From assembly GCA_015178975.1 (NCBI GenBank), contig WHVD01000160.1, positions 62,001-126,000 of the forward strand: 64,000 nucleotides of DNA, read 5' to 3'. The DNA comes from Hysterangium stoloniferum. Taxonomy: Eukaryota > Basidiomycota > Agaricomycetes > Hysterangiales > Hysterangiaceae. Shown in pieces: positions 1-64,000 of the stretch (its first letter is position 1; the number at the start of each line of letters is the position of its first letter). Made by a program: the position numbers and the translations under genes. Below the pieces are notes generated by a model. It did not search any database. It saw nothing but the letters and a program-made list of their open reading frames with translations, and was not told the origin of the DNA.

Positions 1-122
1 GGTAACAGGGATTTCCAATTGTCCTGTTGATAGTTGCAATATACATGGAGGTATTGTTCCAATGTCTGATTGATGCACTCGGTTTGTCTGTCACCTTTTC
101 CCGGTGATATCTGGATGTGAAG
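1..122 (-). mobile_element. Ty3/gypsy integrase fragment (fossil)
   Basis: This stretch is closely similar to 25055-25190, inside the integrase region of the chromodomain gypsy element in this window, and has the same orientation. It is cut by the window edge on one side and by an inverted-repeat transposon on the other. It is a broken remnant. Confidence 0.75.
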
Positions 123-1116
123 TTGTAATGTATTCAGGGGTTTCTCTTAGATAGCTCAATATATGCTATAGTGTCACAGAGTTTCAACAATAAAACAAGC
201 AAAGGTCCAGTAATTTAAATACTGATAGATTAATGAGCTGCACTATTAAGCTTAAACAACTCAAATCAATGCTTATTTTGATTATTGAAAGGTTCAATAG
301 AACTGTGTATGACTCTTTTAGCAAATAAAAGAACTATTCCTTGAGAATAGGGGCTAGAAGCTGAGTATATGCGCAGTAACTTAGCAGAGACTTGATATAA
401 AGCTTCGGATTCTTGTACATTTATTTGTAACTATTAATAGTTATTTAACAAGGTGTTAAATATTTTATTGATAGAGAAAATAATTTGTATTGGATTATCT
501 GAGTGTTTGTACTTGATTAATTCAATAAACTTAGGGCTGGGCCTTGAATAATCTAGTATTGGCAGGGAATTTCAGTAAGGATGACCTCATATTCTACTTA
601 TTATTTACCCTTTATTTATCAAATGATTCCCCTCTCTGAGACAAGGGTTCTAACCTCTTGCTTGAACATGAAGGTTCAAGGCCGCGGTCCTGGGATGGAA
701 GCAAACAATGAGTTGGCGGAATCAATTAATGACTCGGGTAGTCACATCCGTGACTTGTGTGACATCCCGACACCGGAGGCTTCTCTAATAAGTCACATGA
801 CTTCAAAAATGCGCAGACAAGTCTGCAGCAAGGTGCCGAAAAGCAATAACTAAGTAAATAAAATATAAATAATTAGTTAAAAATTATAATAAATTAATTA
901 AGTAATAATCGCATAATACGAGTCCATATATGCTATTATTTATGTGAAGTTAAAAGGAATAAGGCCTATTTTTCACAATAAACATAATAAAAATACAATA
1001 AAAAATTCGAGAAAATATTAAGTAATTCAAATAAAATTAAGAGAACATTATGAGATAATGCTGATACCTCACACATATATTGAGCTATCTAAGAGAATCC
1101 CCTGAATACATTACAA
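123..1116. mobile_element. Non-autonomous TIR transposon, copy 1 (about 1 kb)
   Basis: The ends form inverted repeats of roughly 42 bp with few mismatches: 123-166 begins TTGTAATGTATTCAGGGG and 1074-1116 ends in its complement. The interior is AT-rich. The only ORF inside (581-853, 90 codons) has no recognised similarity and is probably chance. A related copy lies at 26440-27444 plus 37978-38198: both share AGGTCCAGTAATTTAAA near the left end and TGTGAAGTTAAAAGGAA near the right. No transposase is encoded. The superfamily is not certain; copy 2 suggests a 3-bp ATT target duplication. Confidence 0.75.
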
Positions 1117-1204
1117 CCTGCCAGCACCCACGTGCATGTTGTGTTTGCAAATGTGCGTCCAAACCGGAGCAGTGCATTGTCGCTGCATCGTGCCCGGCAA
1201 TGCG

Positions 1205-1535
1205 CATGAGTTGGCATGTAATGCACTTCCTGGAGGAAAGAGGAGCATGATCAGAGCAGGACGAAGAGAGAAGGAATGGGTACACACACCAACTGGAGGA
1301 ATGAGAGAGGAGGCTGGAGGAAAGAGAGGAGGCCGATCAGAGGAGAACGAAGAGAGAAGGAAACAGTAGACACACTCACTGGATGAAAGAGAGAGGAGGC
1401 TGATCAGAGGAGGATGGAGGAAGAAAGAAACACAACATGCACTGGCTGGAGGAAAGAGAGAGGAGAGATGGAAATGGTACACGCACTCACTGGAGGAAAG
1501 AGAGATTGAGAAAACTGGTGACAGGCACAACATCT
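1205..1535 (-). repeat. Intron-like minisatellite, minus strand (third array)
   Basis: Read on the minus strand, this holds about six pyrimidine-rich units that end in CTCCAG or ATCCAG, carry three bases, then GTGCGT, GTGCAT or GTGTGT. The triplets include TGA, CCA, TTG and GAA. The unit sequence matches the array at 35316-36868. The TGA triplets and weak donors argue against coding. Open frames in this stretch are a by-product of base composition. Confidence 0.7.
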
Positions 1536-1555
1536 GTGTGACCATAACGTGGGCA

Positions 1556-1850
1556 AGCTAGGACACGAGTGAGTGTAATGTGCCCAGTTGCACAATGTGA
1601 GTGATGTGGGTGAGGTAATATGAGGTGAGTGAGGTGGCACGAGGTGAGTGAGGTAGTGTGATGTGAGTGAGATGGCATGACTTGAGTAAGATGGCGCGAT
1701 GTGAGTGAGATGGCACGACATGGGTGAGGCAGCACGATGTGGGTAAGGCGGCACGATGTGGGTGAGATGGAGTGACGTGAGTGAGGCGGTGTGACATGAG
1801 TGAAGTGGTGTGTCACATGAATTTCACATGAACGGCACACTGTGTGACCA
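1556..1850. repeat. Minisatellite, GTGAGTGAGRTGGCACGAYG-like units
   Basis: More than ten imperfect units of about 18-20 bp of the type GTGAGTGAGATGGCACGA follow one another. Open frames across it on the minus strand (His/Thr/Ser-rich) come from the repeat and are not credible proteins. Confidence 0.8.
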
Positions 1851-1904
1851 AGCATATTATGTCACGAATGTGATGGAACGTCACACCTGGGAGTGCACAT
1901 GACA

Positions 1905-2109
1905 GTAACTGGGGTGCCTATTGTGGGCGTGGGAACTCGAAGGCTCGCTTCACTCACAAATACAGACCATGAGAAGACGAAGGCTCACTTCACTCGCAGG
2001 TGACCATGGGAACTTGGCTGCTCACTTCGCTCGCAGATGCTGACCTAATGCTGACAAATAGTGACTAAGCAGTGCCCACAGACCCACTACTGCGAATTAA
2101 CTTATATGA
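1905..2109. other. Hairpin-rich spacer beside the Helitron 3' end
   Basis: Several short inverted repeats of the form GCTCRCTTCRCTCGC recur here, similar in style to the hairpins in the Helitron units at 27445-37977. Together with the minisatellites to its left it may be the 5' part of a further, truncated unit in tandem with the Helitron at 2110-8598. No gene is seen. Confidence 0.45.
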
Positions 2110-2262
2110 CAAGCTTAGGAACCCTTGCTACGCTGCAGGGCGGTCACTTTGCGACCGGCCCCACAACTTCGCTGCGGGCTCCAGCTTGTTGGGGGGCGAA
2201 GCCCCCCAAACCCCCCCGCATCAACAACTCTTAAGTATTTATCACAATTAAAATGACTTACC
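2110..2262 (-). other. Helitron 3' terminus with multiple hairpins
   Basis: On the minus strand this block contains GGGGGGC-TTC-GCCCCCC, a second pairing around GGTCGC/GTGACC, and ends in AAGCTTG. The same block closes all four Helitron units at 29342-29490, 31862-32006, 34210-34363 and 37825-37977. Helitron 3' ends normally carry one terminal hairpin; several in a row is unusual. Confidence 0.7.
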
Positions 2263-2338
2263 CCACCACTTTGCTATGCAAACCCCCCACATCCACAACT
2301 CATTGTTAGGAAAAAAACAATCAAAATATATCAAATTC

Positions 2339-5300
2339 TCAATCTAATAATACATCTTTGTACACTATATTTGCAGTTCTCTTTGACTCCTTCTCTAATA
2401 ATATTTTAACCCTATTCCAACTTCTTCCCCTTGAAAGTCCCACATACAATTGCCCATGTCCAAACACAGCCATTCTCAAATCTAATCCTACTAATTTCAA
2501 AGATTGTCCCTGTGATTTGTTAATGATCATTGCAAATGCCAGTCGTACTGGAAACTGAACCCGATGAAGTTTAAAAGGGAGTTCATCATCATTTGTAATG
2601 ATTTTAATCCTTGAAATAAATGCCTCTTCCCCAGCACATGGTCCAGTTAAGATCCACACCAAAAGCAAATGATTTTCCATTTTCAGTAGTCGCAATTTTG
2701 TACCATTGAAAAGTCCCATCTGTGGATCTATGTTCCGTAGTAGCATTAAAGGTACTCCTGGCTTCATCTCAAGTTGACTTGGTGAAATTCCACCAAAGTT
2801 GAGACTATTTAAATATTCCACAGGATAGACTTCTGCCTCCATGTCACCCTCTGCAGTATCAGCACTGTGGTAGACACGACTCACTCCAGGGAATCTATTC
2901 AGAAGTTCTGAATTAATTTCTTCCACATCTGAATTCCTAGGACACAGAATAGCACGGTCTAAGAAGTCTCCATCTTGCCAATCTCTTTGGTCTCCATCCA
3001 CATGGATGTCTGGATATATCTCAGCAATTAGATCAGACATTTCTGGACCACAGATCATATGAGGAGGGATATCCATTGTATGATCTAAAGGCAAATCCTT
3101 TCCATGGCCTACATCTAAGAGCCACTGAGCAAACTGATCAACCCGCATATTCTTTTTCAAGAAAAGTACCTTGACATGGTTCCAGAGTTGAGATTTTTGA
3201 ATACATTCACCAATAATCTGTTCTTTAGAGGCACGTTGTACAACAGGCAAAGTCTGCTGGAAGTCACCTCCCCAGGCAACAGGAATGCCTCCAAAGGGGA
3301 GAGCATCTTTGTTTAATACATCCCTTAGAGTTCTGTCGACTGCCTCACATATGAAACGTGACTGCATTGGAACTTCATCCCAGATGATAAGGCATACTTG
3401 CTTCATGAGCTCTGCCTTTTCTGAGCCCTTTTTGATGTGACATGAGGAGTTCTTCTCACAGGGAACAGGAATTGCAAACATGCTATGAGAGGTGCAACCA
3501 CCTTTGAGAATCATTGATGCAATTCCAGATGAGGCGACAGAAAGGACAATGTAGCCTTTGACACGACATGCATGTGCAAGAGTATTCTATACAAAGGACT
3601 TGTCAGTGCCACCTGGACCATTGACAGAGAACATTTTGCCCTCCCACTGCTCATCAACTGCCTTGATGATAGTGTCAAAAGCAACTTGTTGTTCAGGATT
3701 GAACTTTTCAAGATTGGCCTGGGCACTGGCATGTTCATGATCAAGATTATAATTCTTCTGCTCCCTAATGAGATGATTGCCAATGAACTGATCCCAATTC
3801 TCAGTGATTTGTGGCATGGTTGGATAGAGTGAAAGAGACTTTCCGGAATAGTGGAGGATTTTATCAATCTGATAAAGACCAAAGTCATAAATTGTATTAG
3901 GTGCTGAATTGTCAATGTTATATGTAACCCTCAGGATCCAGTCCAAATCATCACAGATAAATTCTTTGAACTCATTCCAGAGTTCTTGGGGTTGTGCAGG
4001 GGAGGACATGGTCAAAATGATGACAAACAACCTGCGAAGTTGAAGGCCAGGCTGTATGTGACTGGCTTCTCTGAGACACATGTTCCACTGGCAGTCATCT
4101 TCAAGCAAACCACGTGCAACACAGGCTTGTTTAAATGTGGGATAGGTCTCACCCTGAAAAGTCCTTAGATTTTCAAATGAGGTAGCACCTTGGACGACAG
4201 CCAGCAAAGTACGGAGGTGGAATCTTTTACCACTGGCAGCATTGACAAAATGGATGTGTCCTATGGAAAAACCACTTTGACGTGGCTTCCATGATTTAGT
4301 CCTAGCTACAAATGTAAAATACTCAGGAAAATCCATATACAATGTGTCCCTGGCACGGTGACCATTGTAGCCAATGAGATCCTTGGCATTAGCTTCAAAA
4401 TAAGCCATTAGAGTTGTGCCAGCATGCTCTGCCCTTTGTAAAGCCTCAGCAGGACCTTGATCGGCATCAAAAATGACAGTGTTTTCCCCAGGGAGGTGGA
4501 CACGAAGTGCCATTACTGCAGGAACCTGGGTGTGGAGTTCATTGCACATTAATTGCCAGACAGACTCATGTGCACTAACATATCGTGCATCAAGATACTG
4601 TTTAATCTCATCTGGTGTCTTTCCAACCTCCATAGTTGTGCGATCAGGGCCCTTGTAGCAGTATTTATGCATGTACTTCATTGATCTATTGGTAAAGACC
4701 AACTCGACATTGATATGGCACTCAAAGGCGAGAAGCAAAATAGGAGAGTAAGGAACAACATATCTGTTGTCATATATGAACTTGGGAGTTTGATAAACCT
4801 TTCCATTGTTGGGACGAAGGTAGAATGTATAGCCTTCCTGATTGACAATGGTGGCTTCACACCAATCCTTTGGGAAGAATTTACCACATGTACCATTGGC
4901 CATACAGGCAGCATTTGGATGATGAAGACCACAGGGGCCATGGGTCATGAGTTGACCTACTAAATTAAATAGTCTGGGATGTGTTTCAGGATCTGGAAAA
5001 CAGGCAGAAATAATTGAATCGACATCTGCAGGTGTCCTTGGCTTATCCTGCTCCTCAAACCATATAAGACAGTGCATGTGTGGAAGACCCCACTTTTGGA
5101 ATTCAATGACATGGATATGTGCTACCGTTTTACCAAAGATATGGCCCTCTGTAATCATTTTCAGCATTTTAGCTTTTTTGATAGCAAAGACATGTGAGAC
5201 CAAATCAGGGCGATCAGCAGGGGTCTGGCCAGGAAGCAATTCATGGGTGACCTCCTCCCAATTAGGATTAGCCATCATGGTGATGAAGCAGCTGGCATTG

Positions 5301-7456
5301 CCATACTTGTGTGCAATTGCAAAAGAATTTTGCAGACTTTGCCTCATATCCCTTGAACTGCCAGTAAATGAAGAAGGGAGTATGACCCTCTGACCAATAC
5401 TATTGGGATTGATATCATCATTTGAAAAAGCATCAACAACCTGGTTGTAGAGTTCTGCACATATCCTTGGTTGATTTTGACTCAGAAACTTCAATCTGCT
5501 CTGTTCTGTGACTGCCCAGGCATCAACAATATACTGCTGGAATAGCTTTTGTGCATAAAAAATGGTTTTGGCTTCATTTGCTCTAAGAAATAGGTGATAG
5601 GCATAATATTCACATTGGGTCACCTTACGACGTTTGTCTTCCTCTTCAGCCTGTTCATGCTGCTGTACAGCCTGGGGCTGCCAATTGTTATTTGCATAGG
5701 GAATGTCCCATGACCAACCACGCTCACCCCTGGGAAAGAGCATGACATAATGAAGGGGTGTACAAATGTCCTTCATGCAATTGATGGAAGGGCCCCCCCT
5801 TCTCTGAACAATAATATCCCTTGGTCACCCTCACCTGTATCACCATCTCCAGGAACAATGACTGCAAGGTCATCACCAGTTGGAAGGTTGTACCATCGGG
5901 GATCAGTAAAAGCCTTGTAGCTCAGTCTAACATGTAACCTTGGAGTCTCTGCTTGTGTCCTCAATTGCTCATGTGCCTGGCAATAGAGTGCTATAAAAGG
6001 ATTATATTGCTCCATCATGTCCTGCAAGTCAGAAAAGGTTTGATTGTTTAGATTTTGATTTGCCCTGTGATTCTGCCTTATCTGAAATGCATTCCCCAGT
6101 GCATCCTCACGTGCCAGTGCAGGATCATGGATGTAAAGCTGAGCATAACTGGGTGATACATCTTCCCTGTATGGGATTAAGGAACCATGCTCATGATACA
6201 ATCCACCATGTATTTTAAAGACATATGGGCCCCAACCACCTTGCAAGACAGACTCATCCAATTTGACACCAAGTGATATAAATGCAAATGCATTATTATA
6301 TGCACAAATATTTTTGCAAAATTCCTTGGCATTGTCTGTATTATTCTCAAGAAGAGACTTTAAGGTATGAGGGACTGGTTCAAGTATTGGAAGGATGATC
6401 TTTCCTTGCTTGCAACACTTGCCAAACTTTGGTGTTGTCCGAGAGCTAGCTGACAGACGCTCATCCATCCAGTGTAAAGCTCCACAGTGTGAACACTGTA
6501 TGTTCATATGTCCTACATCATGTCTTGGAAACCTGGCCTCCACAACAGGCTGCCGTCCAATGGGTAATTGTGCAACAGGAAGTGGAAGTGGAGGGATGGC
6601 TGCAGGATCTGGAATGGCTGGGGTGGGGCATTGACTGCAGGTGGGGCAATAGCTGGGGGTGGGGCAAGTGGGAAAATGACTGGAGGTGGAGGAATAGCTG
6701 GGGGTGGGGCCAACTGTAGCTGTTGCTGTGCATTTGCTGCTGGATGAACAGGTGGATGGTGATGCTGTGGTAGTGCCAACTGAAAAATGGGTACTTGTCC
6801 CTGAAGTGGTGGAACTGCATTAATAGGTGACCATGGTGCAGTGGTACAGATGGATGACCAAGCTGTGAATGTGGTGCTGACTGTAAAATTGGTGGCTGCA
6901 GTTGAGCAGGTTGCTGTAATGGTGGATGATTCTGAATCTGAGCAGCTGCATTTGCCTGTGCACAATGCTGTTCAGCAGGTTGTCATAATGGTGGCAAAGT
7001 AGCCAACCAAGCACGCAAAGCAGCTACTGCAGCAGAACCAACTGTAGGCTGGATAGATTGATCTGCAGGTGCTAATTGGGCATTTGGGGCCTGTGGTTGA
7101 ACAGGTACATTTGCTGCTCGATGACCCCGCCCAAGAGGTTGTAATGGTGGCAAATTTGCATACTGATCCCATAATGCTGCCATGGCACTACTCCCCACTT
7201 GGGGTGCAGGAGGAATCAAACCTTGCTGAGGCAACTGTGGTGGTTGTGGAGCAGCCACAAATGGATCATCAGATGAACCTGCAACAACAGAGGCATGTGG
7301 GAATGGTTGAGGAGGGGGTGGTACATCATAATGAGCCACAGCTGAACATCGATGGTGGTCAGATGGTGATGTCATCTGCAAATGTGCCCTATGTCTGTTC
7401 CGCTCCTCCTCCTGATCACGCTCAGGGGTTCGATCCATAATAGTAGAAGAATACAC
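2339..7456 (-). pseudogene. Helitron Rep/helicase (RepHel), decayed
   Basis: This would be the replication initiator and 5'-3' helicase that moves the Helitron. On the minus strand the order is a Pro/Ala/Gln-rich N-terminus (7456-6513), a Cys-rich segment CSHCGALHWMDERL (about 6490), the Rep nuclease with the HUH-type motif PHMHCLIW (about 5080) and tyrosine motif KYMHKYCYKG (about 4670), then a Pif1-like helicase. Helicase motifs are Walker A GPGGTDKS (about 3610; family usually GPGGTGKT), Walker B IIWDEVPM (about 3390), GGDFQQTLPV (about 3260) and the C-terminal INKSQGQSL...YVGLSR (about 2530-2430). The frame is broken: there are frame changes in the N-terminal part and near 5780, and one in-frame stop after the Walker A motif (about 3586). 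Two long open blocks remain (729 and 391 codons). The element can no longer make the whole protein from one frame. Confidence 0.92.
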
Positions 7457-8598
7457 TCAAGAAAAAAATGCAAGTGTGATATATCACAAAGAGCACTATA
7501 TGGCTTATCTGGAACCCAGCTGAGTTCCCACCAATTGAAATACCACACTGGGAGTCAATGAAAATACAAACCAAAAATCAAGCCAAGATTGGAATGCAAA
7601 GCAGCAGCAGCAGCAGACACGGAAAACCTGTAAAAGAGAGGGACAGAGTTGGAATGAATTCAGTCAAAATAAGTCAAAAAAGCAAAACATAAACCATAAA
7701 TAATTTTCACAGTGTCAGAGAAGATATCAATACTAACCTAGAAGTGTTTTATACCTTGCAGGGGGAAAGGAAATGGCAATAAATCCAAAAAGCCACACAA
7801 TGGAGGCTAATGACAACTGGATCAATTATTTCTAAGGAATAAATGGTGAAATTAATTACAGGGACAGGACTTACCTTCAATACTCTACTTATGCTCACAG
7901 AGATACTCACCAAAGCAGTGGAGAGTGCCAGGAAAAAAGAAGTCAGACAAATGGATCTAAAATAGCCCAAAAATGCAAAGAATAAAGCATAAATAATGTA
8001 AAACAGTATGAGGAAACACAAAACACACCTGTAATTTATAGAGTAGCCTTCAGACTATGTATATAAAGATTATGAATGAGAATAACTGCTGGGAAAGGTG
8101 ACTTTTACTGCAAAGAAATTATTTAATCATTAAAAACAGCAAAAAATAAGTAATAATAAGTACAGGCTCACCACACCTTTGATATTGACTGCAGAGTCTA
8201 AGAAAGCTTCAGAGAAGATGAACCTCCAATATAAAGGGTACAGGGCCAGTGGATGGCCAGTGGATGGCCAGATTGTAACTGTAGAATAATATATTTAATT
8301 ATTAAAAAAGCAAACTTAAATACAATTAAATAGAGGCCTTAACATGCCTTGGTATGGACCCAACTACCTTGATAAATACTCCAGAGAGTAGCCACTTACA
8401 ATGTAAAGAGCACAGAGTGGGGAGAGAGAGAGAGGAAGGGAGAAACCGTTGCAGCCTCAAGGCCCTAGTCTTCTGGCGGCTATGGCCGAAAATGCTCACA
8501 CGGTTTTCTCGCGCATCACAGAGTGTCACAAAATACTCCTGTGCTTGCACAAAAGCTCCCGCGGCGTCAAAAAAGCTCCTGTGAGTGCCCTATATTGA
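7457..8598 (-). other. Helitron 5' non-coding region
   Basis: This lies between the RepHel start and the proposed 5' terminus. It is AT-rich, with a short CAG repeat near 7603 and a duplicated GGCCAGTGGAT near 8250. At 8470-8598 it carries minus-strand GCGGGAGCTTTT and GGAGTATTTTGTGA motifs shared with the 5' parts of the units at 27445-34363. Small ORFs here resemble nothing known. Confidence 0.55.
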
Positions 8599-8874
8599 TT
8601 CCATGATGACTAAGGAGGTGGCTAAGCTGATGGTACCTTTTACCTGCCTTTTACAGAGGGAGTTTGGGCACTCCATGCCCTCACAGTGCCTGAAAACACC
8701 CATGGACCCACCATGCTACTTTAACTTTTTGGATGATGATAGACCTAACCATCCACCAAAGTTTGGGTCTGTAGCCACAGTGGTTCTTGAGTTATTCAAG
8801 AATATTTGCACAACTTTGAAGGGTTTTGTCACTCACTGTAAGTATTCAACCCTCTATATCACATGAACTAACCA
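8599..8874. other. Spacer with a repeated Tc1/MITE-like end
   Basis: The segment 8746-8850 closely matches 50090-50205, and both end in GTCACTCACTGTA. The TA after an ACTG terminus suggests the end of a Tc1/mariner-type MITE. The opposite ends were not found. The 93-codon ORF at 8585-8866 covers this repeat and is not recognised. Confidence 0.35.
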
Positions 8875-9281
8875 CCAGACTCCACCTGGACATCCTGGAC
8901 CTCTTGCTCCCAATCCATCTTTTCCCATTTGACATCTGGTTCAGTCTGCCCCTTGTTCCAAATATGTTTGACACCTGGCTTTATTGTGTTATTGTACTCT
9001 TGTTATGTCTTTTTGTATGTCTGATTTAGTAGTACAATAATCTACTAGTCTATATAGCCAAGTAGTTATTTGTACATACACTCCAATCAGAATATTGACT
9101 TAGTTTCTACTTGTCTTTTGTCTCTTGTATATTTTCAGAACCCATGGGTTTCCCATCCACTCCTGTCTGAAATTGGACAATGCGATCTGTGAAGATGCAG
9201 CACATAAGCTGAAGTCAAGTTCTTTCCCAGGACTGCTGCAGGTTTACCCCAGAGACCCACCTGTGAGCCCCACACTTAACA
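8875..9281 (+). mobile_element. LTR fragment (fossil)
   Basis: This contains the core GCAGCACATAAGCTGAAG (about 9198) shared by at least seven LTR copies in the window, and it ends in CTTAACA like the LTR at 51150-51961. The 5' limit is uncertain. It is a broken, non-coding remnant. Confidence 0.5.
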
Positions 9282-9668
9282 GAATGGTCCAAAAATGGGA
9301 TGATAAGAGAGCAGGATGAGAAAACAGGTAATGGATTAAAAGGATGAATATACAAGGTAAACCACAATTAACCAGAGTATGTATATGAAAGGCAAATACC
9401 AGAATAAAATGATACAAGGGATAATGGAAAACCATCACGACAGAAACAGGACAGCATGGATTGAAAAGGAAATTGCCAAAGGTGGAGTTCAGAATTTAAA
9501 AAAAATCCCACCACAGACAAATTGTGCCATATCTCTGGAATACATAAGTGGCAATTAACATGCTATGTATATGATATTGTATGGATGTATATGGATGTAT
9601 ATGTATATATTTGGCCTTATGACAGGCTATTTAATATTCAGTGAAATATCATTGCAATGGTTCCCCTT
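9282..9668. other. AT-rich spacer, no gene seen
   Basis: Short tandem ATATGGATGTATATG motifs occur near 9570-9605. No ORF or known element was recognised. Confidence 0.4.
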
Positions 9669-9673
9669 CATTC

Positions 9674-11795
9674 TGTTAAGGGTCATGCAGGCTCACAGAG
9701 GGTTTCCAGAGAAAGCCACAGATAATCTGGTGGGACTTGGCTTCAGTTTATAGGCTGTGCCCTCATGAGATCATGGTGTCCAATTTCAGACAGGCAGACA
9801 GAAAACCCAGGGAGTCCAGGTGTAGTTGATAGGTTGATAGGTCGGGAGGTCAGTCGGAAAGCCTGCAGGCTCTGATGAGGTTGATAGCATTGTGTTTCAA
9901 AGATGAGAGATGGTAATTGAGTGGGGTATATGCTAAGTTACTGGGGGAGAACTAAGTTGATTTTCTGACCAGATTGTATGTACAACATTAGCTAGGCTAT
10001 ATAGACTGTGGAATATATGCAATACCAAATCCAGTAATAATGAAGATCAAAACAAGTAATCATGAAATGAGACAAGTAAACACCAAACTAGGTGTTAGGG
10101 ATGGAATGGAATGGGAGTGGGGTCTGAAACGTGACAGGTCATTTGACCATAACAGGAATGGAGCTCAGTTAGAGAGCTGACAGGTTGTCTGGGTGGAGTC
10201 CAGTGAACTGGTACTTGGGACAGAGTCAGATATAGACAGGTTGATGTGTGTGGGTCCTGGTGGGTACTCTTGTTGACTGTACTTGGGTAACATATAGAGG
10301 GTCCAGATGCCAGCAGGCTTTCCGGTTCACTGTAACCTGGTGGGTATGTATAGTGAGTCAGGTGCATATAAGGTGGGGTCCAGATGCTGGTGGTTTTTCT
10401 GGTTAACTGTTACCTGGTATAGAGAGTCAGGTGCATTGTTAAGGGTCATGCAGGCTCACAGAGGGTTTCCAGAGAAACCCACAGATAATCTGGTAGGACT
10501 TGGCTTCAGCTTATAGGCTGTGCCCTCATGAGATCATGGTGTCCAATTTCAGACAGGCAGATGGAAAACCTGGGGAGTCCAGGTGTAGTCGAGTAGGTCA
10601 ATAGGTCAAAGGTCAATAGGTCAAAGGTCAATAGGTCAAAGGTCAATAGGTTGAAAGACCAGTTGGAAAGCCTGCAGGCTCTGATGATGTCAATAGCATT
10701 GTGTGAGATGAGAGATGGGGATGGAGTGGAATATGTTAAGTAACTGGGAGAGAACTTAGTTGATTTTCTGACCAGATTGTATGTATGTACAAACATTGCT
10801 AGAATATATAGACTGTGGAATGTATGCAATACCAAATCTGGTAGTAATTAAAGACAAAGCAGATAATCATGAAATGAGATAAGTAAACACCAAACTAGGT
10901 GTTAGGGACAGAATGGAATGGGACTGGGGTCTGAAACATGACAGGTCATTTGACCATAATGGGAATCGGGCTCCATTAGAGAGCTGACAGGTTGTCTGGG
11001 GAGTCCAGTGAACTGGTACTTGGGACATGGTCGGATATAGACAGGGTTGATGACATGAATCGAATTTCCTTCGATTAAGTCAAATAATAATTGTAATTTA
11101 TTCTACTAAACTGAATACAGAAGCCTCATTCGATGAAGTATAGATTCACCCTGTCAATGAAGTGAGAGGCTAATACCAGTTGTGAAGGCTTACAGATGTT
11201 AATGTTGAAGAAATTTGACAATCATGAAAGATAAGATTGAGAGATAGATTAATAATACAGATAACTAATATATGTACAATGGAGAGATTTTCTGACTGAA
11301 GTCCTTTGCTCTTCTGATTGCCCTTTTATGCCTTTCTTCCTTAAACTATGATTAAACTATGACCTATGAATGAAATCATATATGACATTGAAATGAGACA
11401 AGTCAAATGAAGGTCAAATGAATTTGAGGGTGTCGAAGATGTCAAATAGAATGTCGAGTCAGAATTGTAGTTGAAGATAAATTGATGGGTCAAAGATGAG
11501 TCAAAGAGTTGTTGAAAGTTACCTTGAATATTGTGTGACAATGTTATGACTGTGACAGTTGTAACAGTTGACATGCACAGGTCCCAGTGGGTATTCCAAT
11601 GACTGGTGCATGAGACACAGAGGGTTGGGCATAGACAGGTTTGACATCCGGGTCCCAGCAGGTTTTCCAGTTAACTGTAACCTGTTATAGAGAGTCAGGT
11701 GCATGTAGGATGGGGTCCAGAGCCCAGTGGGTTTTCCAATCCTAACATGCATGTAGGATGGGGTCCAGGGCCCAGTGGGTTTTCTGGTCCTAACA
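9674..11795 (-). mobile_element. Two tandem LTR copies flanked by a CATTC duplication (fossil)
   Basis: The unit begins TGTTAAGGG and ends CCTAACA, with CATTC on both sides (9669-9673 and 11796-11800). Two related LTR copies follow one another (about 9674-10436 and 10437-11795), both with the shared core around CTTCAGYTTATAGGCTG. No internal coding region lies between them. The second copy carries a nested insertion near 11058-11570. It looks like the recombined remnant of one LTR retrotransposon. Confidence 0.7.
11058..11570. mobile_element. About 0.5-kb insertion nested in an LTR
   Basis: The insert interrupts sequence that is continuous in the first LTR copy near 10240. GACATG occurs at both edges and may be the target duplication. 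The insert is AT-rich and codes for nothing recognisable. Its family is unknown. Confidence 0.45.
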
Positions 11796-11797
11796 CA

Positions 11798-12047
11798 TTC
11801 AACTCTCTCTATATTTGCATATAAGCTGGTGGAATTAATACTATGTATTCTATCTAAACATCACCTGAGTTGTGAGGCCTAATACCACCTTTTGAACAAG
11901 TTATATTACTCACTATCAAGTGTGCATACAGTAAGTGGCACAACTTGTCAGAGGGTGGTATTAAGCCTCACAGCTTAGGGTATATTCATACACAATATAT
12001 AGTATTAGTCCTAACAGCTTATATGCAAATTGAGGAAGAATTGAATG
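11798..12047. mobile_element. Foldback MITE, about 250 bp
   Basis: Arms of roughly 110 bp are imperfect inverted repeats: TTTGCATATAAGCTG on the left pairs with CAGCTTATATGCAAA on the right, and TGAGGCCTAATACCACC pairs with GGTGGTATTAAGCCTCA. The transcript would fold into one long hairpin. No coding region is present. Confidence 0.7.
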
Positions 12048-13367
12048 AAGGAGAGCCATTACACTGATATTTCACTGAATATTAAATAGCATCTCATAAA
12101 TATATAGACCTATACTATATAGTACACACCCTAAATCATTTTGTCTTAATTGGGTCCCTTTCCTGAGATACAGCACAATTTGTCTGTGGGTTGAAAGCGG
12201 AATTTTTTTTACAGTAACCTTTGTCTTTGTCTATGTTTGGGTGAGTGGACCCCCAGTGGATGTAAATCCAGGGGCCACAGGCTCCATTGCACAAAACATG
12301 CTGATGGGGACATGAGTGAGCCCAATGAAAGAATGGAGTAGAGGCACAGAGGGCTAGGAGTGAAGATATCACAAATGTCACCAAAAGAGTGCAGTTGAAG
12401 GATCCTGCCAGGATGAGGAGAGGGAAGTCAGAGAAGCTGTGTCTTCAAAGAGCCACTGAATTGTCATAGGAACATAGGCTGCAAAGGGCCAACATGGTCA
12501 GCATAGTGTAGGATAGCCATTATGGTTCAATCATAGAAACATGGCAGTGATGGGGTGATGAAGTCATAGTATAAGCCATTATGGTTCAAAGATCCAGAGT
12601 GGTTTTTAGAACGGCAGGATGGACTTCAAAAGGGGTGAAGGATATCTGTGCCACCCATTTTCCAAACCCCCTGCTGGGAAGGACAAACAGACCCCTCTAT
12701 TGGCAGTGCCAAAACTAGAGTGGTGTCCAGGTGGAGATTCCAAGGAAAAAGAAAATTACTCAAGGAAAGGCTGAGCAATCCTTGAGGCCACTCAGACGAT
12801 GGTGGCAAGAGACAAAAGGCGGCAGGAGCTGCGGAGCTTAAAAGGGGAAACATTCCCATTACAAAGAACACGTACTAACGGACTTAGTCCGTTCCAACTT
12901 TGAACTCCGCATTAGGTACTCGGAACAGCTGTAAGCTCTATGGGACAGACAGGTTTTATTTCGGGTTTCGCCGAAACGTGTGAGTGCTGAAGCACTGATG
13001 TCCTGTATCATACTTATCATATCAATGTACTGTGTAGATTATCATTTGCCTCTTCCTAATTAGGAAACCAGCTTTCAAACCCTGCTCAATCAAATTATGG
13101 AATCTCGCAATCATGGCATTGACGCTCACTGGGAGTCTCCATTGGGCGCTTGCACCACACTATATCACATCGCTTCAACACTGTTTTTATGCTTCGCTGT
13201 CACAAGTGTGATCCTTTCAATCACGGGCTTCCAACCGTGCCCAGAAACTGCACCGGTGGAATGGCCCTTCCCGCATTATTGATAGGCACGTCTTCCTGTG
13301 ACGGGCGCTCTTAGCCCATACCATCTCACTTCACACATCATCTCAGCCATTCAACATCGGGCACATT
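12048..13367. other. Intergenic stretch upstream of the GTPase gene
   Basis: Two minus-strand ORFs (12136-12384, 82 codons; 12626-12871, 81 codons) start with hydrophobic stretches, and the first holds six cysteines. Neither has a recognised homologue. Short perfect inverted repeats with small loops cluster at about 12875-12990, for example ACGGACTTAGTCCGT and AGTGCTGAAGCACT. No promoter element could be named with confidence. Confidence 0.4.
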
Positions 13368-16300
13368 ATGTCGCAAGAACAGCTCGAAAATTCCAATAAT
13401 CTTGTAGGGAGTACTGATAACGATGGCATATTTCCCTTCTGACATCCAAATAGCACGTCGAACGTTTTCGAATTCTGGTTATTGGTAACGCCAACGCTGG
13501 AAAGACAACCATTCTGGAAAAGGTGTGCCATGCCTGGGGTCGCCAACCGATCTATATCAATGTAAGTGATCTGTGCATACCTAACTGCAATATCCCCAAT
13601 GCACGTTACTTTATTCTGTTCTTACTTACCTGATTTAGAGCGATTCAAAGTTAGAGCCGTCAGCCTTGGTCTGTGTCGGATCGACTAGGACCTCCAGTGG
13701 TGATGCACTCATGATAGTTTTTTTAGCGTGGAAACCACGAGATCGAACACCAGTTTCAATATCCAACTGCTCACGGCTTCGTATTTCATGACTCCTGCGG
13801 GTTCGAAGCGGGTGGTGCTGTCGAGCTGCAAAAAGTCACAAACTTTATCGAAAACCGAGCAAAGGGTGCGCAATTAAAGGATCAATTGCATACCATTTGG
13901 TGCGCTGAAGTTCCGCATTATTTTTCCAAATTCTGACGTTTGTGGTTCAGGTATTGTTTGCCAACTAGTAACGATAGAGGGATGACCAATGCAGAGATGC
14001 GTCTGTTTGAGAGCGGTACGGGAAATGGTCAGCGAGTGTCTGCGTCATGAGCTGAGTCTACTGATTACCATCCAAGTCCCCATTATCGCCATTTTCACGA
14101 AAATGGATGCTCTGGACCAGGAGGCACGCAACCAGTTAATGTGGAAGGATGATGATCTTTCTCGTGAAGAAATTGAAAAGCAAGTTCCCGGTCTCGCAGA
14201 GGACATATTTCAAAAGAAATATCTCAAACGACTCGCGGAAGTAAAACACAAGCCTCGGCATGTCGTCCGTCTCCGTGGTATGTTGCTTCTTGTCGATGAC
14301 ACAGCAACCTGTTCAGCCATACCCCTCAGACATGAACAAAGAGGGTACTAATTGTGATGAGCTGATCGTGAGAACCTCACAGGCCCTTGACGGTGACACT
14401 CTGAAACTGTTCTGTCTGTCGATATTGCGGATCGATATTGAATCTCGTATCAAAGAAGTTATCAACAGGTGAGCTACCCAGTTCTCCGCCGTCAAAGCAG
14501 ACTGCCAATACATGGATATCCAAGGATAATTATACCGCAGGTCCAAGGTGAGGCAGGATATGGCCAATGCAAGACAGACTGTTGAATTCATGGGTATCAT
14601 TTTGCTCAGCTGTTCTCGAATCGGGCACATTTTCCGAAGAACAAGCAAAATCCTTGTTCTGCAAGGTCATGCGTTGTTTTCCACACGTCTTGGTGCGAGA
14701 ATGTTGTAACTCCAGCTCTTACATATTTTGACGTTGGTAACAACAGCCTGTGAGTGACTCGAAGCTATCCTCTTATCATGTCATTCCCTGATATTTCATT
14801 GGTAGAGTGTGAGTGTCCATACATATGTTGACAATATCCGAGATTATTGATTCCAGTATCTTTGCCTTTTAGTTTGTGAGTTGATCTTGTCATTGTCATT
14901 GCCTCATCTAACTTAACATCATTGCTTCTTAGCAGAATGTAGGTCTATCTAGGGAAGTGTTATCATTATGTTGATCTCCACTTCTCCCTGCTCACCACAG
15001 AAAGTATGTAACACAATTCCACTGTAGTCTGCTTTTCTATTCACAATCATTGAATTATTTTATTATTATGTTTCCAGGTAGTGAGTATTTTAGCAAATAT
15101 GATTATAATACTGCTCAGGCTAGTTTATCATTCACTGCCCTCTTTTAGATTGTGAGTATGGCTAATTCATATTTTTGTTTGGCTTCTGACATTTTGACAG
15201 GTGGTAAGTTCTTGCTGTTGTTTCAAGGCTGTATAAACCTCTTCTGCTACATTGCCCATAGGATGTGAGTGTCTGCCCAGTTTTTCATATATTAGCACAT
15301 GACTGTTCTTGTAAACTACAATGTGGCAGATGGTAAGTCTTTTTGTACTGAATATTCCTTGAGTGGCTCAATGACTTGTGGATGACTCAGGATGTAAGTA
15401 TGCACATTCAATGCACAAATGATTGATGCACACTAATAAGAGGATGATCTAACTGGTTTTAAACTGCATAGAAAGTGAGTATGCTTATATGGTTATATTG
15501 AAGTTAACCTTATATATGATTTCCACATTCTGAAAAGAATGTAAATTCCCTCTGAGTTCTAATAAAATAGTCCATTCACTCACAGCAATTTTCTGCCTGC
15601 TTGGACTTGATAGGCTGTGAGTGGGAATATTATGTGGATTGGTTACCAAGAAATTCTAATACCACATTTGTAATGCTCAAACAGATTGATGTGAGTGTCA
15701 CTTCCAAACAACTAAGCATGCTTATTAAAAATTGTGTTTGAGATAGGCTGTAAGCACTGCCTATCCAAGGTTTGGAAACAAGGGTATGACACTTTGGTTT
15801 TATCTTACCAACAGACTGTATGTGTTGTCTGGTTAAATGTATTGTCAAAGTCTGGATAACAATGCTTATGCTCTTTGGTTGTGTGGATTACCTACAGAGA
15901 GTAAGTGTATCTGACTCTGTTGCATTCCATGGCTAAATGGGCTGTGGATAATTTAGGAGGTTAGTCATATACTCATTGTCATGTATACATATGTATTGAG
16001 TGGTGGATTGATTGGATGAAAATCAGAGTGTATGTGTTTTTCTTTGTGTACCAAATTGAAGAGGGGTACTCAATGGGATTTCTATCTGGGATTGTAGATG
16101 GTGAGGATTCTTTGCTTGCTTGTAATCAGAATTATTATCACAAACTAAACTGATATCTTGAACAATTGTGGGGGTGGTCATTATAGAATGTAAATTTTTC
16201 CGCCTTCTCCGCCCCTCATAGCTCATCTCCCTTGGCATGCTCTTCCCAGGTTGTGAGTTTCTGACTTTGTCCTCCTCATCTGCCCCTGATAGCTCAGCTC

Positions 16301-19300
16301 CCTTGGCATGCTCTTCCCAGGATGTGAGTTTCTGACTTTGTCCTCCTCATCTGCCCCTCATGGCTCATCTCCCTTGGCATGCTCTTCCCAGCTTGTGAGT
16401 TTCTGACTTTGTGCTCCTTGTCTGCCCCTCATGGCTCATCTCCCTTGGCACGCTCTTCCCAGGGAGTGAGTTTCTGACTTTGTCCTCTTTGTTTATCCCT
16501 CATGGCTCATCTTTCTTGGCATCCTCTTCCCAGGGAGTGAGTTTCTGACTTTGTCCTCCTTGTCTGTCCCTCATGGCTCATCTCCCCTGGCATACTCTTC
16601 CCAGCGAGTGAGTTTCTGACTTTGTCCTCCTCATCTGCCCCTGATAGCTCAGCTCCCTTGGCATGCTCTTCCCAGGATGTGAGTTTCTGACTTTGTCCTC
16701 CTCATCTGCCCCTCATGGTTCATCTCCCTTGGCATGCTCTTCCCAGCTTGTGAGTTTCTGACTTTGTGCTCCTTGTCTGCCCCTCATGGCTCATCTCCCT
16801 TGGCATGCTCTTCCCAGGGAGTGAGTTTCTGACTTTGTCCTCTTTGTTTATCCCTCATGGCTCATCTTTCTTGGCATCCTCTTCCCAGGGAGTGAGTTTC
16901 TGACTTTGTCCTCCTTGTCTGTCCCTCATGGCTCATTTCCCTTGGCATGCTCTTCCCAGCGAGTGAGTTTCTGACTTTGTCCTCCTCATCTGCCCCTGAT
17001 AGCTCAGCTCCCTTGGCATGCTCTTCCCAGGATGTGAGTTTCTGACTTTGTCCTCCTCATCTGCCCCTCATGGCTCATCTCCCTTGGCATGCTCTTCCCA
17101 GCTTGTGAGTTTCTGACTTTGTGCTCCTTGTCTGCCCCTCATGGCTCATCTCCCTTGGCATGCTCTTCCCAGGGAGTGAGTTTCTGACTTTGTCCTCCTT
17201 GTTTATCGCTCATGGCTCATCTCCCTTGGCATGCTCTTCCCAGCGAGTGAGTTTCTGACTTTGTGCTCCTTGTCTGCCCCTCATGGCTCATTTCCCTTGG
17301 CATGCTCTTCCCAGCGAGTGAGTTTCTGACTTTGTCCTCCTTGTCTGCCCCTCATGGCTCATCTCCCCTGGCATGCTCTTCCCAGCTTGTGAGTTTCTGA
17401 CTTTGTCCTTGTCTGCCCCTCATGGCTCATTTCCCTTGGCATGGCTTCCCAGGGAGTGAGTTTCTGACTTTGTCCTCATTGTCTGCCCCTCATGGCTCAT
17501 CTCCCTTGGCATGCTCTTCCCAGCTTGTGAGTTTCTGACTTTGTCCTCCTTGTCTGCCCCTCATGGCTCATCTCCCCTGGCATACTCTTCCCAGCTTGTG
17601 AGTTTCTGACTTTGTCCTCCTTGTCTGCCCCTCATGACTCATCTCCCTTGGCATGCTCTTCCCAGGGAGTGAGTTTATGACTTTGTCCTCCTTGTTTATC
17701 CCTCATGGCTCATCTCCATTGGCATGCTCTTCCCAGGGAGTGAGTTTCTGACTTTGTCCTCCTTGTCTGCCCCTCATGGCTCATCTCCCCTGGCATGCTC
17801 TTCCCAGCTTGTGAGTTTCTGACTTTGTCCTCCTTGTCTGCCCCTCATGGCTCATCTCCCCTGGCATGCTCTTCCCAGCTTGTGAGTTTCTGACTTTGTC
17901 CTCCTTGTCTGCACCTCAAGGCTCATCTCCCTTGGCATGCTCTTTCCAGCAAGTGAGTTTCTGACTTTGTCCTCCTTGTTTATCCCTCATGGCTCATCTC
18001 CCTTGGTATGCTCTTCCCAGCGAGTGAGTTTCTGACTTTGTCATCCTTGTCATGGCTCATTTCCCTTGGCATACTCTTCCCAGCTTGTGAGTTTCTGACT
18101 TTGTCCTGCTTGTTTATCCCTCATGGCTCATCTCCCTTGGTATGCTCTTCCCAGGTTGTGAGTTTCTGACTTTGTCCTCCTTGTCTGCCCCTCATGGCTC
18201 ATTTCCCTTGGCATACTCTTCCCAGCTTGTGAGTTTCTGACTTTGTCCTCCGTGTCTATCCCTCATGGCTCATCCTTGGCATGCTCTTCCCAGGAAGTGA
18301 GTTTCTGACTTTATTCTCCTTGTCTGCCCCTCATGGCTCATCTCCCTTGGCATGCTCTTCCCAGGAAGTGAGTTTCTGACTTTGTCCTCCTTGCCTGCCC
18401 CTCATGGCTCATTTCCCTTGGCATGCTCTTCCCAGCAAGTGAGTTTCTGATTTGTTCTCCTTGTCTATCCCTCATTGCTCATCTCCCTTGGCATGCTCTT
18501 CCCAGGATGTGTGTTTCTGATTTTGTCCTCCTTGTCTGCCCCTCATGGCTCATCTCCCTTGGCATGCTCTTCCAGGAAGTGAGTTTCTGACTGTGTCCTC
18601 CTTGCCTATCCCTCATGGCTCATCTCTCTTGGCATGCTCTTCCCAGCTTGTGAGTTTCTGACTTTGTCCTCCTTGTCTGCCCCTCATGGCTCATCTCCCT
18701 TGGCATGCTCTTCCCAGCTTGTGAGTTTCTGACTGTGTCCTCCTTGCCTATCCTTCATGGCTCATCTCCCTTGGCATGCTCTTCCCAGCAAGTGAGTTTC
18801 TGACTTTGTCCTCCTTGTCTACCCCTCATGGCTCATCCTTGGCATGCTCTTCCCAGCTTGTGAGTTTCTGACTTTGTCCTCCTTGTCTACCCCTCAAGGC
18901 TCATCTCCCTTGGCATGCTCTTCCCAGGAAGTGAGTTTCTGACTTTGTTCTCCTCGTCTGCCCCTCATGGCTCATCTCCCTCGGCATGCTCTTCCCAGCT
19001 TGTGAGTTTCTGACTTTGTCCTCCTTGTCTACCCCTCATGGCTCGTCTCCCTTGGCATGCTCTTCCCAGGGAGTGAGTTTCTGATTTGTTCTCCTTGTCT
19101 ATCCCTCATTGCTCATCTCCCTTGGCATGCTCTTCCCAGGATGTGTGTTTCTGATTTTGTCCTCCTTGTCTGCCCCTCAAAGCTCATCTCCCTTGGGATG
19201 CTCTTCCCAGCTTGTGAGTTTTTGACTTTGTCCTCCTTGTCTGCCCCTCATGGCTCATCTCCCTTGGCATGCTCTTCCCAGAGGGTGAGTTTCTGACTTT

Positions 19301-22010
19301 GTCCTCCTTGTCTACCCCTCATGGCTCATCTCCCTTGGCATGCTCTTCCCAGGAAGTGAGTTTCTGACTTTATTCTCCTCGTCTGCCCCTCATGGCTCAT
19401 CTCCCTCGGCATGCTCTTCCCAGCGAGTGAGTTTCTGACTTTGTCCTCCTTGTCTATCCCTCATGGCTCATCCTTGGCATGCTCTTCCCAGAGGGTGAGT
19501 TTCTGACTTTGTCCTCCTTGTCTGCCCCTCATGGCTCATCTCCCTTGGCATGCTCTTCCCAGCTTGTGAGTTTCTGACTTTGTCCTCTTTGTCTATCCCT
19601 CATGGCTCATCTCCCTTGGCATGCTCTTCCCAGCGAGTGAGTTTCTGACTTTGTCCTCCTTGTCTGCCCCTCATGGCTCATTTCCCTTGGCATGCTCTTC
19701 CCAGCTTGTGAGTTTCTGACTTTGTCCTCCTTGTCTGCCCCTCATGGCTCATCTCCCTTGGCATGCTCTTCCCAGGAAGTGAGTTTCTGACTTTGTTCTC
19801 CTTGTCTGCCCCTCATGGCTCATCTCCCTTGGCATGCTCTTCCCAGCGAGTGAGTTTCTGATTTTGTCCTCCTTGTCTGCCCCTCATGGCTCATCTCCCT
19901 TGGCATGCTCTTCCCAGCTTGTGAGTTTCTGACTTTGTCCTCCTTGTCTATCCCTCATGGCTCATCCTTGGCATGCTCTTCCCAGCTTGTGAGTTTCTGA
20001 CTTTGTCCTCCTTGTCTGCCCCTCATGGCTCATCTCCCTTGGCATGCTCTTCCCAGGGAGTGAGTTTCTGACTTTGTGCTCCTTGTTTATCCCTCATGGC
20101 TAATCTCCCTTGGCATGCTCTTCCCAGCTTGTGAGTTTCTGACTTTGTCCTCCTTGTCTACCCCTCATGGCTAATCTCCCTTTGCATGCTCTTCCCAGCT
20201 TGTGAGTTTCTGATTTGTTCTCCTTGTCTATCCCTCATTGCTCATCTCCCTTGGCATGCTCTTCCCAGGATGTGTGTTTCTGATTTTGTCCTCCTTGTCT
20301 GCCCCTCAAAGCTCATCTCCCTTGGGATGCTCTTCCCAGCTTGTGAGTTTTTGACTTTGTCCTCCTTGTCTGCCCCTCATGGCTCATCTCCCTTGGCATG
20401 CTCTTCCCAGGGAGTGAGTTTCTGACTTTGTCCTCCTTGTTTATCCCTCATGGCTAATCTTTCTTGGTGTGCTCTTCCCAGGAAGTGAGTTTCTGACTTT
20501 GTCCTCCTTGTCTACCCCTCATGGCTCATCTCCCTTGGCATGCTCTTCCCAGCGAGTGAGTTTCTGGCTTTGTCCTCCTTGTCTACCCCTCATGGCTCAT
20601 CTCCCTTGGCATGCTCTTCCCAGCGAGTGAGTTACTGATTTTGTCCTCCTTGTCTGCCCCTCATGGCTCATCTCCCTTGGCATGCTCTTCCCAGCTTGTG
20701 AGTTTCTGACTGTGTCCTCCTTGCCTATCCCTCATGGCTCATCTCCCTTGGCATGCTCTTCCCAGCAAGTGAGTTTCTGACTTTGTCCTCCTTGTTTATC
20801 CCTCATGGCTAATCTCCCTTGGCATGCTCTTCCCAGCTTGTGAGTTTCTGACTTTGTCCTCCTTGGTTTCTGACTTTGTACTCCTTGTCTGCCCCTCATG
20901 GCTCATCTCCCTTGGCATACTCTTCCCAGGAAGTGAGTTTCTGACTTTGTCCTCCTTGTCTGCCCCTCATGGCTCATTTCCCTTGGCATGCTCTTCCCAG
21001 GGAGTGAGTTTCTGACTTTGTCCTCCTTGTCTGCCCCTCATGGCTCATCTCCTTTGCATGCTCTTCCCAGCGAGTGAGTTTCTGGCTTTGTCCTCCTTGT
21101 CTGTCCCTCATGGCTCATTTCCCTTGGCATGCTCTTCCCAGGGAGTGAGTTTATGACTTTGTCCTCCTTGTCTGCCCCTCATGGCTTATCTCCTTTGGCA
21201 TACTCTTCCCAGGAAGTGAGTTTCTGACTTTGTCCTCCTTGTCTGCCCCTCATGGCTCATCTCCCTTGGCATGCTCTTCCCAGGAAGTGAGTTTCTGACT
21301 TTGTCCTTCTTGTCTATCCCTCATGGCTCATCTCCCTTGGCATGCTCTTTCCAGGATGTGAGTTTTTTATTTTTCTTCTCCCTGTTTCTGGCTTCTCTTC
21401 CTGGGTGTGGTGTGATCTCCCTATATTTTGGAATTGTTCCTATTTTCTATTTTTATTTTGTTCTTTTCTTTTACTGACAATTCTGTTGTCCTCATTCTTT
21501 TATTCCCTCAGGATTATTACTCCCAACAATGCTTTTTCTCCATCTTGACCCATCCAAGATATGAGGTGTGATAAACTTTGTGAATATATGGCTAATGGTT
21601 ACCATTGGTTTATTTAACCTCTCAGTCATGTTCTGGCTTGCCCCAATGCAAGGTTGTCTGGCTTAGCATTGGTACTTTGCACTTACTTGTTCAACTTGTT
21701 TCACCCTTGAACACATAATTCTTAGCTGCCATGGTCATCAGTTGCCATTTGCTTGATGCTTCACCAAATTTTGACTTTCAGGAGTCTGCAAAGTCTTATA
21801 TGGCTTCCTCAGCTCAGACTTTGGTAGATGATGTGAAGAAAGTATATGAGACAGCAATTTCTTGTGGTAATGGAGACAGTGATGTGATCTTTGAAATAAT
21901 GAAGAAGAATGTCCCAGGTATGTTTCTTCCCCTTGGATTATCTGCTGGTGATGATACTTACTTGACCACTTGTGGTTGTTGTAGATTTTGCCATTTCTAG
22001 TCAGTATTAG
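13368..22010 (+). CDS. P-loop GTPase with a 95-unit single-codon exon array (predicted 461 aa)
   Basis: Predicted cytosolic GTP-binding protein of a family common in mushroom-forming fungi; substrate and role are unknown. Normal exons: 13368-13403, 13454-13561, 13639-13668, 13727-13899, 13951-14015, 14077-14277, 14330-14468, 14501-14547, 14610-14692. Motifs: Walker A/G1 GNANAGKT (residues 23-30), LEPSA followed by RGNHEIEH before G3 DSCG (80-83), and G4 TKMD (145-148). The stretch ending CFPHVL (about 289-294) is also typical of the family. Then come 95 micro-exons (residues about 295-390), an 18-codon exon (21512-21565), a 136-base exon (21782-21917) and a last exon (21985-22010) ending TAG. 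The frame stays open across all predicted junctions. Weak points: the intron 14469-14500 is only 32 nt, some donors are unusual (GTCTGT at 13669, GTGCGC at 13900, GTGCGA at 14693), and one acceptor is AAG (14076). The intron 21566-21781 is long and could hide another exon. The start is the first ATG giving a phase-0 link to the P-loop exon. Confidence 0.75.
14747..16189 (+). other. Micro-exon array, diverged part: 22 micro-exons with unrelated introns
   Basis: Each unit reads acceptor (CAG, TAG or AAG), three bases, donor (mostly GTRAGT). Exon starts are 14747, 14806, 14873, 14936, 15001, 15078, 15149, 15201, 15262, 15330, 15391, 15472, 15538, 15614, 15685 (six bases, ATTGAT), 15747, 15815, 15898, 15957, 16027, 16098 and 16187. 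Introns are 49-86 nt and share no obvious sequence beyond splice signals. Spliced in order the codons read PSFNKVIVDMDKNAIDATRE and then S, M, N: a varied, helix-compatible peptide with no stop. Donors vary (GTGAGT, GTAGGT, GTATGT, GTAAGT, GTAAAT, GTTAGT, GTGAGG, GTAAGC), as expected for old independent introns. Confidence 0.8.
16190..21357 (+). repeat. Micro-exon array, homogenised part: 73 tandem intron-plus-codon units
   Basis: Units of about 70 bp run GTGAGTTTCTGACTTTGTCC ... CTCATGGCTCATCTCCC ... GCATGCTCTTCCCAG, then a triplet, then the next GTGAGT. I read 73 consecutive triplets (first 16250-16252, last 21355-21357): CTT 24, GGA 13, CGA 11, GAA 10, GAT 7, CAA 4, AGG 2, GTT 2. None is a stop and none differs from three bases. 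The encoded residues are Leu, Gly, Arg, Glu, Asp, Gln and Val. CTCAT about 25-30 nt before the acceptor fits the fungal branch-point form CTNAY. A few introns are shorter (CATCCTTGG deletions) and one near 20830-20930 carries a partial internal duplication. ORFs of up to 79 codons running through the units are unspliced shadows. Confidence 0.88.
21358..22010 (+). other. Conventional 3' exons closing the GTPase frame
   Basis: A 154-nt intron (21358-21511) with a strong pyrimidine tract and no internal AG-triplet-GT leads to an 18-codon exon ending HPRYE. After a 216-nt intron comes a 45-codon block with VDDVKKVYETAIS and VIFEIMKKNVP. A 67-nt intron (GTATGT...TTGTAG) precedes the last codons and TAG. 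The phases match the array (phase 0 into the first two exons, phase 1 into the last). This shows that the array lies inside the gene and not downstream of it. Confidence 0.7.
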
Positions 22011-22615
22011 CTCTCATTTGTGCATTATGTTATGGAAGACCAAAGGAGTAATTTGCTGCCCATGTATATAAATTTTGCATGGTGTGTAACAAATGTTCAT
22101 GGTTTGAATACACCTGTCTCTGTATCTTGCAATTCTATAAATACTTTGGAGTTCCATCCTTGTTGTTCTTTATATGTATGTATGTGAACATAGTACTATT
22201 ATCTCACAGTTTTGTGAACTGTCTGGGCAGTGTATGCTTGAAAGTTCACAAACAATGATGGATAAGCTATAAATTCAGTTTCAACCATAGGTGTTAGGTC
22301 TCATTACATTCATTTGGTTAGGTATTTACTACTGTGTTTGGTACCCTGATGTTCCATGGATGAGCAGGTTCTTGACTATTCCTGGGTGGGTCCATGTATG
22401 TATGTACATACATAACCAATTGACCTCATTTGGTTTTATATGTCATTATTTCTCATACAGTATATTGTTCTCAAAAACTATTACTTGTCCTGATATGCTT
22501 AATCCATAAACTGCTTTGAATAACCTTTGTTCCTCAGCTTCCTCCCAAGGATGCTGTGTGGAGCAGTTATTATTAATGGAGACATAATGAGACATTTCAC
22601 CCACATGAGGACAAT
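22011..22615. other. Presumed 3' flank of the GTPase gene
   Basis: AT-rich sequence without a recognised gene. Small plus-strand ORFs (22291-22509, 22527-22880) look like chance or shadows of the minus-strand ORF that follows. Confidence 0.4.
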
Positions 22616-23083
22616 CTATCTTGATATGTTCTGGGCCTCCACATATCCAACATTCCTTGGAAGGCTTGACAGCACTCCTTTGTCACTCTTCTCAACAAAC
22701 AGTTTCCCATTACATTTGCCTTGTACAGAGTTCAATTTTTCAAAGCCAATGTTCTTCATCAAGTTCCTCTCTTTTGTCTTGCCAATAAGAATGTGGTTAG
22801 GTGCAAGCAGATCATCCTCAACCTCTAGATGTGACTCATCCCATTCCATCAACATGGCTCTAGACTTCTGGAACCAGTAGCATTCTTGATGCATTTGGTT
22901 CCAAGCATTCATCAGAGCCTCTTGTAAATTGTTCTGCAAAGTCATGATGTCATTGATAGGTTGCCCCTGCAGCAAGTAGAGCCATTCTGTGGACAGAGGC
23001 ACAATTAAATGGTACATTTCTGCCTTCCTATCCTGACAGAAACCATCTAGAAGTGATAAAGCTTGATTCTTCACTGAATACAC
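22616..23083 (-). CDS. Unrecognised ORF, 155 codons
   Basis: The single open frame encodes a mostly hydrophilic protein with Leu-rich helical stretches (LSTEWLYLLQGQPINDIM) and an acidic segment (EWDESHLEVEDDLLAP). It matches no family I recognise. It sits between the GTPase gene and a Tc1 remnant, so it may be an exon of a transposon-derived gene. No signal peptide or membrane segment is evident, and no obvious partner exon was found. Confidence 0.3.
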   Translation of the reverse strand: MYSVKNQALSLLDGFCQDRKAEMYHLIVPLSTEWLYLLQGQPINDIMTLQNNLQEALMNAWNQMHQECYWFQKSRAMLMEWDESHLEVEDDLLAPNHILIGKTKERNLMKNIGFEKLNSVQGKCNGKLFVEKSDKGVLSSLPRNVGYVEAQNISR

Positions 23084-23463
23084 TGAACTGGGGTTTCACG
23101 ATCATGACTTGGTTAATGAAACCTCATTTCCTCCCATTCTAAGGCTAAGGATTCACACCAGTGAGTCCTCAATAATACCTTGACAATTTCCCAGAGGAAA
23201 GATCTGTGGGGTCAACTGAACTCAGTATGATGGCCATTGTAATCCTGTTGGTCTTACCACAGACATATATGTACATCACACCAACACCGACCACTCATGG
23301 ATTGTCTTCCTGATAATTCCTCTTCTGGTCGCTGTACCACCCCACTCACCTATTGTTGCCAGGATTGTTCTTCTTTTTTCATCTCACTGCCCTGATCTAT
23401 GCAATATTTACACTTTGGCCATAAAGAATAATGAGTTTTGTTGTAGCATTTATGAGGCATATA
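23084..23463. other. Spacer, no gene seen
   Basis: No ORF of note, repeat or RNA gene was recognised between the unrecognised ORF and the Tc1 terminus. Confidence 0.4.
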
Positions 23464-24386
23464 CAGTGGCTTCCAATACTGTCCCAATGTTTTGGTAATT
23501 CTCAATAAATGCTTTATAACCTACCAAATAAATTTTCTAGAATAGTGAAAATATTCTCACATATACCTTAGCATACTAGCTTTGATATACCTAAATATTA
23601 CATAATATAGATGGATATTGGTGTCACAGTGAATATTAAAAAATGACCAATCATTGGGACAGTTTTGCAACCACTGTTTTTGAATCAGATATCTTGTTAT
23701 TCTAGTACTTTGTATGGCCTCCCTTAGCCTTTATTACAGCATCAAGTCTTCTGGGCATACTTTCTATCAGTTTCTGACACTCCTGAGGCTCAATCTTTGG
23801 CCATTCCACTTCCACCCTCTCCCATAATTCCCAAACTCCCTTGGTGGTGAGGAATATTTTTGTAGCTGTTTCTTCAGATGATTCCAAAGATGCTCTATGG
23901 GATTTAGATCAGGAGACTGTGCTGGCCAGTCTAATACCTGAATCTTTTTTTTAGTAAACCATTCTTGTGCCATCTTGGATGTATGTTTTGGATCATTATC
24001 TTGCTGGAAAATGGCCTTATCTTTTGGAATCTCCAAATCTCCAATGCTCTGGGACAAGTTCTGATCCAGGATCTCCACATATTGTGCAGAATCCATCCTT
24101 CCTTCAATCTCTTCAAGCCTTCCCACTCCATTCCAACCCATACAGCCCCAGACCATGGTATTTCCATCTCCATGCTTGACAGTAGGTTGGGTTATCCTAT
24201 CAGAAAGTGGTTCTCCAGTTTTCTTCCACACATATCAATGTCCATCTGACCCAATCCTATTGATTTTGGTCTCATCCACAATACCCTCTTCCAGTCATCC
24301 ACTGTCCAGTGTTGGTATTTGAGGGCAAAGCTTAACCTGGCCTTTCTACAGTGACTTACAAAATGTATCCAATGTTTTGCAGTTTC
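23464..24386 (-). mobile_element. Tc1/mariner element A, truncated
   Basis: The left terminus begins CAGTGGCTTCC after a TA (23462-23463). An inverted copy of the terminus lies further in (about 23650-23685, ending ACCACTG), so this end could fold into a hairpin. The transposase C-terminal two thirds lie at 23702-24231. The right terminus and transposase N-terminus are missing where gypsy sequence starts near 24387. Confidence 0.8.
23702..24231 (-). pseudogene. Tc1-type transposase, partial
   Basis: This is a DDE transposase that would cut and rejoin the Tc1 element. The segment keeps MVWGCMGWNGVGRL, the catalytic-Asp block FQQDNDPKHTS and the Glu block PAQSPDLNPIEHLW. The C-terminus ends KAKGGHTKY, as in the second Tc1 copy (43884-44903). 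The N-terminal helix-turn-helix and first Asp block are largely absent or degraded. A frameshift near 23870 separates the Glu block from the C-terminus. Not functional. Confidence 0.88.
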
Positions 24387-26439
24387 AACTTGTATAGCTT
24401 ATCTCCATGGCATTCCTGAGTCCATGGCCAAAATCCAAGAAGTTTCTTTATCTGTGCCCTCATAACCCACCCACTTGACCAAGTAGAGCAAATTAGAAGT
24501 GTGTTGATGATTATCTATTTTTGAGTCTAGAATTTGCAAGATTTCAAACTCGGGTTCTCTGTCTATAACAACTGGAGGGGGTGGAGGTTGCATGCGGTCC
24601 AGGATAGTGTTAGCAGTACACAGTTCTAACATAGAGCCATGAAATACTGGGTGTACCGTGTGCATGCTATCCAGAAGCCCCAGGGTCCATGATACAGAGC
24701 TGGCTTGTTCTATAATTTCAAATGGCCCTAAATACTTTTCAGTGAGTTTTTTTAGAAGGATGGGTAGTCTGGAAGAATTGAGCTTTAACAAAAACATGGT
24801 CACCAATCTTAAAGTTATGTGGCAGAATCTGGTTCTTGTCCACTGAACATTGATATTCTTCTTGGGTGGATGTTATCACTTTCCAGAGTTCTTGATGGAG
24901 TTCATCAAGGTCCATGACAAACTCTTGAGCATGGGTGGAGGCCAAATTCCCATTCCTGGTGTACCATGATATTGGGATTATAACCCTTATTTGCAAAGAA
25001 AGGTGATACACCAGTAGTGGCTGAGGGTGCATTGTTGTAAGCAAATTCTGCAAGGGGTAACAGGTATTTCCAGTTGTCCTGTTGATAGTTGCAATACATG
25101 TATGTAAAGATATTGTTCCAGTGTCTGATTGTCACGCTCAGTTTGTCTGTTGCCTTCCAGGTGATACCTGGATGTGAAGTGTAACTTCATGTTCAAGGAT
25201 TTTCTGAGAGATCTAAAGAAGTGAGATACAAAATCTGATCCTCGATCAGAAGTTGTGTGGGACAGGACTCTGTGCTTGGAAAATATGTGGATAACAAAAT
25301 GTTCTGCTGACTGCACAGCCATAATGGTATCATACATACATATATGGGTATGAAAATACCTTGCTTGGAGAATCTGTCAACAATGACTAGAATGGCAGAA
25401 TAGCCTTTGGAGTCCAGTAGGTGTTCAATGAAATCCATAGAGATGGAATTCCACAGGTATTCTGGTACCAGGAGTTGTTTCATAAGAGTGTATGGCTTGT
25501 GATGCTGTGATTTGGAGCATAAACAAGTAATGCAAGATTTACAATAGTGCTTAACAAAATCTCAGAATCTGGGCCAAGTATATTCTCTGTGCAACATTGA
25601 CAGAGTCCTGTTGGGCCCAAAATGTCCCAAGAGTGGGTGATCATGTTTGTACTGGAGGATCCTGGGTGGAGGCTGTTGGAGTCTGGTACATAGATATGAT
25701 TGTCAAGTCCAATGAAACCATGCTGGTCTAGGGACCACTAGGATTGACTGGGGTCCATGGGGTTGTCAAGATGTGCCTTGGTTACTGGGTCTAGCAGAAT
25801 TGCCAATAGAATATCTTGATGTAATTTCTTGATAACCATAATGATAATTCCACACATGACTGGATGAATGAAGCAAGTAATGCAGACTGATGTGGTAAGT
25901 TGTGAATTCATGAATATGGGTTTCAAATTGTGTGGGTTTACTGTGGCATAGTCATTACTCTCCTCTTTGGGATGGACATCCCATCATCTAGTCAAAGCAT
26001 TGGGTCTTCTGCCAAGGCAGCTGGGTCAAAAGTGGATGATCATATTAAAGGCTGATAGATATTCAGACCACTGGGCTTGCTGGTGGGTCAAAAGCTTTGT
26101 GTTGGAAAAATATTCCATGTTTTTGTGATCTGTTACAACCTCAACTGGAATTTCCACATCCTCCAAATAGTGTCTCCACACTTTGAAGGCTTCAAAAATT
26201 GCAAGAAGTTCTTTGTCATGGACATCATAGTTGAGCTCTGGTCCAGTAAAAGACTGGGAGAGAAAAGCAACTGGGTGAATTTCTCTGTTAGGGTCCTGGA
26301 TTGACAAAATGGCTCCTAATGCATAGTCCAAGGTGTCCATTTCAACAATGAGTGGGAGGCCCAGTTTCCATTGTGAAAGAATGGAAGTTGAAGAAAAAGA
26401 ATCTTTTAAAAGATTAAAAGCAGCATGACACTTATCATT
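24387..26439 (-). mobile_element. Ty3/gypsy chromovirus, 3' part: RNase H, integrase, chromodomain (fossil)
   Basis: On the minus strand from the right: RNase H region (26340-26026, with VTDHKNMEYF), integrase core (25483-24905, with SMDFIEHL and TSDRGSDF) and a C-terminal chromodomain (about 24560-24410, with YLVKWVGYEGTDKETSW), which marks the chromovirus branch. The element is broken in many places. It continues at 38199 on the far side of a nested transposon block, so these are two parts of one insertion. Confidence 0.9.
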
Positions 26440-27444
26440 GTGTAATGGATTCGGCTATTTACTCTCTCAAATAGTTAACAAATGTTGACACAGCAAGGGA
26501 TTCAAGAAATAAACAAATAAAGGTCCAGTAATTTAAAGACTGATAGATTAATTAGCTGCACTATTAAGCTTAAACAACTAAAGTGAATATTGGTTTGGTC
26601 TCTTGACAAATTCAGATGAACTTGTAGTGACATGCTTTATGAAAGTTAAGTCCTTCTTGAGAATAATGAATGTATGTGCTATAAGTCAGCGGAAACCTGT
26701 CGTAAGCCTTCGCTTTTTTGTAGCCTTTTAGTTTACTATTTATAAAGATTTAACAAGCTGTTAAATAATTTATAAATAGAGAGATTGTCCGAGAGCCAAA
26801 TATCCAAGTGTTTGTTTAAAGATCGATTAACTGTGCTGTTAATGTGGCTCTTGAATAACCTAAATGGGCAGGGATTTCAGTAATAAGAATTTAGATTTAC
26901 TGAAGTGATTAGTAAGCCTAAAGGTTTCCAGGAAGCTGAGGGAACTTAGATGAATTAGCTAAGTTCAAGAGTGCTGACAAAGAGTTCAAGATTCTGCAAG
27001 TGTAGGTGCTTGCAGTTAGATAATTTCACACTAAGGCTATTATTCTGTCCTTTAGTATGAAGGCTGTTGCTTCTGAGCTGGTGCTGTTGATAGTAGTAAA
27101 GTAGATTATCATTATTCAAGATTTAGGCCTTCTTTTATACATGTAGACAGTTCTGCTTAATAATATCTAAATAACTAAATAGGAAATTATTAGAAGCTTC
27201 TACAAGTTTCCATATTTATGCTATGATATCATAGCTATCACCTGACTCAAAGATCCGAGCCGTTCGAGTCAGAAGACATGTCTGGGATGGCCGAGAGTGG
27301 AAGTAAAACAGGCCAGGTGGCCAAAATAGAAGTAAACCCAGCTGGGTGGCTGCAAAAACTATACGTGACTTGTGAACACGTCGTCACATCATCATCACGT
27401 GATGTCACGTGATTGAGTGATCATAATGTGCATATCTAGTAATA

Positions 27445-29490
27445 TCAATATATAGTAAAGTTGCTTGGTGGGCGGTGGGCGCTTTTAGGCGCCGCAGGCG
27501 CCCCAATGCGTGAGGGCGTGGAGCGCCCGAGCTTCTTCCCCATCAGGGTCGAAGAATCCCGATGAGGGCGCGTCAGCGCCCGAAGCTTCTGTGTGGGAGA
27601 GTCTGACTAATATTAGCGCCGGGAGGTTATTAGTCATCACGGGAGCAAATACAGGCATTCGCGGGAGCATTTCTACATTCGCGGGAGTATTCCATAGCGC
27701 CGCGGGAGTATTCCTGCACTCGCGGGAGTGTTTTTCGCGCCGCGGGAGTATTTTGTAACAGGCGCGGAAGTATTATGTGACACGCGGAAGTATTTTGTGA
27801 CTCGCGGAAGTATTTTGTGACTCGCGGAGGTATTTTGTAATGCCGCGGGAGTATTTTGACAGAGGCGGGAGTATTTCTCACATTCGTGGAGCCAGTTCAC
27901 ACGCCCTAATGGAGATATTTCCCACGAGACTCTCCCCCGCCGTTCACATAAGCATTTCCCGCACCGTTGACATAACCATTTCCCGCGCTGTTGACGTAAC
28001 CATTTCCCGCGCTGTTGACGTAACCGTTTCCCACGCTGCTCACAGGACCATTTCCCGCGCCCTTCATATCAGCATTTCCCGCGCTACACACGGGCACATT
28101 TCCCACGGCCTTCAATGGAGCCAGTTCTCCGGAGAAGGATTGGAGGTCTATAAGGATTTCCGGGAAAATCTCAATAAAATCATAATAATTCAAATAAAAT
28201 AGAATAAATGAAAATAAAATGTGATAAATCAAGAAGAAAAAATAATAATTGAAAATAAAATAAGATAATTCAAATTCAAATTCAATGAATCCAAAAACAA
28301 TATAATAAATCAGAATAAAATATAGTACATAAAATAAAATACAATAAATCAAAATAAGATACAGTAAATCAAAATGGGATACAATAAATTAAAATAAAAT
28401 ATATTAAATCAAAATAAAATACAATAAATCAAAATAAGATACTTAAAATGAAAATAAAATACATTAAGTTGAATGAATAATTCAGGTGACCACAATAATT
28501 CAATTCAACCATTGGAACTGTTATTTCTTTTGTAACCTTTGTCCTTTGTAACCATTGACTCCTTTGTACCTGTTGACTCCTTTTGTAACCTTTGACTCCT
28601 TTTGTAACCTTTGACTCCTTTTGTAACCGTTGATTCTGTTCTGCGACCGTTGATTCCGTTCTGCGACCGTTGATTCCGTTCTGCGACCGTTGATTCTGTT
28701 CTGCGACCGTTGATTCCGTTCTGCGACCGTTGATTCCGTTCTGCGACCGTTGATTCTGTTCTGCGACCGTTGATTCCGTTCTGCGACCGTTGATTCCGTT
28801 CTGCGACCGTTGATTCCGTTCTGCGACCGTTCTTTCCGTTCTGCGACCGTTCTTTCCGTTCTGCGACCGTTCTTTCCGTTCTGCGACCGTTCTTTCCGTT
28901 CTGCGACCGTTCTTTCCGTTCTGCGACCGTTCTTTCCGTTCTGCGACCGTTCTTTCCGTTCTGCGACCGTTCTTTCCGTTCTGCGACCGTTCTTTCCGTT
29001 CTGCGAACACTTTCCGTTCTGCGAACACTTTCCGTTCTGCGAACACTTTCCGTTCTGCGAACACTTTCCGTTCTGCGAACACTTTCCGTTCTGCGAACAC
29101 TTTCCGTTCTGCGAACACTTTCCGTTCTGCGAACACTTTCCGTTCTGCGAACACTTTCCGTTCTGCGAACACTTTCCGTTCTGCGAACACTTTCCGTTCT
29201 GCGAACACTTTCCGTTCTGCGAACACTTTCCGTTCTGCGAACACTTTCCGTTCTGCGAACACTTTCCGTTCTGCGAACACTTTCCGTTCTGCGAACACTT
29301 TCCGTTCTGCGAACACTTTCCGTTCTGCGAACACTTTCCGTTCAAACAATGAGTCTCAGAAATACTTAGAAGTTGTCGACGCGGGGGGGTTTGGGGGGCG
29401 AAGCCCCCCAACAAGCCGGAGCCCGCAGCGAAGTTGTGGGGCAGGTCACGAAGTGACCGCCCCGCAGCGTAGCAAGGGTTCCCAGGCTTG
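27445..29490 (+). mobile_element. Non-autonomous Helitron unit A
   Basis: It begins TCAATATATAGTAAAG after an A and ends GGCTTG. In order: GC-rich short hairpins (GGGCGC-GTCA-GCGCCC type, 27480-27600), GCGGGAGTATTTTGTGA repeats (27600-27900), reverse-sense CATTTCCCGCGC repeats (27910-28110), AT-rich AAAATAAAATAC filler (28180-28500), 20-bp repeats CGTTCTGCGACCGTTGATTC and a CTTT variant (28625-28990), 18-bp repeats GAACACTTTCCGTTCTGC (28995-29345), and the hairpin-rich 3' terminus. No gene; the 306- and 354-codon frames come from repeats. Confidence 0.7.
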
Positions 29491-32006
29491 TCAAATAAGT
29501 GAAAGGAGCATGGTGGGTGGTGGGCGTTTTTGGGCGCCGCAGGCCCTATTTGTGAGGGCGCGGAGCGCCCGAGCTTTTTCCCCAATTTGTGAGGGCGCGC
29601 AGCGCCCGAACCTCACTGTCTGACTAAGCTGAGGGCGCGTTAGCGCCCGAAGTCTCTTATTAGTCAGCGCGGGGGCATTTTTGCACACGCGGGAGTATTT
29701 AATGACGCCGCGGGAGCTTTTCTCACGGCGCGGGAGCATTTATGGTGCCGCGGGAGTATTGTTACAGGTGCTGGAGTGTTTTGTCACGTGCACGGAAGTA
29801 TTGTTACACGCGCGGGAGTATTTTGTAATGCCGCGGGAGTATTTGTCACATGTGCGGAACCATTTCACAGCCTAATGAAGACATTTCCCACGCACGACTT
29901 GCCAAGGAACATTTCCCGCGCCCTTCATGTAAGCATTTCCCACGTCATTTCCGGGGGAATTTCCCGCGCCCTTCACACAGTGATTTTCCATACCTTCGCG
30001 GAACTATTTCCCGCGCCCCTCAGGCATTTTCCACACATTTTGTGGAACTATTTCCCACGCCCCTGTAAAGCCATTTCCCCGGAGAAGGATGGTAATCCCC
30101 GGAGGAGGTCTACATGGTTTTCCGGGTTAATTAGAATAAAATACAATAAATCAAAATAACATAGGATAAAATACAAATAAAATAGGAAAAATCGAAATAA
30201 ATACAAAAAATAAAAGTAAAATGCTTAAAAATTGAATTAAACTAAAGCAAAATGTAATAAATCAAAATAGAATACAATAAATCAAAATCAAATACAATAA
30301 ATCAAAATAAAATGTTTAAAAATATAATAAAATAGAATAAACCAAAGTAAAATGTAATAAATCAGAATAAAATACAATGAGTCAAAATAAAATGCAATAA
30401 AACAAAACAAAACAAAACAAAATAAAATAAAATACAATAAATAACACTAAATTCAAATGAAGTACAATAAATTAAAGTAAAATATAATAAAATAAACTAA
30501 ATTACATAAAGTAAAATAAACTACAATACATGACAGTAAGATCAACTCAATGTTTGATTGAAACCATTGCTGCTTTTGAAACTATTGCACCTTTTGTCAC
30601 TATTGCACCTTTTGTCACTGTTGCACCTTTTGTAGCTGTCATTTCCATTTGTCACCGTTGTTTCCCTTTGTGAATGTCATTTCCATTTGTCACCATTGTT
30701 TCCATTTGTGAACATTGTTTCCCTTTGTGAATGTTGTCTCCCTTTGTGAACATTGTCTCCCTTTGTGAACGTTGTTTCCCTTTGTGAACGTTGTCTCCCT
30801 TTGTGAACGTTGTCTCCCTTTGTGAAAGTTGTGTCCCTTTGTGAACGTTGTTTCCCTTTGTGAACGTTGTTTCCCTTTGTGAATGTTGTTTCCCTTTGTG
30901 AACGTTGTTTCCCATTGTGAACGTTGTTTCCTTTTGTGACCGTTGTGTCCTTTTGTGACCGTTGATGCCTTGGTGAATGTTGTGTCCTTTTGTGAATGTT
31001 GTGTCCTTTTGTGAATGTTGTGTCCTTTTGTGAATGTTGTGTCCTTTTGTGAATGTTGTGTCCTTTTGTGAATGTTGTGTCCTTTTGTGAATGTTGTGTC
31101 CTTTTGTGACCGTTGTGTCCTTTTGTGACCATTGTGTCCTTTTGTGACCGTTGATGCCTTTGTTACCATTGATGCCTTGGTGAACGTTGTGTCCTTTTGT
31201 GAACGTTGTGTCCTTTTGTGACCGTTGATTCCGTTTGTGACCGTTGATTCCGTTTGTAACCGTTGATTCCGTTTGTAACCGTTCTCTGAACACTTTCCGT
31301 TCTAAGAATACTTTCCGTTCTAAGAACACTTTCCGTTCTAAGAACACTTTCCGTTCTAAGAACACTTTCCGTTCTAAGAACACTTTCCGTTCTAAGAACA
31401 CTTTCCGTTCTAAGAACACTTTCCGTTCTAAGAACACTTTCCGTTCTAAGAACACTTTCCGTTCTAAGAACACTTTCCGTTCTAAGAACACTTTCCGTTC
31501 TAAGAACACTTTCCGTTCTAAGAACACTTTCCGTTCTAAGAACACTTTCCGTTCTAAGAACACTTTCCGTTCTAAGAACACTTTCCGTTCTAAGAACACT
31601 TTCCGTTCTAAGAACACTTTCCGTTCTAAGAACACTTTCCGTTCTAAGAACACTTTCCGTTCTAAGAACACTTTCCGTTCTAAGAACACTTTCCGTTCTA
31701 AGAACACTTTCCGTTCTAAGAACACTTTCCGTTCTAAGAACACTTTCCGTTCTAAGAACACTTTCCGTTCTAAGAACACTTTCCGTTCTCTGAACACTTT
31801 CCGTTCTAAGAACACTTTCCGTTCTAAGAACACTTTCCGTTCTCTGAACACTTTCCGTTCAAACAATGAGTCTCAGAAATACTTAAAAGTTGTCGACGCG
31901 GGGGGGTTTGGGGGCGAAGCCCCCCAACAAGCTGGAGCCCGCAGCGAAGTTGTGGGGCCGGTCGCAAAGCGACCGCCCCGCAGCGTAGCAAGGGTTCCTA
32001 AGCTTG
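29491..32006 (+). mobile_element. Non-autonomous Helitron unit B
   Basis: Same layout as unit A, joined head to tail: it begins TCAAATAAGTGAAAGG and ends AAGCTTG. Hairpins lie at 29525-29670, GCGGGAG repeats to 29870, CATTTCCCGCGC repeats to 30080 and AT-rich filler to 30540. Then come 19-bp repeats around TGAACGTTGTTTCCCTTTG (30660-31280), about thirty 18-bp units AACACTTTCCGTTCTAAG (31285-31860) and the 3' terminus. The 404-codon minus frame (Glu-Arg-Lys-Val-Phe repeats) is a repeat artefact. Confidence 0.7.
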
Positions 32007-34363
32007 TCAATATATAGTAAAGTTGCTTGGTGGGTGGTGGGCGTTTTTAGGCGCCGAAGGCGCCCCAATGCGTGAGGGCGCGGAGCGCCCGAATTTTTCC
32101 CCAATTTGTGAGGGCGCGCAGCGCCCGAACCTCACTGTCTGACTAAGCTGAGGGCGCGTTAGCGCCCGAAGTCTCTTATTAGTCAGCCCGGGGGCATTTT
32201 TGCACACGCGGGAGTATTTAATGACGCCGCGGGAGCTTTTCTCACGGCGCGGGAGCATTTGTGACGCCGCGGGAGTATTCTGTGACGGGGGCGGAAGTAT
32301 TTCCTAACGCGCGGAGGTATTTTGTGACGCGCGGAAGTATTTGTCTACGCGCGGGAGTATTTCATTACGTGCGCGGAGGTATTTTTACATGCCCGGAAGT
32401 ATTATGTCATGTGCGCGGAGGTATTTTCCGGAACGCGCGGGAGTATTTGTCATGCGCGGAACCATTTCATACACCGGACACATTTCCCACGAACCTCCAG
32501 TAGAATTTCCCGCTTCATGTCAGCATTTCCCGCGCCGTTCACGTAAGCATTTCCCGCGCAGTTCTCATAGCCATTTCCCACGCCCTTCACCGGACCATTT
32601 CCCGCGCCCCTCAAGAACACATTCCCACGACCTTTCCGGGAGAATTGCCCGCCCCCTTTTGGGAGTCTTTCCCACGCCCTCACGGAAGCATTCGATAAAA
32701 TACAATAAATGAAAATAAAATGTTTAGAAATAAAGTAAAATAGAATAAATCGAAATAAAATACAGTAAATGAAAATAAAATGCTTCAAAATTACATAAAA
32801 TCGGAAAAATCAGAATAAAATACAATAAATCAAAATAAAATGTTTAAAAATAGAACAAAATAAATCAAAATAAAATGGAATAAATTGAAATACAATAAAA
32901 TATATCAAAATACAATACAATATATCATTTTTCCATTTTATTGAAATACAATAAAATATATCAAAATACAATACAATATATCAATGCTCTATCCACGCTC
33001 TATTAATGTTTCTTCAATGCTTATCAATTCTCAATCAATGCTATATCATATCAATGCTGTCTCAATTGTACATCAATTCCAGTTGAATCAACTCAATCTC
33101 TATTCAGTTACTCCATCTGAAACCATTGCTTTTTTGAAACCATTACTCCTTTTGCAACCATTGCTCCTTTTGAAACTGTTGCTCCTTTTGTACCCATTGT
33201 TCCTTTTGAAACCATTGTTCCATTTGTAATATTTCTTTCTGTCTTTTGTAATACCTTTTGTAATGGTTTCTGTTCTTTAAACAGTTTCCATTCTTACACT
33301 TTTGTCACTGTTGTTTTCTTTTGTCACTGTTGTTTTCTTTTGTAACTGTTGTTTTCCACTGTTGTTTTCTTTTGTGACCATTCTTTTCTTTTGTGACTGT
33401 TGTTTTCTTTTGTAACCATTGTTCTCTTTACCATTGTTTTCTTTTGTGACTATTATTTTCTTTTGTGACCTTTGTTTTCTTTTGTAACTGTTGTTTTCTT
33501 TTGTCACTGTTGTTTTCTTTTGTGACCATTCTTTTCTTTTGTGACCATTGTAAAGGGTGTTTCCTTTGTAATGTTTGTTTCCTTTTGTTTCTCTTTATCA
33601 CAATTGTTTCCTTTCATTTCGTGTTGTAACCATTGACTCCTTTGCAAACATTGACTCCTTTGTAACCATTGAGTTCCTTTGTAACCATTGAGTTCCTTTG
33701 TAACCGTTGATTCCTTTGTAACCGTTGATTCCTTTGTAACCATTGATTCCTTTGTAACCATTGATTCCTTTGTAACCATTGATTCCTTTGTAACCGGTGT
33801 TTTCTTTGTAACCATTGTTTCCTTCCTTTGTTGTTTCCTTCCTTTGTAATGGGTGTTTCCTTTATAACACTTTCCATTCCCTGAACACTTTCCATCTAAA
33901 GTGACTTTCCTTTCTAAGGTGACTTTCCGTTCTAACGTGACTTTCCGTTCTGACGTGACTTTCCGTTCTGACGTGACTTTCCGTTCTGACGTGACTTTCC
34001 GTTCTGACGTGACTTTCCGTTCTAACGTGACTTTCCGTTCTAACGTGACTTTCCGTTCTAACGTGACTTTCCGTTCTAACGTGACTTTCCGTTCTAACGA
34101 CTTTCCGTTCTAACGTGACTTTCCGTTCTAACGTGACTTTCCATTCTAATGTGACTTTCCGTTCTAACATGACTTTCCGTTCTAATGTGACTTCCATTCA
34201 AACAGCTTCCCTTTTAGAACAATGGGCCTCAGAAATACTTAAGAGTTGTTGATGCGGGGGGGTTTGGGGGGCGAAGCCCCCCAACAAGCCGGAGCCCGCA
34301 GCGAAGTTGTGGGGCAGGTCACGAAGTGACCGCCCCGCAGCGTAGCAAGGGTTCCCAGGCTTG
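32007..34363 (+). mobile_element. Non-autonomous Helitron unit C
   Basis: Begins TCAATATATAGTAAAG exactly like unit A and ends GGCTTG. It has the same order of parts: hairpins (32040-32190), GCGGGAGTATTT repeats (32200-32460), CATTTCCCGCGC repeats (32470-32690), AT-rich filler (32700-32990), TTTGTAACCATTG-type repeats (33290-33850), 18-bp units GTGACTTTCCGTTCTAAC (33890-34190) and the hairpin-rich 3' terminus. No gene. Confidence 0.7.
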
Positions 34364-34639
34364 TCCATATAATGAATTTTGCTTGGTGGGTTGTGGGTCC
34401 ACCTTGCCTTTTTTAGTAATTAAGGCGCCGAGCTTATGTCAGCACGGAGGCATTTCCCCCAACGCGGAAGCAATTATGCCATCGCGGGAGCATTTATGGC
34501 ATGCGTGGGAGTATTTCGTCTGGCGCCGCTAGGCGCCCAGATTATGTCATCACCCAGGCTTTTGGATTCCTGTCACACATGTCCCGTCACCCGCGTTCCT
34601 GTCACGGATGGCCATCATCGTTTACCAACGCGCGCACAC

Positions 34640-35175
34640 TCAGTCCCATCCACCGCGCACCACTCCCATCCAGGCACACCACTCCCATCCACGGCTGACC
34701 CGCACCCATCCACCGCGAACCCACCCACGGCGCACCCACCCACGGCGCACCCATCCACCCGCACCATCCGCCGCGCACCCATCCACCGCGAACCCATCCA
34801 CCCGCACCCATCCACCCGCACCCATCCACCCGTACCCATCCACCCGCACCCATCCATCGCGCACCCATCCACCCTGCACCCATCCACTGCGCCATCCAAC
34901 GCGCACCCATCTACGGGCACCCATCCACCGCGCACCCATCCACTCGCACCCATCCACCGCGAACCCATCCACCCGCACCCATCCACCCGTACCCATCCAT
35001 CCGCACCCATCCACGGCGCACCCATCCACGGCGCACCCACCCACGGCGCACCCATCCACCCGCTCCCATCCGCCGCGCACCCATCCGCCGCGCACCCATC
35101 CACCGCGCACCCATCCACCGCGCACCCATCCACGACGCACACACTCCCATCCACGGCGCACACACTCCCATCCAT
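34640..35175. repeat. CACCCATCCACCGCG-type minisatellite
   Basis: About thirty-five units of roughly 15 bp, CACCCATCCACCGCG with variants (CCCGC, GGCGC). Because 15 is a multiple of three, long Pro/His/Thr- or Gly/Trp/Val-rich frames stay open in several frames on both strands. None of these is likely to be a protein. Confidence 0.85.
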
Positions 35176-35315
35176 GGGGACATGCCTGCCCGCCCACTCG
35201 GGCACAAACCGGCAAAGCGCGTTCCGTTTGCCAACGCGCGCACGCGCCGCGCCTGTTCGCAACGCGCTGTGCCCATTTGTGCCCGATTGGGCGTGCACCC
35301 TGCTCTGATCGGCCC

Positions 35316-36868
35316 CTCCAGTTGGTGCGTGTCCCCTTTCCTTCTCTCTTCATCCTCCTCTGATCGTCCTCATCTCTTTCCTCCAGGATGTGTGTCCCCT
35401 TTCCTTCTCTCTTTGTCCGTCTGTCTTTCCACCAGTTGGTGCGTGTCCCCTTTTCTTCTCTCTTCGTCCTCCTCTGATCGCCTCCTCTCTCTTTCCTCCA
35501 GGACGTGTGTATACCCTTTCTTTCTTTCTTCGTCCTCCACTCATGGGCCTCCTCTCTTTCCTCCAGGAAGTGCATGTACCCTTTCCTTCTCTCTTCGTCC
35601 TCCTCTGATGACCTCCTCTCTTTCCTCCAGCAAGTGCGTGTCCCCTTTCCTCCTCTCTTTGTTCTCCTCTGATCGTCCTCCTCTCCCTTTCCTCCAGCGA
35701 GTGCGTGTACCCTTTCCTTCTCTCTTTGCCCTCCTCTGATCGTCCTCCTCTCCCTTTCCTCCAGTGAGTGTGTGTACCCTTCCCCTCTCCCTTTTTTCTC
35801 CAGGAGGTGCGTGTACCCTGTCTTTCTCTCTTTGTCTTCTTCTGATCGTCCTCCTCTCTCTTTCCTCCAGGAGTTGCATGTAGCCTGTCTTTCTCCCTTT
35901 GTCCTCCTCTCTTTCCTCCAGGCGGTGGGTGTACAGTTTCCTTCTCTCTTCATCCTCCTCTGATTGGCCTCCTCTTTCCTCCAGCCAGTGTGTGTACTGT
36001 TTCCCTTTGTCCTCCTCTGATTGGCCTCCTCTCTTTCCTCCAGCCGGTGCGTCTACCATTTCCTTCTTCCTCTGTCCTGCGCTGATTTGCCTCCTCTCTC
36101 TTTCCTCCAGCCGGTGCGCGTTCGATTTCCCTCTCTCTGTCCTCTTCTGATTGGCCCCCTCTCTTTCCTCCAGCCGGTGCGTGTACTGCTCCTTCTCCCT
36201 TTGTCCTCCTCTCTCTTTCCTCCAGCCGGTGCGTGTACTGCTCCTTCTCCCCCTGTCCTCCTCTCTTTCCTCCAGCCGGTGCATGTACCGTTTCCTCCTC
36301 CCTTCGTCCTCCTCTGATCGGCCACCTCTCTCTTTCCTCCAGGAGGTGTGTACCGTTTCCTTCTCTCTTCGTCCCCCTCTCTCTTTTCTCCAGGAGGTCT
36401 GTGTCCCCTTTCCTCCTCCCTCCGTCCTGCTCTGATTGGCCTCCTCTCTCTTTCCTCCAGCGAGTGCGTGTACTATTTCCTCCTCTCTCCATCCTGCTCT
36501 GATCGGCCCTCTCTCTTTCCACCAGCGAGTGCGTGTACTATTTCCTTCTCTCTCTATCCTGCTCTGATCGGCCCTCTCTCTTCCCTCCAGGTGGTTTGTG
36601 CACCCTTTCCTTCTCTTTTCGTCCTGCCCTGATTGGCCTCCATTCTCTTTCCTCCAGCCAGTGTGTGTTCCTCTGATTGGCCTCCTCTCTTTCCTGCAGT
36701 GTGTCTACCATTTCCTTCTTCTACCATCCTCCTCTGACCAGCCCTCTCTTTCCTCCAGGTGGTGTGTGTACCCTTTCTTCAGTGAGTGTGTAGTATTTCC
36801 TTCTCTCTTTGTCCAGCTGCTGTGTGTACTGTTTCCTTCTTCCTCCGTCCCCCTCTGATCGGCCTCAA
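35316..36868 (+). repeat. Second intron-like array, about 26 units, AG-triplet-GT architecture
   Basis: Units of about 50-70 bp run CCCTTTCCTTCTCTCTTCGTC ... TCTTTCCTCCAG, then three bases, then GTGCGTGT or GTGTGTGT. Triplets in order include TTG, GAT, TTG, GAC, GAA, CAA, CGA, TGA, GAG, GCG, CCA, CCG (five in a row), GAG, CGA, GTG and a second TGA near 36781. Donors match the U1 consensus poorly (GTGCGT), one is TTGCAT, and one unit has a single base in place of three. Flanking sequence is Helitron repeat and no conventional exon was found. It is probably a non-coding relative of a micro-exon array. Confidence 0.75.
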
Positions 36869-38198
36869 TAAAATCAGAATAATTCAAATAAAATATAATA
36901 AATGAATGTAAAATGTTTAAAAACAAAATAAATCGAAATGAAAAACAATAAAATAAAATAAAATTCAATAAATCAAAATAAAATACATTAAATCAAAATA
37001 AATAAATTGAGTGACCACAGTAATTACTTGCAGTTGAGAGTCAATTTAACCACTCTTTCCATTTGTAACCATTGTTTCCTTTTGTAACCATTGTCTCCTT
37101 TGTAACCATTGTTTCCTTTGTAACCTTTGTCTCCTTTTGTAACCGTTGTTTCCTGTGTAACTGTTGTCTCCTTTTGTAACCATTGTCTCCTTTGTAACTG
37201 TTGTTTCCTTTGTAACTGTTGTTTCCTTTGTAACACTTTCCATCTAATGTGACTTTCCGTTCTAATGTGACTTTCCGTTCTAATGCAACTTTCTGTTCTG
37301 ACACGACTTTCTGTTCTAACACGACTTTCTGTTCTAAATGACTTTCTGTTCTAATGCAATTTTCCATTCTAATGCAATTTTCTGTTCTAATGCAATTTTC
37401 CATTCTAATGCCATTTTCTGTTCTAATGCCATTTTCCGTTCTAATGCCATTTTCCATTTTAAATGACTTTCTGTTCTAACGCGACTTTCCATTCTAAACG
37501 ACTTTCCGTTCTAATGTGACTTTCTGTTTTAAATGACTTTCCATTCTAACGCAACTTTCCATTCTAACGCAACTTTCCATTCTAAATGACTTTCCATTCT
37601 AACGTGACTTTCTGTTCTAAATGACTTTCCATTCTAATGTGACTTTCCGTTCTAACGCAACTTTCCTTTATAACTAACACTTTCATTCCCTGAACACTTT
37701 CCATCTAACGTGACTTTCCGTTCTAACGTGACTTTCCGTTCTAACGTGACTTTCCGTTCTAACGTGACTTTCCGTTCTAACGTGACTTTCCGTTCTAACA
37801 TGACTTTCTGTTCTAACAGCTTCCCTTTTAGAACAATGGGCCTCAGAAATACTTAAGAGTTGTTGACGCAGGGGGGTTTGGGGGGCGAAGCCCCCCAACA
37901 AGCCGGAGCCCGCAGCGAAGTTGTGGGGCAGGTCACGAAGTGACCGCCCCGCAGCGTAGCAAGGGTTCCCAGGCTTGTAATATACTAAAAACCCAGCCAC
38001 CCAAAACTAGAAATAACCTGGCTTATTATAAATATATTTCGACCGCTCTAGGCTTCGATTATGTAATGTGACATCATTCGAAGCTTTGACTATGTGAAGT
38101 TAAAAGGAAATAGCCCAATTCTTGAAATAATAAATAAAATAGAATTAAATTCTGGAAAATTAAGGGAAAATTTGTGAAAATAGATGGATATATTACAC

Positions 38199-39857
38199 AT
38201 TGAAATTGCACAGAGCACCCTTATGAGTAAGATGAGTAAGGGGGACTGTGATCTCGGAATATTTGCAGATAAACTGCTGGTAAAAATTGGCAAATCTGAG
38301 GAAGGATTGGATATCTTTAAGGTTTCAGGGTTCATGCCAATATTCTATGACTTGAACTTTGGCCTCATCCATCCAGAGTCCATCAGGTCCCATAATGAAG
38401 CCCAAATACTCCACGGAGTCTGTGTCAAAAGTACATTTTTTACCATTTGCAAATAGACCATGTTGCAAAGTCTCCAGAAAACCTCACAGACCTGTTCATT
38501 GTGTGCCACAGGATCCTCAGAGTAGATAAGAATGTTGGCCAAATAAACAATGATGCATACATCAAGCATGTCAGAGAATATTGTATTGTTAATAAAACAT
38601 TGAAAACCAGACAGAGCATTGGTTAGCCCAAAGGGCATAACCAACCATTCAAAAGCTCTGTAATGGGTCTGGAAAGTGGTTTTCCACTTGTCTCCCTCAG
38701 CAATCCAGACCAAGTGATATGCATGTTTGAGGTCTATCTTGGTATACATCTGGGCATTCTGCAGAGCATCAAGTAGATCAGAAATAAGTGGGAGCAGATA
38801 CTTATCTTCCCATGTGACAGCATTGAGTCTGTGGAAATCAATGCATAGTCTAAGGGATCCATCATTTTTTCTGATGAAAAGAATGGGTGCTCTGAAAGGA
38901 CACTTTGATGGCCAGATAAAACCTATGGACAAGTGTTTGTCCAGGAAATCCCGTATGGCAGAGAGTTCTGTGGAGAACAGTGGGTAAATATGTCCAAGGG
39001 GTGGCTGGGCCCCATCTTCAAGATCAATTTTTAAGTTGTACTGTCTGTGGGGCAGAAGCTGGACAGCTTTTCACTTACTAAAAACATCTGTGAAGTCATG
39101 ATATTTCTCTGGGATACCTTCTAAGTCAGTGATGTGCTCAGATTCTGGAGTTGCAAAATGTCCAGTTGCTTCATCAACTTTCAAATTGATTGTGAACACC
39201 TGGGATCCATCCAAATTTGTAGCCCTAATAAAAGCTGGTGCATTAATGAGGGAAATGGATGGGATTACCATGGGTTCCAGTGAAGCCGGTGAAGCCAAAC
39301 ATGCTGTAGAGGCCACAGTTGCCGAACTGGCTGGGGACAATACAGTGATATCCAGTCAATCAACAGATTGTATTGGGTCAGCCAGTTATGTCCTAGGATG
39401 ACTGAGCAACTTGAGTCTACCTGTGTCACATAGAAAGTGACCATCTGTAATGCTTTGCAGGGGAACTGGATAGGTAGGTTGCAAGCTTGGGTAATGACTG
39501 AATTGCTTGTACCATTGAAAAGTTGAAGTCCAACCGGGTTATCAAATAGGTTGACAACAAATTTTTTCAGGTGAATTCAATATCTACAAAACAATGGGTC
39601 AAGCTGGAATCTAGAAGAGCAAAGAAAATGGAGTGTGGGATCATATCACAAGTAAATTTTACAAATAATGTGTCAGAGTTCAAAAGAGTGGATGCATTAA
39701 GATGGGTGAGCTCAAGAATGTGTGGAGAGTTAATGCAACCCTCAACTGGTGCAGAGTCTGGAGAGTTGCTTACTCTTTTTTTTGGATTGGAAGCCAGTTT
39801 CTCCTTCAATGGGGACTCCATGACCCTTGGCAGAGTTAGCCTTTGCTGTTGGGCAGT
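38199..39857 (-). mobile_element. Ty3/gypsy chromovirus, middle part: protease and reverse transcriptase (fossil)
   Basis: On the minus strand: a retropepsin-like region (about 39821-39567, after a Pro/Ser/Lys-rich linker) and reverse transcriptase (about 38932-38345, with KIDLKHAYHLVWI and FEWLVMPFGLTNALS). It belongs with 24387-26439; the two are separated by the nested TIR transposon and Helitron units. The element is clearly non-functional. Confidence 0.88.
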
Positions 39858-40139
39858 GTAAGGGAGTGAGACTCCCTACAGTGTGATTTGGTAATAATTA
39901 GTTCTATTGTTGTCCACATCCTATTGTAGTCCACATCCTATTGTAGTCCACATCCTATTGTAGTCCACATCCTATTGTAGTCCACATCCTATTGTAGTCC
40001 ACATCCTATTGTAGTCCACATTCCATTGTTGCTCACATCCCATTGTTCTCCACTAGTATATATTATGTACCTGTGGATTTCAATACAGTAGTGGTTTTAT
40101 TCCCCATCACTCATTCTAGTGTCTGTCTGCACCTGCAGC
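39858..40139. mobile_element. Small insertion with a 17-bp minisatellite
   Basis: TGTAAGGGAGTGAGACTCCC starts a non-coding insert between the protease-side and zinc-knuckle parts of the gypsy gag region. It carries about six or seven units of TCCACATCCTATTGTAG (39914-40025) and then TATATTATGTACCTGTGG. It may be a small solo LTR (fossil), but no clear target duplication was found. Confidence 0.4.
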
Positions 40140-40300
40140 AGATACTAGTCTTAGGACACAATGATTGGGTTTTCCACACACAAGACAGGTTGTTGTCCAT
40201 ATGATGCTGTCTTTCCTGTGGGGTTAATTTGCCATCAGGTCCAAGTTTGCCTGTAAGGTCAGGTTTCCCAGCAGATTTGCTTTGAATCAAGAGGAAGGGC
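40140..40300 (-). mobile_element. Ty3/gypsy gag zinc-knuckle region (fossil)
   Basis: The minus strand encodes a DLTGKLGPDGKLTPQERQHH stretch followed by a degraded zinc-knuckle region, typical of Gag just upstream of the nucleocapsid in fungal gypsy elements. It is part of the same broken element as 38199-39857. Confidence 0.7.
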
Positions 40301-40739
40301 CTCGAGGGAATGTTGCGCTGGCATGGGGAACTGTACATAATATTGATGATGTTAATTCAAAATATTGCATCTTAAACTCACTGTCCCAGGAGGCATTGGG
40401 GGCATATAACTATGACTGGATGGTTAGGTAGTTGTGTTAGTTGCGGCAAGCCTTGAGGTCTTTAGACCGTGTGAATTTTAATTTACCGTCCAGCCTGGTA
40501 GTCCGAGTTAGGCTATTCCAGTAAATAGTTTGCCTGTGTTCAAACAGGTACTCTCCCCCCCAGTCCTATTCTATCTCTACCTCTGAAATGGCTATATCTT
40601 TATAAAATAAATTTTAACAAAAGGAAATCGAGAAATTATACATCGGGAGATTTAATATGGTGGAGCCTGCCTGGACACGGTATTTCCAATATAAGAAATT
40701 TCAAAGAAATCAAGGAAGTTAACAAAGTGCACCGCATCC
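40301..40739. other. Spacer with a possible short LTR
   Basis: The segment 40434-40620 starts TGTTAG and ends TTTTAACA, like a small LTR (about 187 bp), but no duplication flanks it. Nothing else was recognised. Confidence 0.3.
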
Positions 40740-41756
40740 TTTACCCCCCACCATTCAAAGTATAGTATACAACACCTTTACAGAGAGCGCCATCATTATG
40801 CCGACTTTGGCACCCGAATGTCAGAGCTATCCCGTGAAGGCTCAGGGTATAAATGCAAGTTCTCTTCCATCCGCAACAATGCCAAAGCCATCGAGGGTCA
40901 GTGTATGACATCCTCCCGCCAACACTGCTCAAGGAACGACCACAGACTGTCCTCCCCGAAAATTGGCAGCCTTCGGGGTAAAATTCCCTTGATGACGATA
41001 GGTATCACCTCCTCATCATCTGCAACATAGTGATATGGAGGCTTTCCCGTCATCACCTATGCCCCAGCAGGCCCAATGTCAATGAAAGTTTTAACAATAA
41101 TCACAGCATTGAAATACCTCCACAACAGTTCGTGCGAATGAGAATACATCACTGGATGGAGACATATGTCGTCGCTCTGAACAAATCACTTCTACCGCTG
41201 CCCAGCGCGGAGAGGGCCCAGTCCTCGCAGTGATATCCTGCGTGTCTGGGCATTCCAGCTCTTGGAGAATAGGGTTTATGCCAAAACCGGATATGCAGGC
41301 TTTGCTGCAGTCATTCAGTAGGATATGAGCCTATTTCCAAGGTCCAAATGTGCGAGACATGTCATTCAATGAGATGAATTAAACTCACACCACGGAAATT
41401 GCCATGAAGAATGTTCTGTGAGAAATTATGGACTAGAATGACAATCACCATTAATCTGGGCAGTCCCCAACCTTAGAAAATGTGTCTTATGGTAATTAAG
41501 CCCTGCTGCAGCCTCAGTTAACTGCATTGAAATTAGTGCTTTAGAGAAGGGACAAATAACTAAAGGTACCACTCACATATCTTAGCCTTTCCACCTTTCC
41601 GACGGTTGGCTTATAGTATGCCAAATACTCCATAATATTTCCTCTTGGAAGCCATGTTGAAATAATGGCTGGTACAGGCCCCTGATCCTGTGCATATCCC
41701 CGTATCCAGACAATATTGGGATGCCGCAATTGATGCAGGACCCTCATTTCGCTAAT
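40740..41756 (-). pseudogene. Protein kinase-like gene relic (TKL-like, partial)
   Basis: Minus strand. The N-lobe part at 41747-41590 reads MRVLHQLRHPNIVWIRGY and then AIISTWLPRGNIMEYL, the alpha-C/beta-4/beta-5 region of fungal tyrosine-kinase-like domains. After a donor GTGAGT near 41577 comes an intron-rich, degraded stretch. A C-lobe part (about 41050-40830) has GKPPYHYVADDEEVIPIVIKG, as in the family, and then LWSFLEQCWREDVIH. The ATP-binding loop is missing at the right edge, the catalytic loop is not recognisable, and stops interrupt the C-lobe. A host gene fragment with introns, so not a retrocopy. Confidence 0.65.
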
Positions 41757-41764
41757 GGTAATCT

Positions 41765-42200
41765 AAACTGCTGACCTTTGTTGGTATTGCCAGAGTTGTT
41801 GTTGTTGGAAGATTTCTTGTTGTTTTTCTGGTCAGATTTCACAGAGTTTGAGTTACTGGTAGATGGCTTATTGTTGTTAGTTTTATTTGCTGTAGACTTG
41901 TTGGATTTGTCCACAGGTGTCTCATGGGCAACTTCTGCTCAACATTCCCAATAATGTGTGTCTGCATTTTGAGCTTTGAGGTGCATCTGGGAAAGAGTCT
42001 TGGGTTTTCTGTCCTCACCTTTCAAGACTTTGTCTTTGAGGCAGGAAGGCAAACCCACGTAGAACTGATGGCAGAGTGTGGAATCACCCCATTGACAACA
42101 TGCTGCAAGATTAGTGAATTGGACAATATAGTCTGATGTGCTGGTTATCCTTCATGCAAAGGTTGGTGAGGCTATTCTCGGCTTCTCTGGTCAGGTTGTA
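41765..42200 (-). mobile_element. Ty3/gypsy gag fragment (fossil)
   Basis: The minus strand encodes a capsid-type stretch (QFYVGLPSCLKDKVLKGE) followed by an Asn/Ser/Lys-rich low-complexity linker, as in Gag of Tf1/Maggy-like fungal elements. It is probably the 5' part of the same gypsy element as 38199-40300, with the kinase relic lying between. Confidence 0.65.
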
Positions 42201-43653
42201 TGTGTTACAACTGGAATTCCTAGGAGGGTGTTTATAATTACTATAATCTCAAATATTTACTAATAAAAGTCTTATTTTTACAAAACTCCATCTTTAAATA
42301 GTGATATCTATTCTGAAACAAATATATCATCAAAAAACAACCATCAGAAATAGTTCTCCATATTACATCTTATACAACCCATAGTTATTTAACAAATTCT
42401 ATTGTATATAATTTCCTTCCTTTTACAGATGTCTACTAATACTTTTATTAGTACTTTGTCTTTTAAAAGCTGTAATGTAGTTATTTCCTAGTAAAATATA
42501 TGAGATGTCATTGGAAATTTTTCATCCTATGGCCTTCTTTATTAAGTGAAATTACCTATATATTCTGGGTATGTTGAATCAAGTAGAAATCTGTTGTAAG
42601 GCTGTCGGTATCAGCCTCACTCAGTCAACACGGACAGGACTAAGTTTTCTTTATTTTTACATATCAGTAGGATACAAGGTGAATGCGAGGTTCCCTAGGG
42701 AAGAGTGGGGAAAGGATTAATGGTTAAGGAGAAGATATTCTATCGCTATAGGATATGGGGTTTTATATAGAGTCAAGGAGATGAGAAGAGATTCGAGATC
42801 CTGATCCGGTTCCACCAGGCGTATGTGTCACTAGGGGAATGGTGTTGATCGAGCCCAATATCGGGTTGGGACTCGGTGACACGGGCAATTGGTAAGTCGG
42901 CCAGGGGTGGCCAGTGGTCAATGATGCGGCTCTGCATGTGTGGTAAGTCGGCCAGGATTACATCTGTTCAGATTGACAGATCCATTCCGAAGTAATACAT
43001 ATGTATTTAGAGGTGCCAATGATATACATATGCATGGAATGGACTATCTAAAGGTATCTACTTTTTAAAAGTATTAGTGTTTCAAACTACTAATTTTTTT
43101 TATTGTCTACTCGTGTCCAGAAAGATTCTTTAGTTTGTAATGTATGAGAGAGTTTAAAACTTTTTGAAAGTTTTAAAAACCAAATTATGTTTGAATCACA
43201 TCCCAGATGTTTAAATGACCTTTAGAGTATATTAGAATTTGGTATACTTAATAGTTTTCAGATATCCTCCTTATGAGAGATGTACATATATGGGTGTTCT
43301 GAGTTGATATTCTGATTGCCTAGTAACTACATTTACAGCGGGTTTATATACGAGTTATTGGCATCTAGGAACTACTAACTAAGGGAAGAGTGGGAATACT
43401 ATTTTGACAAATAGACTTGACTAGAAACCAGAAGGTTATGATAAGATCGGAAGCCGTGATTATGTAGCTGAGAGTGGAATTACGAGAAAAGGAAATAGTC
43501 CAAGGGTTACAAGTATATATGGACATAGGTGAAACATAGAATAGAATGGATCATCATAAGTAAAAGGGGACGTATCAAAGTATAACCAGATTGTACGAGT
43601 ATAACTTGACAGGGGCATAAATGGGGTTTGATCGCCATGAGGGTATATGTATG
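42201..43653. other. AT-rich spacer with small element remnants
   Basis: A 366-bp insert (42596-42961) starts GTAAGGCTGTCGG, ends GGCCAGGATTAC and is flanked by ATCTGTT on both sides, which suggests a small non-autonomous hAT-like element. From about 43270 to 43640 the minus strand resembles part of the solo LTR at 44950-45672 (an LTR fossil). No gene. Confidence 0.45.
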
Positions 43654-43883
43654 TACAGTGGGTCAAAAAACTGCCCCAATGTTTGTGCATTTTAGAAAGA
43701 TTGATATTGTGTGAAGGAATGACATCAGCAAAAATTCTGAAAAATTCACATGATATACTAGCACATGTTGGCTATCTACCAACTTAAGAAATCATGTGAT
43801 TCCAATCAAAACTCATTGCTCAATAAATCAAACAAAATAATCACTCATTGGGGCAGTTTTTTGACCCTCTATTATTTTACAAT

Positions 43884-44903
43884 CTAATACTTTGTATGAC
43901 CCCCCTTTGCCTTTAAAACTGCCTGTATCCTCCTAGGCATGCTTTCTATTAGCTTCTGACATGTCTCTGGTGGTATTTCAGTCCACTCCTTTGCCACCCT
44001 GTCCCATAATTTATGTACTCCTTTGGGTGATATGTCATATTGTTGGAGTTTGGCCTTGAGGTGTTGCCAGAGGTGTTCAATGGGATTTAGATCAGGGGAT
44101 TGGGCAGGCCAATTCATAGGAATGATGTTATTGTCAGATAACCACTGGTCTGCCTTTTTTGAGGTATGTTTTGGATCATTGTCCTGTTGGAAGTACCACT
44201 TATCCTCAGCCATCTCCAAACTTTCAATGCTCTCCTCCACTCCCTCCTCCAAAATCTCATAATACTGCACTGTATCCATGTTCTTCTGCACCTCTATCAG
44301 CTTCCCCACCCCATTCCAGCCCATACACCCCCAAACCATCAAGTTATTCCCCCCTCCATGTTTGATAGTTGGTGTGGTGGTCCTGTCTAATACTGGTTCC
44401 CCTTGTTGCTTCCAAACATATACCTTCCCATCTGACCCAATCCTATTGATTTTTGTCTCATCAGTCCACAACACCCTCTTCCAGTCCTCCATAGTCCAAT
44501 TTTCATGGTATTGGGCAAACTTTAGATGTTGCTGACGATGAGACCCCTTGAATATAGGGACTTTCTTCTTTGTTGCTGACCTAAAGCCAGCTTCCTTCAA
44601 CACATTCCTAACAGTCTGAGGAGTGACAGAGGTAGATATGATGGAATTTATAAATTGGGTGGCTTGGACAGCATTGTCAAGCTTCCCAGAGCTGATTTAA
44701 TGGATAATTGACTGTTTATCATAAGGGGAAAGCTTGGAAGAATGGCCACCAGGATGATTTTCCTTATCCCCCTCTACCTCTCTACTGATCCTGCCAATAG
44801 TACCCTTTCCCAGACCAGTCCTAGCTTGAATTTGACACTGGGAATACCCCTCATTGAGGAGAAAAATAACAGAAGAATGCTTTTCTGCAGAGATGGATTT
44901 CAT
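43884..44903 (-). pseudogene. Tc1-type DD34E transposase with one in-frame stop
   Basis: 339 codons on the minus strand, the usual Tc1 length. The N-terminal helix-turn-helix is EKHSSVIFLLNEGYSQCQIQ onward (residues about 7-45). The catalytic triad is the Asp in VLWTDETKINRIG, the second Asp in YFQQDNDPKHTS and the Glu in SPDLNPIEHLW, with 34 residues between the last two. MVWGCMGWNGVGKL lies between the first two. The single visible defect is an in-frame stop after about codon 68 (near 44697), between the DNA-binding and catalytic parts. Start chosen at 44903 because it precedes the helix-turn-helix directly. Otherwise the copy looks young. Confidence 0.93.
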
Positions 44904-44949
44904 AGTGGTGGTAAGGAGTCAAGGAGATGAATGAACAAAGTTCAGCATG

Positions 44950-45672
44950 TGTTACGACTGTGTCGTAACCCTTCGCAAACCGACGGCCCCCGATGGAATA
45001 CCCTCGTTATACGTCTCCGACAATACAACACCTCGGAAGCCGTCGGACCCCCGACGCTGACGTATGCTCTCCGGTCAATCAAACCCGACTACGCCTTTCT
45101 GTCTGGTTATGTTTTGATATGTCCCTTTCATCATGTTGATCCGTCTCATCTTATGTTCCACATATGTCTAACTATATTTGTAGTCCTCGAACTATTTCCT
45201 TTTATCGTAATTTCCATTCTCGGTTATCATCGGCCTCCGAACTAATCATAAACTTCCTGTTCCTAGTCAAGCTTATTGTTAATGCCGTTTTCTGCCCTCC
45301 TCCCCATTAGTACTTTCTAGACGCCTGTTACTTGTATATGAACTCGCTGTAATTGTAGTTACTAGGCAATCAGAATATCGACTCAGAATACCCTCATACG
45401 TCTGTAGCAGTCTCATACTAGGAGAATCTCCCTTCCGCCTTCACGTGCGCTCGCCCACTCTCGGCCCCGACCCCTTGGCCCGACACTTGACTTGTCCTTC
45501 GGTTCCGATCGGTATCTTGCCGAAAAGTTCTTCTTAGGATTTAGTCTTCGCCTGTCTGAAATTTAAGGACAACCTATGGATATTTGCGAGGGCGCAGCAT
45601 ATAAGCTGAAGCCAAGTCCTTCCGATCGGTCCCCGTTGGCCACCGACATTAGTCAGTTTCTAGTTCTTAACA
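44950..45672 (+). mobile_element. Solo LTR (723 bp) nested in Tc1 element B (fossil)
   Basis: It starts TGTTACGACTG and ends CTTAACA, with GCATG duplicated on both sides (44945-44949, 45673-45677). The core GCAGCATATAAGCTGAAGCC (about 45594) is shared with the other LTRs of this family. It contains no coding sequence, as expected after LTR-LTR recombination. Confidence 0.85.
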
Positions 45673-45993
45673 GCATGCCAAATTGATACAAATAAGGTCA
45701 CATGACATGTTGATGATTCATATGATCCACTCCTACCTTATACTGGTGTGTAATATTGAAAATCAGAGAAAATGATAGAGGGTCAAAAAACTGCCCCAAT
45801 GAGTGATTATCTTGTTTGATTTATTAAGCAATGATTTTTGATTGGAATCACATGATTTCTTAAGTTGGTAGATAGCCAACATGTTCTAGTATATCATGTG
45901 AATTTTTCAGAATTTTCGCTGATGTCATTCCTTCACACAGTATCAATCTTTCTAAAATGCACAAACATTGGGGCAGTTTTTTGACCCACTGTA

Positions 45994-46375
45994 CATACAT
46001 CAGTGTTGGGTTACTGATGGTTTCCGATATGATGACTTGATCAATAACTAGAAATGTCGGTAGATAGTAGTATCCTTGGGAACCATCAGGTTGTGACACA
46101 GTTGCGACATGGTCGTAACATCAGCCTTCTCAGAAGTGATTTGTCACATAGAATAATGAATATCTGTGAAGGAAAGCTTGCATGGATGGCACACCAGATG
46201 ATTTGGCAAGTGATGGACAATGGGTAGAGTGAATTCTGGATATAGTGGACAGACCCTGGCGAGTGATTTCAGAGATCTAAGAAGCAGATTTGCCCTTATT
46301 GAGCAAAGTGAGAATGTGGCTAAGTTGAGTAGGAGTAAGAGCCTTTATGGTGTAGAATGTTGAGTTGTGGGGATG
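45994..46375. other. Spacer, no gene seen
   Basis: The segment between Tc1 element B and the next LTR element contains no recognised gene or repeat. Confidence 0.4.
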
Positions 46376-47392
46376 TGTTAGGGTATGTACACAGTGGGTT
46401 TCCAGAGAAACCTGCAGAATATCTGGTAGGACTTGGCTTCAGCTTATAGGCTGCACCCTCGCAAGATCGTGTTGTCCAATTTCAGACAGGCGGACGGGAA
46501 TCCTGGGGAGTCCAGGCAGGGTTCATGGGTCGAGGGGTCAGAGGTCAGAGGTTGTGGGTTGAGAGGTTGTGAGTCGAGATGAATAAGAGAGAGAGAGATG
46601 CGCCAGAGCCCATGGGCTCCAATAGCGTGAGCAGTGTAATTCAAGTAGGAGTTTAGAGTGGAAAATATGGGGGAATCTAAGCCGATTTTCTGACTGGATT
46701 GTATGTACAACATCTGCCAGACTATATAGACTGTGGAATGAATGTTATACCAAATCCAATAATAATGAAACGAAACTAGCAAAACATAAAATGAGAATAG
46801 TAAACACCAAATTTGGTGTTAGGAATGGGATGGAACAGAGTGGAGTCCAAATTGTGACAAATCATAAACCATAATGGGAAACGGAGCAGGAGCGGAATCC
46901 AAATCGTGACAGGTCATTTGACTAAAATGGGAATGGGGCTCTGTTAGAGGGATGATGGGTTTTCCAAGCAGAGTCTGGTGACTGATACATGGGATGAGGT
47001 CAGACATAGACAGGGATGGAGTCCGGTGGGTATTCCAGTGACTGATACATAACATAACGAAGTTGAATGTAGACAAGTCTGACGTATGGAGTCCAGTGGG
47101 AATTCCAGTAAACTGACAATTGGTGCATAGGGGGTGGGTGCATATAGGTTAGTGCCCGGAGTCCGGTGGGAATTCTGGTCGTAACAGTACCCTCCCTTTA
47201 TGCCAAAGTCCCAAAGAGGCTCTAGACCTCGAAAAGGTTCTTGTCGGCTACGTGCATGTGTCAAAAGTCATGTCAGTTACATGTATGTGTCAAAGAGTCA
47301 GGTGAGGAAGGTAAGGTTCAGATGTGATGAGCCTATATAAAAATTCAAAAAAATGAAAATTTCTTCCTCTTTATTACCCCCATCATCGGCAA

Positions 47393-48352
47393 ATGGATCC
47401 AAAACCAACGCCATGCAAGCCAATGCCAACCACCGGGCCCTCCACAGGCAACATCTATCGGGTGCCACTCATCGCTGCCCAAATTTTGGCACAGTGGGAG
47501 GAGCAACGTCGACAATGGGAGGAGGCTGAAAAAGAAGCCAGGGAGGTCGAGGAGGCCCTGGATAGGGAGTACCAGGTGGCCTTGGCCATGGAGAAAGTGG
47601 CAGAGGAGAGGAGGAAAAGGGATGAGGAAGAGGCTGTGTGGGTTGCCATGGAGAAAGCCCGGGCAGCTGTGGAGAGGGCTGCAGTAGTCACGGGCAAGGT
47701 AAGTCCCTTTTCAACTTGTCGTTTTTTTTTTTAACTGACTGACTTGGTGTTTTCAGTGCAAGGTGACAGATGTCGAATCAGAATCTGAGGGGGAGCTGGA
47801 GAGCCCCCAGAAGGTGAGCCTCGGGTCCGTAGGAGTACTGTGGAACTAACCATGTCAACAGAAGGCAAGGAAGGCAGTACCGATCCACCTACCAGCTTGG
47901 AATGACCTGTGGTGTTCCAGTTGTAATGACTGGAACACTGAGTGCAATCAGAAGAGGGCCTGGGGTGCTATCAGTGTGCACACCTCAAAGTGAGGTGCTC
48001 GCTTTTTCACGAGCAGCCCACGGGGTCTGGGGCATGGGACAATGGTGGGTTGGACGGGTATTCCAGCCTGGAGGAGGTTTTGAGAGGGATCGCTGAGGGC
48101 ATTGAAGCCCAGAACAAGTTGCTCCAGAAGAGCAACAAGGTGCATGTGGTGATGGCCACCAATCTCTGCGCACTCTGCTCGGAACATTACAAGTTCCTAG
48201 TGGAGTATGCCAGTTTTGTTTATGAGGAGGCAGAGGCCGGGAGTTCCAAGGATTCTGGGTCAGATGAGGAAGGGGTGCCCATGGAGATAGCAGAGCTACC
48301 CGAGGAGATGGCTGAGGTGGGGAAAAAAGATAGCCCCATAAATGTAGACTGA
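47393..48352 (+). other. Coiled-coil protein region of the non-autonomous LTR element (fossil)
   Basis: Two open blocks (47393-47734 and 47942-48352). The first encodes a charged helix rich in Glu, Arg and Ala (QWEEQRRQWEEAEKEAREVE), likely coiled coil. The second ends in an acidic Ser/Glu tail (SSKDSGSDEEGVPMEIAELP) after a Cys-containing middle. The layout resembles single-ORF non-autonomous LTR elements of mushroom-forming fungi. Function unknown. GTAAGT near 47700 with TTTTCAG near 47757 suggests an intron between the blocks. Confidence 0.5.
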
Positions 48353-49242
48353 AAAAATGAAATAAAACTTGATAATAATTTGAACATATAAAAGTAAAGC
48401 ATGAAAATAATAAGAATCAAAGTCTGCGGAGAATCCGCTTAGGGACTTGAAAACATGTCAGAACCTGTAAAAGCAAAGAGAGACATACATAGGGTGACAG
48501 GGAGTAATGAAAATGAGTCCAAACATAGAATATCTGGTAGGAATTGGCTTCAGCTTATAGGCTGTGCCCTCGTGAGATCGTGTTGTCCAATTTCAGACAG
48601 GTGGACAGGAATCCCAGGGAGTCTGGGCAGGGTTCAAGGGTCGAGGGGTCGTAGGTCGGAGGTTATGGGTCGAGAGGTTGTGAGTCGAGATGAATAAGAG
48701 AGATAGATGTGCCGCAGCCCGTGGGCTCCGACTAGCGTGAGCGGTGTAATTCAAGTAGGAGTTTAGAGCAGAAAATGTATTAGATTACTGGGGGAATCTA
48801 AGCCGATTTTTTGACTGGATTGTATGTACAACATCTGCCAGACTATATAGACCATGGAATGAATGTCATACCAAATCCAGTAATAATGAAATGAAACTAG
48901 CAAAACATAAAACGAGAATAGTAAACACCAAATTTGGTGTTAGGAATGGGACAGAATGGAGTGGAGTCCGAATTGTGACAAATCATAAACCATAATGGGA
49001 AACGGAGTGGGAGCAGAGTCCGAATTGTGACAGGTCATTTGACTAAAATGGGAATGGGGCTCTGTTAGAGGGATGACGGGTTTTCCGAGTGGGGTCTGGT
49101 GACTGATGTGTGGGACGAGGTTGAACATAGACAGGGACGGAGTCTGGTGGGTATTCCGGTGACTGATGCATAATGTAATGACGTCAAACATAGACAAGTC
49201 TGATGTACAGAGTCCGGCAGGAATTCCGGTAAACTGACAATT

Positions 49243-49804
49243 GGAGGATGGTCACACTTTATTGAATACACAAAATTTTACTGAATAATCCTCATATTTT
49301 CTAAGTGAGTCTATTCCTTCTGGCCATGACAACTTATTCTATAAGTTTATATTTAATTACCTGAAATTTCATCTTTAAAATATGCATGCCTTTTTAAAAT
49401 ACATACAAATGACATAGTTACACAAGATTATTTGGGTTAACCTAGATCATTTGGGTTAAACAAGATTATTTGGGTTATGACTTAATCTTTGGGTTATGAT
49501 GTATTCTCTTGTATACAAGCAAACTTTCAAATATATTTCATATAATTTAAATTTAGTTGGTTTAGAGAGTTAACCAGAACTATCTGGGGTACCAATCCCA
49601 ATTGTGCAATTTATTCCAAAAGAATAATCTACAGATGATTGTTTGACTAAATTTTGTCAGATATAGGATAAATATTAATATTTTTGCATTCTTCAGAGTG
49701 ATACCTAATCAACTGAATTTGATTAAATATTAATTTTACAACAAACAATATAAATATATATACTTTAGTGGATAAATAATTTTTAGAGTTTTGGGTTATC
49801 CTCC
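49243..49804. mobile_element. Nested non-autonomous TIR element, 562 bp
   Basis: The ends GGAGGATGGTC and complement GGAGGATAACC are flanked by ATT on both sides (49240-49242, 49805-49807). The interior is AT-rich with repeated TTTGGGTTA motifs (about 49430-49500). The empty site is visible in the left LTR of the host element (GACAATTGGTGCAT). No coding sequence. Confidence 0.7.
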
Positions 49805-49879
49805 ATTGGTGCATATAGGGCACAGGTGCATATAAGTTAGTGCCCAGAGTCCGGCAGGAATTCTGGTCGTAACAGGATG

Positions 49880-51149
49880 TTGTTAATTAGAAAGTGAACA
49901 GCTGTATATATCTAATTTTGACAGGTCACATGATTTTTATTTGCACTTATTTGCATATAATCAGTAAGGTTATGTGTTGATCATGTGACAAGGACAAAAT
50001 CCTTCCAATGTGTTTTCATTAGTATTTTATTTATAGTGTGGGAAATACAGATGCTTATGTCATAATATTTTGAGGGTAAATAGATAACATATAGACCTAA
50101 CCACCCACCAAATCCCAAGTCTGTAGCTATAGTAGATATTGAGTTATTCAAGAATATTTGCACAACTAAAAATCATTGGAAGGGTTTTGTCACTCACTGT
50201 ATAGGGTGAGCTCTGGGTCCTGGCAGGCTTCCCAGTCCTAACAAATTCTATGTTTCATCCTAAGTTAGTGTAAGTCTCTTCCTTGTATTGTACTGTTCTT
50301 CAGTTTGAATACTGACTTAGGTCACCCCTTTTCTGTTAGAATGAGAAAGGGAGGTGGATGTGAGACACTGTAAGTGCAGGAGCTCAGACACAGACACAGA
50401 CACAAATGAGCAAATGTAAATTTCACTAGCACACACTATGGATCCACAATGGTACATAAGTTGTAGCTAATGTGCCAAGTCACTAAATCTAACATGTTCT
50501 ACTCTTAGTGTTTTCCCTAATCCCATACTCTAGTCATCAGCCACTGCAATATTTTATCTACCTTCAACCTTAGGCTCCACCCCAGGTATCAGCTAAGTGT
50601 AATTACCTGTAGTTTTAACATACTTCTGGCTTGCTCTGAAATACTGGAGGGCACAACACATGAGTTGAAGCCAAGCTCCACTGGTCTTTAGAACCAGAAA
50701 CTGGTTAAGTATATTCAACCTTCCCAGTCCACCACTCAGTTCCTCCCCTGTACAACACCTTAACAGTATATTAACACTCAAGCTTGCAAACTGTCCTTTT
50801 CAATGGTTTATCAAAAGCCAAGATAACTTTGATGTCAGGGTGGGTTCAACTGGGAGTAGCCTTAAAAAACACAGGGTTGATGAGATCAACAAGGGACTTG
50901 TAAACATAGATGATGACTTCTTTTCCTGACAAGGACAATGCAGCATTCTTGGGGGGCCTATGACCTGAAGGTGTGTGAAGTTCTGTTCCCAGAGACTCCT
51001 CGGAGTATTTCCCAGAAATCATATCAAGTTCTGAACCATCTTCTGGACCAGTATCAAGATCCAGAATCCACCAGAACCTGACCTTCATCCCTCAAGTACC
51101 CTTCAATCCAAATCCCCTTCTGGTATTCTGCCCTCAACTAGACACCTCC
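49880..51149. other. Spacer with repeat and LTR debris
   Basis: The segment 50090-50205 matches 8746-8850 and ends in CACTGTA like a Tc1-type MITE end. Fragments near 50215-50240 and 50640-50700 carry pieces of the shared LTR core (ACATGAGTTGAAGCCAAG). A short (CAGACA)n run lies near 50390. No gene was recognised. Confidence 0.45.
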
Positions 51150-51961
51150 TGTTATGACTCACAACCCATCAGACTCTGCCCTTTGGCAGTTGAGTTCTCC
51201 ATGTGTCCCTAGTCATTTTCCAGCCCAAACTTCCAGTCAGACTCCTGGTGTTTATTCTAGATACTTTGATTTGTGGCCCCAACCTTCTGTTACAACCCAT
51301 TACTGGATACTTCGATTCTCCATAACTTTCCATAACCTTCCAACCCGACTTCCATCCATGGAACATTTCTAGTTCCTGGATTTCCAAACCTCATCCTTGT
51401 TCTGTATTTGGTAACTGACAGGTTAACAGTTGTTCATTTGCTTGTTTATTGTTCTTGTACTTATTCCCTGATCAGTCCCCATCCTTGTTTCCCCATTTAT
51501 CTGACTTGTTGTTGTATTCCCATTTCAGAATCTTCATCCTAATCTGTCTTATTATACTTCTAGATTTGTAGTACAATTAATGGAACATCTATATAGTCTT
51601 CCATAGTCATGTACTTACTCTTTAGTTTTAATCTCAAATTAGTTTGTATCTCTTCTGTCTTTCTGTACACTCAATCTTCAGAACTCTCTGGACTCCAGAT
51701 ATCCAGAACTCCTGGAACTTCCGAGTATCTGTAAACTCTCTGGCATTTATCCATCCTCTGAAATATGGACATCTGAGTGAGTGCATGAGGGCACAGCACA
51801 TAAGCTGAAGCCAAGTCCATCTGTACTCTGGTAATATTCCGATACTCCTGAACTAATCCCTGGAAACTCCCAGACTAATTCTCCAAAACTCCGTGGACAT
51901 ATTTCCAGGAAGTGTTCAGAATACCCACGGGACAATCCACCCCAAGATCCAGAACTTAACA
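51150..51961 (+). mobile_element. LTR copy, about 812 bp (fossil)
   Basis: It begins TGTTATGACTC and ends ACTTAACA, with the core GCACAGCACATAAGCTGAAG at about 51790. No matching 5-bp duplication was seen, so it may be a decayed solo LTR or a half of a lost element. Confidence 0.6.
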
Positions 51962-52980
51962 AGGTGCCCCTGCTGTTGAGGTGAACTGAGTTATCTGATA
52001 AGGAAAGATTACTGATTTGTAATGTATTGTTTATTTATATATTCTGGGATTGAGAAGGAATGACTGAACTTGGTTGAAATTGGATGTAAGCAATGGAAGG
52101 TATTCTGTAGGTTTCAGAAAAAATAGTCTGGCCTGGATGGAAATGAATGGAACTGATTCTGGCATGCCTGGACAGATTATGAGAAGGTGATGGGACAGTG
52201 AGGATTAGATTTTGTGGTGGAAATTTGTTGGATTGTACTCTGGAGTGTTTTGAAAAGGGTCAGGAAAAATGGGCTGCAACAAGTCTCATACTGGGTGGAG
52301 TGATTTGTGTTCTTTGCAGATAAGAAAGTAGCAGGAATGTAGTGCCAAGGTGGAAATGGTTTACAAGTAGTATCTGGTAAAGTGATATGTACAAGAAATA
52401 AATTGTTTCTTCCAAACTAGATGTGATGTAAAAGGAGGTGATAAGGTTATTGAATAGTATAAAGAGTATCTCTGAAATGAGAGGTGATTTTGCCATATGG
52501 GAGCTTTGAAGAATGGACAGATACATATAGGGGATAATATGATTTGTGATATTGACAAGCACTTCAAAACAGCTGGAAGGAATGGTTGATGTAAAGCTTG
52601 AAAACTAGCAAAGGATGTGAGAGATATTTGGGTTCTATAAACTGTTGAGGGATAGAGGATTCTGAGAGACTGACTATTGGTATGGTGGTGAGTAATGGGC
52701 ATGGATGGAAGTGGCAGGCAAGATGCAGAAGGTTGGGGTATTGGGTCAGACTTTGTATTCTTTATAGAGTGTGAGATGTGGGGGATTTTAGAAGAGACAT
52801 GTTGTTTTGATATTTGTGTTGGATATTATGGTATGGTATTCTCTGAGACATGGGTAAATTTACAGGTGCTAAGGTTCTGGTGAGTGAGATCTGAATGTAC
52901 CTTCGGGAAATGTTGAGTTATGGCAGGGAAGACACTGCTGGCTGGCATGCTAGGGAAGATACTTGATGTACTCTGTTCAG
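51962..52980. other. Stretch without a recognised gene
   Basis: The segment has G-rich plus-strand composition and scattered short ORFs. I see no domain, repeat array or element end. Confidence 0.4.
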
Positions 52981-53660
52981 TCAGTGATGCAACTTGATGC
53001 AGCAAAGTGTCAAGAAATCCCGCAAAGGCTCAGAAAGTCCTTCAGGTAGCAGTGGGATCAGATCATCCACGATACGGAACATAACTGATAAAAATGATGT
53101 CAGATTGAATGCTTCTATCAAAATATAACTGCGTACCTGACATGGAATTCTGTACAATGGCATATGGTGGCCAGCCAGGTAAGAGCTCAATAATTATACG
53201 AGTAATGACCAAATATCTGATATGGGCGATGCTCCTTCAATTCAATAACCTCCACTGCCACTAGTGGAAAGTCAATGAAGTGGATTATAAACCAATAGAG
53301 ATACACATACTCCAATCAGGCATACCGGCCACTTAATTCTTAATCTGTTCCACATCACGGAGGTTAAGAGAAACACAGAAATCAGACAGCTTCACATTGC
53401 CAGTCTTCGTTGTCAGGATGTTCGCAGCCTTAAGGTCTCAATGTATGACCTAAATGAACAGCCATCAAAGAGATGGAACAGATTGGGATGCATTTCACTC
53501 ACCTGGGATGGATTTAGATAATACAAACCTTCCCAGACTTTGGTCACAAAGCCTGCAACGAGTGCCTTGTTCAGCTTCCTGAAAGCCTCAAGAGTCTGTG
53601 TCAGGGATCCGTTTTCCACGTATCTGGACAATGTCAGAATCTGTCTAAGCAATTGACCTC
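52981..53660 (-). pseudogene. SepH/Cdc15-type septation kinase relic
   Basis: Minus strand. Pieces in kinase order are YVENGSLTQTLEAFRKLNKA and WEGLYYL (53652-53500), an intron with GTGAGT (about 53502-53450), AANILTTKTGNVKLSDF (about 53430-53380), GASPISDIWSL (about 53240-53205), then LFRIVDDLIPLLPEGLSEPL and RDFLTLC (53090-52990). This spacing and the LPEGLSEPLRDFL block are characteristic of the SepH/Cdc15 kinases that trigger septum formation. The HRD catalytic Arg is lost to a stop, DFG reads DFC, and there is a stop and an indel around the activation segment. The ATP-binding lobe is not seen. A decayed host gene fragment with recognisable introns. Confidence 0.75.
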
Positions 53661-54168
53661 ATGGGGTTCTGGCACTGTAGTTTACCTATTCTACATTGAC
53701 TCCTCCCATTGACGCATTCTCAACCTTGCTGCACTTCTTTGGGCCATTCCCAGCACTCAACCTCTCAGCCTGTAACGGGAGTGGACCTGGTGGCGGACTT
53801 GGCACGGGGCGGTCCACCGCCTTGTCTCAGGAGGTATGTAAATAGAGGGTAGATTATCTTCCGATCAGTACACCGTTTCATTTCTATTATCTGTCATTAA
53901 GGAGGTTAGTCTACGAATGCTGGCATAAATAGGGAAGCCACCCATTAGTTACAGTAGTTATTTCGAATTGGAGCCTATTCCTACTCTGTTCGTTCCTCTT
54001 TGTAAGAAGCTCAAACCAAAGAATTATGCTATTTCTAAAGCTGAACCTTACACTTTTTGAGTATTTTGTCTTCAATTTTGTATTCTTTGATATTCTCTAC
54101 TAGTGGACTGATCACCCACTAGGTTTTAACAATAACACGTGTGCACACGACCAAACCAAATACATATG

Positions 54169-56410
54169 ATTACCGCCATAATGTCCGAGATTAATCAACC
54201 CCTCATTCGCCAAGGCACAGTCCAAAGCGCAATCCCCATTTGGAGCAAGAGAATTGTTCAAAAGAAGGTAATAGTTGATGATGGGAACGATACGGTCATT
54301 GAGTCGGTGAGTATTACTTCTTCACCTCTGAATGCCATGGGCCCCAAGCCTCCCCTCCCTTCACAACAGGGGGGAGAGGGGAGGATGGACCATGATGCCA
54401 AGATGGAAGAGGTATTGACAATAACCTCTGATTCCTCGATGGCCACATCTGGTGGAAATGACCATGTTCCCAGTAGTGAAGCCTCAAATGAATCGTTTGA
54501 AAGTGGAAGGGAGACAGCTCTTTTTCCCCTTATGAATGAATACCTCCATACTCAGGTAACTCTCCATAATTGGACATACCAGTATAACCTATTGTATCTT
54601 GAAGAGCTAGCTGTGCCTCGAAAGACCTTCTGGAGGAAGCATCTCAAGGAGAAACCTATCATCCGCCCAGAGTCGCTTTTCTTTCCAGAGTGGTTCGAAA
54701 TGGAGAGCAGTGGTGATGACAATGAAAGAAAGGAGGGAACGGCCAAGAGAACGGCACTTGAGTACAGCCAGGCCACTAAGCTTAGATGGTCCGATTGTTC
54801 GGAGTTTGACAAAGATCAGCTTGGGCCGCTACCAGAAACGTGGACCTTACCTGAGGCTGGGAGAATGATTAGAGGGTTGGAGAGTTCAGTAACTTTACCC
54901 CCTGTCTCCCTAAATCTAAGTGCCATTGTAGTTGAGGTGGAGGAAAATGCACCTATGACAACCACAACCACATCTTCTATGTTAGAACCTGCAAATGCAG
55001 ATGGATCTAAAAAGGAGTTGCTGATGCTGTCCAACAAAGGGAAAGGAAGAATGGAAGGCGAATGTCCCCCAAAGAACCTGCACAAAGGGAGTGAAATGCG
55101 GAATAGTCAGCCACAAAAAGAGCAGAAGCTCAAGAAAGTTACTAGCCATTATGTACGGAAGTCTTCACAAGTGCCAGAGGGGGGGTACTTTGCAGTAGGA
55201 GGGCAAGGGAAGTTCGGACCACCATCTGATTCAAGTAGCCCATCTAGTAGTGATGGATCAGATTATTCAGCCAGTAGTATTTCCACTGATTTGGAAATCA
55301 GTAGAAGGAGCACAGACTCACCTGATTCAGGATCGGGGTCAGAAGATGTTACTGGGGGCCATTCTGAAACAAAGAAGAAGAAGCGTGGAAAGAAAAACTC
55401 ACTGAGCTCTACACAAATAAGACACAAAAAGCGCAGACGGTCAAAGGCTGATGCTAAATGGAATTAAAAACTGTTAGCTGGAGTTAAAATGAAGCAGGCT
55501 GTGATATATAATGGCATAGCTGAACTTGACATTCTTGAAGCCTTCATCTACTCATATGATCTCTGGGCAGAGATCAATGGGTTAGATCACAAGTGGGCAG
55601 TTAAATTGATTATATACTTCCTCGATGGAAAGGCAAGCTCCTTCTATATGAAGCATGTAGCTTTGAGCAAACGGAAGTGGACTTTGAAGGCTGTGTATGA
55701 TGGCCTTTTCGATTATTGTTTTCCTGCTGATTATAAGGTGCATCTTCGAAAGCAACTTACATCCGCCAGGCAGGGTAGAAAATGTTTTTGTGATTTTGCG
55801 CAAGATGTCGAAAATAATGCAAGGAGGTTTCCTGACACCCATGAGTGACAACTAAAGCAAATCATGTGGGATGGGGCATATGACTATATTAAAGAGAAAT
55901 GGTTAGATAATGAACTCAATCCTGACAATATGTCATGGAAGAAACTCATCAAAACTGCTACCCAATTTGAGGTGGCACAAGAATTTCAGATCGCAGAAAA
56001 AGGGAGAAGGGAAAATGCATCATCCAGATCGCCTCGGATATGGCCCTGAAAGAAGGACTTAGTGAGTCAGATGGGGCAGAAAGCAGATAGTCAAGGGGCA
56101 AAAAATTACCAGTCCAAGCCATCTGGATCGGGAAGTACCACTCTTGAACCACGTCCTAAATTAAGTCGGAGCAAGATGAATCAATTTTGAGCAGAGGGGC
56201 GATGTTTCTCCTGCAAGAATGAGGGTCACGAATCCCACAACTGCCCCTGTGGGAAGTTTGTGTCCGCATCGAAAAAGGGGGTAACCGTGTCCACTGGATC
56301 TGTCTGAGTAAAATGACTTACCAACTTGGAAAGAAAGAAAGAGTGGGCAGAGTTACAACTACATATGGCCTCATTCATGATTAGGGATGAGGAGAGACAA
56401 CAGGAGTTCA
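54169..56410 (+). other. Gag region of the + strand Ty3/gypsy element (fossil)
   Basis: The long N-terminal block (to 55467) ends in a Ser/Asp-rich and then Lys/Arg-rich tail. It is followed by a capsid-like block (55489-56050, with WAVKLIIYFLDGKASSFYMK) and a CCHC zinc knuckle near 56200 (CFSCKNEGHESHNC). The order fits Gag of fungal gypsy elements. It is broken. Confidence 0.7.
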
Positions 56411-56442
56411 ATAACTTACATGATTGAATTTATGCTGCCTGG

Positions 56443-57177
56443 TTGCAGAGGGCAATCACAGAATATTTTGGGCCTGATACTGCAATTGCTGAGGGTCAAA
56501 ACCTGCTGACACAGTTTGAGGTGTCCTATTCAGTCGAAGACTCCTGGGTGAGGGACAATGTCGTACCTGGGGACCCTCTTCATATTGGCAAAGTTGAATG
56601 TAGGGAACCAGGGTTTACTGTTGCTCAAAGCATCGTGAATGACCCGGAATGGTTAGGGAAAAAGCTCACTGATGACTGTGCAGACCATGTGACAGTTGCA
56701 AGGATTATACAACAGCATTGTTGTACATTTGTTTTGCAAATTGAGTCCATGTCAGCAGGAATGCGACACACAGAGCAGTTTCAGGTATCTTTTGATGGTA
56801 TGCATTGGGTGTATGAAATTGTGGACCACTTACAACCCCATTTATACATGGTGATTACAAAACAAGCCCTCTTTAGTGGTGACTGGGAAATGGCGCAAGT
56901 CGTTAGCACTGCTATCCCAATGGCAGGGGGGGCTACTCAATGGGAAACAATAGAGGATGAGGAGCCACCAAGGTCAGATGGAACTAGTCCAGCACAGCAT
57001 CTTCTCGAAGCTCTGAAGGAGTACTTTCCACCAGAAGAAGCGCTCCAGGAGGGGATTAATCCTGACATCCAGTTTAGGGTACATACAGAAGAGTTGGGAC
57101 TTCGGATATGGGACGAGAACCACACTGACCTACCTCTGTTTATGCCCTGGTCAGTGTTCAGGCTGAATGATGGATGA
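56443..57177 (+). other. Extra ORF region between Gag and Pol of the Ty3/gypsy element (fossil)
   Basis: A 244-codon open block contains two related motifs, EYFGPDTAIAEGQNLLTQFEV and EYFPPEEALQEGINPDIQFRV, about 190 residues apart, which suggests an internal duplication. No known domain was recognised. A protease-like region follows at about 57626-57780 (ALIDSGSLADF). Confidence 0.5.
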
Positions 57178-57794
57178 TATGCCTGCACTTCAAAGGTATT
57201 GTCAAGAGGCAATGTGCAATCTTCTCAAACTCCATTTCCGAGTCTACTATAAGACAAGTGTCTTTAATGATACAAATGGAGTGGAGCGACAGTGATTTAT
57301 CATCTGATTCTCTGCAGGATTGTATCATATTCGTGACCGTGAGTTATCAGTAACTTACTTGGTTACAAAGGACCATCTCCAACATGATGAATGGACAGTG
57401 CCACATATCGTGGCCAGGCGAGAAATCCCAGAGGACTTGTCAGGGGCAGTTGTGTTTGTCAATGCTGCTCATATGCCTAAGAAAAAGATGGTCGGAAATA
57501 GGAAGAAGAGTCACTTGCAAAATGAAGGGGTTGAAATGGTCCAGCATACTTCAATGCAACCAAAAGACTTTACTCGTTGCCTGCCGAAACCTGTGGTCAT
57601 TGAGGCATTTATTAATGAATGACCGGTGAAAGCTTTAATTGATAGTGGATCACTTGCAGACTTCATGTCAATGACGCTAGTCGATCAGCTGCAGGTAGTC
57701 AAAGATCCACTAGTAAAACCACTTACTATCCAGCTTGCTGTTCACAGATCACGGTCAAAAATCAATTATTCAGCGACTGCTCAGTTTTCATATC

Positions 57795-59344
57795 TGTTAT
57801 GTATTTATAGGTTTTTCCAATTTTTAACCAATCTCCCCCTAAACAAATTGATAAAAACACATTTAAATGTACTTATATTGTGACGAAATTATTGTACAAT
57901 AGTCTCTTGAAATTAACCTGATTTTTACAATTTATTTCATATTTTTATCATTTATTTTTTTTTAACTAAATATCTTCGAAGTCGGCCTTCTGGCGCTTAT
58001 TGCGCAACGCGCGGGAAAATTCGTCACAACTGGTGACATTCGTCACAATAAGTGACTGGCGTCACAACAAGTGACCGGCGTCACAACAAGTGACCGGCGT
58101 CACAACAAGTGACCGGCGTCACAACAAGTGACTGTCGTCACAAAATGCGACGACTTATCACAAACGCGACAAGTTGTCACAAACGCGACTCAGCTGTCAC
58201 AAACAGCTGAATAATAATAACGTCACACATATGTGACATGCGCGGGAAAATTATGTAATCAGTGCGCGCACGAAATCGCGACGCGCGAGAACATTACATA
58301 AGCATATATGCTACAATGGAAAGTAGTAGAAACTCCTGGAATATTCCAGCAGATTCCAGGTAAAATAGCTAAAAATAGGTAAAACAAGTAGCTAGAACAT
58401 TCTCCCATGTCTCAGATTTTACTGTATATAAGGAGCTCTGCTCTGCTCCACCACTGAAATATAACTCATTTTAACCCATTTATCAGCCACATCAGTGTGC
58501 CACTGCAGCAAGCAGTTATATTCCACCCCTAGTTGGGCTGTTGGATAAATATATATAAACACTTAGTCACCTCTAGTTGAGCTGCTGACCTAAGCTAACT
58601 TAGGATCCCTTTGCCACCTCTAGTTGAGCATCTGGTAATAATCCTAATCCATTGTCACCTCTAGTTGAGCTTCTGACACAATCTTGTTCCCCCTTTTGCC
58701 ACCTCTTAGTTGAGTAGCTGGCTATCCTTTATTACTTATCCACCTCTAGTTGAGTTGTTGGCTATAAATTAAAGTAATAAATATTTTAGGTTATATTGAG
58801 ATTAGAAATACATATATTCTAATTTCTACCCAGTTTTTGGCATAAACAAATACTGAGAATATTCTTGCAGAATCCTTAAGACTACATTAAGATCCTGATA
58901 AGTTAGTATCACAGTAGACCCTGTAGGTTAGTGTAAATAAAGCATATATTAGCCAAATAGTGTTTTATTCTATATCTAATCTTTTGACCTGTTTATAAAT
59001 ATTTTTACTGTTTGATAAATAGTATAAAATATATATAAACTAGCTAGAATCAAAGTCGAATCTAGTTTCGGAATCAGTGAATTGTTATTCATATTTTAGT
59101 AGTGTTTTTACAGAAAAAGAACAAGCTTGCACAAGCAGCTCTCAAAACCTTCTTTGCGAAGTAGGGTGCATATATTCAAGTAAACTCTTGACTTCAGGGG
59201 TTCTAAGTCTATTTAGGCTGCCACTGATTAATATCAAATACTTAAATTATTTTACCTTGCAGTGAATTGAGTATTTGCACATTTTGATAGAGCATTGGAC
59301 TCCTTTTTCGGAAAATAGTATTAAAATAAGGCTAATACATCACA
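57795..59344. mobile_element. Solo LTR, 1550 bp, nested (fossil)
   Basis: It starts TGTTATGTA and ends CATCACA, with ATATC on both sides (57790-57794, 59345-59349). It contains a CACAACAAGTGACCGGCGT minisatellite (about 58025-58145), a GCGACAAGTTGTCACAAAC stretch, and about six units of CACCTCTAGTTGAGCTGCTGG spaced some 45-60 bp apart (58520-58770). No coding sequence. Confidence 0.85.
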
Positions 59345-59402
59345 ATATCAGAACATCAATTGTACTCAGCGTTTTGATGTTGCTAACCTCGATTCATACC
59401 AC

Positions 59403-59653
59403 TTGATATTAGGGACTCCATTCATATTTCAACATCAAGTTATGATGGGGCTGAACCCTACAAGGGTCAACATTGGGTCACCTCTACCACGCCCTATGGA
59501 AGGAGATACCATCGAGACTCTCCGTTCTGTGGTAGCGGAAATTTTTGACAATGAGTTAGAGAGGTTAAGGGCAGGTTTACGTGCTGAAGCAGCTGACCTT
59601 GACCCAGACACTGCATCAACAGCATTGCCTCCATTACGGGCTGTTCGTCATAC
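59403..59653 (+). other. Protease/linker region of the Ty3/gypsy element (fossil)
   Basis: ILGTPFIFQHQVMMGLNPTR is the typical C-terminal end of a gypsy retropepsin region. It is followed by a helical linker and ends at the nested solo LTR. Confidence 0.7.
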
Positions 59654-59658
59654 CATTC

Positions 59659-60243
59659 TGTTAAGTGCCGTGTCGGGAACTTATTCCGGAACTATCGGGA
59701 AGTCACCGGGAAGTCGGGAACAACTAGATAGGGTCAGGACGTCGGCTTCAGCTTATGTGCTGCGCCTCTACGCAAACGCTCAATGTCCTTAATTTCGGAG
59801 GTGAGACTTATGATGGGAGTTATGGATATTCAGAGTTCCAAAGAGTTCCGAATATCGAGCGTACAGAAAGACGGGAGAAGGAATAAGAAACTAAGTCGAT
59901 ATCAGATCTAAGGTAAAGTACAAATTCGCAGAAACTAATATAAGTCTGCTCGTTATTGTACTACAAACTAAGACCATAATAAGACGGAAATGGAAGTGTT
60001 CTTAAAACGGAAATACAATAAGACATATTAGGAAGGCAATATTCCGTAACAGGAATATAACAAACAAACGAGTGAATACTTGTCAACGGACAAATTACCA
60101 AATGCGGAACAAGGGAAGAATGTGGATGATATGGTAACTATGATGTTCCGTAGTCAGAGGTCAAAGTCGGAAGTCGGGGATCGGAAATCGGGAGTGGGAG
60201 ACCGGAAGTCGGATATTGAAACATCCGGGAACGGGTCGTAACA
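59659..60243 (-). mobile_element. Solo LTR, 585 bp, nested (fossil)
   Basis: The plus strand starts TGTTAAGTGCC and ends GGTCGTAACA, with CATTC duplicated at 59654-59658 and 60244-60248. It carries the shared core (CTTCAGCTTATGTGCTGCGC) in minus orientation, so it belongs to the same LTR family as 44950-45672. Confidence 0.88.
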
Positions 60244-60249
60244 CATTCC

Positions 60250-61945
60250 AATCATTGACAATGCCAAAGCTTACTCATGGAGATTATCAAAATGTCCCAA
60301 AGCCATGAGGGAGCTATGGCATGAAAAGAAAACCACATATATCAAGAATGGGAGATGGAGGGTTGCCACGGGAACAAATGCATGCCCTATGCTCATTATT
60401 CCTAAACCTCCAAAGGCTGATGGCACTTTGTGAATACACACTGTAGTGGATAAGCGTGAGCAGAATGCTAACACATATAAGCTGGCTACCCCCTTGCCAG
60501 ATATTGAAGCCATTCTACGAAATGTTGTGTGTCATAAGTATCGGAGTTTGATAGATGGTAAGGATGCTTACGAGCAGATACGAGTGGTTCCTGAGCATGT
60601 TCACCAGACATTGTTCACCTCTCTGGATGGCACTATGGAAAGTCTAACATTACAAATCGGGGATTGCAATGGTCCTTCTACTTACCAGACATTGATGAAC
60701 CACATATTTGTGCCATATATCGGTGTTTTCATGGATGTATACTTGGATGATATTGTCGTATATTCCAACTCTATCAGCGATCATGTGAAGCATCTACACA
60801 CTGTGTTTACAGTGCTCCATCGGGAAAAATTATATCTGGCTGTCAACAAGATGCACTTGTTTGCTTCGGAGTTACAGGTTTTAGGGCATGTGATTAACAA
60901 TAAAGGTATAAAAATGGACACACATAAAGTCGACACAGTGGCCAACTGGAAGATTCCTACAAATAAGCAACTTCTGGCTGGATATTTGGGGGCTGTAGTA
61001 TATCTTGCTAACAACTGTGAGGGAGTTCAAATCCCAATGGCTATTTTAGCAGCCCAGACAGGAGTAAACAGGCAGTGGTGGTGGGGGGCTACTGAGCAGC
61101 GTGCTTTCGAAGATATCAAGTGTATTGTTCAGGCCCATCGTGACAGCTATAGAATTGCATTGGACTACTCACCAGGTCACCAAACCATTAACTTGGTGAC
61201 AGATGCTTGTTTAACAGGCACAAGTGGCATTCTCAGTCAAGGTGAAGATCTTAGCGCTGCCACAGTAGTGTCATTCTGGTCAGGGAAGTTCAACTCGGCT
61301 CAACAGAACTATCCTGTTCATGAACAGGAGTTGTTGGCTATTGTGGAATCATTGAAACACTTTCACTCACAGCTGTTGGGGGTAAAATTTCGAATCTGTA
61401 CTGACCATAAGGGGATAGAATATATACTTACACAGAAGAACTTGTCTCCGAGACAGACATGCTGGCTGGATCTTCTAAATGAGTTCAACTTTGAGATTCA
61501 CTATATTCCCGGAAAGTCAAATACTTTTGCTGATGCACTATCAAGAATGTATAGTGATGAGCCCTTGGGTACTATTAGGGCTGAATCAGAGTATGTAGCT
61601 GACATTCCAGGGATGGAAGAGGATACACAGGGGGTGCACTACATTTCAGGGGTACCTGGCTTCAACAGTGTGTCGACACCACTGTATACAGGGTCCGCAG
61701 CATTAGCATCGGAGGACACACCAAGACAGTCAGAAAGGTTGGCCACTCAAACACATCCATCATATGCAACACTTTCAGGGTTGGGAGCAAGTAGGAAAAG
61801 ATGTATCGAAGGATCAGGACAGATGACTGAAAATACACACAAGGGTCATAGTAAGTTATCTGGATCGCCCTTGGAGCATCCATCACAAGGGGAGAGGGGC
61901 AAAACACCAAATATGTCTGGTCATCAAGATTATGTTGAACAGTGA
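60250..61945 (+). other. Reverse transcriptase and RNase H region of the Ty3/gypsy element (fossil)
   Basis: Reverse transcriptase lies at about 60450-60950, with the active-site block VYLDDIVVYSNS near 60740. RNase H lies at about 61190-61560 (LVTDACLTGTSGILSQ, then RICTDHKGIEYI). The long open block of 499 codons is well preserved, with a Ser/Gly-rich tail before integrase. Confidence 0.85.
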
Positions 61946-62384
61946 TCTTCACGAGTGACAATGGAGGGTGGGTTACCTGGGTTGCCCTCAGATTTTCCAC
62001 TAGCAGAAATTCCATTGGAGGGCCACTCAGGATTGGACATCCTGGAAGCCCTACGATGACAGTATGGATCCGACATTTTCTTCTCTAGGATATGGGCAAC
62101 ACTGCAGGAGTATAAGGGCTTTACATCACAGGATGGTTTTCTGTTTTAAATCTAGATGGCCTCAAACTGCTTTGCATCCCTGATATTACCATTGGGAATC
62201 AACGAGTGCGGGAAATTGTTATCTTGCATGCCCATTCCATCTTGGTGCATCTAGGGGCAAGGAAAACTGCCACATATTTGTGAACCAATGTGTGGTGGCT
62301 GTCATTAACCAAGGACGTCGAATTATTTTGCAAGTCATGCAGCATGTGTGCCACTTCTAAATCTGGAACACAGAAACTGCAGGG

Positions 62385-63100
62385 TGTCATGTAACAGGTA
62401 GATTTGATATCAATTACTCAAGCTGCTAACTAAATTGTCACGCTACAGTCCATTCGTTTGGTTTTTAGTCTCTCATCAGACAGAGTCAATTGTTATAATG
62501 CACATATTCAACATACGAACATTACCAGGTATCTGAGCTATTAATGTTTGATATATGTAGTTAGGATACCTGTTTGTGAATGGACAGTAAAGATTCAAAA
62601 TGCATATCATTTCTTAGCTAAAATTAATCTGAGACGATTGTAACAATCATGCACAGCCACACTATATTTCGATCATGCGCAGTTATTATGTAGCAACTGT
62701 AGTTTGTACGCAGTAATGCGCAGTTGCGCAGCACCATGCCTATGTATTTAAACAGCTGAGCTGGATCACGAAAATATAACTTTTGAACCCCCTAAACTAG
62801 ACAACTTTGTCACATTTGCATTTGTGCATCTTATTCCACCTGTTCCAGGTTTACAGGATATTACCTTTCTCAGGTTAACGAGAATCACCCTTATTACTAA
62901 CGTGACTTATCTTAGTTACGCACTCCGAACGAAAGCTATTCGTTCATCTTCTGATATTTCACTTTATCTTTAACTACTATTAAACAAGAACCCTAAACTA
63001 ATAGTCTATTGACACACTCATCCCTTTCATATATAACAAGTTGATTTCTTTAAGTTACTGCTAAGTACCTAAGGACTCTCAGCATAAGACATACATCACA
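62385..63100. mobile_element. Solo LTR, 716 bp, nested (fossil)
   Basis: Starts TGTCATGTAAC and ends ATACATCACA, with CAGGG on both sides (62380-62384, 63101-63105). It separates the zinc-binding N-terminal part of integrase (about 62200-62380) from the catalytic core. Non-coding. Confidence 0.87.
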
Positions 63101-63118
63101 CAGGGACAACTTCATTCA

Positions 63119-63991
63119 ATGGAAGTGCCATTGCAGCCATGGGAGGCAATTGGGATTGATTTTGTAGGACCCTTGCCAGCATCCAAGAATCGCCTCAGAG
63201 AGTTCGATAGCATCTGTGTTATTATTGACCATTTAACTTGCATGGTCCATTTGGTACCAGCATGCAGCAACTATACTGCTATTCAAATGGCTTACAAGTT
63301 GCATGGGCTGCCAGACAAAATCATTAGTGATCGAGATTCGCTATTTACAAGTATCTTTTGGAGAGAGCTTCATCGGTTGATAGGAGTCAAATTGTGGATG
63401 TCTTCATCATACCACCCCCAAACAGATGGCGCTACCGAACGTGCAAATCGAACAATGACTCAAATGCTTAGGCAATGTGTAGCACCAAACCAGAAAGATT
63501 GGGTGTCGAAGCTGCCTGCCATTGAGTTTGCTATGAATAACACTACATCAGAAACAACTAGATTCTCACCATTTTTTCTGAATTATGGTCGGCTGCCACG
63601 GCCACTGCTCTGGGACAACAATACAAAGTATCCAGGTGTCCTTGAATTTTCAGAACGGATGAAGTTAGCAATCATGAATGCGCATGATGAGATATTGACA
63701 GCCAGGGTTAAGCAGATGTGGCAGGCAAATTGACACTGGAGGTCTGCTGCATTTAGCATCAATGATTTGGTTTATCTATCCACGAAGAACTTACACTTAC
63801 CAAAAAATTGGGCACATAAACTGCTGCCAAAATATATTGGGCCTTTTAGGATCAGCCGGGTACTGGAGCCAGGAGCAAGTTGGAACTGTCAAGGGAGCTT
63901 AAGCAGCAGGGAATTAACCCAAGTTTTCATGCCTCATTGCTTCATATACACATTCCAAATGACGATCGTCTATTCCCAGGGAGGCAGTTGA
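63119..63991 (+). other. Integrase core of the Ty3/gypsy element (fossil)
   Basis: The core keeps GIDFVGPLPASKNRL, KIISDRDSLFTS and SYHPQTDGATERANRT, the three blocks of a retroviral-type integrase active site. The C-terminal part (63767-63991, with LLPKYIGPFRISRVLEPGAS) resembles the GPF/Y-type domain before the 3' LTR, which lies outside the window. Confidence 0.85.
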
Positions 63992-64000
63992 GGCAGATTC

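Follow-up and report, generated by a model that had tools for sequence, protein, structure and literature searches.

A predicted serial array of 95 micro-exons in a GTPase-like gene of the fungus Hysterangium stoloniferum

Genes with many short exons of a length divisible by three are known from schistosomes, whose micro-exons mostly exceed a single codon in length and encode secreted parasite proteins. Exons of codon size (3 bp) have been described in the NACHT-ANK/NLR genes of the truffle Tuber melanosporum, a finding credited to Iotti et al. 2012 in the excerpts that we draw on here (PMC9815663, PMC3689799, PMC4986451, PMC10197012). Three of these four sources give their number in words, as "multiple," "tens" or "dozens," and alternative splicing of the 3-bp exons is described in the same excerpts as a means of diversifying the proteins. 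In an excerpt on duplicated lipS genes, two 3-nt exons are reported (PMC5639578). A further system of interest is the NWD family of Podospora anserina, whose WD-repeat arrays, according to portions of two of the sources above (PMC4986451, PMC9815663), show high internal repeat conservation.

Here we analyze a 64,000-nt stretch of DNA from Hysterangium stoloniferum (contig WHVD01000160.1; referred to below as the window). We propose that it contains, quite probably, a working fungal-type GTPase gene in which the segment following the GTPase domain is specified by 95 phase-0 micro-exons and grows by tandem duplication. The preliminary description of this locus had held that no gene built from serial single-codon exons was known; judging from the excerpts cited, that claim has to be withdrawn, as the truffle NACHT-ANK genes precede it (PMC9815663, PMC3689799, PMC4986451, PMC10197012).

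Gene model and micro-exon array

Re-parsing the sequence yielded a GTPase gene model of 106 exons and 460 amino acids that is open throughout and has GT-AG ends at all 105 introns (Table 1). The model had been put at 107 exons and about 461 residues; its openness stands, and both counts are lower by one in our model. The uncertain places are the normal 5' exons, where exon 8 can be reached through several joins that keep the frame open; for the model we chose the donor at 13669 (GTCTGT) and a single intron at 14469-14577. At the 3' end, the donor after 21565 (GTGTGA) is weak.

Table 1. Features of the window, by position and strand
Feature	Position	Strand	Remarks
Eight normal 5' exons, P-loop GTPase-like domain	13368..14692	+	Gene model; acceptor of the last exon uncertain
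Normal 5' exons 1-4	13368-13403, 13454-13561, 13639-13668, 13727-13899	+	
Normal 5' exons 5-8	13951-14027, 14077-14277, 14330-14468, 14578-14692	+	
Array intron 1	14693..14746	+	GTGCGA...CAG, 54 nt
Diverged array part	14747..16189	+	21 single-codon exons and one two-codon exon; introns almost unrelated
Transition intron	16190..16249	+	60 nt; 3' part matches the 71-bp unit, 5' part does not
Homogeneous array part	16250..21357	+	73 single-codon exons, 71-bp tandem array
Final array intron	21358..21511	+	154 nt
Three normal 3' exons	21512-21565, 21782-21917, 21985-22010	+	End in TAG
Second intron-like array	35285..36866	+	Unit CTTTCCTCCAG NNN GTGCGTGTACC; partly decayed
Six-anchor remnant of the second array family	1225..1510	-	
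Helitron protein, two adjoining ORFs	2339-5824	-	Helitron_like_N, PIF1 helicase
Two DDE_3 transposase ORFs and two reverse-transcriptase ORFs	23767-24234, 43884-44696, 38345-39070, 60434-61945	-, -, -, +	60434-61945 is a reverse-transcriptase ORF with RNase H

The translation of the first eight exons contains, as read by eye, GNANAGKT, DSCG and TKMD at the G1, G3 and G4 positions, which we take to be the motifs of a P-loop GTPase. A Pfam search of the 460-aa model gave no family above its curated cut-off; the best match was GTP_EFTU (E=0.0024; 17.9 bits, below the cut-off of 26.5), followed mostly by other P-loop families. NACHT was found under its cut-off of 26.7 (E=0.059, 13.6 bits), and the 17 Pfam matches with an E of up to 1 include no ankyrin family. 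A PDB search of the protein returned nothing significant (the best match, at E=0.38, was to an unrelated protein), and tblastn for a paralogue within the window matched only the gene itself. Neither the unit pattern nor the GTPase protein had a match in viral_contigs.

Between 14692 and 21512, the re-parse recovered the 95 consecutive micro-exons of the preliminary description, 94 of them 3 nt long and one 6 nt long. They are set among 96 introns (14693-21511), every one with GT and AG ends. The other particulars of that description held as well: the intron-like units are spaced by three bases with the six-base ATTGAT at 15685-15690 as the sole exception, the phase is 0 at both 14692 and 21512, and none of the 95 micro-exons is a stop codon. 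That no stop occurs says little, given that just one of the 95 starts with T. The sequence also agrees with the idea of a protein segment laid down one codon per exon, in which gain, loss or skipping of a unit would be neutral to the frame, given splicing and translation of the units. About 96 amino acids of the GTPase protein would come from the array; Leu, Gly, Arg and Glu are abundant in the predicted peptide, which has no periodicity above that of shuffles, a point against the reading proposed here.

The plain pattern AG-N3-GT occurs 138 times in 14600-21600, and 94 of these matches were kept. Nearly all of the 44 dropped matches (42) overlap a kept junction at an offset of 4 nt, the remaining 2 lying inside introns; 41 of the 42 overlapping matches would be stop triplets, 37 of them with the poor donors GTTTCT or GTTTAT. 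The parse pattern itself requires AG and GT, so a broken junction would appear as a merged intron. The sole merged intron in the parse (130 nt) is the site of the 6-nt exon, which would fit the clean removal of one intron between two codons. A stricter pattern, YAG-N(k)-GTRNG, was counted in 14740-16200 for every k from 0 to 40: k=3 gave 18 junctions and every other k at most 4. In 2000 dinucleotide shuffles of this region, k=3 junctions averaged 0.34 and never exceeded 5.

The micro-exons fall into two groups: 73 triplets belong to the tandem array, and the other 22 (the 6-mer and 21 triplets) have diverged introns. The triplets of the 71-bp array are of eight types, CTT (24), GGA (13), CGA (11), GAA (10), GAT (7), CAA (4), GTT (2) and AGG (2). 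Most G-ending synonymous codons are missing among the micro-exons of 14747-21357.

Introns, splice signals and codon variability

The 23 array introns up to 16249 have individual sequences and lengths of 49-86 nt. Pairwise local alignment of the cores of the first 22 gave a mean score of 13.0 against 12.4 for shuffled sequences, and a maximum of 26 against 21; on these scores, the similarity among the diverged 5' introns appears close to nil. In the homogeneous part (16250-21357), 60 of the 72 introns are 68 nt long and the other 12 have different lengths. Judged by this divergence, the part at 14747-16189 is the older one and the 71-bp tandem repeat is recent. In the course of that divergence the introns changed in sequence and length while every exon stayed at 3 or 6 nt, which argues for selection on splice sites and frame.

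Variability in the recent part is concentrated in the codons. When column entropies are calculated over 59 units whose introns are 68 nt long, the three exon positions rank first among the 71 (1.18, 1.58 and 1.17 bits); the next-highest column reaches 0.92 bits, and the intron columns average 0.19. In 27 context pairs, which differ at no more than three sites elsewhere, the triplets differ at a rate of 0.383 per site; the window with the next-highest rate, at 0.14, overlaps the triplet, and the best non-overlapping window has 0.123 (19 pairs). Codon order recurs best at lags of 37, 40 and 5. Alleles of the triplet and the intron are linked, with scores below those of the most strongly linked intron columns. 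This pattern would fit a few codon types reassorted by exchange within near-identical introns; taken alone, it cannot tell diversifying selection from shuffling.

As controls, both strands of 87 loci (15 viral and 72 prokaryote stretches) were scanned for AG-N3-GT chains. The eight longest chains listed, of 7 to 31 junctions each, had a constant triplet in six cases and a single variant in two; we took them for ordinary tandem repeats with constant or near-constant triplets and rejected them as codon arrays. A general three-unit architecture pattern matched 61 times in the window, and it picked out the 15 viral stretches and the 72 prokaryote stretches.

These observations bear on the alternative that survives best, namely that the array is a satellite within one giant intron, its units multiplied by unequal crossing-over and its triplets never present in mRNA. 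The 3' part is indeed a typical tandem repeat whose intron identity is highest at lag 5, a direct splice from 14692 to 21512 is likewise in frame, and a similar array with variable triplets sits among repeats, with no flanking exons to be seen (see below). A satellite, however, would be expected to have all unit columns homogenized alike, and this expectation failed: the triplet columns of the 3' part are not average but the most variable of the 71. Nor does it account for diverged 5' introns that lost their similarity and changed their length yet kept splice sites and 3- or 6-nt exons. We regard a satellite as unlikely. By our own estimate, chance would place only about one indel or unshared mutation at the junctions of the homogeneous part. 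Taken by itself, this half would neither establish function nor prove selection, and the case for the micro-exon array rests on the diverged part together with codon variability.

GTGAGT is the donor in 79 of the 96 array introns and CAG the acceptor in 85, and a branch-like CTNAY lies about 10-50 nt ahead of the AG in 86; among the first 23 array introns, the looser YTNAY is found at this distance in 20. Retention of an array intron would bring an in-frame stop in 89 of 96 cases, at the fourth codon in 70 of these; seven retained introns lack such a stop, and one of the seven (60 nt) also keeps the frame.

G is rare as the last base of a micro-exon (6 of 95). Within the diverged part it occupies this position in 4 of 22, compared with 8 of 10 normal exons (Fisher p=0.0015). 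This rarity suggests an extra constraint at the RNA level. It speaks for the alternative that the micro-exons are real but serve splicing, as steps in the recursive removal of a long intron, with 3-nt exons that are transient and mostly skipped. Recursive sites, however, need neither a length divisible by three nor variable codons, and the intron to be removed is long only through the array itself; we consider recursive splicing even less probable than a satellite. On the reading of the micro-exons as coding, some units may nonetheless be skipped, because 3 nt leave hardly any room for both splice complexes at once.

A second array and its surroundings

A second intron-like array occurs in two places in the window (Table 1). 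Its design is the same, with CTTTCCTCCAG, three variable bases and GTGCGTGTACC in succession, and its unit sequence differs from that of the GTPase array. Evidence for a common origin of the two unit sequences is weak, the score being matched by 3.25% of shuffles. Both copies start and end inside a unit, and no flanking exons were seen by eye at either.

Of the 24 junction columns in the larger copy, those of the triplet vary most (1.42, 1.88 and 1.39 bits; next 1.35), as calculated from 23 of its 28 anchors. Among the 34 acceptor-like anchors of the two places, 4 lack GT and 4 have TGA as the triplet, compared with none of 95 in the GTPase array (Fisher p=1.2e-5, for copies that are not independent and sets found by different patterns). 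The anchors of the second array were located by their acceptor only, and lost acceptors are thus uncounted. The two copies may derive from another array of this kind, as captured fragments in decay. If the second array was never coding, variable triplets are possible without translation, and this counts against our main reading of the GTPase array. The apparently non-coding second array also has variable triplets between conserved AG and GT, and this pattern alone is no proof of translation unless the second array is a fossil coding array.

Both copies lie near a Helitron-like terminus motif that also adjoins the Helitron-type helicase gene. The motif is found at 2158, near the Helitron ORFs, and again at 29429, 31945, 34302 and 37916. 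Between the repeated motifs, 27656-37818 is rich in minisatellites, most of them of 15 to 24 bp. The Helitron, Tc1/mariner-type and reverse-transcriptase genes of the window, like its short introns, agree with a fungal origin.

The least probable alternative is that the GTPase locus is a pseudogene, or was recently disabled, and preserves a once-working array: although its surroundings are rich in transposons and satellites and some joins require weak donors (GTCTGT, GTGTGA), the 460-codon model is fully open and all of its introns are GT-AG, unlike the second array.

Proposed mechanism and comparison with known systems

We conclude from the sequence that the micro-exons of the GTPase array are real, and that they would be spliced and translated. 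In the mechanism that we propose, the ordinary spliceosome would join 95 consecutive phase-0 micro-exons downstream of the GTPase domain, the short introns being removed probably not all at once. The array would grow as units of one codon plus one intron are duplicated in tandem and exchanged unequally, recently so in its 3' part. Near-identical introns would provide the recombination substrate, allowing codons to be added, lost and reshuffled in frame; exon skipping would remove whole codons, and intron retention would mostly bring a stop. The likely use is to vary the C-terminal segment through exchange at the DNA level and probably through alternative splicing too, as described for the truffle NACHT-ANK genes. 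Alternative use of the micro-exons would be part of this scheme, and by analogy with the truffle and Podospora receptor genes the varied segment may have a role in recognition.

If the codons are translated, a 460-aa protein would take more than 100 splicing events, the locus would test how the spliceosome deals with neighbouring introns that only three bases separate, and codon-by-codon exon arrays would extend beyond truffle NLR-type genes to another gene family. Annotation copes badly with 3-nt exons, which suggests that such genes may be overlooked. We can also imagine, though we lean slightly against it, that a cassette of near-identical introns as substrate and a codon as payload is a general fungal device for diversifying proteins one residue at a time, used by unrelated NTPase families, namely the NACHT-ANK genes of the truffle and the GTPase described here, and perhaps not confined to a single phylum; germ-line exchange together with alternative splicing in the cell would then produce a combinatorial recognition segment.

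A literature search of titles and abstract openings, covering few subscription journals, found no GTPase gene with such an array. The kind of array is already known; the gene family and the number of micro-exons are new as far as this search reaches. Schistosome micro-exon genes share with the GTPase array many short exons divisible by three, but their exons are mostly longer. Tandem duplication that carries splice signals along is another known source of new introns; the case compared here was a single event, whereas the GTPase gene has a serial array. In the NWD genes of Podospora, each repeat encodes an entire structural repeat, tens of residues long; a repeat of the GTPase array, in contrast, codes for one residue, and the remainder is intron. 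What the two have in common, to the extent that the excerpts describe the NWD WD-repeat arrays (PMC4986451, PMC9815663), is near-identical DNA repeats, a few hypervariable codons and reshuffling by unequal exchange.

The truffle NACHT-ANK genes, as portrayed in the excerpted reports, differ in their N-terminal part, which is GTPase-like here with no NACHT above cut-off and no ankyrin match, and in having tens or dozens of micro-exons rather than 95. Alternative splicing is reported for the truffle genes, whereas the GTPase array is known from its sequence. In several other respects the excerpts and our locus agree: both are fungal, with serial 3-bp exons (here, by sequence, 94 of 3 nt and one of 6 nt) in an array that follows an NTPase domain, lies in the part coding for the C-terminal recognition domain (a putative one at our locus) and is linked, here probably, to diversification.
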